From: a virus
IMG/VR virus record: IMGVR_UViG_3300043429_000348
Span: 1 to 36,582 of that record
Length of the DNA: 36,582 nucleotides
Reading direction: 5' to 3' (one strand)
The first letter of the stretch is position 1; each line of letters opens with the position of its first letter. Below, in pieces: positions 1-36,582 of this stretch. The notes under the pieces were generated by a model that worked only from the letters and a program-made list of their open reading frames with translations, was not told the origin of the DNA and did not search any database. The position numbers and the translations under genes were made by a program.

Positions 1-25
1 TGTGTTCACTTGCGCTTCCATTGTT
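1..25. repeat. Terminal direct repeat, left copy
   Basis: These 25 bases are identical to the last 25 bases of the window (36558-36582). The match stops exactly at the window ends, which is typical of an assembler closing a circular or circularly permuted genome. The ribosome binding site AAGGA (minus strand) of the gene that starts at 36578 lies just beyond this repeat, near base 30, so the join restores a normal gene start. Confidence 0.9.
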
Positions 26-58
26 TTTCCTTAGTTAATTTATCGTGTTTAAAAGTAT

Positions 59-253
59 CTATTTGATTCTCTTTGGTAAAGGGCTCCACGCCTGAAACCC
101 GCCATCTTTGTGCCACAGCCCAATCACCGCAACACCTCCATCAGTCAGTAGCAGCAACTTTCGGCCAACCGGAGGACTTCGTTTTGCAGGATCACGCCAA
201 TACACTTCTCCGGGTTTGGCGCTGCACGCAGGTAAATTTACGTTATCTCGCAT
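59..253 (-). CDS. Small conserved phage protein, unknown function
   Basis: This encodes 64 residues with no membrane segment. The core has the pattern YWRDPAKRSPPVGRKLLLLT, a glycine pair, then GLW and WSPLPKR. I recall this as a recurring small accessory protein of phages, with no known role. It lies 6 bases downstream of the HTH gene at 260-514 and is the last gene of the leftward operon before the contig join. The ATG at 253 lacks a clear Shine-Dalgarno sequence, so translation may be coupled to the gene before it. Confidence 0.65.
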   Translation of the reverse strand: MRDNVNLPACSAKPGEVYWRDPAKRSPPVGRKLLLLTDGGVAVIGLWHKDGGFQAWSPLPKRIK

Positions 254-259
254 TGATAA

Positions 260-514
260 TCATTTCTGAATTTGTGGAGCTTTCCAGTTGAGCTTAATTG
301 GCTCTAAATTAGCCCAGAACGAAATGCTTTTTTGCTTGCTTACGTAAAGACCAACCGTATCCGCTAAATAAACAATCTCGCCGTTTTTCGTCATCCATTT
401 AGGTCCTGTTTTGAGGCTCCGCATGTTCGCCAAGTGCGCCTTGCTGACTGACAATTGTTTAGCCGTCTCATCAACAGACAGATACTTCTGTTTTTTAACT
501 TGCGCCGTATCCAT
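260..514 (-). CDS. Small helix-turn-helix DNA-binding protein (excisionase/MerR-type fold)
   Basis: This 84-residue protein has the N-terminal pattern KYLSVDETAKQLSVSKAHLANM followed, in place of a second helix, by a short wing (GPKWMTKNGEIVYLAD). This is the layout of the HTH_17/excisionase-like family, which binds DNA as a small winged helix. The ATG at 514 is preceded by AGAGGTGG at good spacing. A GTG three codons upstream is a less likely start. No integrase was found, so an excision role has no partner here and a transcriptional role is as likely. Confidence 0.7.
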   Translation of the reverse strand: MDTAQVKKQKYLSVDETAKQLSVSKAHLANMRSLKTGPKWMTKNGEIVYLADTVGLYVSKQKSISFWANLEPIKLNWKAPQIQK

Positions 515-526
515 ATGCACCACCTC

Positions 527-715
527 TCAATGAGTAGGTTGATTGTCGATTCGCATGCGCATACGCTCCAGGATTGCGCGCATCCTCTCGGTAGCCTCGG
601 AAACTTCGGCAGAGTAAGTGCTGGATTTATAGTCGGCCATAACAGCCGCTTGTATATCAAGCGCCGCATCTTCTAAAAACCCTTGAAAATCATAACGATC
701 ATTTTCGTCAATCAT
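527..715 (-). CDS. Small hypothetical protein of the early operon
   Basis: The protein has 62 residues, is acidic at the N-terminus (MIDENDRYDF), and looks mainly helical, with a C-terminal stretch rich in Glu, Arg and Met. The start at 715 is chosen because AAAGGAGAC stands just upstream, although the frame stays open further upstream. It lies between the lipoprotein candidate and the HTH gene in the leftward operon. I do not recognise a family. Confidence 0.6.
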   Translation of the reverse strand: MIDENDRYDFQGFLEDAALDIQAAVMADYKSSTYSAEVSEATERMRAILERMRMRIDNQPTH

Positions 716-734
716 TTTTGTCTCCTTTGACTTG

Positions 735-932
735 TTACATAGGGCATGGGCCGTTAAACGGTGGCCATCCGTGCCTATCCTCTTCAGCGATTCCGCGCTC
801 TGCCTGAGACGTCCATATTTCGACCATCTGACAATAACGAGCCATCTCAATGTCATCGTCGTTATCTTTGCTGCACGCAGTAATTAATAACGCCGCACAA
901 CACATCAAAAACGGTTTAAAAAGTCGGCACAT
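735..932 (-). CDS. Putative small phage lipoprotein
   Basis: This 65-residue protein begins with a short positive region (MCRLFK), a hydrophobic stretch and a lipobox ending LLITAC, so Cys18 would be lipidated after cleavage by signal peptidase II. The mature part is acidic (SKDNDDDIEMARYC) and ends with a WPPFNGPCPM-like tail. Similar proteins with a YCxMV and GWP motif occur in many phages, with unknown role. The ATG at 932 is chosen because it puts the signal at the N-terminus. The first 17 bases overlap the gene upstream. Confidence 0.6.
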   Translation of the reverse strand: MCRLFKPFLMCCAALLITACSKDNDDDIEMARYCQMVEIWTSQAERGIAEEDRHGWPPFNGPCPM

Positions 933-1065
933 ATTTAGAAAGACTCCATCCAAAGCGGGCACCTGACCCTGCAAGAAAAAACGACACACAATCTTCGTAC
1001 TTGCCAGAAAATACAATGTGTCCTTTTTTGTTTTTAATCACGTGATCCCAGTTTTTCCAGTTCAT
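916..1065 (-). CDS. Small hypothetical protein, 49 residues
   Basis: A short basic N-terminus (MNWKNWDHVIKNKKGHIVF) is followed by a segment SGKYEDCVSFF. The start at 1065 has GGAG nine bases upstream, and the reading frame overlaps the end of the ribbon-helix-helix gene by 32 bases and the start of the lipoprotein gene by 17. The order and SD suggest a real translated gene. No family is recognised. Confidence 0.45.
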   Translation of the reverse strand: MNWKNWDHVIKNKKGHIVFSGKYEDCVSFFLAGSGARFGWSLSKYVPTF

Positions 1066-1219
1066 GTAAGTTAACTCCATCGGACTCAAGACCTTTTTTG
1101 ATGTAGAAAACAATCTGCCCTGCATAGGTTCTAGTGTTTAACTTAGCCTTCTTGCCTATCTCGTTTTTGAGGTATGTCGGAAGGCGAATCGATAGGGTGT
1201 TGCTTGGTTGGTTTTTCAT
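1034..1219 (-). CDS. Ribbon-helix-helix (Arc/MetJ-type) DNA-binding protein
   Basis: The protein has 61 residues. The pattern SNTLSIRLPTYLKNEIGKKA followed by NTRTYAGQIVFYIKKGLE gives a beta strand with alternating residues and two helices, which is the ribbon-helix-helix fold. It probably binds DNA as a dimer. The ATG at 1219 has a strong AAGGAGATC Shine-Dalgarno. A consensus sigma-70 promoter lies directly upstream (1253-1281), so the protein is the first gene of a sub-operon and may regulate that promoter itself, which is an inference. Confidence 0.75.
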   Translation of the reverse strand: MKNQPSNTLSIRLPTYLKNEIGKKAKLNTRTYAGQIVFYIKKGLESDGVNLHELEKLGSRD

Positions 1220-1252
1220 GTGTTGATCTCCTTTTTGTTCATGAATGTAAGA

Positions 1253-1281
1253 ATATTAGTACAAATACAGTCGTGTGTCAA
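1253..1281 (-). promoter_or_regulatory. Sigma-70 promoter for the ribbon-helix-helix gene
   Basis: Read on the minus strand, TTGACA (1276-1281) and TAATAT (1253-1258) are separated by 17 bases. Just downstream is TTACATTCATGAAC. This resembles the TACATGCAGT(A/G)AC sequence that follows the two promoters of the inverted cassette near 9.3 and 10.0 kb, so a shared operator is possible. Confidence 0.75.
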
Positions 1282-1299
1282 CAGGTGTATCGCAACAGA

Positions 1300-1665
1300 T
1301 TACAGATCTATCACGTAGGCAATGCTTACGCCGTCAATTGCTCCGTTCGGAGCGATCGGTGTGATGATGTATTTAGGCGGGATGGTTGCGCCAACTAATA
1401 CGCCGACTAGATTTGCGGCCATGTCTTTGAACGACGGGGTACCTGCCCCTGACATGTCGGACAGTTCTTTCGCGATTCCTGGGGCTATGGCAATTGCAAT
1501 GCCTGTAATCCCTGGATGTGTCCGTGTTGTGATGCTTGAGATAGTGGCAGACGTTGCAAAGTGGGATAGTTTGTCTATCCCTGTTATGTCATCTGCCATC
1601 GAGTTTTGAGCGACTCCAATTGAGGACAAAAGCAGAACAATTTTTGCGATGATCTTCAATGGCAT
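1300..1665 (-). CDS. YfiM-like exported protein (DUF2279-type)
   Basis: This encodes 121 residues with a cleavable signal peptide (MPLKIIAKIVLLLSSIGVAQNSMA, cut likely after SMA). The mature start, DDITGIDKLSHFATSATISS, carries the D-K-x-x-H-F motif of the YfiM family, and later IAIAPGIAKELSDM and DMAANLVGVLVGATI match its two further conserved helices. The family is a small envelope protein of unknown function, and phages carry versions near lysis or accessory genes. Its start overlaps the stop of the upstream Cys-rich gene as TAATG, so the two are probably coupled. A truncated relative lies at 32080-32169. Confidence 0.65.
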   Translation of the reverse strand: MPLKIIAKIVLLLSSIGVAQNSMADDITGIDKLSHFATSATISSITTRTHPGITGIAIAIAPGIAKELSDMSGAGTPSFKDMAANLVGVLVGATIPPKYIITPIAPNGAIDGVSIAYVIDL

Positions 1666-1826
1666 TACGCGATGTCTTTGTGTTTAGTCATGCAATCACA
1701 AGCACGCCTTCCTTGCTCACATGATCCTCGGCAGACTGGGGATGTGCGATTTGATGAAAAAACAACAATCGACAGCATTCCTCCGATTGCAACCAAGACA
1801 TATATGGCAATCAACAAATTGATCAT
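1665..1826 (-). CDS. Cys-rich single-pass membrane micropeptide
   Basis: This 53-residue gene has a hydrophobic N-terminal segment (INLLIAIYVLVAIGGMLSIVV) and a C-terminal part with four cysteines arranged VCRGSCEQGRRACDCM. ATGA and TAATG overlaps with both neighbours (1823-2134 upstream, 1300-1665 downstream) and a purine-rich GAAAG before the ATG support translation. The C-C-C-C tail resembles small Cys-rich tails seen in phage accessory proteins, perhaps metal binding. The function is unknown. Confidence 0.6.
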   Translation of the reverse strand: MINLLIAIYVLVAIGGMLSIVVFSSNRTSPVCRGSCEQGRRACDCMTKHKDIA

Positions 1827-2134
1827 CTTTCAACGTCTTTCACAAATGTGCCGTCTGGCATTAGCGTGCCTTTTCGGTCTTTGATTTGGTCATACGCTCC
1901 TGCCAAGCATTTGACAATGCTGATATCTCGTAAAGCGCAGTAGTTGATTAAGCAAACCAGCACATCGCCTACAGCATCTTGGATAGCATCATGGTCGCGT
2001 TTGCCTTCGGCATCGCATAGTTCGCCCAACTCGCTAACCGCCTTTAGAAGCTGACTGCTTGGCGTTGCGTTAGGGATAATCTTGCGTGCTTCTGCCCACC
2101 TGATAACTTTCATTTCGAGATCATTCCAACTCAT
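1823..2134 (-). CDS. MazG-like nucleotide pyrophosphohydrolase
   Basis: The protein has 103 residues. The core KAVSELGELCDAEGKRDHDA then IQDAVGDVLVCLINYC fits the all-alpha NTP pyrophosphohydrolase superfamily. The helix-borne Glu residues (SELGEL) and the Asp of GDVL form the Mg2+ site that cleaves nucleoside triphosphates to monophosphates. In phages such enzymes may adjust nucleotide or ppGpp pools. The start at 2134 is chosen over upstream codons because GAAGGGG precedes it. It is part of a run of overlapping leftward genes. Confidence 0.75.
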   Translation of the reverse strand: MSWNDLEMKVIRWAEARKIIPNATPSSQLLKAVSELGELCDAEGKRDHDAIQDAVGDVLVCLINYCALRDISIVKCLAGAYDQIKDRKGTLMPDGTFVKDVER

Positions 2135-2343
2135 AAAATCCCCTTCAAATAGTCGTCGGTCACGCATTGGCTAACGCATTCAAGTTTTTGCAAAGCCACC
2201 TCAAGAGCACGCCTTAAGTCGTCAATCTCCTCCTGCATGCGTGCCTGTATCATTGAGTCGTTAACGATGCCTGTGTGTATATCGCAACGCTCAACCCATG
2301 TCGGGATGTGACGACGAGCTGAGATTTTTTTGTTTGATCTCAT
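2131..2343 (-). CDS. Small coiled-coil hypothetical protein
   Basis: This 70-residue protein has a basic N-terminus (MRSNKKISARRH) and a C-terminal heptad-like helix (MQEEIDDLRRALEVALQKLE). Its ATG overlaps the stop codon of the Ala-rich gene (ATGA) and its end overlaps the MazG-like gene by 4 bases. I recognise no family. A short self-associating helix is the only visible property. Confidence 0.55.
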   Translation of the reverse strand: MRSNKKISARRHIPTWVERCDIHTGIVNDSMIQARMQEEIDDLRRALEVALQKLECVSQCVTDDYLKGIL

Positions 2344-2987
2344 TCCACCACCTCAGCTTTCCGTAAGACGGCACCAAACCTGCGGCGGAATTCTGCCGCT
2401 TGAGCGTCCCGCACTGCGTCCCACGCTGCGGCCCGCTCTGCGAAGCTTACTGCGACCCTAGTTGCGGCCCGCGCTGCGGCATTCGCTGCGTCCCACGCTG
2501 CATCCAACGCTGCATCCCTCGCTGCGTCACTAACTGCATACCACACTGCCGGATTCACCGCGGCATTCGCTGCGGCATGGGCTGCGTCCCACGCTACAGC
2601 ACTTTCTGCGGCCCGCGCTGCGGCATTGGCTGCGTCCCACGCTGCGTCCCGCGCTGCGGACCACGCTGCAAATAACTCATCATCAGTTGCGTCTCCGGTC
2701 GCGTATCGCTCTGCGACATCTAAAGCATTAATAGATCGTTGGTCTGGCATAAGGTGCTGGACTTGTCTTGCGCACCACACTGCAAACAACCGTGCGTCTC
2801 TGTCAATACCGTCTACTGTGTGCAAACACCATATCGCATCCTCGATACCATTGCTGTCTAAGATGGTTATGATTGATAGCGGTTCATCGTCTGATTTAGT
2901 TTTCTTAAGATTACGCAAAAGTTTTTTCCATCCATCAAAGCATGGTTGGTTAGTCCTAATCTTATTTAATGTCGTGTAGTAGGTCAT
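2340..2987 (-). CDS. Alanine-rich helical repeat protein (Imm-5-like family)
   Basis: The protein has 215 residues. Residues 1-105 form an ordinary domain (CLHTVDGIDRDARLFAVWCA, then ALDVAERYATGDATDDELFA). From about 108 to 195 come repeats of DAAWDAANAAARAA type with Trp, Asp and Arg at regular places, which should form long amphipathic helices. The combination of AERYATGDATDDEL with Ala repeats matches proteins I recall as Imm-5-like putative immunity proteins, common in phages and bacteria with no proven role. The DNA shows the repeat as GCTGCGTCCCACGCTGC-type units (about 2400-2680). ATGA overlaps join it to both neighbours. Confidence 0.6.
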   Translation of the reverse strand: MTYYTTLNKIRTNQPCFDGWKKLLRNLKKTKSDDEPLSIITILDSNGIEDAIWCLHTVDGIDRDARLFAVWCARQVQHLMPDQRSINALDVAERYATGDATDDELFAAWSAARDAAWDAANAAARAAESAVAWDAAHAAANAAVNPAVWYAVSDAARDAALDAAWDAANAAARAATRVAVSFAERAAAWDAVRDAQAAEFRRRFGAVLRKAEVVE

Positions 2988-3316
2988 TCATTTTCCTTTG
3001 CAAGCTCAGCGGCAGCGCGGACAATGGCGCGGCGTGTAGCGGCGCATGGGTCGAGATTGAAAGACTCAAGCACCTTGATGCCAGATGAGTGCCTGACCTC
3101 AACGCTTCCGCGCCCTATATAAATTTCAAATAACAACTTCACCGCCAAGCGCAGCGCATCGTCATCATCGGTAAGAGGATTAAATAGAGACTTGTCTTTA
3201 GTTAGCTCTTGTCCAACCCACAGATACAAAAGGTTTCCGGCATCGCATTTCAAGTGACCTTTAATATGCAATTGCAGTGCTTTTGCGGCGGATTCTAGTA
3301 GTTCTAGATCACTCAT
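2984..3316 (-). CDS. Conserved phage protein, unknown function
   Basis: This encodes 110 residues. The patterns FNPLTDDDDALRLAVKL and CAATRRAIVRAAAELAK recur in a family of phage early proteins I have seen in many tailed phages without assigned role. The protein appears soluble and helical. The ATG at 3316 follows a strong GGAGGG. It is the first gene of an overlapping set that runs down to 1300. Confidence 0.65.
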   Translation of the reverse strand: MSDLELLESAAKALQLHIKGHLKCDAGNLLYLWVGQELTKDKSLFNPLTDDDDALRLAVKLLFEIYIGRGSVEVRHSSGIKVLESFNLDPCAATRRAIVRAAAELAKENE

Positions 3317-3416
3317 TATTACCCTCCGATTGATCGATGGCGTAGATGTCAGCGCCCCAAAATCTGCGTCTAAAAAATGTCAATAAGTCTATCACAACTC
3401 GTGCTTGATATGACTA

Positions 3417-3434
3417 CTTTTTAGCACTAAAAAG
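3417..3434. other. AT-rich palindrome at the end of the SSB gene
   Basis: CTTTTTAG and CTAAAAAG are perfect inverted arms of 8 bases separated by CA, and they cover the SSB stop codon. On the minus strand it could form a weak terminator or processing hairpin between SSB and the downstream accessory genes. The 3317-3426 gap holds nothing else clear. Confidence 0.4.
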
Positions 3435-3846
3435 GGATATCGTCATCAATATCAGACAAGTCTGCACTTGCTTTAACTGTGTCTGGTTTGCTTTGTGTGT
3501 GCTCTTTTCTGCCTTCTCCGGTGCCTCCAAGGAGTTTTATAGAGTCGGCTCTAATCTCTGTTGATTGTTTTTCTATCCCGTCTTTGTCTTGATACTTGCG
3601 AGTAACGATCTTGCCGCTTACATAGACAAGAGTGCCTTTTTTTACCCAGGTTTGGACAATTTCTGCCAGCTTTCCAAAGACGCTCACGCGATGCCATTCG
3701 GTCGCCTCGCGTTTTTCTCCTGTTGCTTTGTCCGTCCATTTTTCTGTTGTTGCGATCGAAAACGACGCTACGGTGTCGCCGTTTTGCAGGCTGCGAACGT
3801 CAGGATCGCGCCCGACGTGTCCAATAATTTGCGCTTGATTTAACAC
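3427..3846 (-). CDS. ssb: Single-stranded DNA-binding protein
   Basis: The protein has 139 residues. The N-terminal OB fold is recognisable (NQAQIIGHVGRDPDVRSLQN, then WHRVSVFGKLAEIVQTWVKKG and LVYVSGKIVTRKYQDKDG), followed by a variable linker and the classic acidic tip DIDDDIPF, which recruits replication and recombination partners. It coats single-stranded DNA, here presumably with Erf and the YqaJ nuclease encoded just upstream. The start is taken as GTG at 3846, seven bases after AAGGAGC. It overlaps the nuclease gene by 7 bases. Confidence 0.93.
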   Translation of the reverse strand: MLNQAQIIGHVGRDPDVRSLQNGDTVASFSIATTEKWTDKATGEKREATEWHRVSVFGKLAEIVQTWVKKGTLVYVSGKIVTRKYQDKDGIEKQSTEIRADSIKLLGGTGEGRKEHTQSKPDTVKASADLSDIDDDIPF

Positions 3847-4457
3847 TTGCTGCTCCTTGAATTAAGTAGTTCGACGGTTTTAGAAACTTCCGCAAGGAAA
3901 ATGCTTACAGCCTCGCTGTATTGATCAATCAATAACTGATCTCGCTCAACTCTGATGATCTCGAGCATTAAATGCTCTGGTAGGCGCGGGTCGAAGCTAA
4001 CAAAGTCAACCCATTGCCGACCCGTGCAGGCCATTTGCCATTGCATCTGAGGTATGTACTTAGACGGCGCTTTTTTGCTTGTCAGCGTCTCAATGTGCGT
4101 TTTTGTCTCTGGGCACTTGATCTCAATGAGTCCGTCATCCCCTACCAAGCCATCTGGGCTTGCACCGGCCATCGCAATAGTCGGATGGTCAACAAAGCCG
4201 ACCTCGGTCACGATTAACCCTGTTTCTGTCTCATATGCCGACCTTGCCATCGGCTCGCATTCAACACCCCATTGCATAGCAGCAGACGTAAATCCTGGCG
4301 TGCTTTTGCCTGTCAGGCGCTCGGCAACTAGATCGATGCGGTAATTGGCCCGCGCTGCGGCCTCTCCGGTTTTGATCGTTGCCAGGACATCAGATAATCG
4401 GCTTGCCGTAACTTTGCCAAGCCTAGCCGCGAACCATTCTTCGCTGCGCTGGTCCAT
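3840..4457 (-). CDS. YqaJ/lambda-exonuclease-type recombination nuclease
   Basis: The protein has 205 residues. It starts QRSEEWFAARLGKVTASRL, the typical start of the YqaJ family. The catalytic core shows GVECEPMAR, then GASPDGLV (Asp) and IEIKCPETK (E-x-K), the PD-(D/E)xK metal site. Such enzymes chew 5 prime strands of duplex ends and pass 3 prime tails to an annealing protein. Erf is encoded directly upstream with TAATG overlap and SSB directly downstream, so the three form one recombination module. Confidence 0.9.
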   Translation of the reverse strand: MDQRSEEWFAARLGKVTASRLSDVLATIKTGEAAARANYRIDLVAERLTGKSTPGFTSAAMQWGVECEPMARSAYETETGLIVTEVGFVDHPTIAMAGASPDGLVGDDGLIEIKCPETKTHIETLTSKKAPSKYIPQMQWQMACTGRQWVDFVSFDPRLPEHLMLEIIRVERDQLLIDQYSEAVSIFLAEVSKTVELLNSRSSKC

Positions 4458-5080
4458 TATTCGGCCGCCTTTTGTGCTGCTGCTTTAAGCGATGCGCCGT
4501 GTTTTTGCCAAAACGCAGCTTTTTCCGGGCTCTTTGCCAACTTTCCGAAAGCCGCTGCTAGAGCTTCTTGACCAGCTAAAGCCGCTTCGCGCAATCCAGA
4601 CAGGTGCTCTGTCTCGTATGTCTCAATATCCATAACCGGAGCACGCTGCACCACATGCGTCACGGCATCGGCATCGTTATCGCCCTCGGTCGGAATACAA
4701 AATGTCTGAAATGCCGCGTATTTATAAGCCGCCGACATTGCCTTATTTGTAGCCTTGTCTGCGCTATCCATTGCCTCGCCGTAGGTCTTAACCGTGTGCT
4801 TGCTGCCGTCGTGACTAGACACAAAGTCAAACTCAGCCTCGACAACGACCGAGAACAACACACCACCTTTAGCACTTGCACGCTCGGTCAGTTCACGCGA
4901 CAAGATGCGCGGCATGATCACTAGGCCATGCTTTGCCATAACCGGGGCCAGAGCGTTGTAAACGTCATCGATCCCACGAAATGAGTAGCCCTGCTGTTGA
5001 TTTTTGCGGCTCTTGCTAATCCCATCTTGGGCAATCTCAGCCGATACTGCTGCGATCAATTGATAAACTGTTTTGCTCAT
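4457..5080 (-). CDS. erf: ERF-family single-strand annealing recombinase
   Basis: The protein has 207 residues, near the size of P22 Erf (204). The conserved N-terminal domain includes RKNQQQGYSFRGIDDVYNAL, APVMAKHGLVIMPRIL, TYGEAMDSADKATNKAMSAA and YKYAAFQTFCIPTEG. It anneals complementary single strands and can circularise a terminally redundant phage genome after injection. The C-terminal 60 residues are Ala-rich and variable. The ATG at 5080 is preferred over the open frame upstream because it gives the usual MSKxVYQLI start. It works with the YqaJ nuclease and SSB. Confidence 0.92.
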   Translation of the reverse strand: MSKTVYQLIAAVSAEIAQDGISKSRKNQQQGYSFRGIDDVYNALAPVMAKHGLVIMPRILSRELTERASAKGGVLFSVVVEAEFDFVSSHDGSKHTVKTYGEAMDSADKATNKAMSAAYKYAAFQTFCIPTEGDNDADAVTHVVQRAPVMDIETYETEHLSGLREAALAGQEALAAAFGKLAKSPEKAAFWQKHGASLKAAAQKAAE

Positions 5081-5099
5081 GTTTGGCTCTTTTAAATAA

Positions 5100-5420
5100 T
5101 CAATCATCAAACGCTTCGTCTTGTGCCATTTCGTCAGCGTCAATAGTCGCCGACTCTTCCCAATATCCGACTATTTGGGCGTACAACATGCGACCGGCTT
5201 TTTCAAACTTTTTTGCTTTCAAAGCCTCGATTAATTCGACAACCTGGATATCATTAAAAGCTTCGAGAAAATTATCTTCGCTCCACGGGTAATGTTTTTC
5301 GCCTTCTGCCATCAGCCTTTCCCTGGCTGCAAAAAATAATCGCTCGAATTCGTCGCCAGAAAAGAAGTCTTGGCGCCGCATGTATCTTTCGAGGTCTATT
5401 GTTACCGCGCAATGTTTCAT
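5100..5420 (-). CDS. First gene of the leftward early operon, unknown function
   Basis: The protein has 106 residues and is acidic at the C-terminus (ESATIDADEMAQDEAFDD). A recognisable stretch is DDFFSGDEF-like (QDFFSGDEFERLFFAARERL) followed by ALKAKKFEKAGRMLYAQIVG. No family is assigned. It stands 19 bases upstream of erf and directly below the divergent promoter region, so it is probably the first product of leftward transcription. The Shine-Dalgarno is weak. Confidence 0.6.
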   Translation of the reverse strand: MKHCAVTIDLERYMRRQDFFSGDEFERLFFAARERLMAEGEKHYPWSEDNFLEAFNDIQVVELIEALKAKKFEKAGRMLYAQIVGYWEESATIDADEMAQDEAFDD

Positions 5421-5581
5421 GATGTTTCTGTGTGCTCGTTAGCGACAAAAGAAGTTTAACAGAACACAAACGCAAACGCAAGCACTCTCTACACGTGCGC
5501 CAAACGGTGTCAATGTATAGAACACTTGACTCAGACGCGATCGGCCTGTATAGTAGTCTTGTGCTTAAAGTAGGGGGACAC
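5421..5581. promoter_or_regulatory. Divergent early control region
   Basis: Two -35 boxes stand back to back as GTCAA..TTGAC: TGTCAA (5508-5513; TTGACA on the minus strand) and TTGACT (5526-5531; plus strand). The plus promoter continues to TATAGT at 5549-5554 with a 17-base spacer and serves the Cro-like gene. The minus promoter has only a weak TAGAGA at 16 bases. Tandem ACGCAA hexamers (about 5468-5481) and CACGTG (5492-5497) are possible operator elements for the Cro-like protein. Confidence 0.65.
5526..5554 (+). promoter_or_regulatory. Rightward early promoter
   Basis: TTGACT and TATAGT with a 17-base spacer stand 28 bases before the GTG start of the Cro-like gene. This is a near-consensus sigma-70 promoter and is the likely start of rightward early transcription. 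Confidence 0.75.
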
Positions 5582-5836
5582 GTGAACGAAAAAGACGAAA
5601 GCAAAGAGCACTTAAAGCGTGCAATAGATATAGCAGGCGGTTTTCAAAAATTTGGGCGGTTGATGACAGTCAATGGCCCAAAAGGTGTAACTAGGTGCTG
5701 TGTCCATTTGTGGCTTAAGCCTGGGAAAAAAGTCCCGGCTGAATACTGTCCTGATATTGAAAAAGCCACTGGTGTTCTGTGCGAACAAATCCGACCTGAT
5801 GTTAACTGGGCGGTTGTAAGGGGTGTCAAAAGTTAA
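5582..5836 (+). CDS. Cro-like (YdaS family) helix-turn-helix regulator
   Basis: The protein has 84 residues. LKRAIDIAGGFQKFGRLMTV begins the DNA-binding domain, then LWLKPGKKVPAEYCPDIEKA and TGVLCEQIRPDVNW match the end of YdaS/Cro-type domains (VPAExxxxIExATG...RPD). The loop between the helices (NGPKGVTRCCVH) is longer than usual. It probably represses the divergent early promoters. Start is GTG at 5582 after AGGGGGA. No CI-type partner repressor was found anywhere in the genome, which is unusual for a lambdoid layout. Confidence 0.8.
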   Translation: MNEKDESKEHLKRAIDIAGGFQKFGRLMTVNGPKGVTRCCVHLWLKPGKKVPAEYCPDIEKATGVLCEQIRPDVNWAVVRGVKS

Positions 5837-5867
5837 TTTAATTGATGCAAAACTGAGTTAATTTGTT

Positions 5868-5873
5868 TATAGT
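5868..5873 (+). promoter_or_regulatory. Possible promoter -10 box for the leader RNA
   Basis: TATAGT stands 7-8 bases upstream of the GACC that forms the base of the C4-like fold, so a transcript starting there would begin exactly at the structured RNA. No good -35 box is at standard spacing; TTGATG (5842-5847) is 20 bases away. The RNA could equally be cut out of the early transcript. Confidence 0.4.
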
Positions 5874-5878
5874 GTTAC

Positions 5879-5961
5879 TAGACCCGGCTAGGTTGGAAGT
5901 CATGAGCCAACCGAAAAGCGAGCCTCCCGTCTGCCGGTCTACATGCGCCGTGAGAAGCGCA
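5879..5961 (+). ncRNA. C4-antisense-RNA-like structured RNA
   Basis: A closed multi-stem fold is visible: GACC-C-GGC (5881-5888) pairs with GCCGGTC (5933-5939); inside it GGTTGG (5891-5896) pairs with CCAACC (5907-5912), followed by single-stranded GAAAAGCGAGCCTCCCGTCT. A second hairpin follows (TGCGC 5944-5948 with GCGCA 5957-5961). The order, the GGTTGGAAG hairpin and GCGAGCCTCCCGTCTGCCGG segment resemble, from memory, the C4 antisense RNA family of phages P1 and P7, which silences an antirepressor message. The downstream gene here is the replication initiator, so the target would differ. Confidence 0.6.
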
Positions 5962-5968
5962 AAAGGCT

Positions 5969-6008
5969 GGTATCGATACAGTCTCCATTGGGGACGGTCT
6001 TAGATACC
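5969..6008 (+). other. Alternative (anti-sequestering) hairpin in the leader
   Basis: GGTATC (5969-5974) can pair with GATACC (6003-6008), enclosing a second perfect hairpin GTCTCC-ATT-GGGGAC (5981-5995). This structure uses the same bases as the start-codon-masking duplex 5980-6003/6052-6076, so the two are mutually exclusive. If it forms, the initiator start codon is free. Confidence 0.55.
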
Positions 6009-6076
6009 GTTTTCATCACTCTATGAGTGCACCGGCCCGGTAATTCTCACACTAGGGCCGTCCACCAATGGGGACT
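5980..6076 (+). promoter_or_regulatory. Long hairpin masking the start codon of the replication initiator
   Basis: Bases 5980-6003 pair with 6052-6076 over 24 base pairs. All three deviations from Watson-Crick pairing are G-U wobbles (at 5984, 5998 and 6000) and only A6064 bulges. The paired region covers the ATG (6068-6070) and the only SD-like AGGG upstream. The loop holds a perfect small hairpin, CACTC-TAT-GAGTG (6017-6029). A competing stem CGGCCC/GGGCCG (6033-6038/6055-6060) is also possible. The same segment could act in trans if released. Confidence 0.7.
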
Positions 6077-6949
6077 TTCATGCCATGTAGATTGATCCGC
6101 GATGACATGCTCGAGAGCGAGCGCGTTCTGGCTCTGCCAGTTGAGGCGCGCTGGCTGTATGTCACCATCTTGCTATCAGCAGACGACCTTGGTCTGTTTG
6201 AGGCCACTGCGTTCAAGCTGGCCAGGCGCTCGGACATCAAAAGAGAGACCGGAGAGAGGCTGCTAACGATGCTGGCCGACTCCGATTTGGTCCGCCTGTA
6301 TGAGGTCAACGGCAAGCGTTACGGATTCGTTCCAAGGTTCCGCCAGCGCATCCAAATCAAGAACCTAAAGCACCCGGCGCCGCCTGATGCTCTAATGTGT
6401 GACGATGTAGACGCACTCAATAAAATCAAGCACTTAGCATCTAAAACAACCGTTGGGAAACCGTTGGATAACAGCTGCGCAACTGTTGGCCAACCGTCTG
6501 AAGCGAAAGCGAAAGCGAAACTAGAAGCGAAAGAACAACAAAAAGAAGAGACAGAAAAGACAAAACAACGCGCTACGCGCTCGCAGGCTGTCGCCTGCCC
6601 TGTTGGTGTCGGTCAGCAGGTCTGGGCTGACTGGCTTCAGCTTCGCAAAGTCAAGAAAGCGCCGGTCACTGAGTCGGCCTTGGCTGGCATCGAGAGGGAG
6701 GCAAAAGCAGCTGGCATGAGCCTGCAAGACGCGATGGCCTATAGCTGCGCGAGAGGATGGGCCGGTTTTAAGGCGGAGTGGATGCAATCCGCAGCACAAA
6801 CGCAGTACGCAAAACAGCCGACAAGGAGATCAATCCATGACGAACGAGCAGACACAATCCGCGCACTTACCGGCAGAGACCGCCAGCCATCAGGCGAGAT
6901 CATCGACATCGGGCCAGATCCCACAAGCTTGGATTGGTCGCCTTTTTGA
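6068..6949 (+). CDS. O-like replication initiation protein
   Basis: The protein has 293 residues. An N-terminal winged-helix-like region (MPCRLIRDDMLESERVLALP, then EARWLYVTILLSADDLGLFE, and YGFVPRFRQRIQIKN) resembles initiators of Burkholderiales phages. A low-complexity linker (KAKAKLEAKEQQKEETEK) follows. The C-terminal part has VWADWLQLRKVKKAPVTESA and CARGWAGFKAEW, a motif found at the end of many O/DnaT-like phage proteins. It probably binds an origin within its own gene and loads helicase with the P-like protein, whose gene overlaps its last 113 bases. Its start is masked by the leader hairpin. Confidence 0.75.
   Translation: MGTFMPCRLIRDDMLESERVLALPVEARWLYVTILLSADDLGLFEATAFKLARRSDIKRETGERLLTMLADSDLVRLYEVNGKRYGFVPRFRQRIQIKNLKHPAPPDALMCDDVDALNKIKHLASKTTVGKPLDNSCATVGQPSEAKAKAKLEAKEQQKEETEKTKQRATRSQAVACPVGVGQQVWADWLQLRKVKKAPVTESALAGIEREAKAAGMSLQDAMAYSCARGWAGFKAEWMQSAAQTQYAKQPTRRSIHDERADTIRALTGRDRQPSGEIIDIGPDPTSLDWSPF
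6503..6568 (+). other. Candidate replication origin inside the O-like gene
   Basis: Three tandem GCGAAA hexamers (6503-6520) and a fourth copy (6527-6532) are followed by a strongly A-rich, G/C-poor strand up to 6568. In lambda the origin is also in the middle of gene O, with iterons next to an AT-rich stretch. The hexamers are shorter than lambda iterons and may only reflect the Lys/Ala coding repeat. Confidence 0.35.
6569..6598. repeat. Tandem small palindromes within the O-like gene
   Basis: CGCGCTACGCGC (about 6569-6580) and a perfect hairpin GCAGGC-TGTC-GCCTGC (6583-6598) stand side by side in the protein linker, coding for ATRSQAVACP. Similar palindrome pairs occur, as I recall, at in-frame positions in phage and proteobacterial genes. 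They sit just after the candidate origin. Confidence 0.45.
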
Positions 6950-7478
6950 CCGGCTGTCCGGGTTCTACGGGGCAAAGTTTGCCGACCTGTGGCGTGGCTG
7001 CGATATGTCGACCGTCAAGGACACCTGGGCCGATGCACTAGCTGGTTACAGTGCCGACGAGATTCGTAGGGGGCTTGAACTTTGCAGGACTCGAGTTTTT
7101 CCGCCAACACTCCCGGAGTTCTTGATGCTGTGCCGACCGCCAATCGACCCCGAGTCTGCTTACATCGAAGCCTGCAAGCAGATGAGCGCACGAGACAACG
7201 GGGCGGACATCTGGAGCAATCCGGCGATTTTCTGGGCAGCTAGGGCATTTGGCGTGCACGAGTTGCGCGGATCAACCTGGCAGACAGCGAAAACCAGGTG
7301 GACTCGAATCCTCGACGAATACCTTGCCAAGCCATCGCACGACCCAGTACCGCAGCGCATGGCTTGCTTGCCAGAGCCAGGCAATGGCACCGCAGATCCC
7401 GCAAAGGTCAAGGCCGCGATGGACTTGCTGCGCAAGGCACTGTCGGCCAAGAGCGCCGCATTTACGGACGCGCCATGA
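6837..7478 (+). CDS. P-like replication protein (helicase loader candidate)
   Basis: The protein has 213 residues. IGRLFDRLSGFYGAKFADLW and TWADALAGYSADEIRRGLEL then FPPTLPEFLMLCRP form the typical start of the replication protein P family in lambdoid phages of Proteobacteria. ARAFGVHELRGSTW and ILDEYLAKP follow. It should recruit the host DnaB helicase to the O-like complex. The ATG at 6837 has AAGGAG 8 bases upstream, so the 113-base overlap with the O-like gene in another frame is real. The first 25 residues are low-complexity and probably disordered. Confidence 0.75.
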   Translation: MTNEQTQSAHLPAETASHQARSSTSGQIPQAWIGRLFDRLSGFYGAKFADLWRGCDMSTVKDTWADALAGYSADEIRRGLELCRTRVFPPTLPEFLMLCRPPIDPESAYIEACKQMSARDNGADIWSNPAIFWAARAFGVHELRGSTWQTAKTRWTRILDEYLAKPSHDPVPQRMACLPEPGNGTADPAKVKAAMDLLRKALSAKSAAFTDAP

Positions 7479-7714
7479 CCTGCAAGCAATGCACACAAGG
7501 CGGCGGCATGTACCACCTCGGATGCCTGGAGTGCTGCGCCCGCCTTGTCATGTCAGCCCGACCAAGCAAACAGAGGGCCGGGGCAATGCTGGCAGCAATC
7601 GCACGGCATCGAGACGCCCCTGAGCGCGAAAAAATTACGGAGCGGGTGGCCGTGCTATGTGGCAATGCCCATAGGAACGATTTAAACCCACCTAGCGGGG
7701 CTCGAAATGGGTGA
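7475..7714 (+). CDS. Small Cys-rich (zinc-ribbon-like) protein
   Basis: The protein has 79 residues. The N-terminus MTCKQCTQGGGMYHLGCLEC has C3, C6, C17, C20 and C21, a CxxC-x10-CxxCC pattern suitable for zinc. The rest is basic and helical (RHRDAPEREKITERV). The ATG overlaps the stop of the P-like gene (ATGA) and the end overlaps the NinB gene by 8 bases. Small CxxC proteins at this place in the replication operon are common, with unknown role. Confidence 0.65.
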   Translation: MTCKQCTQGGGMYHLGCLECCARLVMSARPSKQRAGAMLAAIARHRDAPEREKITERVAVLCGNAHRNDLNPPSGARNG

Positions 7715-8114
7715 GGCGAGGGTCTATGTCATGTCGCACGCAGAAGCCCGCAAAAGGGCTTTAAACGCGGTTGCCGAATCGCCGGATGGATACAGGGTCA
7801 AGATTGAGCCGCCGAAGCGATCGCTTGACCAGAACGCGAAATTTCACGCCTTGTGCTCTGATCTTGCCCGGCAGTGTGTCGAGTGGGGAGGTATGCCGAG
7901 GACGGCCGAAGACTGGAAAGTCCTGTTGGTGTCTGGTCACGCTGTGGCTACCGGGCTTGAGGCTGAGTTAGTCCGTGGGCTTGAGGGTGAGTTGGTGATG
8001 CTGCGCGAGAGTACTGCCGCGATGAGTAAGTCCAGGGGGTCAAGCCTTATCGAGTACGCTCTGGCGTGGTGCGCTCAGAACAACGTCAAAGTATCCGGGG
8101 GTTTTAATGATTGA
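7707..8114 (+). CDS. ninB: NinB/Orf-like recombination protein
   Basis: The protein has 135 residues. KRSLDQNAKFHALCSDLARQ, then EWGGMPRTAEDWKVLLVSGH, and LRESTAAMSKSRGSSLIEYA match the NinB family (lambda Orf), which binds single-stranded DNA and replaces RecFOR functions in phage recombination. A later ATG (7731) would remove only eight residues before the domain. NinG follows with an 8-base overlap, as in the nin region of lambda. Confidence 0.85.
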   Translation: MGEARVYVMSHAEARKRALNAVAESPDGYRVKIEPPKRSLDQNAKFHALCSDLARQCVEWGGMPRTAEDWKVLLVSGHAVATGLEAELVRGLEGELVMLRESTAAMSKSRGSSLIEYALAWCAQNNVKVSGGFND

Positions 8115-8712
8115 AGCGGGAAATAAAGCATTAAAGCCGCCAAAAATGGTAAAATGCAAGGCATGCTGCACGTTATTTATTCGCGTGCGTCCGATGCAAA
8201 AGGCGTGCAGTGTTTCGTGCGCCGTCGATCTTTCAAAAATCAGCGCAGCAAAAGCCGAGGCTAAGCAGAAAAAAGCCGAGCGCAGGCAGGATAAGGCAAA
8301 GCTAGATGCAATGCGCACTAGGCCTCAATTAATGCGAGTTGCTCAATCTGCTTTTAATGTTTACGTCAGGGCGCGTGATGCGGGAAAACAATGCATCTCG
8401 TGCGGCAATCAGTTACCTATTAATGCGATAGGTGGTGCGTTTGATTGTGGTCATTATCGATCCGTTGGATCCGCCCCACATTTGAGATTTGATGAGCGCA
8501 ATGCTCACGGACAGTGCAAGCACTGCAATCGATACTTATCCGGTAATCACGTTGAGTATCGTAAGGGATTGATTGCTAGGGTAGGGATAGAGACGGTTGA
8601 GGCTCTGGAGTGTGACCAAGAGCCCCGGAAATACTCAAAGGATGATTTGATCATGCTTGCCGAGAGTTACAGGCGGCAAGCCAGGATGATTAAACGATCG
8701 GCAGATGTATAA
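8107..8712 (+). CDS. ninG: NinG/Rap recombination nuclease
   Basis: The protein has 201 residues, the size of lambda NinG. A zinc ribbon at the N-terminus (C17, C20, C34, C38) is followed by a Lys/Ala-rich helix and then the C-terminal nuclease part: KQCISCG, FDCGHYRSVGSAPHLRFDER, NAHGQCKHCNRYLSGN, EYRKGL. NinG/Rap is a Holliday-junction-cleaving, HNH-like protein. It ends the rightward early operon, and its last 23 bases overlap a minus-strand gene. Confidence 0.9.
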   Translation: MIEAGNKALKPPKMVKCKACCTLFIRVRPMQKACSVSCAVDLSKISAAKAEAKQKKAERRQDKAKLDAMRTRPQLMRVAQSAFNVYVRARDAGKQCISCGNQLPINAIGGAFDCGHYRSVGSAPHLRFDERNAHGQCKHCNRYLSGNHVEYRKGLIARVGIETVEALECDQEPRKYSKDDLIMLAESYRRQARMIKRSADV

Positions 8713-8878
8713 GTGTTGATGGTTTGCGAGAGTCTCTAACGATTAACCCGTCTGCGCGCTCGAGCATCCTCTCGTACTCGTCTGCGTTAAACAACACGAG
8801 TTCGCCGGATGGATCAAAAACCGCGAGAGTGTCTAGGTCCGAGAGTAATTGTTTGAGTCGTGTTTTGTGGTCGTGCAT
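8690..8878 (-). CDS. Small hypothetical protein of the inverted cassette
   Basis: The protein has 62 residues from the ATG at 8878; a GTG at 8920 would add 14. LSDLDTLAVFDPSGELVLFN then ADEYERMLERADGLIV suggest a compact alpha/beta protein. No family is recognised. Neither start has a clear Shine-Dalgarno. It converges on, and overlaps, the end of ninG by 23 bases. Confidence 0.45.
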   Translation of the reverse strand: MHDHKTRLKQLLSDLDTLAVFDPSGELVLFNADEYERMLERADGLIVRDSRKPSTLIHLPIV

Positions 8879-8930
8879 GTCTAGTGCCCTAGTAGACGTG
8901 CGGCTCACATAGGACCGCACAGGTTGATCG

Positions 8931-9227
8931 TTATCGGCTTGTTGTTTTAACGCTAAAGACTGCTGCTACCTTGGTATGGCTGGCAATCAGATCAGCCGGC
9001 ACGTTTGCTGCTTTAGCAACCGATGCCCAGTCAACCGTTTTGCGATTGGATTCGACGACTGTAGATCGAAACAAAACCCCGTCAAACACTGATGTACCGC
9101 CCGAGGTTGCCTCATCCTTCATCGCCTCTTTGATTGCATCGGCTTGCTTTGTTAGCAGATCAATCTCTGCAAGCAATTGGCCAAGTTGATCAGCTTTCGA
9201 AATTACGAGGTCAGAGAGGTTCGACAT
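8931..9227 (-). CDS. Conserved phage coiled-coil protein of the inverted cassette
   Basis: The protein has 98 residues. An N-terminal helix (KADQLGQLLAEIDLLTKQAD AIKEAMK in pattern) is followed by a beta part with FDGVLFRSTVVESNRKTVDW and a helix VPADLIASHTKVAAVFSVKT. This helix-then-small-beta layout, with a final V-A-A-V-F-S-V-K strand, is common among phage proteins of unknown role. The ATG at 9227 has AAGGAG upstream. A consensus promoter lies at 9285-9313. Confidence 0.65.
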   Translation of the reverse strand: MSNLSDLVISKADQLGQLLAEIDLLTKQADAIKEAMKDEATSGGTSVFDGVLFRSTVVESNRKTVDWASVAKAANVPADLIASHTKVAAVFSVKTTSR

Positions 9228-9284
9228 TTGAGGCTCCTTGCTATCTCCGGTTCCGCCGGGTCGGTGCGTCACTGCATGTAGAGT

Positions 9285-9313
9285 ATTGTATACATACCGT
9301 GTTAAAGTGTCAA
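9285..9313 (-). promoter_or_regulatory. Consensus promoter of the inverted cassette, copy 1
   Basis: On the minus strand TTGACA (9308-9313) and TACAAT (9285-9290) are 17 bases apart. The -35 box is preceded by ACTTG and the -10 box is followed by ACTCTACATGCAGTGACGCA. Both flanks recur at the promoter 678 bases away, which marks the two as copies. Confidence 0.85.
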
Positions 9314-9368
9314 CAAGTTTTTACACAAGCCCATGCGCTTAGCATGGGTGTCTTGGTCAGTCAGATGA

Positions 9369-9611
9369 TTAGCCGACGGTGTAGTGCATAACCGTCCAGC
9401 TCAGATCGTCCAGGTTTTCAACCGCGTCAACGTCGCGCCGATCCTGGTAGTAGTAAGCAGTCAGAGTCTCATCGCCGCACGACACGCTGGCGGTAAATTC
9501 GACCGTGTCGTCAATCTCTCTGTGGGAAAAATCTGGGCCCTCGCTGTCTACTCGGTCCACAGCCTCAATGCCGCACAGGTCAATGGCTTGTTTACGGGTA
9601 AGTGTTTGCAT
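9369..9611 (-). CDS. Acidic small protein of the inverted cassette
   Basis: The protein has 80 residues and is strongly acidic. LTRKQAIDLCGIEAVDRVDS then a beta part (DTVEFTASVSCGDETLTAYY, QDRRDVDAVENLDDLSWTVM). I recognise no family; the size and charge are those of many phage inhibitors or DNA mimics, which is only a suggestion. The ATG at 9611 has AAAGGAC nearby. Confidence 0.6.
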   Translation of the reverse strand: MQTLTRKQAIDLCGIEAVDRVDSEGPDFSHREIDDTVEFTASVSCGDETLTAYYYQDRRDVDAVENLDDLSWTVMHYTVG

Positions 9612-9645
9612 GATTTAGTCCTTTAGTCGGTCGTTAGTCAGTTGA

Positions 9646-9918
9646 TTACTTAACACGTGCTTTTTCGATCAGCGAGCGCACCGGGCTGATCTTTGCGGTG
9701 TGCATGTCGATCACTTGCTTAGCCGTTACTTTTGCAAACCCTGACATCAAACTATTCCGCGATGCCTGGAGGTTGTCTGCATACCAAGCAAGCGATGGGT
9801 CTTGGCGCAGTTCGGTGTTGCTGATCTCTGCATCAAGCACTGCGAGCCAGTCAGATGCGATTTTCGACGCCCATGCGTTTTGCTTTTCGCTACCACCGTT
9901 GATCTGAATCGCTGCCAT
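9646..9918 (-). CDS. Small hypothetical protein, first gene of the inverted cassette
   Basis: The protein has 90 residues. GGSEKQNAWASKIASDWLAV and WYADNLQASRNSLMSGFAKV then VIDMHTAKISPVRSLIEKAR suggest a helical protein. It resembles small phage proteins that begin with a short strand and an EKQxxWA motif, unknown in role. The ATG at 9918 has AAAGGAGC. The promoter at 9963-9991 drives it. Confidence 0.65.
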   Translation of the reverse strand: MAAIQINGGSEKQNAWASKIASDWLAVLDAEISNTELRQDPSLAWYADNLQASRNSLMSGFAKVTAKQVIDMHTAKISPVRSLIEKARVK

Positions 9919-9938
9919 GTCTTGCTCCTTTGTGTGTC

Positions 9939-9953
9939 GCAGTGCGTTACTGC
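9939..9953. promoter_or_regulatory. Candidate operator palindrome
   Basis: GCAGT (9939-9943) and ACTGC (9949-9953) form an inverted repeat with a 5-base spacer just downstream of the -10 box at 9963-9968. The copy-1 promoter keeps the right half and GTGCGT. A repressor binding here would block both promoters. Confidence 0.4.
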
Positions 9954-9962
9954 ATGTAAAGA

Positions 9963-9991
9963 ATTGTATACACATTGGCACAGGATGTCAA
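9963..9991 (-). promoter_or_regulatory. Consensus promoter of the inverted cassette, copy 2
   Basis: On the minus strand TTGACA (9986-9991) and TACAAT (9963-9968) stand 17 bases apart. The context ACTTGTTGACA and TGTATACAATTCTTTACATGCAGT matches copy 1 at 9285-9313 except in the spacer. It drives the gene at 9646-9918 with a 5 prime leader of about 40 bases. Confidence 0.85.
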
Positions 9992-10108
9992 CAAGTCTTA
10001 GCAGTTTTTTTTGCATTGATTGACTGTATCCGTAGCGCGACAGTTGATTGCGACGTAAAATCTAATACACGGGCCACCGCTTAGGCTCGACAACAAGTAG
10101 GCGAGACG

Positions 10109-10450
10109 ATGGATAGTAAAAAAGTAGAGGGTAGTGTGCGGCGCAGGCCGCCGGCTGCTGGCAAGGGGCGGCCAAAGGGCTCGGTAAATAAGTTGACTGC
10201 AAGCGTCAAAGAGGCGATCGAGGCGGCGTTCCATGGCGTCGGCGGGCACGAATACCTAATGAGGCAAGCTAACGAGCACCCGCAGGCGTTTTTGACGTTG
10301 TTAGGCAAGATCATCCCGGCGCAGGTGCATGCAGAGCTAACCGGGCGCAACGGCGGCCCTATTGAGTCAGTAAGCCTGGACGTGACCAAGCTATCTACCG
10401 ACGCTCTGGCTCAGATCATGGCGGCTAGGACTGGTGGCTCGGATGAGTGA
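10109..10450 (+). CDS. Putative small terminase subunit or DNA-binding packaging protein
   Basis: The protein has 113 residues. A basic, disordered N-terminus (RRRPPAAGKGRPKGSVNKLT) leads to helices with SVKEAIEAAF, GGHEYLMRQANEHPQAFLTL and LGKIIPAQVHAE. Proteins with the GRPKGSVNK start and FLxLLGKxxP motif are found just upstream of the large terminase in many proteobacterial phages and are often called small terminase subunits. It is shorter than P22 gp3 (162). The DUF6378-like gene lies between it and the large subunit. Confidence 0.55.
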   Translation: MDSKKVEGSVRRRPPAAGKGRPKGSVNKLTASVKEAIEAAFHGVGGHEYLMRQANEHPQAFLTLLGKIIPAQVHAELTGRNGGPIESVSLDVTKLSTDALAQIMAARTGGSDE

Positions 10451-10718
10451 CATAGATCAAGTATTGTCCGAGCGTGGCGAGCGGTACGGTGAGTTTGTCA
10501 ATCATGCAAGGATAAGTCAGGCGCTCAAAAAAGTAATATTTGAGTCAGCGACTCCGGGCTTGCTTGATGATGATATGTGCGAGGCGCTCGAGATGATCGC
10601 GCACAAGATCGCACGTATCTGCAACGGCGACCCGCGATATGTAGACTCTTGGACCGACATTGCTGGCTATGCGACTCTAGTAGCCCGGCGACTACTTAAG
10701 ACCGATGCATCTGACTAA
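10443..10718 (+). CDS. DUF6378-like phage protein
   Basis: The protein has 91 residues. VLSERGERYGEFVNHARISQ, then CEALEMIAHKIARICNGDPR and YVDSWTDIAGYATLVARRLL match a conserved family that I recall as DUF6378, with unknown function and a resemblance to all-alpha nucleotide pyrophosphohydrolases. The ATG at 10443 overlaps the end of the preceding gene by 8 bases. The end overlaps the large terminase gene by 14 bases. Confidence 0.7.
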   Translation: MSDIDQVLSERGERYGEFVNHARISQALKKVIFESATPGLLDDDMCEALEMIAHKIARICNGDPRYVDSWTDIAGYATLVARRLLKTDASD

Positions 10719-12174
10719 GGCCGACTTGGTGGCGGTAGAGCGTGAGCTGTGTAAGCGCAGCCTCGCTCACTTTGCGCGCCGTGCTTGGCATGTGCTAGAG
10801 CCAGCGGCAGAGCTTAAATGGGGATGGGCGCTCGATGCTATCTGCTTGCATCTTGAGGCGGTGACTGACGGTCGGATAACGCGCCTGCTGATGACCGTGC
10901 CGCCGGGGTCCATGAAATCGCTACTCACTGGCGTTATCTGGCCAGCATGGGAGTGGGGGCCGCGCAACATGCCCGAGATGCGATTTGTTGGCACCGCCCA
11001 CGAGGAGCAGTTAGCAATCCGTGATAGCCGACGCTGCCGTGACCTAATCAAGTCAGACTGGTATCAGTCGCTCTGGCCCATCGAGCTATTATCCGACCTG
11101 GATGGCAAGCGGGAGTTTGGCAATACCCGCAAGGGCGTGCGCCAAGCCAGGAGCTTTACGAGTATGACCGGGGTACGCGGCGACCGTGTGATACTTGACG
11201 ACCCAATCAGCGCAGACAACGCAAACAGTCAATCAAAACTTGACGCGGCAAAAATAGCATTTACAGAGACCCTGCCGACGCGCGTCAACTCTGATAAGTC
11301 TGCAATCGTGGTCATCATGCAGCGGCTGCACGAGGACGACACGTCGGGCGTCATCCTCAAGATGGGCTTGCCTTATGTGCATCTGTGCATCCCGATGCGG
11401 TTTGAGCCAGACAGGCGGTGTGTAACGTCGATTGGGTGGCAGGATCCTCGCACCGAGGCCGGAGAGTTAATGTTTCCGGAGCGGTTTGGCGAGCAGCAAG
11501 TAAGGGAGCTAGAGTCTACGCTCGGGACGTATGGCACTGCTGGCCAGCTACAGCAGCGACCATCCCCGCGCGGTGGTGGGATGCTCAAGTCATCGTGGCT
11601 GACGTACTGGCACACAGTGCCGCCCGCGCTCGACTTTAGGTTTGTCACTGCCGACACAGCGCAAAAGACAAGCACGCAGCACGATTACTCAGTGTTGCAG
11701 TGTTGGGGGCGCTCTGTGGCAGGCAAGGCGGTACTGCTAGACCAGATTAGGGGCAAGTGGGAGGCGCCTGATCTGATCACAGAGGCTCGTGCGTTTTGGC
11801 TTAAGCACCTGCACGATGGCAGGCCGATCATGACTAAGGCTCCGCTGCGGGCTATGTACGTTGAGGACAAGGTGTCCGGCACCGGGCTTATCCAGACATT
11901 GCGCCGCGAAAGCATTACCGTTTTGCCAGTCCAGCGCACTAAGGACAAGCAGTCCAGGGGATACGACGCAGCGCCATTTATCGAGTCCGGGAACGTTGTA
12001 GTCCCGCAAGATGCGCCTTGGTTATCTGATTTTTTAGCCGAGTTTTCGACATTTCCGAATGGCGCGCATGATGACCAACTTGACCCGTTATTTGATGCTA
12101 TCGACCTTGCGCAAAAGCTGCCGTCTGTAAAATCACAGTCTGTTAAAGTGTTGCCAATAATGTCGCGTTGGTAG
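10705..12174 (+). CDS. Terminase large subunit
   Basis: The protein has 489 residues, close to P22 gp2 (499). The ATPase domain has a variant Walker A (VPPGSMKS, residues 65-72) and Walker B VILDD (about 162-166). The nuclease part has the Asp of FVTADTAQ (about 315), YVEDKVSGTG and DDQLDPLFDA near the end. It cuts concatemeric DNA and drives it into the procapsid through the portal encoded next. The gene stands in the P22 order just before the portal gene. Confidence 0.93.
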   Translation: MHLTKADLVAVERELCKRSLAHFARRAWHVLEPAAELKWGWALDAICLHLEAVTDGRITRLLMTVPPGSMKSLLTGVIWPAWEWGPRNMPEMRFVGTAHEEQLAIRDSRRCRDLIKSDWYQSLWPIELLSDLDGKREFGNTRKGVRQARSFTSMTGVRGDRVILDDPISADNANSQSKLDAAKIAFTETLPTRVNSDKSAIVVIMQRLHEDDTSGVILKMGLPYVHLCIPMRFEPDRRCVTSIGWQDPRTEAGELMFPERFGEQQVRELESTLGTYGTAGQLQQRPSPRGGGMLKSSWLTYWHTVPPALDFRFVTADTAQKTSTQHDYSVLQCWGRSVAGKAVLLDQIRGKWEAPDLITEARAFWLKHLHDGRPIMTKAPLRAMYVEDKVSGTGLIQTLRRESITVLPVQRTKDKQSRGYDAAPFIESGNVVVPQDAPWLSDFLAEFSTFPNGAHDDQLDPLFDAIDLAQKLPSVKSQSVKVLPIMSRW

Positions 12175-12201
12175 TACTCTCGCGCGCGAAAGGGCCAGAT
12201 A

Positions 12202-14274
12202 ATGCCGCGTATATCAAAATCACAAAAACTTTCAGAAATACACCAAGAAGCTCTTGCCGAGTTTGACGAGATCCAGGGAGTCATGCGAGATGAGCGTTTG
12301 CAGTGTTTGCAAGCAAGGCGTTTTTATTCGATTCGCGGCGCGCAGTGGGAAGGCAATCTAGGCGAGCAATTTTCCAACAAGCCAAAATTCGAAGTAAATA
12401 AAATACATTTGGCGGTTATTCGGATTATCAACGAATATCGAAATAACAAATTTGACCCGGTATTTGTAAGTAAAGACGGATCAAAGAACGATAGCCTTGC
12501 AGATTTTTGCGCCGGTTTATTCCGATCTGACATGCAAGATTCTGGCGCCGAAGAGGCCCTAGACAACGCTTTCGAGGAGGCTGTAGGTGGCGGGTTTGGT
12601 GCGGTAAGACTGCGCAACGTCCTCGAAGATGAGGAAGACGAGGAAAACGACGAGCAGCGGATCGTTATCGAGCCCATTTACGACGCTGATAGTTCGGTTT
12701 TCTACGACCTTGATTCAAAGCGCCAGGATAAGAGCGACGCCAAACGATGTTATGTGATTACTGCTATGTCTCGATCGGCATATGAGGCGGAGTACGGTGA
12801 CAACCCAGCAAGCTGGCCTAAAGATATCCAACAACTAGAGTTTGACTGGGAGACTCCAGATTTTGTGTATGTCTGCGAGCACTATCGTGTTGAGGAGACC
12901 AGCGAAAAGCTTTACACATACGAGGGCGTTGACGGCACCCAGGAAAAGGTCTATCAGTCTCAACTCGACGCCGATGACGACCTAGAGGACGATTTGGTTG
13001 AGCGTGGTTACCGTGTCGTAAAAGAGCGCAAGGTCAAGCGTCGCAGGGTGCGCAAGTACATTTTTTCTGGGGTCCCGCTTGAGGACTGTGGATACATCGC
13101 AGGCCGGCACATCCCAATCGTCCCGACCTACGGTAAGCGTTGGATGGTTGATGGCGTGGAGCGTTGCATGGGGCACGTGCATTTAGCTCAAGACGCCCAG
13201 CGGTTAAAGAATATGCAACTCTCAAAGCTTGCGGAAATCAGCGCGCTATCGAGCGTCGAAAAGCCTATTTTTACGCCAGAGCAGATTGCAGGCCATCAAT
13301 TAATGTGGGCAGAGGACAACCTTAAAGATTACCCGTACCTGCTGACCAATCCCATTACCGGGCCGGATGGATCAACTCAGGCCGTTGGACCTGTTGCGTA
13401 CACTAAACCGCCGTCAATCCCTCCGGCGATGGCTGCGTTATTGCAGCTTACCGAGCAGGACATGGCGGATATCTTGGGCAGTACGCAGCAAGCCGACAAG
13501 ATGGTGCCAAATATCTCAGGTAAGGCTGTTGAGTTAATCCAGGAGCGTATCGACGCACAAGCCTACATATACATGTCTAACCACGCCAAAATGCTTAAGC
13601 GCGTTGGCGAGGTCTATTTGAGCATGGCTAAAGATGTGTACGTCGAAGAGGGTCGCAAGGTTAAAGTTATTGACCCCCAAGAAAAAGTCGAGCCTGCCGT
13701 ACTCATCAAACCAAAGGTCAACGACGAGACCGGCGAAATAGAGTATGAAAACGATATAAACGATGCTGATTTTGATGTTGTGGTGTCTGTAGGCCCGACA
13801 TCGCGCAGCAAACGCCAATCCACATTGCGCGCATTGACTGGGATGATTGGTATCTCTGACGACCCCGAAACACGCCAAGTGCTGACAGCTATGGCGATGA
13901 TGAACATGGAAGGCGAGGGTATCGAGCCGATCCGCGATTATTTCCGCAAGAAGCTTGTCAGGATTGGAGTTATTGATCCAACAGAGGAAGATAAAGCCGA
14001 GATGCAGGCAATGGCAGAAAATCAGCCGCAGGACCCGAACGCGGTATTTTTGCAGGCCGCAGCCGAGGAAGCTATGGCTAAAGCATCTCAGGCACGTGCA
14101 TCGGTTATTAAGACTGTTGCTGATGCCGAGCTTACAAAAGCAAAAACAATCGAGACTTTAGGAAAGGTTGATTCGCAGGCTCAGGATCAAGTTATGCAAA
14201 TGGTGCAAACATTAGGCGGGTCGCTTGGGTCGCCAGAGCAGATACAACAACCTAATATCACCCCACCGATGTAA
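12202..14274 (+). CDS. P22 gp1-type portal protein
   Basis: The protein has 690 residues (P22 gp1 has 725). WEGNLGEQFSNKPKFEVNKI and RIINEYRNNKFDPVFVSKDG, then AFEEAVGGGFGAVRLRNVLE, YDADSSVFYDLDSKRQDKSD, and later NPITGPDGSTQAVGPVAYTK and GSTQQADKMVPNISGKAVEL match the P22 portal family throughout. The C-terminal coiled part (residues 600-690, with QMAENQPQDPN-like and Ala/Glu/Lys-rich helix) corresponds to the P22 barrel region. It forms the dodecameric DNA channel at one capsid vertex. Confidence 0.93.
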   Translation: MPRISKSQKLSEIHQEALAEFDEIQGVMRDERLQCLQARRFYSIRGAQWEGNLGEQFSNKPKFEVNKIHLAVIRIINEYRNNKFDPVFVSKDGSKNDSLADFCAGLFRSDMQDSGAEEALDNAFEEAVGGGFGAVRLRNVLEDEEDEENDEQRIVIEPIYDADSSVFYDLDSKRQDKSDAKRCYVITAMSRSAYEAEYGDNPASWPKDIQQLEFDWETPDFVYVCEHYRVEETSEKLYTYEGVDGTQEKVYQSQLDADDDLEDDLVERGYRVVKERKVKRRRVRKYIFSGVPLEDCGYIAGRHIPIVPTYGKRWMVDGVERCMGHVHLAQDAQRLKNMQLSKLAEISALSSVEKPIFTPEQIAGHQLMWAEDNLKDYPYLLTNPITGPDGSTQAVGPVAYTKPPSIPPAMAALLQLTEQDMADILGSTQQADKMVPNISGKAVELIQERIDAQAYIYMSNHAKMLKRVGEVYLSMAKDVYVEEGRKVKVIDPQEKVEPAVLIKPKVNDETGEIEYENDINDADFDVVVSVGPTSRSKRQSTLRALTGMIGISDDPETRQVLTAMAMMNMEGEGIEPIRDYFRKKLVRIGVIDPTEEDKAEMQAMAENQPQDPNAVFLQAAAEEAMAKASQARASVIKTVADAELTKAKTIETLGKVDSQAQDQVMQMVQTLGGSLGSPEQIQQPNITPPM

Positions 14275-14331
14275 TATTATGTTTTATCGGTAACCGGCCG
14301 CCGTCAATGGCCGAGATTAAGGAAAAACGTG

Positions 14332-15207
14332 ATGCTAGAAAACAAAGTCAATCAGGAACCGCAAGACATCGAAAACGAGTCGATCGACCAAGAGCCGGCC
14401 GAAGATATTAATGACGAGCCAAATACCGTCGAAGATGTCGAAGTCGAGCAGGAAGGCGACGACGAGCAGGAAGATGAGATTATCGTTTCGATTGGCGATG
14501 TTTCGCCCCAAGAGGAAGAGCGCAAGCCCGCCGCGAAGTGGATAAAAGAAGTACGCAAGATAAATCGCGAACTGGCACGTAAAAATCGAGAGCTTGAGGC
14601 GCAGTTAAACTCTACTAGGACCGAGCCCAATCCGGTCAAGGTAGTGGCTAAGCCCACGCTTGATGGTTGCGACTATGACTCGGAGCGGTATGAAGCCGAG
14701 TTAAGTTCGTGGTACGAGCAAAAGAGACAAGCGGATTTATTGGATGCCCAGGCCAAAGAGGCTGAAGCCCAGCAAATCCGCAAGTATCAAGAGCGATTAG
14801 CAGCGTATGGGAAGGCAAAAGCCGAGTTACGAGTGCGCGACTATGAGGACGCAGAGGAAACTGTTTTGCAGCACCTCGACATTCCTCAGCAAAACGTAAT
14901 CGTAAAGGGCGCAGAGAACGCCGCATTGGTGGTCTATGCGCTTGGAAAAAACCCGACCAAGGCGAAGGAGCTAGCATCAATTAAAGACCCGATCGATTTT
15001 GCGTTCGCGATAGCACGACTGGAGAAAGATTTGAAAGTTAGCAACCGAACAAAAAAGGCGCCGCCACCTGAGAGGATAGTTACCGGGAGCGGGCGTATTT
15101 CTGGGTCAGTGGATTCTGAACTTGAACGGCTGCGGGCACACGCTGAAAAAACCGGCGATATTTCCGCAGTCCTTAGGTATAAACGTCAACGTAAAAAAAC
15201 AGGTTAA
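14332..15207 (+). CDS. P22 gp8-like scaffolding protein
   Basis: The protein has 291 residues (P22 gp8 has 303). Its first 65 residues are very acidic (NEPNTVEDVEVEQEGDDEQE), then comes a helical region (WIKEVRKINRELARKNRELE), and the C-terminus is basic (LRAHAEKTGDISAVLRYKRQ), as needed to contact the coat protein. It should direct procapsid assembly and then leave. The ATG at 14332 follows AAGGA at good spacing, and a GTG just before it is possible. It lies between the portal and coat genes as in P22. Confidence 0.85.
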   Translation: MLENKVNQEPQDIENESIDQEPAEDINDEPNTVEDVEVEQEGDDEQEDEIIVSIGDVSPQEEERKPAAKWIKEVRKINRELARKNRELEAQLNSTRTEPNPVKVVAKPTLDGCDYDSERYEAELSSWYEQKRQADLLDAQAKEAEAQQIRKYQERLAAYGKAKAELRVRDYEDAEETVLQHLDIPQQNVIVKGAENAALVVYALGKNPTKAKELASIKDPIDFAFAIARLEKDLKVSNRTKKAPPPERIVTGSGRISGSVDSELERLRAHAEKTGDISAVLRYKRQRKKTG

Positions 15208-15210
15208 AAC

Positions 15211-16485
15211 ATGTCTAACTCTTTCGGCAAAGAAGAGCGCGTACAGTTTGAGGACATCCTCGAAGGCTTCAATGACGCGCTTATCCTCTCCAAAAACGTC
15301 GCGGTTTATAACACCGACCAGACGATGATGGAGCGTACCGATAACGTTATTTGGCGTCCTCAGCCTTATATCGCGACGTCGTTTGACGGCACCGACCAAA
15401 CGACCAATTTTAAGGACTATACCCAGTTGTCGGTCCCTGCGACTATTGGTTTTAAAAAGTCTGTCCCTTGGACGATGACTGCGACCGAACTTAGAGACGC
15501 GCTCCAAGAAGGCCGTCTCGGTAGCTCTGCTAAACAAACATTGGCAAGCGATATCAACGAGGCTGTGATGAACGTCGCAGCTCAACAAGGTACGTTGGTT
15601 GTTAAGCGCACCGCTGCCGCGTCTGGTTTTGATGATGTTGCGCAGTGCGAGGCAATTTTCAACGAGCAGGGCGTGCCGGCTAACGACCGCTATCTGGCTT
15701 TGTCTACTCGCGACTATAACGGCATGGCCTCCAACCTTGCCGTGAGCACCCGGTCGTTCGGCAACGATATTTCCGACCGCGCTCTGCGTGCCGCGTATGT
15801 CGGCCCCGTGGCGTCTTTTGAGACCTACAAGCTTGATTACGCTGTGCGTAAAACGGCAGCCGCCGGGGGCGCTGGCATCACGATGTCTACGCTTACCGCT
15901 GCTGGCAATTACTGGGTGCCTAAAGCAAAGACTGTCAGCGTTACCGGGGAGTCTGGCAACGTCGATAACCGTTTTCAGACCATCACGGTTTCGAGCACGA
16001 CCAGCGTCGCTGCTGGCGATGCTTTCACAATTGCCAACTGCGAGGCTGTGCATCACATCACCAAGGGCAGCACGGGTCAGCTTAAGACCTTCCGTGTTAT
16101 TTCGGTGCCATCTGCTACGACCTTGGTTATTTCGCCCCCGATTATCAGCAACCAGGGTGGCACGGATGCCGAGGCTCAGTATCAAAATGTGGTATTTACG
16201 GCGACGGCCTCGAACGCTGCTTTGGTGTTTTTGAACACGGCAACGGCTGCCATGAATCCGTTTTGGCAAAAAGACGCGATCGAAATCCTCCCCGGTCGTT
16301 ATGCTGTGCCCGATAATGCTGGCGTTGCTGTGATGCGCGGATCTACGGATCAGGGCATTGAGTTGGTTATGACTAAGTTTTACGACATCAACACCATGAA
16401 AACTAAATTCCGGGTTGATACTCTGTTTGGTGTTGTCAATAAACAGCCCGAAATGTCCGGCATCATTATGTTCGGCCAGCCCTGA
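15211..16485 (+). CDS. P22 gp5-type major capsid (coat) protein
   Basis: The protein has 424 residues (P22 coat has 430). It has the HK97 fold with an inserted domain. EDILEGFNDALILSKNVAVY, ERTDNVIWRPQPYIATSFDG and LQEGRLGSSAKQTLASDINE mark the N-terminal part. The region of residues about 225-330 (ESGNVDNRFQTITVSSTTSV, HHITKGSTGQLKTFRVISVP) corresponds to the inserted I-domain. The end, KTKFRVDTLFGVVNKQPEMS, is also typical. It builds the icosahedral head around the scaffold. Confidence 0.94.
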   Translation: MSNSFGKEERVQFEDILEGFNDALILSKNVAVYNTDQTMMERTDNVIWRPQPYIATSFDGTDQTTNFKDYTQLSVPATIGFKKSVPWTMTATELRDALQEGRLGSSAKQTLASDINEAVMNVAAQQGTLVVKRTAAASGFDDVAQCEAIFNEQGVPANDRYLALSTRDYNGMASNLAVSTRSFGNDISDRALRAAYVGPVASFETYKLDYAVRKTAAAGGAGITMSTLTAAGNYWVPKAKTVSVTGESGNVDNRFQTITVSSTTSVAAGDAFTIANCEAVHHITKGSTGQLKTFRVISVPSATTLVISPPIISNQGGTDAEAQYQNVVFTATASNAALVFLNTATAAMNPFWQKDAIEILPGRYAVPDNAGVAVMRGSTDQGIELVMTKFYDINTMKTKFRVDTLFGVVNKQPEMSGIIMFGQP

Positions 16486-16503
16486 TAAAAAGGATTAGAT
16501 ATC

Positions 16504-17103
16504 ATGTTGTTATCTGCTAACGGGACCGTACAGGTCACCATCCCGGCCGGCGAATCGATCGCTGTTTATAGCCAAGGCTATGCAGCCGTGTCGCGTCTGG
16601 TCGGTTTCCCTAACTACCCCGACAAAATTGCAGCGGTCGGAACCGTCAACAACTCCCAGGCTGTTTTCGGCCCATACGCTAGTGGCGCTCAGATCATCAT
16701 TGAGGCCCAAGGTGGCGTCGAAGTGCAGTACGAAGTCGGCAGTGCTCCGGTGGTCAAGCAAGACCGCCGTGAGGCAACGTTGCAGGTCACGCCAGTGGCG
16801 GTTAATGTCACCGGCACACTGACTGCCGCAAACTTGCTTGCTGGAATCATCACGTCAACCACTGCGGCCGCAGTTACTGGCACGCTCCCAACCGGCGCGT
16901 TGCTTGATGCTGCGTCGGATTTCGCGATTGATGAAGGGTTTGATTGGGTGGTTATCAATACTGGCGCGACTAACGCATTTACGATCGCAGTCGGAACCAA
17001 CCACACGATCGTAGGATCTGCAACCGTGGCATTGTCTAGTTCTGGTAACTTCCGCACCCGTAAGACCGCCGCCAATACGTTTGTGACGTATCGAATCGGT
17101 TAA
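16504..17103 (+). CDS. Putative head-associated structural protein
   Basis: The protein has 199 residues and two beta-rich halves. The first (AVYSQGYAAVSRLVGFPNYP, then EAQGGVEVQYEVGSAPVV) is an extended beta domain common next to coat genes; the second (LPTGALLDAASDFAIDEGFD, NAFTIAVGTNHTIVGSATVA, then NTFVTYRIG) is a second, trimer-like beta domain. A head decoration role is suggested because it is transcribed with the coat gene and ahead of a terminator. No family is assigned. Confidence 0.55.
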   Translation: MLLSANGTVQVTIPAGESIAVYSQGYAAVSRLVGFPNYPDKIAAVGTVNNSQAVFGPYASGAQIIIEAQGGVEVQYEVGSAPVVKQDRREATLQVTPVAVNVTGTLTAANLLAGIITSTTAAAVTGTLPTGALLDAASDFAIDEGFDWVVINTGATNAFTIAVGTNHTIVGSATVALSSSGNFRTRKTAANTFVTYRIG

Positions 17104-17112
17104 TGTGCTTAG

Positions 17113-17145
17113 CCCGAGGGAGTTTCGACTCTCTCGGGTTTTTTT
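17113..17145 (+). terminator. Rho-independent terminator after the coat gene pair
   Basis: CCCGAGGGAG (17113-17122) pairs with CTCTCTCGGG (17129-17138) with one G-U, closed by a T-A pair over a TTCG tetraloop, and is followed by seven T (17139-17145). This is the strongest terminator in the window. It should separate high expression of coat proteins from lower expression of the tail genes, so it probably works as an attenuator. Confidence 0.9.
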
Positions 17146-17157
17146 GAGGTGTACGTT

Positions 17158-17325
17158 ATGCCGCTCAAAAAGGGTTACTCCAAAAAGAGTATTTCGACCA
17201 ACATTTCCAGAGAGATGAAGGCTGGCAAACCGCAAAAGCAGGCGATTGCGATTGCATTATCAACCGCGCGCACGGCCGCCGCGAAGGCAGGCAAGCCTAG
17301 CAAAGCGCCCAAAAAGGCTAAGTGA
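17158..17325 (+). CDS. Small basic conserved phage protein
   Basis: The protein has 55 residues. It is very basic: MPLKKGYSKKSISTNISREM, then AGKPQKQAIAIALSTARTAA and KAPKKAK. It matches a short phage family with the pattern KKGxSKKxIxxNIxxExxAGKPxKQAxAIAL, often located near P22-like head genes. A role in DNA or RNA binding is inferred from the charge only. GAGGTG stands before the ATG, directly after the terminator. Confidence 0.75.
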   Translation: MPLKKGYSKKSISTNISREMKAGKPQKQAIAIALSTARTAAAKAGKPSKAPKKAK

Positions 17326-17327
17326 CA

Positions 17328-17645
17328 ATGGAATATCCCGCGTTTGTATACCGAAAAGCAGACAAAGCCCGTCAAGACGGCAGCAAGTTTGATACCTTGT
17401 TGGTACACAACGACGACGAGCGCAAGAGTGCATTAGATGTGGGTTGGGCTGATGACGTATTACAGGCGCTGGCGCCAAAACAAAAGACCGTCGTTGTGGA
17501 TGAGCCTGTTCGTGTTCCTGATGACGATGCGCCTCCTACTCGCGCAGAATTAGAATCCAAAGCAACAGAGTTAGGGTTAAAATTCGACGGGCGCACATCA
17601 GATCGCAAGCTTTGTCTAATGATCGATGAGGCATTGGGGGAATAA
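17328..17645 (+). CDS. Small hypothetical structural-region protein
   Basis: The protein has 105 residues. The N-terminus EYPAFVYRKADKARQDGSKF and LLVHNDDERKSALDVGWADD resembles short domains in phage head-region proteins. The end, APPTRAELESKATELGLKFD then GRTSDRKLCLMIDEALGE, is a HeH/SAP-like helical motif (AELExKAxELGLKFDGRTSD). The role is unknown. The stop and next start overlap as TAATG. Confidence 0.6.
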   Translation: MEYPAFVYRKADKARQDGSKFDTLLVHNDDERKSALDVGWADDVLQALAPKQKTVVVDEPVRVPDDDAPPTRAELESKATELGLKFDGRTSDRKLCLMIDEALGE

Positions 17646-18124
17646 TGGGATACAGCAAGCGTCAATTTGTGACCGCAGCGTTTGAGGAGTTGGGGCTTGC
17701 ATCCTACGTTTTTGACTTGTCTCCAGAGCAGTTAGAAAGCGCTTTACGCCGTCTTGACACGATGATGGCAGAATGGAACGGGATGGGGATTAGATTGTCT
17801 TATCCGATCCCAGGAAGCCCTGAGAACAGCGATATTGATGCAGAGTCAACCGTCCCGGACTCGGCGAACGAGGCAATTATTGCTAATTTGGCTGTGCGTC
17901 TTGCTCCGGCTCTTGGAAAGACTGTCCAACCAGAGACTAAGGTTGTAGCAAAACAGGCTTATAACGTACTTTTAAGTCGCGCCGCCCATCCTATTAATAT
18001 GTCTTTGCCAAACACAATGCCATCTGGATCCGGAACCAAACCGTGGCGCAGAGACAATGCGTTTCTGTACCCTCAGCCTCCGGCTATTGATGCCGGGTCA
18101 GACGGCACAATTGAGTTTAACTAG
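17645..18124 (+). CDS. P22 gp4-like tail accessory (head completion) protein
   Basis: The protein has 159 residues (P22 gp4 has 166). YSKRQFVTAAFEELGLASYV, then SALRRLDTMMAEWNGMGIRL, and NEAIIANLAVRLAPALGKTV follow the family pattern of the first tail accessory factor, which binds below the portal and closes the packaged head. In P22 the gp10 gene follows at once; here six extra genes are inserted between (18134-21079). Confidence 0.88.
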   Translation: MGYSKRQFVTAAFEELGLASYVFDLSPEQLESALRRLDTMMAEWNGMGIRLSYPIPGSPENSDIDAESTVPDSANEAIIANLAVRLAPALGKTVQPETKVVAKQAYNVLLSRAAHPINMSLPNTMPSGSGTKPWRRDNAFLYPQPPAIDAGSDGTIEFN

Positions 18125-18133
18125 GGGGCTAAT

Positions 18134-18589
18134 ATGCCTACAATCAACCAGTTATCGACCGTTGACGATTTATCTGGGGGAGACCTTTTCCCGGTTTATG
18201 TAAGCGCAAACGGTGATGCTAGAAAAGTATCAGCGACAAACCTACGTGACTTTGTCTTATCAAATGCGTCTGTCACTGATGACAAAATCACGCAATACGC
18301 GGCTCCGTCGTCAACCGGGTTCACGGTGTCGATCCTAAATGGGTCTGAGAGCGTATGGTTAATTTTGCTTCCGACAGGTGGATTTGCTGCGGGGACTATT
18401 GTGTTGCCTGCTTTAGCGGTGTGTGTTGATAAGCAAGAGGTTTTGGTCAACTGCACCCAGGCCGTTTCAAGTCTCACGATCAACGGCAACGGCGCGACTG
18501 TCACTGGCGCTCCGACTTCGTTATCAACCAATGGGTTTTTTAGATTGCGGTTCGATGGGCTTGCAAAAGTCTGGTACCGCGTCGGTTAA
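18134..18589 (+). CDS. Putative virion beta-sandwich protein
   Basis: The protein has 151 residues. The N-terminus INQLSTVDDLSGGDLFPVYV and GDARKVSATNLRDF is a motif found at the start of many phage tail and fibre proteins (xxxxGGDxxPVxxxxxGDxRKVxxxxL). The rest (FTVSILNGSESVWLILLPTG, GTIVLPALAVCVDKQEVLVN, GFFRLRFDGLAKVWYRVG) is a beta domain. It probably decorates the tail or head. It is the first gene of the gp4-gp10 insert. Confidence 0.6.
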   Translation: MPTINQLSTVDDLSGGDLFPVYVSANGDARKVSATNLRDFVLSNASVTDDKITQYAAPSSTGFTVSILNGSESVWLILLPTGGFAAGTIVLPALAVCVDKQEVLVNCTQAVSSLTINGNGATVTGAPTSLSTNGFFRLRFDGLAKVWYRVG

Positions 18590-18598
18590 GAGGCAATC

Positions 18599-18901
18599 AT
18601 GACAATGCAAGCACCATTTGCGCCGAACTATGGATCCGGCGTAACAGTATCCCCAGGAACTGTATCGGCATCTACAACTTTGGCAAACAAAACCAAGTCT
18701 ATTGTCCTCACAAACCTATCATCGTCTGTGGTGGCATATGTAAGGATTGGTGCTGCTAGCGCAGATGCGACAACGGCCGACTACCCTGTTTTGCCATCAA
18801 CACAAATTGTGCTGAGCAAATCAGACGATGACCAAACTATCTCGTACATAACTGCATCAGGGACCGGATCTATGCATATCATGGCCGGAGAGGGTTATTA
18901 A
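18599..18901 (+). CDS. Small beta-rich virion protein
   Basis: The protein has 100 residues. It has a Thr/Ser/Val-rich beta pattern (GSGVTVSPGTVSASTTLANK, SIVLTNLSSSVVAYVRIGAA, SYITASGTGSMHIMAGEGY) typical of small phage beta-sandwiches that bind larger virion proteins. The stop TAA is directly followed by the ATG of the LamG gene. No family is named. Confidence 0.55.
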   Translation: MTMQAPFAPNYGSGVTVSPGTVSASTTLANKTKSIVLTNLSSSVVAYVRIGAASADATTADYPVLPSTQIVLSKSDDDQTISYITASGTGSMHIMAGEGY

Positions 18902-19639
18902 ATGTGGCCTCTGACGCGCCAACGTGATAGGCGAAGATTTTTTTCATTATCACGCTGGACCCCAGCCAATCTCACGTCTTATGTATGGCTTGACGCTGCG
19001 GACGCAAGCACGATTACGCTCAACGGCAGCACCGTAAGTCAGTGGGCGGACAAATCAGGAAACGGGCGCAATGCTACGCAAGTGACGACGGCGTATCAGC
19101 CGCTTTATTCTGCAACGGCAATAAACAATAAGGCGGCAATTATCACGGACGGAGTTGACGATGCTCTGTATGTCCAGTCGTGGGGCGTAATAAGCCATCC
19201 TTTTACGCGAGTGTTTGTGTTTAACCCGGTGACGATGGTTAGTAACAAGCATTATATAAACAACCAAAATGCACAACCTGGCGGGGAATTTAATGTTGCT
19301 GATCAGACAAACACATCAACAAGAATGGCGCAATATGCCGGCGCAACCGCCAACGCAGTTACTACTTCAGCGAATACTAATTACATACGCATAAGCGAGT
19401 TTGCAACAACAAATAGCCGCGTTTACACAAACGGGACGGTCACTGGACCGGCAAACTCTGGGAGTATAGGACTTAGAGGGGTGTGCATAGGAGGATATAG
19501 TCTTGATGGGAGTGGCCCGGTAGTTAATGCGTGTAATGCAAGATTTGGAGAAGTCTTAGTTATTCCCGGAGTATTAAGTACTGACAGCCGCCAGAGACTT
19601 GAAGGCTACCTAGCTTGGAAATGGAGTGGGTGGATATGA
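18902..19639 (+). CDS. LamG-like (concanavalin fold) virion protein 1
   Basis: The protein has 245 residues. SYVWLDAADASTITLNGSTV, SQWADKSGNGRNATQ, then a beta region and SRQRLEGYLAWKWSGWI are marks of the LamG-like concanavalin family; the ending LEGYLAWKW is a standard signature. Such domains often bind sugars or surfaces. The next gene is a paralogue (starts and ends alike, middle diverged), and the stop overlaps its ATG. Confidence 0.75.
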   Translation: MWPLTRQRDRRRFFSLSRWTPANLTSYVWLDAADASTITLNGSTVSQWADKSGNGRNATQVTTAYQPLYSATAINNKAAIITDGVDDALYVQSWGVISHPFTRVFVFNPVTMVSNKHYINNQNAQPGGEFNVADQTNTSTRMAQYAGATANAVTTSANTNYIRISEFATTNSRVYTNGTVTGPANSGSIGLRGVCIGGYSLDGSGPVVNACNARFGEVLVIPGVLSTDSRQRLEGYLAWKWSGWI

Positions 19640-20400
19640 GTTTAGTTCGCGAGTTACCGTACACCCACCCCTACCGTTGGGATGGTACCTTGTTTGGTGG
19701 GCCAAGGTTGTGGCGGCCAAATGATTTAGGGTCTGCGCTTGCGCTCTGGCTTGACGCTGAAGACGCGGCAAGTATCACGCTCAACGGCGCGACTGTTAGC
19801 CAATGGAGTGATAAGTCTGGCAATAATCGTAACGCAACGCAAGCAACGGCGGCCAATCAGCCGACATGGACGGCATCTGGATTAAATAATAAGCCTGTAG
19901 TGAGATTCGACGGAGCCGGGGACACCATGGTTTTCCCGCAGGTCACCACGTTGCGGACGTTTGTTGCGCTAACCAAATGGACAGATGGCTCGGGTGACTT
20001 CAGAGTTATTATCGGAGACAGTACTGATTACTACCCGTTTCACGGCGCCACGGCAATCGCTGGAACCTTATTTCATCCATATCTTACACCTCCGTCAGTA
20101 TTAAACGGAGGCAAATCAATAAATGGTGTTATGCAGGCGGCGGGATCCCTCTTGAGCAGATACATTACTCCGACAATTCATGTCTTAACCACGACTGCGC
20201 CCGTCAGTGTAAGTAGTTTTGATGATAGAAACCTTGAAAATAGAGGGTTTTTCGGCGATTACGCCGAAATGATTATTCTCGACTCCCCAGTTTCGGAGAG
20301 TGACCGCCAAAAATTAGAAGGTTACCTTGCTTGGAAGTGGGCTTTAGAAAGTTCTCTTCCCTCTGGGCATCCATACAAAAACAGGGCTCCAACACAGTAG
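19636..20400 (+). CDS. LamG-like (concanavalin fold) virion protein 2
   Basis: The protein has 254 residues from the ATG at 19636, which overlaps the upstream stop as ATGA. ALWLDAEDAASITLNGATVS, QWSDKSGNNRNATQATAANQ then ESDRQKLEGYLAWKWALESS and LPSGHPYKNRAPTQ repeat the family signature of the gene before it, with the full LPxGHPYK end that the first copy lacks. A Pro/Tyr N-terminal extension (RELPYTHPYRWDGT) differs. It may be an adhesion protein on the virion. Confidence 0.75.
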   Translation: MSLVRELPYTHPYRWDGTLFGGPRLWRPNDLGSALALWLDAEDAASITLNGATVSQWSDKSGNNRNATQATAANQPTWTASGLNNKPVVRFDGAGDTMVFPQVTTLRTFVALTKWTDGSGDFRVIIGDSTDYYPFHGATAIAGTLFHPYLTPPSVLNGGKSINGVMQAAGSLLSRYITPTIHVLTTTAPVSVSSFDDRNLENRGFFGDYAEMIILDSPVSESDRQKLEGYLAWKWALESSLPSGHPYKNRAPTQ

Positions 20401-20408
20401 GTTGAACT

Positions 20409-20792
20409 ATGATGTACTTGGTATTTGATACGCTGGAAGCAGCAAAGAGTGCTCTGGAAACGATCTACAAAAACATGATCTTTGGCGTGTCATCGCCGGA
20501 TCTGATGAATGTGGATAGCGGACAGGTGGTTGACAAGGACACGTTAACCCCAGAGCAAGCTATTGAGGTAAACGCTCATGATCGGAATTACCCGGTTTTT
20601 GGAGTCAATGCCGCTACGCAGGAACTCGACACACAAAGCGGTTACACGACCGCATGGGCGGTGCCGAAACAGCGGGTGACGGATTCCAAGTCTGTGTTCC
20701 CAAGGCCTGATGATGCGCTGATGGTTGGCGTGACGGGCTTTGTAGAGGAACAGTACGACTTGGATTGGTTCCCACCTGAGGTGCCCGTCTAA
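20409..20792 (+). CDS. Hypothetical protein of the gp4-gp10 insert
   Basis: The protein has 127 residues. YLVFDTLEAAKSALETIYKN, then NYPVFGVNAATQELDTQSGY, and VFPRPDDALMVGVTGFVEEQ. It resembles small phage proteins that follow tail-fibre-like genes, perhaps as chaperones or caps. I assign no function. An alternative ATG lies one codon downstream. The end overlaps the next ATG by one base. Confidence 0.55.
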   Translation: MMYLVFDTLEAAKSALETIYKNMIFGVSSPDLMNVDSGQVVDKDTLTPEQAIEVNAHDRNYPVFGVNAATQELDTQSGYTTAWAVPKQRVTDSKSVFPRPDDALMVGVTGFVEEQYDLDWFPPEVPV

Positions 20793-21079
20793 TGCCTACC
20801 GCCAAAGACCCTCGTTTAGCTCGCATCGGTGTATCTGGGTATAACCAGCCCAAGCGCACGCCGTCGCATCCTACCAAGTCGCACGTAGTTGTGGCTAAGG
20901 AAGGCGATAAGATCAAAACGATCCGGTTTGGTCAGCAAGGGGTAAGCGGGTCTCCTGCAAAGCCCGGCGAGTCAGCGGCAGATAAAGCGCGTCGGAAGTC
21001 ATTCAAGGCACGGCATGCTGCAAACATTGCCAAAGGCAAGATGAGCGCCGCATATTGGGCGGACCGCGAAAAATGGTGA
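20792..21079 (+). CDS. Small basic conserved phage protein
   Basis: The protein has 95 residues. TAKDPRLARIGVSGYNQPKR, HPTKSHVVVAKEGDKIKTIR and FGQQGVSGSPAKPGESAADK then SFKARHAANIAKGKMSAAYW match a family I recall from many phages with P22-like or T7-like virions. It is basic with a helical end and may bind DNA in the virion, but there is no proof of role. It lies directly before the gp10-like gene. Confidence 0.7.
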   Translation: MPTAKDPRLARIGVSGYNQPKRTPSHPTKSHVVVAKEGDKIKTIRFGQQGVSGSPAKPGESAADKARRKSFKARHAANIAKGKMSAAYWADREKW

Positions 21080-21084
21080 TATGA

Positions 21085-22491
21085 ATGCAGATCCCAATAA
21101 CCAGCGGAATTTATACCGACTCAGGCCCTGACTTTAGATCATCTTATCCGGTTAACTACTTTATCGTTCCTGGTGCCAATGGCGTCAGTGACTCTTATTT
21201 GCGGCCTGCGGACGGACTTGTAAGTGTAGGTACTGGCCCAGGTGTAGACCGTGGAAGTATCGAGTGGAAGGGCGAGCATTATCGAGTTATGGGCTCTATG
21301 CTCGTAAAGATATCAAGCTCTGGAGTTGTCACGACGCTAGGAAATGTTGGAGGCACTACTCAGTTAGTTACCTTTGATTACAGCTTCGACCGTTTGGCTA
21401 TCGCGTCGAATAATAATTTGTTCTACTGGAACGGGACTTCTCTGCAACAGGTTACAGACCCAGACTTGGGCACGGTAATTGATGTTGTTTGGGTCGATGG
21501 TTATTTCATGACAACGGACGGAACCAGTCTGGTTGTCACAGAACTTACTGATCCAACACAAATAAATCCATTGAAATATGGATCGAGCGAAATAGACCCA
21601 GATAGGGTAGTTGGTTTGTGGAAAATCAGAAATGAGGTTTATGCGTTAAACCGCCACACGATCGAGGTGTTCGACAACATTGGCGGTGATTTTTTCCCAT
21701 TCCAACGCATTGATGGCGCTCAAATACCTAAGGGGTGTGTTGGTACTCACGCATGTTGTGTTTACGAGGATGCTATTGCTTTTCTCGGGAGTGGAAGAAA
21801 CGAGGCTCCGTCGATCTACATTGCAGCCAATGGGCGAGCACAGCAAATCAGCACCCAAGAGGTGGATAGGATCATCGGCGGGTATACGGAATCGCAGCTT
21901 TCTAACGTGAAGCTAGAAGCTCGCAACGACAAAGCGCAGCGTCTCTTATATGTACATTTGCCTGATCGTTGCTTAGTTTATGACGCTGTATCGTCTCAAG
22001 TACTTAATAAATCGGTGTGGTCGGTATTGACCTCAACATTAGGGGCCGGATTTTCGGAATACAAAGCTAAAAACCTCGTATGGGTCTACAACAATTGGTG
22101 GGTTGCTGATCCAGGGTCAAATACGTTCGGGACTTTGACGCAATCAATTGGGAGTCACTGGGCTGCGAATGTTAGGTGGGAGTTTGGGACGACGATCTTG
22201 TATAACGAAGGTCGCGGTGCAATCATGCACGAAATTGAACTCGTGGCCCTTACCGGCAGGGTTGCGTCTGGAATTAGTCCGACAATCGCAACGTCTTATT
22301 CTGTCGATGGCGTAACGTGGAGCCAATCTAGGTTTATAAACGCTGGGAAGCAAGGCGAGAGGCTGCGTCGCTTGGCGTGGTTTCAGCAGGGATTTATGCG
22401 TAATATGAGAATGCAGAGGTTCCAAGGCGACACACAGACGCATGTGGCTTTCACTCGGTTAGAGGCAAAAATAGAGGCTTTGGCTAACTGA
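21085..22491 (+). CDS. P22 gp10-like tail hub / DNA stabilisation protein
   Basis: The protein has 468 residues (P22 gp10 has 472). SGIYTDSGPDFRSSYPVNYF, LRPADGLVSVGTGPGVDRGS, YRVMGSMLVKISSSGVVTTL and NEVYALNRHTIEVFDNIGGD then AFLGSGRNEAPSIYIAANGR match the family throughout, a beta-propeller-like protein that closes the portal vertex together with gp4 and gp26. The ATG at 21085 follows a GGTGATATGA end. The last residue stop overlaps the next ATG. Confidence 0.92.
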   Translation: MQIPITSGIYTDSGPDFRSSYPVNYFIVPGANGVSDSYLRPADGLVSVGTGPGVDRGSIEWKGEHYRVMGSMLVKISSSGVVTTLGNVGGTTQLVTFDYSFDRLAIASNNNLFYWNGTSLQQVTDPDLGTVIDVVWVDGYFMTTDGTSLVVTELTDPTQINPLKYGSSEIDPDRVVGLWKIRNEVYALNRHTIEVFDNIGGDFFPFQRIDGAQIPKGCVGTHACCVYEDAIAFLGSGRNEAPSIYIAANGRAQQISTQEVDRIIGGYTESQLSNVKLEARNDKAQRLLYVHLPDRCLVYDAVSSQVLNKSVWSVLTSTLGAGFSEYKAKNLVWVYNNWWVADPGSNTFGTLTQSIGSHWAANVRWEFGTTILYNEGRGAIMHEIELVALTGRVASGISPTIATSYSVDGVTWSQSRFINAGKQGERLRRLAWFQQGFMRNMRMQRFQGDTQTHVAFTRLEAKIEALAN

Positions 22492-23327
22492 TGGCTATCA
22501 AACTTGGGCTTACACGCGATCAACTGGCTACGTTCCTGAAAGACCCGGAGCAGATCAAGCAGTTTGAAAAGATATTTTCTGCGGTTGATCAGGCGATCAA
22601 CGTCATTCTTCCAGCAATCAACACAGACGCAGGCATCGGAGAGTCACAGGCACAAGAGGTTGCCGGCCTGATTAACGCTCTTGGCCAGGCTGTAACGGCT
22701 CAGATTGGATTGCTGCAGTCCATAATAGATCAACTGACCGCCCAACTGATTGAGTTGGCAGCAGAGGTGCAGGGCATCGAGTCGCGCCAGGACGAGACCA
22801 TTACAGGCCGGATTGAGCGACTACAGGACGAGATCGACGGATTGTCTAATCTGGTGACTGTACAAACCCATCCAAAGCGCCGCAGACTTGGTAATGTCTA
22901 CGACACTACGACACAAACTGCCGCCGCCATTAATACCGCCTACGCGGTAACATTCAACACGACAGACCTGTCCGAAGGCGTATACATTGGGTCACCAACG
23001 TCGCGGGTTTATGTTGACACCGAAGCGGTCTACAATTTTCAGTTCTCCGCGCAGCTCGACAACACCAGCGGCGGCAGCCATTTGATATTTGTCTGGTACA
23101 GAGTCAACGGTGCCGACGTTGCCAATTCTGCAAGCCAGGTGCGCTTGAAAGGCACGGATGGAGAACTGGTAGCGGCATGGAACTTTGCGGTTAAATTAAA
23201 GGCCGGAGACTATTTTGAGTTGATGTGGTCTGTTAGCGATATAGCCGTGCAGATGGTCGCGCAGGCTGCTGCGGCTCCGGTTCCTGGAATACCTTCAGCG
23301 ATTTTAAGCGTCACTACGGCAGATTAA
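22491..23327 (+). CDS. Tail needle or fibre candidate with C1q/TNF-like knob
   Basis: The protein has 278 residues. Residues about 35-125 are a long coiled coil (LGQAVTAQIGLLQSIIDQLT, AQLIELAAEVQGIESRQDET, RIERLQDEIDGLSNLVTVQT). The C-terminal domain has NTAYAVTFNTTDLSEGVYIG, VYVDTEAVYNFQFSAQLDNT, HLIFVWYRVNGADVANSASQ and NFAVKLKAGDYFELMWSVSD, a jelly roll of the C1q/TNF type. It occupies the place of gp26, and some P22-like phages (Sf6) have a TNF-like knob on the needle. The N-terminus does not resemble P22 gp26, so this is not certain. Confidence 0.6.
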   Translation: MAIKLGLTRDQLATFLKDPEQIKQFEKIFSAVDQAINVILPAINTDAGIGESQAQEVAGLINALGQAVTAQIGLLQSIIDQLTAQLIELAAEVQGIESRQDETITGRIERLQDEIDGLSNLVTVQTHPKRRRLGNVYDTTTQTAAAINTAYAVTFNTTDLSEGVYIGSPTSRVYVDTEAVYNFQFSAQLDNTSGGSHLIFVWYRVNGADVANSASQVRLKGTDGELVAAWNFAVKLKAGDYFELMWSVSDIAVQMVAQAAAAPVPGIPSAILSVTTAD

Positions 23328-23336
23328 GGGTAAATC

Positions 23337-23672
23337 ATGGCTGTCATTACCAAAGTACTACTAGACTCCAAGTACCTGGAGAATTCGCAGACGACGCAAT
23401 ACACCGCCATCAACTGCCGTGCATTGATCACCAAGGCCACCATCACTAATAACGACACGGTAAATCGCACCGTGTCAGTGAACGTGGTTCCGCCTGCCGG
23501 CAGTGCGTCGAACACAAACCGGATCATCAACACCAAGACGATTGTTCCTGGTGAGACTTACTTGTGCCCCGAGCTATCTGGCCAGGTCATTGAATCGGGC
23601 GGGTTGTTGTCGACGATTGCCAGTGCTGCGTCGGCCCTTAGTATTCGCGTAAGCGGCCAGGAGATCACTTAA
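23337..23672 (+). CDS. Small beta-rich structural protein
   Basis: The protein has 111 residues. AVITKVLLDSKYLENSQTTQ, YTAINCRALITKATITNNDT, NTKTIVPGETYLCPELSGQV and SALSIRVSGQEIT form a short beta domain that I recall as common in phage tail regions. It may be a tail or head-neck protein. The TAATG overlap with the next gene suggests coupling. Confidence 0.6.
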   Translation: MAVITKVLLDSKYLENSQTTQYTAINCRALITKATITNNDTVNRTVSVNVVPPAGSASNTNRIINTKTIVPGETYLCPELSGQVIESGGLLSTIASAASALSIRVSGQEIT

Positions 23673-24073
23673 TGAGCAAGGACAAGTTACCCGCTCTGAT
23701 GTTTAAGGGCTTTGGTGGTATCAAGGTTGAAGAGCCTTTCGTCACGACTGCCGAGAACAAAAAAAACACTCAGACGGTCATCGACGAATGGTCGCTTGGA
23801 CCTCTTGTCCCATCGATTGAGCCGGGTGCTAATGGCCCGTTTTGGTCAAAGTTAGCAAAGGCTTGGCAGGTTTCGGACAAGGAAGCGCGCCGGCGGTTTT
23901 GTGCTAACTGCGAGTATTTTCAGAACGACACGATGACCCAGGCGAAAATGGAGCGAATCCCGCTGAATAAATACGATACCGGGGCAGGTGGTCGTGGGTT
24001 TTGCGAAAAGTTTGACTTTATTTGCCACAACCTGCGTGTATGTAAAGCGTGGGAAGAGCGCGAGGAAGATTGA
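23672..24073 (+). CDS. Conserved five-cysteine phage protein
   Basis: The protein has 133 residues. Its second half carries C77-x2-C80, then C111-x6-C118-x5-C124 within RRRFCANCEYF and GRGFCEKFDFICHNLRVCKA, W following. The pattern is strongly conserved in phages with P22-like or T7-like ejection modules, to my recollection. Zinc or an iron-sulfur cluster is possible. It occupies the position of P22 gp14, a virion-assembly protein, directly before the ejection proteins, but sequence similarity to gp14 is not visible. Confidence 0.65.
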   Translation: MSKDKLPALMFKGFGGIKVEEPFVTTAENKKNTQTVIDEWSLGPLVPSIEPGANGPFWSKLAKAWQVSDKEARRRFCANCEYFQNDTMTQAKMERIPLNKYDTGAGGRGFCEKFDFICHNLRVCKAWEEREED

Positions 24074-24075
24074 TC

Positions 24076-24741
24076 ATGGCACTGTTAAGCGCAATCGTTT
24101 CTGGGGTTACTGGGTCTCGTGCGTCGCGTCAGCAGGCAAGGGCGGCAGAACAGGGGATGGAAGAACAACGCCGTCAATATGAACAGACGCGGCAGGCGTT
24201 CGCCCCTTTTTTGAGCGCAGGAACCGGTGCCATAGGAGGATTTACACCTTTTTTGCAAGCCGGCCAGCAAGCATTTCAACAGCAGCAGGCATTGTCTGGT
24301 TTGCAAGGGTTTGCCCCGCAACGTGAAGCAATCAGCCAGCTAGAAGCATCGCCGGAGTTCCAGGCTATTGCTCAGCAGGGCGAGAATGCTATTTTGCAAA
24401 ATGCGGCAGCAACCGGCGGATTGCGCGGTGGTAACACACAGGCAGCGTTAGCACAATTTCGCCCGATGTTATTGCAGCGCCTAATCGATCAACAATTGCA
24501 ACGCCTCGGCGGATTTGCTGGTACAGGACTTGGAGTGAATGAACGTTTAGCCCAGTTTGGGATTAACGCGGCAGGCATGCAAGGACAGTTCGGGTCTGCG
24601 GCTGCGTCTAATATTGGAGAATTATTAGGTCAAAGAGGCGCGGCGCAAGCGGGCGGTACTTTAGCGGTTGGCGGTGCTATTAACAGACCGCTTCAAACTG
24701 GCGAGCGCCTTCTCGGTCAACTGTTTGGGATGGGTCAATAA
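24076..24741 (+). CDS. Ejection (DNA transfer) protein, P22 gp7-like
   Basis: The protein has 221 residues (P22 gp7 has 229). ALLSAIVSGVTGSRASRQQA is a hydrophobic start; the middle is Gln- and Ala-rich (RRQYEQTRQAFAPFLSAGTG, AGQQAFQQQQALSGLQGFAP), then GGLRGGNTQAALAQF and LLQRLIDQQLQRLGGFAGTG. This is the layout of the small ejection protein family of podoviruses. ATG at 24076 is chosen after GAGGAAG. Confidence 0.75.
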   Translation: MALLSAIVSGVTGSRASRQQARAAEQGMEEQRRQYEQTRQAFAPFLSAGTGAIGGFTPFLQAGQQAFQQQQALSGLQGFAPQREAISQLEASPEFQAIAQQGENAILQNAAATGGLRGGNTQAALAQFRPMLLQRLIDQQLQRLGGFAGTGLGVNERLAQFGINAAGMQGQFGSAAASNIGELLGQRGAAQAGGTLAVGGAINRPLQTGERLLGQLFGMGQ

Positions 24742-26066
24742 TGGCTATCAAACCAATCAATTATGAGATTGATCAATCGCAGCCAATCCCTTTTTTAGAA
24801 GGCATGAAGGAAGGGCTACAACTGCAAGAAATACGGCAAAAACGAGAGGCCGAACTAGCAAAACAAGAACAAGAGAAGCAAAAAATCCTTGCGGAAGAAC
24901 GTCGCCAACAACTGTATCAAAGGCTTTTGTCTCCTGATGTTGCGCCAGAGGACTATAAAGCGGCGCTTCTGGTATCGGACGAAGCTAAAGCCAAGTCAAT
25001 CATGCAAATGATGGAGCAGAGCGATAAGGCAGCGAGTCGTGCGGCTATTGTTGCGTTATCTCCGGTTGTTTCGGCGCTGCACGCTGGCAATCCCGATCGT
25101 GCGATTGCTCTCTTGGAGCAACGTGGTAAAGCTTACGAGGGCCGCCCAGACGTACAAGAGGACATCCAAAACAGGATTAACCTGATTAAGGCAAGTCCTG
25201 AATCTGCCAAATTTGAGTTTGGTGGTGAGCTATCCGTTATCCCTGGCGGTTCAGATGTCCTAGGTAACATTTTGAAACTGACGGAAGAAAAGCGCGCAGA
25301 AGCAGAGGCAAAACGAACTAAATTGTCACCAGCAATTCAGGAAGCCATTGATTTCAAAAATCTATCCAAAGACGATCAGCAAGCCTTTTTATCGTTGCAA
25401 ACATTAAAACGTCCTCCTCCGGCTGTAACAAATGTCAGCGTCACTAACCTCGATAAAAGTGCGGCTACGGAGCTTGGGCAGTTAGTTCCAAAACTGTACG
25501 ATCAAGCAAATTCGGCGGCATCTCAATTAGAGCAATTACCAAGATATAGGCGTGCACTTGATTCGGCTATTACTGGGACATTTGCTGAGTCACGACTAAC
25601 TGCTGCGCGGATCGGTAATGCACTTGGATTCACTGATGACAAAGCCGCAGCAGCTTCCACTGAACTTATCCAAGGCCTTGCAGAAATGGGCTTACAGTCT
25701 AGGGGAATGATTACAGGTCAAGGGGCCATATCAAACGAAGAGCAAAAGCTACTCATTAGAGCAAGAAGCGGAGACATAAACTTAACAAAAGCAGAGTTAA
25801 ACGTAATTTTTAACGTTGCGGAACGATCCGCTAAAGCGCAATACGCAAAGTCGCGCAAATTGCTGGAGTCTGCGGCATCAAAAAGCGAAACGGCCGGCCT
25901 ATTTCTTCAGAACGTATCGCCTATGCCTGAGGATAAACCAGAGCAACCTCAAGGCATGCCGCGAGGGAGGCCTGGCGTCACCGTTACACTGCCAAACGGA
26001 CAATCGTTCGTGTTTCCTAATCAGCAAGCCGCAGATCAATTTAAAGCACGTGCGGGGGTGCGTTAA
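24741..26066 (+). CDS. Ejection protein, P22 gp20-like
   Basis: The protein has 441 residues (P22 gp20 has 471). It starts with an extended part, PINYEIDQSQPIPFLEGMKE, then a charged helix (KREAELAKQEQEKQKILAEE). The middle is helical (PEDYKAALLVSDEAKAKSIM), and LGQLVPKLYDQANSAASQLE with FTDDKAAAASTELIQGLAEM and GMITGQGAISNEEQKLLIRA near the end. The family is common in virions with internal ejection proteins. It follows the gp7-like gene with a TAATG overlap and precedes the largest ejection protein. Confidence 0.72.
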   Translation: MAIKPINYEIDQSQPIPFLEGMKEGLQLQEIRQKREAELAKQEQEKQKILAEERRQQLYQRLLSPDVAPEDYKAALLVSDEAKAKSIMQMMEQSDKAASRAAIVALSPVVSALHAGNPDRAIALLEQRGKAYEGRPDVQEDIQNRINLIKASPESAKFEFGGELSVIPGGSDVLGNILKLTEEKRAEAEAKRTKLSPAIQEAIDFKNLSKDDQQAFLSLQTLKRPPPAVTNVSVTNLDKSAATELGQLVPKLYDQANSAASQLEQLPRYRRALDSAITGTFAESRLTAARIGNALGFTDDKAAAASTELIQGLAEMGLQSRGMITGQGAISNEEQKLLIRARSGDINLTKAELNVIFNVAERSAKAQYAKSRKLLESAASKSETAGLFLQNVSPMPEDKPEQPQGMPRGRPGVTVTLPNGQSFVFPNQQAADQFKARAGVR

Positions 26067-28147
26067 TGGCGACCGACTTTGAGGCACTAGCAAAGCAGTT
26101 CGGTGGGCAGTCTGTGCAATCAGCCCAAGGCCAAGACCTTGAGGCGCTAGCGGCTCAGTTCGGTGGCAAGGCGCAACCACAGGCGCAGCCAGAAACCACG
26201 GCGGCAGGTCTTGCCGGTTCCGCTACGCGAGGGCTTGCCCCGATCGCCGCCGGTGCGGCATTAGGCGCAGCAGCAGGCGCACCGCTTGCCGGTGTCGGTG
26301 CTATCCCAGGTGCGCTGGCTGGCGCAGGAGCCGCCGGGTTGGCTCAACTGGTTGGCGATCCATTAGTTTCAGGTATCAACAGCCTATTAGGCACGCGGTA
26401 CAAAGCGCCATCGGATGCTATGGCCGACCTACTGACGCGCTTAGGCGTGCCACAAGCCGACACAGAGGCAGAGCGCATCGTGCAGTCAATCGCAGGTGGT
26501 GCTGCCGGATCGGCCGGCATAGCGGCGGGTGGTAAAGCTATACAGCAACTGGCTAGTCTAAGATCAGATGCACTTCAAAAAGTAGGCCGGTTTTTTGGTA
26601 CGTCTCCCGCATTGCAGACTATAAGCGGTGGGACGGCTGGAGGGGCTGCACAGATAGCCGCAGAGATGGGAGCAAGTCCAGGTGAGCAGCTTGCTGCCGG
26701 CCTGGTCGGCGGAATTGCGCCATCTGTTCCGGGGTTGGCAAAAGAAGGTCTTGGAGCTGCGGCAAGAGCATTGTCACCAAAAGGGTCAGATATCAGAGCA
26801 GCCACTTTGCAAACGGCAGATGGTCAAGTCCTTTTAAGGCCAAAAGAGCCAAGCGTTAAGGAATCATTACAAATAATTGGCGCCCCATTAAAAGAAAAGG
26901 CAAGGCCAGCAAAAACAGCACAAATTAGAGAAACTCTAGTCAACGACCCGGCATCGGTCGATGTTGTCAATTACCGGCTCAGCGGCAAGCAAGTACTGCC
27001 AGACAGTGACGCATCAGAAACCATAAAACAAGGGTGGAAGGATGGCGTTATTGCAGCGGTTAAGGCGGCAACTGATAGAGACCGGCAAGCAATGACCAAG
27101 ATGCTTAACATTTACAAACTTGGCAAAAAGAATGAAAAATTTAGGGCAATTAACCGTCCGGCAGACGTATTGGGTGAAAGCATCGAGAACAGAATCTCTG
27201 CTCTGAGTTCACAGCGCACATCAGCCGGTGAGATGCTAGGTCGCGTTGCGAAAGAGCAGTTAAAAGGCGCTCGAGTTGACGTGCAGCCTGCTATGAATCA
27301 GTTTTTGTCAGACCTAGCAGAAATAGGCGTCCGTGTTGAGTTTGATAATAAAGGCTTAGCCAAGGCTGTGTTGCAAGGTTCGGAAATTGAAGGGGATAAG
27401 GCTGGCCAAGAATTACTAGACATTGTGCTCAAGAGACTAAGCGCAACTGAATCGCCAGATGCCTTTAAAGTACATACAGCCAAGCGCTTTATTGACAGCC
27501 AAGTGCAATATGGCAAGAAACCACTTGCCAACCCTTTAACGGCTCAGGCAGAACGCGTTGTTAAACGTTTGCGGAAGAACCTAAATAGCACGATTGGCGA
27601 TATTAATCCCGACTACAAGGCAGCAAATGCTAGGTTTGAGGACACTACAGATGCTCTAGCTGACATTCAGAAAGCAGTGGGCACGAGTGTTAATTTTAAC
27701 GACGAAAACGCGGCTAAGGCACTCGGGACGGCAGCGCGGAAACTCACCAGCAACTATGCAAGTCGCGCCAATATGATCAGCGCGCTAGGCAAGGCCAACG
27801 AGACAGCGGCTAAATACGGCGCCAAGTTCAACGACGACATCGTTAACCAGGTCATATTTGCCAACGAACTGGATCGCATGTTTGGTGCGGCTGCCGATAC
27901 GTCACTTAAAGGCCAGATGGAGCAGGCTGCAAAGAGTGGACTCACAGCGGCAAAAGAAGCGGCTAGAGGCGGCGGTGGGCTTACAGAGCGTGCGATTAAC
28001 TTGGCTGCAATGGGCCTAGAGCGCGCCCGTGGCATCAACGAAGAAAACGCCATCAAGGCTATGGAGCAAATCTTGCGGCGCAGGTCTAATACGCCAAGCA
28101 CTAGCCGGGAAGTTGTACGATTCGCTGGAAACAGGACAAATCAATGA
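26066..28147 (+). CDS. Ejection protein, P22 gp16-like
   Basis: The protein has 693 residues (P22 gp16 has 609). The N-terminus has two copies of a short motif, DFEALAKQFGGQ and DLEALAAQFGGK. Residues about 45-100 are Gly/Ala-rich and hydrophobic (TRGLAPIAAGAALGAAAGAP, GAIPGALAGAGAAGLAQLVG), suited for insertion into a membrane during DNA ejection. The rest is helical and charged (ENRISALSSQRTSAGEMLGR, GDINPDYKAANARFEDTTDA). It is the last of the three ejection genes and overlaps the tailspike ATG by 4 bases. Confidence 0.75.
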   Translation: MATDFEALAKQFGGQSVQSAQGQDLEALAAQFGGKAQPQAQPETTAAGLAGSATRGLAPIAAGAALGAAAGAPLAGVGAIPGALAGAGAAGLAQLVGDPLVSGINSLLGTRYKAPSDAMADLLTRLGVPQADTEAERIVQSIAGGAAGSAGIAAGGKAIQQLASLRSDALQKVGRFFGTSPALQTISGGTAGGAAQIAAEMGASPGEQLAAGLVGGIAPSVPGLAKEGLGAAARALSPKGSDIRAATLQTADGQVLLRPKEPSVKESLQIIGAPLKEKARPAKTAQIRETLVNDPASVDVVNYRLSGKQVLPDSDASETIKQGWKDGVIAAVKAATDRDRQAMTKMLNIYKLGKKNEKFRAINRPADVLGESIENRISALSSQRTSAGEMLGRVAKEQLKGARVDVQPAMNQFLSDLAEIGVRVEFDNKGLAKAVLQGSEIEGDKAGQELLDIVLKRLSATESPDAFKVHTAKRFIDSQVQYGKKPLANPLTAQAERVVKRLRKNLNSTIGDINPDYKAANARFEDTTDALADIQKAVGTSVNFNDENAAKALGTAARKLTSNYASRANMISALGKANETAAKYGAKFNDDIVNQVIFANELDRMFGAAADTSLKGQMEQAAKSGLTAAKEAARGGGGLTERAINLAAMGLERARGINEENAIKAMEQILRRRSNTPSTSREVVRFAGNRTNQ

Positions 28148-30246
28148 GCGTTATTTCGAACCCCCCTTATCCGTCATATTTCGATGTTGATGGGTCTCCG
28201 CTCGAAAACGGATATTTGTATTTCGGAGCTGCCAATCAGAACCCGGAAACTAACCCAATAACTGTCTACTGGGATTCTGCGTACCTTGTTCCTGCCGCTC
28301 AGCCGATCCGGACTTCTGGAGGTTTTGCGGTACGCAACGGGTCTCCTGCAAATGTATACGTCACTACAGACTACTCTCTGACTGTTAGGGACAAAAATCT
28401 GCGCTTGGTGTATAGCAAGCTTTTGTCTGAAGGTCAGACGACCGCAGAAGTTAACATCCAATTTTCTACGCAGACGGTTATCGCAACATCTGGACAAACA
28501 GTATTTAACTTGTCCACTGCGTACACTCCCGGTAATCAGAGTCTTGCCGTGTATCACAACGGGGCAAGATTAGTAGTGGCTCAGGATTACACCGAAACAA
28601 GCGCAACGGTCGTGACGTTATTAATCGGTGCTACTGTTGGCGATGTACTTCAGTTTGTGACTGCGACACCGATTAACCCGTCAAGCTTGGGCGCGGCGGC
28701 TGTTGCATATGTTCCGGCTGGCGCTGGCGCGGTCGCCACGGATGTGCAAACCGTGTTGCGTGAGACGGTAAGCGTTACGCGTTTTGGTGCTGACAACACA
28801 GGCACGACCAACTGTTATCAGGCAGTGGAAGCTGCGTGGCAGCATTGCCTTGCAAACGGAAAAGACCTGTACTTTCCATCGGGCATTTACCGGATCACAA
28901 GCGAAAATAATTTTCCTTTTGGGCGAATTAACGGTTTGCCTCCGACATCTTTGCTGGACTGCAAAAACATCACGATCTTTGGGGATGGGCCGACGACTAT
29001 CCTTCGCACCGACACGATAAATGGCGGTGATGTCATCCAATTAAACGGTGCAAAGAACCTCCACATACGCAACTTGTACCTGACTGCAACGATCAGCGGT
29101 TCCGGCGCTGGCAGCAACGGCGTGTCGGTCACAGGCGGCTACGACAACATCACGCTCGATCACATCTGGTGCGAGAACCTGCCGTCGCTGGACAAGACAA
29201 CTTATGTAGACGGCGGCAAAGCTTTGACCATCCAGACGCCGGCTTCTGGGCAGACGGTGGTGTGCGGCACGCTAAAAGCCACCAACATCTTCGCCAAGGG
29301 GTGCGTGTACGGGTTCGGCTTTGAGCTTGATCTGGTGGCCGCATCTACGATGGACACTAGCGTTGACGTTGACATCGTGGCTGAGGATTGCCGCGAAGCG
29401 GTGATCGTTTCCGCAGGTGCTGCCACTGGCGCGATTCCGGCCAACTGGAGCATGGGCGTTCGAGTTAAGGCGCAAGCGATCAACTGCATGACGGATGTGA
29501 CTCTGGGCCGTGCCCACGGTGTTGATGTGGAGTGCCAGGTCATCACCACCAAGACACGGGCGCAGCGCATCCTGAACTACGCGGGCGTGAAATGGTTTGC
29601 TGCGGACACCGTGGCTAAAGTGGTTGGGCTGCTTGCTGCTTACGCGCACAACTGCAACGTCACGATCACCGGGAACAAAGGTGAGTGCGCGTCGATTGCA
29701 CAGATCGGCGGCATATCAACAGGCAGCAGTGGGTTAAGTGCTTCTTCGTTGAACAGCCGGTTTGAATTGGGGCTGCGTGGCACATCAGTGTCTGGCGACA
29801 TTGTGGAGATCGACGCTGGCGGCAACGTGGCTAATTCCTGCACGTTCATCTGCTACGGGTCGGGCTCGCCTTCTGCCGCGTTCTACCTCCCATCGCGCAA
29901 CAACACCATCGTTTTTGGCAACTTGCACACGCTGAAAGACTTGTCCGTGCAGGGTGCAGTGAAGTTCACCTACACAGACGGCGTGAACTCATACGGGGAG
30001 ATCAACTACGACGACGAGGCGGTGACGTTCCGACAGACGCTAGGTAGCAGTGCGAGCCTTCGCGTGGTCAAGGTTCTCAACAACTCTGGATCAACAGTGT
30101 TTGCGATGCGAAACGACGGATACTTGTCAACCGCAGGGCGAGTGACGGCAAGCGCAGTAGCAACAGTTAAAGGTGTTTTGCCGATCTACGACGAAGCCAA
30201 TGCCTTCTATGGTTACGTCCCGGTGTATACGAGCTACACGCCGTGA
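28144..30246 (+). CDS. Tailspike with P22-type head-binding domain
   Basis: The protein has 700 residues (P22 gp9 has 667). Residues 1-95 are the P22 tailspike head-binding domain: SNPPYPSYFDVDGSPLENGY, LYFGAANQNPETNPITVYWD and RNGSPANVYVTTDYSLTVRD. Residues 95-180 form an extra beta domain (FNLSTAYTPGNQSLAVYHNG). From about 208 a pectate-lyase-like beta helix follows (VTRFGADNTGTTNCYQAVEA, DLYFPSGIYRITSENNF), ending near GYVPVYTSYTP. It binds and probably degrades a host surface sugar. The DNA becomes visibly GC-richer after about 29,040, as if the receptor-binding part was exchanged. Confidence 0.85.
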   Translation: MSVISNPPYPSYFDVDGSPLENGYLYFGAANQNPETNPITVYWDSAYLVPAAQPIRTSGGFAVRNGSPANVYVTTDYSLTVRDKNLRLVYSKLLSEGQTTAEVNIQFSTQTVIATSGQTVFNLSTAYTPGNQSLAVYHNGARLVVAQDYTETSATVVTLLIGATVGDVLQFVTATPINPSSLGAAAVAYVPAGAGAVATDVQTVLRETVSVTRFGADNTGTTNCYQAVEAAWQHCLANGKDLYFPSGIYRITSENNFPFGRINGLPPTSLLDCKNITIFGDGPTTILRTDTINGGDVIQLNGAKNLHIRNLYLTATISGSGAGSNGVSVTGGYDNITLDHIWCENLPSLDKTTYVDGGKALTIQTPASGQTVVCGTLKATNIFAKGCVYGFGFELDLVAASTMDTSVDVDIVAEDCREAVIVSAGAATGAIPANWSMGVRVKAQAINCMTDVTLGRAHGVDVECQVITTKTRAQRILNYAGVKWFAADTVAKVVGLLAAYAHNCNVTITGNKGECASIAQIGGISTGSSGLSASSLNSRFELGLRGTSVSGDIVEIDAGGNVANSCTFICYGSGSPSAAFYLPSRNNTIVFGNLHTLKDLSVQGAVKFTYTDGVNSYGEINYDDEAVTFRQTLGSSASLRVVKVLNNSGSTVFAMRNDGYLSTAGRVTASAVATVKGVLPIYDEANAFYGYVPVYTSYTP

Positions 30247-30392
30247 TTTCGTAATCAAACATTTGCCGCAATCTTATTAATCTCGCCATAAACACCGATC
30301 AAATGGACTTTAAAAGCGCAAAAGCATCCAAGTATCCCCATAGATTTCGTGAAACCATATCAACAGTCGCCGCGATTATTTAAGGACAAATC
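30247..30392 (+). other. Recombination junction leftover before the second spike gene
   Basis: This 146-base stretch separates the two spike genes. It contains the 22-bp repeat copy 1 (30295-30316) in the same reading frame as in the intact gene at 32147 (DQMDFKS), followed by 20 codons of unrelated sequence and a stop at 30378-30380. It looks like the left edge of an insertion or replacement rather than a functional gene. Confidence 0.5.
30295..30316. repeat. 22-bp direct repeat, copy 1 (left edge of spike cassette)
   Basis: CCGATCAAATGGACTTTAAA plus AG is identical to bases 32151-32172. The copies flank the second receptor-binding gene and a truncated gene. Bases on either side do not match between the copies. 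Confidence 0.85.
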
Positions 30393-31985
30393 ATGACAAG
30401 AGCGCGCAACCTAGCTAACCGTGCAAGCGACACCGTATCGGTAAAAGACAGCCCATTCGGTGCTGTTGGTGACGGTGTTGCTGATGACACCGCTGCAATT
30501 GTCGCAGCGCGAGATGCGGCGAGAGCGCTTGGCGCAACGCTTCATTTTCCAACTGGAACATACGCTTTCGGAACGACCATAGATTTTGGTCAGAGCTTTG
30601 AGCGCGTTACGTTCGACGCTGGGGTGACGCTGCGCTACACCGGCACTGGTTTTGCCGTTACCCTCGACGCTGGCACGAGCGGCGGCAACTATTACGGATC
30701 GTTCGGTTGGGGCTGCCCGCCTTTGATCCAAGCCCCGAACGGCACCGTCGCGGTCTATGCCCGCGCCTGGCACCATGGGCGGCTGGACTTCGCGTGCAAT
30801 GCGGCCCTCTCGACGGCATTCCGGGTCGACTTCGCTGTGTGCTCTGAATTCCGGGTCGAGTGCTCGATCAACACCAGGCCTTGGGTCACGCGGCCAGTCA
30901 ATGGCATCCAGATCAACAAGCGCAACGCGGGCGAGTACACGACCGACTGCACGTTCATCAACCCGATCATTGAGGGTGTGAGCGGAGACGGCATCGTCGG
31001 CAACGGCTCGCAGTACAACCTGTTCTTGGGAGGCACCACTGAGGGCAACGGCGGCTCGGGCTACTCCGAGGGCCCGGAGTCGCTGCGCAATGTGCTCTTC
31101 AACGTGTTCTGTGAGGAAAACGGCGGTCGCGACTTCTACCTGGGCGGCGCGGCCACGTTCCTCTACAACTGCACGGGCGGGACGGCTGGCCATGGACTGC
31201 AGATCTTTGGCGCGCGCAACGTCATCCGAGATTGCCAGATCAAGACCATTCGCATCGAGGCCGCTGCCTCTTACAACGTGCTCGATGGCGTGGCGTTTTT
31301 CGACACTGCCAGCGGCGGCAGCTTTGTGGATCTGAGCGCCACCACGATCAAGCACAACATGCGCGCCGAGACGGTGAACGGCTACGTGAGCCTGCCGGAG
31401 TCCACGCAAAAGCCCGCCATGAAACGAGTGGGAGGCATCACGATTACCGGGGCCAGCCAGGCGGCCAAGTGCATCGTGACGATCCCTGGACATGGCTTGG
31501 AGTGGGGTGACAGCATCACCATTTCTGGCGTGGTCGGCATGACCCAGCTCAACGGCAACACCTACACCGTCGAGCCGCTGGACGGCACGAACGTCTATAT
31601 CCTGAGCGCGGGCGCCTACGTGAATTCCACCGGGTTCACGGCCTACACGAGCGGAGGGGTCGCAACCTATGTCGCCTTCCAGGACTCGTGGGTTAGCTTC
31701 GGATCGACGTTTGAACTGGCTTCGTTCTCGAAGTCTGCTGATGGCTACGTCACCTTGTCCGGCGTCGTCGCCAGCGGGGCCGGGAACACTTCGACGATCT
31801 TCACCTTGCCGGCTGGATACAGACCGGCGAAGGATCGGAACTTCGTCGTGAGCAATTCCAATAGCTTGGCGGCACATGCCGTTATTTACATCGACACCTC
31901 GGGCCGGGTTTACTTCATGTACGGCTCGGCCGCCTCGCCGCGGGCCTTCGTGTCTCTGGACAATATCCGATTCCTTGCCGCCTGA
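30393..31985 (+). CDS. Second receptor-binding protein (pectate-lyase-fold spike)
   Basis: The protein has 530 residues. It starts with a short adaptor (MTRARNLANRASDTVSVKDS) rather than a head-binding domain, then PFGAVGDGVADDTAAIVAAR and LHFPTGTYAFGTTIDFGQSF (pectate-lyase-3 type beta helix), GHGLQIFGARNVIRDCQIKT, and an inserted small domain (VTIPGHGLEWGDSITISGVV, NGNTYTVEPLDGTNVYILSA). The last 100 residues (VSFGSTFELASFSKSADGYV, FTLPAGYRPAKDRNFVVSNS) form a common terminal beta domain. The gene is visibly GC-richer than its neighbours, and it must attach through another virion protein. Confidence 0.82.
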   Translation: MTRARNLANRASDTVSVKDSPFGAVGDGVADDTAAIVAARDAARALGATLHFPTGTYAFGTTIDFGQSFERVTFDAGVTLRYTGTGFAVTLDAGTSGGNYYGSFGWGCPPLIQAPNGTVAVYARAWHHGRLDFACNAALSTAFRVDFAVCSEFRVECSINTRPWVTRPVNGIQINKRNAGEYTTDCTFINPIIEGVSGDGIVGNGSQYNLFLGGTTEGNGGSGYSEGPESLRNVLFNVFCEENGGRDFYLGGAATFLYNCTGGTAGHGLQIFGARNVIRDCQIKTIRIEAAASYNVLDGVAFFDTASGGSFVDLSATTIKHNMRAETVNGYVSLPESTQKPAMKRVGGITITGASQAAKCIVTIPGHGLEWGDSITISGVVGMTQLNGNTYTVEPLDGTNVYILSAGAYVNSTGFTAYTSGGVATYVAFQDSWVSFGSTFELASFSKSADGYVTLSGVVASGAGNTSTIFTLPAGYRPAKDRNFVVSNSNSLAAHAVIYIDTSGRVYFMYGSAASPRAFVSLDNIRFLAA

Positions 31986-32079
31986 CGGAGAAAGCATTAG
32001 ATTAAACTAAAAATTGCAGGGCGCTGACCTCAACAAACTCGCCCTTGGCGCACATCAATCTGAAAGGCTGGGCCGTTGA

Positions 32080-32169
32080 GTGACAAACGACAAGCTCCTG
32101 CACTTCGCCCTGGGCGTCATCGCTTGCCTCGCTAAATCAATCAATAATGGCCGATCAAATGGACTTTAA
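32080..32169 (+). pseudogene. Truncated DKLLHF-type (YfiM/VanZ-like) membrane protein gene
   Basis: A GTG at 32080 opens 29 codons: TNDKLLHFALGVIACLAKS, then INNGRSNGL and stop. NDKLLHFALGVIA is the recognised start of a phage membrane protein family that usually goes on for about 100 residues. Only this start remains; the reading frame passes into the sequence of the next gene at about 32130-32150, where the 22-bp repeat begins. It is therefore probably a broken remnant at the right edge of the spike cassette. Confidence 0.55.
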
Positions 32170-32377
32170 AAGTAACGAGATTGACCTAGTTAAATACGGT
32201 GCTCTATGGCAGCGAGTCCAAGAGATGGATAAAAAAATGGACAAGCTAGAGCGCAGTATTGACGAACTGTTAGCGTTGGCAAACAAGAGCAAAGGCGGGT
32301 TTTGGTTTGGAATGAGCGTTATATCTGGGCTTTCCGCCGTTCTTGGGTTTTTTCTTAGCGATGGAAGATGGTCTTGA
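32147..32377 (+). CDS. Small coiled-coil protein with C-terminal membrane segment (holin-like or XhlA-like)
   Basis: The protein has 76 residues. It begins MADQMDFKSNEIDLVKYGAL, continues with a heptad helix (VQEMDKKMDKLERSIDELLA) and ends with one membrane segment (GFWFGMSVISGLSAVLGFFL). This order, coiled coil then membrane segment, is that of XhlA-type lysis-associated proteins and of many small phage lysis proteins. Its first codons lie on the 22-bp repeat copy 2. Confidence 0.6.
   Translation: MADQMDFKSNEIDLVKYGALWQRVQEMDKKMDKLERSIDELLALANKSKGGFWFGMSVISGLSAVLGFFLSDGRWS
32151..32172. repeat. 22-bp direct repeat, copy 2 (right edge of spike cassette)
   Basis: This is identical to 30295-30316 and lies within the first codons of the gene at 32147 (DQMDFKS). 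The copies are 1,856 bases apart, start to start. Confidence 0.85.
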
Positions 32378-32403
32378 GCCACTCTTTTGTGCTGTAAAAG
32401 CGC

Positions 32404-32469
32404 CGAAAGGCACTAGCGCGCAGTAACAAACATGCGTTATCGTTCGTGCATGCGCGAATAGTGCTTTCG
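32404..32469. other. Long imperfect hairpin in the lysis region
   Basis: CGAAAG (32404-32409), CACTA (32411-32415) and CGCGCA (32417-32422) pair with TGCGCG (32451-32456), TAGTG (32459-32463) and CTTTCG (32464-32469): 17 base pairs interrupted by one bulged G and a 1x2 internal loop. The 28-base loop contains TAAC..GTTA. No T-run follows, so it is not a normal terminator. It fills most of the 112-base gap 32378-32489. Confidence 0.6.
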
Positions 32470-32489
32470 AATACTTGGGGGTTGTTTTT

Positions 32490-32933
32490 ATGGCGGATGA
32501 GGATATATCTTCGTTTGCGTTGCTTGCTCTGAGAAAGACGGACCCAAAGGGATTTTTCCCGAAGTTATTCTCTAGGCTCACTCGGCTTCGCTTGATGACA
32601 CGATACCCGCATGGCGGGATAGTTGTTGACGGAGTTTTGTATCACGCCACATTCAAAAATCAGTTGAATTGCGAAGATTTCAACCCAGAGGGATGGGACT
32701 TGTTTCATGTCCCAGTAAATCGAAATGTCGTCCTTCTGCGGTTTTTCAGGTCATACGGTGCAAAATACGACTGGATTTCGTTGTTGGCTTTTATAGTCCC
32801 GTGGCGAGTGTCAATGTCTGAATGGTTTTACTGTTACGAGTGGTGCTGGTTTGCTTTGACCGGAGAAATGCCGAAACGACGTATTACACCAGAAGATTTG
32901 CTTACTCTGTCAGGTGGTCGGTATGGTAACTAA
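32490..32933 (+). CDS. Papain-like (permuted NlpC/P60) hydrolase candidate
   Basis: The protein has 147 residues. The region RYPHGGIVVDGVLYHATFKN carries a His (H41) in a small beta part, and SEWFYCYEWCWFALTG carries Cys115 (and Cys119) on a helix; this H-before-C order is that of the circularly permuted NlpC/P60 (YiiX-like) family. NPEGWDLFHVP and GAKYDWISLLAF are other typical family signs. It may cleave peptidoglycan or another amide bond. ATG at 32490 is preferred to TTG 15 bases upstream. Location in the lysis set supports a cell-wall role. Confidence 0.55.
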   Translation: MADEDISSFALLALRKTDPKGFFPKLFSRLTRLRLMTRYPHGGIVVDGVLYHATFKNQLNCEDFNPEGWDLFHVPVNRNVVLLRFFRSYGAKYDWISLLAFIVPWRVSMSEWFYCYEWCWFALTGEMPKRRITPEDLLTLSGGRYGN

Positions 32934-33252
32934 ACAACAAGAAAAGCCGGTAGCGTGCGGACCGTGGACATGGTTTGTCGAGAAGGTTTTACCCGGTCTT
33001 TTTGTCGCTCTTACCTTGTCAGTCATCGCAACATCTGTTGCAATGTGGCAGAGTGTGGCAAGGATTACAGCAAGTCTTGAGAGCCATCAAGAGCAGATCG
33101 CAGACTTAAGACAGGAAGTCAAGCTTGTCAGGGAGCAGGCTGTAATGCGGTCTGAGTTATTGGAGACCTTAAAGCGCGTGGAGCAGCAGCTACATATTGC
33201 TTTACTTGAAGCAAGACTTAATGCCAAAAACTCAATCAAATTGACAAAATGA
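32923..33252 (+). CDS. Inner membrane spanin candidate (Rz-like)
   Basis: The protein has 109 residues. One N-terminal membrane segment (LPGLFVALTLSVIATSVAMW) is followed by a long coiled coil (ASLESHQEQIADLRQEVKLV, LLETLKRVEQQLHIALLEAR) that would lie in the periplasm, the shape of an i-spanin. No outer-membrane partner (Rz1-like lipoprotein) was found. A holin-associated protein is possible. ATG at 32923 follows AGGTGG. The stop and endolysin start overlap by 4 bases. Confidence 0.5.
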   Translation: MVTKQQEKPVACGPWTWFVEKVLPGLFVALTLSVIATSVAMWQSVARITASLESHQEQIADLRQEVKLVREQAVMRSELLETLKRVEQQLHIALLEARLNAKNSIKLTK

Positions 33253-33704
33253 GACTATCAAAGCACTTCACGCTTGATGAGATGATTGCATCACAGTATG
33301 CGACAAGGCACGGTATAAACAACCTCCCTAACGTCGATGTGATTGCAAACTTAGAGCGTCTTTGCCTTGATTACTTAGAGCCGTTGAGAGCCATCGTCAA
33401 CGCCCCAATCATTGTGTCTAGTGGATACCGTTCACCAGCGCTTAATAAAGCTATTGGCGGATCAATGAGCAGCGCTCACATGGTTGGGTTAGCTGTTGAC
33501 TTATCTGTGCCGGGGATGTCAGTCTATGACGTGTGCAAACGTGCGGCTCTTGTCATCCCGCACTTTGATCAAATCATTGACGAGTTCAAATCTTGGGTGC
33601 ATCTGTCAATTACTAATAAAACCATTAAGCCACGCCGCCAACATTTGCAAGCGCGAAGAGATAAAAACGGGTCTGTAACTTATAGCGCGGCGTCTTTTGT
33701 ATAG
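33249..33704 (+). CDS. Endolysin, peptidase M15 family
   Basis: The protein has 151 residues. KHFTLDEMIASQYATRHGIN starts an M15_3-type domain; SSGYRSPALNKAIGGSMSSA then HMVGLAVDLSVP and SWVHLS carry the zinc ligands H77, D84 and H118. Such enzymes cut the peptide stems of peptidoglycan (D,D or L,D-carboxypeptidase-type). There is no signal peptide, so release depends on the holin encoded next. It lies between the spanin candidate and the holin. Confidence 0.9.
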   Translation: MRLSKHFTLDEMIASQYATRHGINNLPNVDVIANLERLCLDYLEPLRAIVNAPIIVSSGYRSPALNKAIGGSMSSAHMVGLAVDLSVPGMSVYDVCKRAALVIPHFDQIIDEFKSWVHLSITNKTIKPRRQHLQARRDKNGSVTYSAASFV

Positions 33705-33713
33705 GGTGGTCAT

Positions 33714-33887
33714 ATGAATCCAGTAATTATTGCAAGCCTTGTCCGTCACGTGCTGACTGGGTTGGGTGGTGTGTTCGCTGCTAAATACGGGGTTGATGGG
33801 GAGACTTTGGACGGTGTTATTGGCGCTGTATCAACGATCATCGGGTTCGGGTGGTCTGTATACGACAAGCGCCAGTTAGATAAATAA
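33714..33887 (+). CDS. Small holin candidate (Pam3-gp28-like)
   Basis: The protein has 57 residues: NPVIIASLVRHVLTGLGGVF, then AAKYGVDGETLDGVIGAVST and IIGFGWSVYDKRQLDK. The pattern VRHxLTxxGG, then a short loop and IGAVxxxxGxxWSVxxKRQ matches a small phage holin family, with two amphipathic or membrane segments. It would permeabilise the inner membrane to release the endolysin. It is the last gene of the rightward unit. Confidence 0.75.
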   Translation: MNPVIIASLVRHVLTGLGGVFAAKYGVDGETLDGVIGAVSTIIGFGWSVYDKRQLDK

Positions 33888-33891
33888 GATG

Positions 33892-33945
33892 AAAAAATTG
33901 AAGGCGTTTTTGTCAAGGGTTTTTAACTTGACTAAACGCCTTCAA
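33892..33945 (-). terminator. Terminator of the leftward operon at the convergence point
   Basis: TTGAAGGCGTTT (33898-33909) and AAACGCCTTCAA (33934-33945) are perfect 12-bp arms, with inner TCAAG/CTTGA pairs (33913-33917/33927-33931). Read on the minus strand the stem is followed by TTTTTT (33892-33897), so it ends leftward transcription coming from the gene at 33962. On the plus strand there is no T-run, so rightward termination is weaker. Confidence 0.75.
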
Positions 33946-33961
33946 AAGCTTGATTGATTTA

Positions 33962-34192
33962 CTAATCAAGACATTCAACATTCTTTAGCCTTGCTTGAAT
34001 CTCTATAGTTCTCGCTGCGTCGCGTAGTTTTGACGGGTTTGTCTTTGAGAATACTTTTAACGCAATTGCTATAAAGGTTTCAATCTCGGCCCAAGCTCTC
34101 TCGTCGGTTTGCGCTGCTATTGGTCGCAGTCGATCAACTGCTGACACTATGTCGGCAGCGATCTCCGAAATGTCGGTGCGGGATTGCCTCAT
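33962..34192 (-). CDS. Small helical protein, last gene of the leftward operon
   Basis: The protein has 76 residues. SRTDISEIAADIVSAVDRLR, then RAWAEIETFIAIALKVFSKT and LRDAARTIEIQARLKNVECL. It is helical and neutral to slightly basic. I assign no family. CGGAG stands before the ATG at 34192. The terminator follows at 33945. Confidence 0.55.
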   Translation of the reverse strand: MRQSRTDISEIAADIVSAVDRLRPIAAQTDERAWAEIETFIAIALKVFSKTNPSKLRDAARTIEIQARLKNVECLD

Positions 34193-34210
34193 TTTTGCGC
34201 TCCGGTTGGG

Positions 34211-34332
34211 TTACTTAATCCGCACTGCGTTTTCGGTTGGTGCTGGTCGAGTCACGTTGCGCAGATTGTCGAACGACACGCGTGCGGTCTCCACAAGCTG
34301 CCAACCGTGGGTGCGTTGTGATTAGTGTCCAT
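34211..34332 (-). pseudogene. Partial duplicate of the gene at 34607-34813 (decayed)
   Basis: The minus strand codes VETARVSFDNLRNVTRPAPT and ENAVRIK-stop (34294 to 34211), nearly the same as the end of the gene at 34607-34813 (VEHVTLDKLRNVTRPAPT, HNAVRIK-stop). An ATG at 34332 with GAGATCGAG upstream opens MDTNHNAPTVGS in another frame and stops at 34252, so a frameshift would be needed to join the two parts. It is a decayed or rearranged tandem copy. Confidence 0.55.
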
Positions 34333-34343
34333 CTCGATCTCTT

Positions 34344-34595
34344 TCAAGTTTGGGCGGTGCTGGTTGCACGCTCCGCTAGGTACTCCCGCAGCGACGCGTG
34401 GTAGCTGTCGTGGGTCATCGCGGGGTCCGCCAGAAGTTCGTAGATCGCGCCGTCGCTGGGCGACCCCCAAACACCAACGGTCACTTGCTCACGGTCAACG
34501 CGGTCGGCCAGGTTGCGCAGCGCCCAGGCCAAGTCGTCGCGGGTGTCGGCCTCCAGCGCCATCGTCAGGCGAAAGGCTCGGTGCGGTACGTCCAT
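34344..34595 (-). CDS. Conserved small phage protein
   Basis: The protein has 83 residues. MDVPHRAFRLTMALEADTRD, then DLAWALRNLADRVDREQVTV and GVWGSPSDGAIYELLADPAM. This pattern (RxxLxLEADTxxDLxxALxxLAxRVDR...GSPSDGxxYELxxDP) recurs in phages with unknown role. GAGGATCGAG precedes the ATG at 34595. It lies between the 34607 gene and its decayed copy. Confidence 0.65.
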   Translation of the reverse strand: MDVPHRAFRLTMALEADTRDDLAWALRNLADRVDREQVTVGVWGSPSDGAIYELLADPAMTHDSYHASLREYLAERATSTAQT

Positions 34596-34606
34596 CTCGA
34601 TCCTCG

Positions 34607-34813
34607 TTATTTAATCCGCACCGCGTTGTGTGTCGGGGCTGGCCGCGTCACGTTGCGCAGTTTGTCGAGCGTGACGTGCTCGACCAGAATCTCCGACGCA
34701 ATCGGCTTGAGCGCATCGAGCAGTGGGGCGGCCTCTTTGATTGGCACAGTCTGACAATGCAATTTAGGCTCAGCACACGGCGGGGCGTTGTAGCGGTAGA
34801 AAACGTTGATCAT
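34607..34813 (-). CDS. Small hypothetical protein with a duplicated end
   Basis: The protein has 68 residues. MINVFYRYNAPPCAEPKLHC, then ALKPIASEILVEHVTLDKLR and NVTRPAPTHNAVRIK. The last 27 residues recur with changes downstream at 34211-34294. No family recognised. AAGAG lies upstream of the ATG at 34813. The 98 bases between this gene and 34912 contain no clear gene. Confidence 0.55.
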   Translation of the reverse strand: MINVFYRYNAPPCAEPKLHCQTVPIKEAAPLLDALKPIASEILVEHVTLDKLRNVTRPAPTHNAVRIK

Positions 34814-34911
34814 TTTTGAACTCTTAAGTATTGCTTACAAGTTGACAATGCCTAACCGTGTCTATGACCATCAGGCTATCTTTGACCATATCGAGGACTA
34901 GCTCGGGATGG

Positions 34912-35625
34912 TCATGCTCTCACCTCATAGTCGTGGAACACGGTGCCGCGCGATGCGTCACCCACCCGGCACGGCTTAACCCATACCTGCTTGCCCCCCG
35001 GTAGCCTGCGCATATGCCCGCGTCGGTCGTGTTGGCGCGGCGATGCGTGTGTACCGCCCAGGTGCTCTCGTTTGACTGGCTGGATCGGATGAACAACCAC
35101 TGTGCGCCAGTCATAAAGCGGCGGCTGGCCTTTCTTGATCAGCCGATCAGACGTTAGGCCGCGCTTAATTGATGGCACGTGCGCCAGGGTGGCTTGTTTT
35201 GAAAGACTCTCGTACCACAGCGCAATCAATCCAAGCGACCACCTAACATCGTGCTCGTTCATTGTTTCCTCGCCCTTGCATGGCCCGTGCCGAACGACGC
35301 TACCGTCTACGCAATACAAATACAAAGGGCTGGACTTTGGCTTTCCGCCGTTTGTACTGACCCACGAGTTAAACACGATGCCTTCGTGCGGATCGGACCC
35401 AACCACGGTCACAAATAGCTCATATGTCTTACCGTTGCGCGTTGCCTTGCCGATGATGATGTTGCGATCAAACGGCGGGCGGTAGTCGATTAGCCAGTCG
35501 TTTTGCTTGTACTCATCATCGCCGCGAGCATTTAGGACCGCCGAAACATCAAACCATGCAAGCTCGGTAGGATCGACCCCGGCTGATGCAAACATCTTTA
35601 CGGATTCTCGGATGAACGGGGTCAT
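34912..35625 (-). CDS. Conserved phage protein with THASPRxHDRRGH C-terminus
   Basis: The protein has 237 residues. The N-terminal part (AWFDVSAVLNARGDDEYKQN, RNGKTYELFVTVVGSDPHEG) is variable. The C-terminal 60 residues are strongly patterned: PLYDWRTVVVHPIQPVKREH, GGTHASPRQHDRRGHMRRLP, GGKQVWVKPCRVGDASRGTV. I recall this end in many phage proteins of unknown function. It seems a small basic domain with conserved His and Arg. The ATG overlaps the previous stop by 4 bases. Confidence 0.65.
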   Translation of the reverse strand: MTPFIRESVKMFASAGVDPTELAWFDVSAVLNARGDDEYKQNDWLIDYRPPFDRNIIIGKATRNGKTYELFVTVVGSDPHEGIVFNSWVSTNGGKPKSSPLYLYCVDGSVVRHGPCKGEETMNEHDVRWSLGLIALWYESLSKQATLAHVPSIKRGLTSDRLIKKGQPPLYDWRTVVVHPIQPVKREHLGGTHASPRQHDRRGHMRRLPGGKQVWVKPCRVGDASRGTVFHDYEVRA

Positions 35626-35858
35626 GCTTTACCCCTTGCTCGGATTGCGGCGGCGCACCAAGTTGCCAATACATCTTCGCCTTCATATTCAACGTCAATG
35701 TCGTCACACACCTTCGCACACGCTTCACGCTCGGCAGCGGCGACAAGGGCGGCGAAGCGTTCAAGTCGGTGCATGTCTCCGGTGCCGGGCAAGTTGTCCA
35801 ATGCCATGCTCGGCCACCCAGCCTCCCGCGCCATGCGAATGATTTCATCGCGTGTCAT
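35622..35858 (-). CDS. Common small phage accessory protein
   Basis: The protein has 78 residues. TRDEIIRMAREAGWPSMALD, then RLERFAALVAAAEREACAKV and DVLATWCAAAIRARGKA. The core ERFAALVAAAEREACAKVCD and AAAIRARG is one of the most frequent small proteins in phage early regions and still has no known role. Its start overlaps the end of the Gly/Tyr gene by 14 bases. Confidence 0.75.
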   Translation of the reverse strand: MTRDEIIRMAREAGWPSMALDNLPGTGDMHRLERFAALVAAAEREACAKVCDDIDVEYEGEDVLATWCAAAIRARGKA

Positions 35859-36255
35859 TTCTGCCTCGGGTCCTTAAATTACAGCTCACATTACCGTTGC
35901 CGTTGCCGTAGCCGTTGCCGTAGAAGTTGCCGCAGCCGTCGCCGTAGCCGTATCCGTCGCCGTTGCCGCCGCCGTAGACGTTGCCGTAGCCGTATCCGTC
36001 GCCATAGCCGTCGCCGTAGACGTTGCCGTAGCCGTAGCCGTTGCCGTAGCCGTTGCTGTAGCCGTAGCCGTAGCCGTAGCCGTAGCCGTTGCTGTAGCCG
36101 TTGCTGTAGCCGTTGCCGTAGCCGTTGCCGTAGCCGTAGCCGGCGCCGTAGCCGTTGCCGTAGCCGTAGTCGGCGCCGTATCCGTCGCCGTAGCCGTAGC
36201 CGTATCCGTCGACGCCTTTGACGCCGCCGCCGCCGTAGCCTATTGGTTTAAACAT
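35845..36255 (-). CDS. Glycine-tyrosine low-complexity repeat protein
   Basis: The protein has 136 residues. After MFKPIGYGGGGVKGVDGYGY the sequence is almost only G, Y, N, D and S in YGNGYGNGYSNGYGYG units up to residue 120, then a short end with one Cys (NVSCNLRTRGRNDTR). The DNA is a run of 6- and 12-base units (GCCGTAGCCGTT). The start forms a TGATG overlap with the stop of the gene before it, and the end overlaps the next gene, so this frame is the coding one. It is probably disordered; the role is unknown. Confidence 0.65.
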   Translation of the reverse strand: MFKPIGYGGGGVKGVDGYGYGYGDGYGADYGYGNGYGAGYGYGNGYGNGYSNGYSNGYGYGYGYGYSNGYGNGYGYGNVYGDGYGDGYGYGNVYGGGNGDGYGYGDGCGNFYGNGYGNGNGNVSCNLRTRGRNDTR

Positions 36256-36578
36256 CAGGCACCCCAGTCGTCTGACACGGGCACGCAGAAAATCTCGGCG
36301 CCCTCTGGGATATCAACGCCATTCGGCATTGGCTTAAGTGTCAATTTGGGCGATTTTGGATTTGCAATTACTCCGTCGAATCCAATACTTTCCCAGCGGA
36401 ATACGTGTACAGCTCGATCTAATTTGATGCGTCCATTTTCACGAGTCACATCCCCGGCAAAAATCCATCCTCGATCCACGACCACGACGGCTCGCGATCC
36501 TTTAATTTGCTGTTTAACTTGATCGGCTTTGACATACTCGATACCGTTGATAGTGATTGTGTTCACTTGCGCTTCCAT
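36255..36578 (-). CDS. Small conserved phage protein near the contig join
   Basis: The protein has 107 residues. NTITINGIEYVKADQVKQQI, then SRAVVVVDRGWIFAGDVTRE and HVFRWESIGFDGVIANPKSP then AEIFCVPVSDDWGA. The layout (ITINGxEYV, VVVxxxGxxxGxV, W, then an I-P-x-x-E end) matches a small phage protein family of unknown role that I recall as similar to DUF6948. Its SD (AAGGA) is found only when the contig ends are joined. Confidence 0.65.
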   Translation of the reverse strand: MEAQVNTITINGIEYVKADQVKQQIKGSRAVVVVDRGWIFAGDVTRENGRIKLDRAVHVFRWESIGFDGVIANPKSPKLTLKPMPNGVDIPEGAEIFCVPVSDDWGA

Positions 36579-36582
36579 TGTT
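36558..36582. repeat. Terminal direct repeat, right copy
   Basis: This is identical to bases 1-25. It contains the first codons of the gene at 36255-36578. Joining the copies gives a continuous leftward operon from 5.4 kb across the join to 33.9 kb. Confidence 0.9.

Follow-up and report, generated by a model that had tools for sequence, protein, structure and literature searches.

Probable gain of a second tail spike gene at the start of a neighbouring gene in a metagenomic phage

How does a phage come to carry a second tail spike gene between its first spike gene and its lysis-side genes, and what do the two copies of a 22-bp sequence that bound the extra segment record? The locus considered here lies on a metagenome contig, IMGVR_UViG_3300043429_000348, positions 1 to 36,582, referred to as the window. 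Positions 1-25 are identical to 36558-36582, a 25-bp terminal overlap in the pattern of circular metagenome contigs, and the window is probably a complete, circular-looking phage genome of ~36.56 kb. Its portal is of the P22/APSE type. The gene order at the locus is first spike (SP1), second spike (SP2), a 76-aa gene, genes of 152 aa and 112 aa, an M15 endolysin, and a holin. The relative used for comparison is the IMG/VR contig IMGVR_UViG_3300017785_003768, called L002 here (L163 is the same contig). The features of the locus are as follows.

28144..30246, plus strand: SP1, first tail spike, 700 aa (PF12708; pectate-lyase-like domain, virion-binding N-terminal part)
28264..28623, plus strand: apparently exchanged segment of SP1, aa ~41-160 (DNA identity to L002 ~0.5-0.7; flanks 0.93-1.0)
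30295..30316, plus strand: repeat copy 1, read as the duplicated start (MDFKS) of the downstream gene and the left border of the insertion
30303-30383, plus strand: stump open reading frame (ORF) MDFKSAKASKYPHRFRETISTVAAII, then a stop; in-frame run-on of copy 1
30317..32150, plus strand: putative inserted segment between the repeat copies, 1834 bp, not in L002
30393..31985, plus strand: SP2, second tail spike, 530 aa (PF12708, PF16190; phrog_18522, phrog_3285)
32080..32169, plus strand: 29-codon ORF VTNDKLLHFALGVIACLAKSINNGRSNGL, from GTG 32080 to TAA 32167-32169
32081..32132, plus strand: 52-bp segment, 94% (49/52) identical to the DNA directly behind the second spike of phage L162
32147..32377, plus strand: 76-aa coiled-coil/membrane gene, HSBP1-like below the Pfam cut-off; lineage-native start read as ATG 32159
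32151..32172, plus strand: repeat copy 2, start of the intact downstream gene, read as the right border of the insertion

The 22-bp repeat and the 76-aa gene

The 22-mer CCGATCAAATGGACTTTAAAAG is exact at both positions, and the first-pass annotation, which had reported exact direct repeats flanking the segment, had its coordinates right. No longer exact direct repeat occurs in 2721-35830, i.e., outside the low-complexity arrays; in 60 dinucleotide-based randomisations the longest repeat never exceeded 17 bp and averaged 14.5. A common motif of lysis regions was ruled out as its identity. With up to four mismatches allowed, the 22-mer is absent elsewhere in 3.37 Mb of fetched related loci, except once in L002, and an exact search of IMG/VR gave no match.

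The repeat is best read as a second copy of the 5' end of the 76-aa gene, which lies downstream, and not as a conserved motif, because the L002 gene starts at an ATG inside the repeat (MDFKSNEIDLVKYG, 72 aa) and the N-terminus before EIDLVKYG varies among relatives. The gene was described at first as intact from 32147, with copy 2 forming part of it. That ORF is present, but judged by L002 the native start is ATG 32159; the ATG at 32147 lies in inserted DNA and is in frame by chance. An ancestral MADQ start was accordingly ruled out, since all relatives vary at the N-terminus and the L002 protein begins with MDFKS. The gene has 157 relatives among the IMG/VR candidates, L002 being the closest, and is conserved at the DNA level across many phages. 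The N-terminal codons in the repeat are particular to the window/L002 lineage.

Copy 1 runs on in the frame of the gene into foreign sequence, as originally proposed, giving a stump of 26 codons. Its stop, at 30381-30383, overlaps a Shine–Dalgarno-like AAGGA ahead of SP2.

A third phage, L003, has a window-like backbone (~95-97%) with a wholly different multi-gene spike module (L003:622-4712). The join lies in the 5' portion of the 76-aa gene, which indicates that the start of this gene serves as a module border in general.

The empty site in L002 and the extra segment

Window positions 25936-30316 align with L002 at 92.4% identity and 32151-34228 at 98.4%. In L002 these matches share exactly the 22 bp, and the remainder of the insert is missing. 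Joining the window flanks without 30317-32172 and aligning them to L002 gives 635 identical positions of 644, with zero gaps. The single 22-mer of L002 carries one substitution (CCGATCCAATGG). A two-spike layout with both repeats is thus not common to all relatives, and a genome with one copy and no second spike, such as the annotation had suggested looking for, exists; L002 is the one empty-site genome found. With one copy and no second spike in L002, the SP2 segment is a discrete presence/absence cassette, which sets the window apart from a near-identical relative with exact junctions and a 22-bp duplication that covers the start and first codons of the 76-aa gene.

The first spike also differs between the two genomes. 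SP1 is 94% identical in L002, and its N-terminus is common to many anchored spikes of related phages. The difference is concentrated in a sharp-edged homologous replacement of ~360 bp in the adaptor part, the remaining SP1 being ~99% identical. For this segment (28264-28623) the L002 allele is nearer the outgroup L165 and the window allele farther from it; on these sequences the swap is placed in the window lineage. A Pfam-only search of SP1 gave no T4gp10-like docking domain. A second patch of divergence from L002, at 27200-27800, falls within a 693-aa gene upstream of SP1.

The extra segment contains a complete receptor-binding gene, as had been claimed from the sequence. Its product, SP2, has a pectate-lyase-like domain (PF12708; the beta-helix match is sub-threshold) and an E1_FCCH-like domain (PF16190). 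The C-terminal tail-fibre region resembles minor tail proteins (phrog_3285), and the best PHROG match is the tail protein family 18522. SP2 begins with 14 residues followed by a VSVKD motif from residue 15 and lacks a virion-binding N-terminal domain. Anchorless second spikes of this kind occur in other fetched phages (L162 and L288); INPHARED queries for further ones returned none. By analogy with other two-spike phages, the short N-terminus of SP2 may dock on the tail hub or on the first spike, and SP2 may recognise or cleave a different surface sugar, as KP32-type second spikes do. A second host specificity is therefore plausible. Against solved structures, the SP2 sequence gave only weak pectate-lyase/epimerase and E1-domain matches, and a single-sequence AlphaFold model was unusable (pLDDT 33).

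The segment between the repeats is also GC-richer, in agreement with the annotation. SP2 has 60.9% GC compared with 54.2% for SP1, 46.6% for the lysis side, and 51.7% for the whole window, and its GC3 is 0.76 as against 0.40-0.65 in nine other genes. The contrast is a graded one, because GC is just 42% in the first 76 bp of the insert and as high as 58% in parts of SP1.

At the right end of the insert, the annotation had seen the stump of a membrane protein gene. The 29-codon ORF is there, and it may or may not be the remnant of a membrane-protein gene. The counterpart in L162 stops at the same base as the 52-bp segment and forms a complete ORF of 20 codons there, and the search for a full-length 'LLHFALGVIACLA' gene gave only this 20-codon ORF in L162. 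Similarity to L162 stops 18 bp before copy 2. L162 is an unrelated phage whose portal and terminase differ from those of the window, and the 52 bp that the two have in common show that borders of spike cassettes can move between unrelated phages.

No donor of SP2 was found in IMG/VR, GTDB species genomes, or INPHARED, the 52-bp right-end segment being the only part matched; close relatives of SP2 were absent from IMG/VR and GTDB species genomes, and INPHARED gave domain-level matches only. The annotation had found no transposase, and Pfam or PHROGs scans of ~23 window proteins detected none. Within the insert there is no transposase, integrase, homing nuclease, or other recombinase gene, and its ends show no terminal inverted repeats and not even a 7-mer in common.

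Routes to a second spike

The reading preferred here is that a second, anchorless pectate-lyase-type spike was probably acquired at the 5' end of the 76-aa gene, with the start of that gene duplicated and the gene left intact. A recombinational gain of the second spike is well supported. Recombination where the 76-aa gene begins would have placed a foreign segment with SP2 between SP1 and the lysis-side genes. A truncated copy of the gene start would then lie ahead of SP2 and an intact start behind it, so that no gene of the phage would have been lost. Annealing or template switching during co-infection, as illegitimate or short-homology recombination, is the likely route. The agents could have been the phage's own ERF/YqaJ/SSB set or host enzymes, with no part for a transposase or site-specific recombinase. 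The window phage encodes NinB and NinG and, likewise, the following recombination genes.

3427..5143, minus strand: recombination genes overall (PF00436, PF09588, PF04404)
3427-3846, minus strand: SSB (PF00436)
3840-4457, minus strand: YqaJ exonuclease (PF09588)
4457-5143, minus strand: ERF annealing protein (PF04404)

Divergent from these genes, 5432-5836 encodes a YdaS-type protein (PF15943), probably a Cro-like regulator.

Recombination between diverged sequences has been demonstrated for an Erf-family recombinase, and mosaicism at short homologies is driven by Rad52-like recombinases (PMC3945230). The window is comparable to Rad52-like (Red-beta/Erf/Sak) mosaicism in encoding an ERF-family protein with an exonuclease and SSB. 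It shares only 22 bp at the junction and the donor was not found, so we infer the involvement of the recombinase here. The minimum quoted for Red-beta is ~30 bp (PMC3945230). Since 22 bp falls below this, the event may not have depended on homology at the repeat. The 22-mer is explained equally well by a duplication that arose during insertion. The original idea of a cassette gained by recombination at a short homology stands as to the discrete cassette, given L002, with homology at the 22-mer as one possible driver.

The direction of the event is informed by two sister phages, L165 and L168, which have one spike with the lysis-side genes within 50 bp. L165 shows 77% identity in the upstream protein and, over the first 306 residues of its spike, 64%. 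This single-spike layout favours gain in the window; since the first lysis-side gene of the two phages differs, it is support and not proof, and gain rather than loss is, on the sequence comparison, likewise supported but not proven. Loss would require that the two-spike layout is ancestral and that L002 dropped the cassette by recombination between the 22-bp copies. The one copy left in L002 is the exact product of such a deletion, and L003, with the same backbone, has several spike-module genes at this place as well. This course of events is nevertheless unlikely, given the single spikes of L165 and L168 and the foreign composition of SP2, and an ancestral state with two copies would still require an earlier duplication of the gene start.

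The confidences attached to the various explanations are not mutually exclusive, since unequal homologous recombination is a variant of the main one. It would involve a donor with SP2 ahead of its own 76-aa gene, so that the repeat represents the starts of the recipient and donor genes. The conservation of the 76-aa gene at the DNA level among many phages would make such an exchange feasible. The stump before the second spike in L288 (MNLVHHDELA, then a stop) is unlike the start of its own downstream gene (MTSSHNEEL) and has CACCACGACGAACTG, in the same codon register, in common with the L239 gene; this mismatch fits unequal exchange because the stump and the intact gene are then expected to come from different parents. 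In the window, however, a donor tract is not visible rightward of copy 2, with ~98% identity to L002 on both sides; the N-terminal codons of the repeat are specific to the window/L002 lineage; and the DNA immediately to the left of copy 2 comes from a different gene border. The lack of a visible donor tract slightly favours duplication by illegitimate joining, and unequal exchange appears a rather doubtful account of this locus. A transposable or homing cassette with target-site duplication would explain a precise insertion between direct repeats, but the missing mobility genes and terminal inverted repeats noted above, together with the absence of other copies of the insert from the collections searched, leave this explanation largely refuted and most improbable. 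Only slightly more credence is due to an assembly artefact, i.e., a chimeric contig joined at the repeat. The window is a metagenome contig known without reads, and its terminal overlap is only 25 bp; yet one false join at a 22-mer cannot insert a fragment with the same 22-mer at both ends, both spikes are complete ORFs, and the right flank is intact.

Recurrence and known spike systems

Gain at a duplicated gene start, as preferred for the window, might also occur elsewhere. Spike genes in other phages were scanned for upstream copies of the start region of the next gene, with a criterion set after the first cases had been seen. Start-copy scores of at least 15 were obtained for 8 of 99 spikes and 3 of 1228 other long ORFs (Fisher p 1e-7, uncorrected for relatedness; p 7e-4 with four collapsed events). 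Two of the three control positives are in fact L237-family spikes; the third is repetitive. The eight positive spikes include whole-gene or shared-start cases (L292, L273). The clean cases fall into three lineages: the window; L239 (stump MTSPHH..., 19 bp exact, with the first copy at the contig end) together with L288, whose stump is degenerate; and L237/L246/L262/L291, with a stump MSANIKAS... that, in the three examined base by base, shares an overlapping ATGA between its stop and the start of the spike. The pattern does not hold generally, since it was seen in 0 of 11 spikes in 13 loci of named phages. A search for literature reporting spike genes between direct repeats found none. Recurrence of start duplication is thus an exploratory lead, not a rule. 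It is possible, though only tentatively proposed, that in a range of environmental phages the first codons of the gene behind the existing spike are a recurrent entry point for extra spikes, each leaving a translated stump of that gene in front of it. If so, the old gene is kept, the new spike can get a ready-made translation signal, and a duplicated gene start becomes a marker of spike gain.

Other repeats at spike borders were also observed. Tandem spike genes are present in L237, L246, L262, L291, and L273, bordered by copies of the leader (A)AACTATGAGCGCAAACATTAAAGC with stumps MSANIKAS ending in a stop. L294 instead has a 58-bp copy of the 3' end of a spike gene on both sides.

Phage "moron" insertions place an extra gene of foreign composition between two genes of conserved order. 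SP2 is like them in composition and placement. Unlike a moron, it encodes a structural protein and runs in line with the adjacent genes, and no promoter or terminator signals were found for the insert above randomised expectation.

KP32-type Klebsiella phages are divided into a two-spike (anchor-branched) group A and a single-spike group B (PMC6872550). As in group A, the window has an anchored first spike and an anchorless second spike with a short N-terminus, the second gene lies between the first spike and the lysis genes (the holin gene in KP32), and related phages carry one or two spikes. The window phage differs in belonging to another phage family, and no docking domain or conserved peptide was identified in it; KP32, unlike the window, has no copy of the holin-gene start ahead of its second spike. 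Receptor-binding genes are also known to be exchanged between unrelated phages at short conserved boundary stretches (PMC10408124; boundary-sequence recombination, PMC6466182). The window resembles these exchanges in a putative recombination at short stretches adjoining the gene. It differs in adding a whole spike rather than replacing one, and in having as its border the duplicated start of the next gene, which is lineage-specific and not conserved.

Two-spike phages and spike mosaicism are therefore already known, and what is useful here is a near-isogenic pair together with the start-duplication signature. According to the main study of two-spike Klebsiella phages, heavy gene exchange has obscured the direction in which such systems evolved (PMC6872550). 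The window and L002, with base-exact junctions, offer a before-and-after view of the probable gain of a second spike, a step that is directly testable. The pair lends itself to work on the target of SP2, on its docking on SP1, whose adaptor segment was apparently swapped too, and on duplicated gene starts as marks of recent spike gains in other phages.

Several further repeats were observed in the window. A 215-aa ORF at 2340-2987 (minus strand) contains degenerate Ala/Trp/Asp-rich 12-bp tandem units (WDAANAAARAA), and a 136-aa ORF at 35845-36255 (minus strand) is made up nearly entirely of GYGNGYGYG-type repeats and differs in length in L002 and L003. The segment 34210-34280 is repeated directly at 34606-34676 (71 bp, 82%), and in L002 and L003 the DNA between these copies seems to be missing or rearranged. 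The adjacent ORFs at 18902-19639 and 19615-20400 are paralogous, with VWLDAADASTITLNGSTVSQWADKSGNGRNATQ common to both and no Pfam match, and are possibly lectin-like virion decorations.
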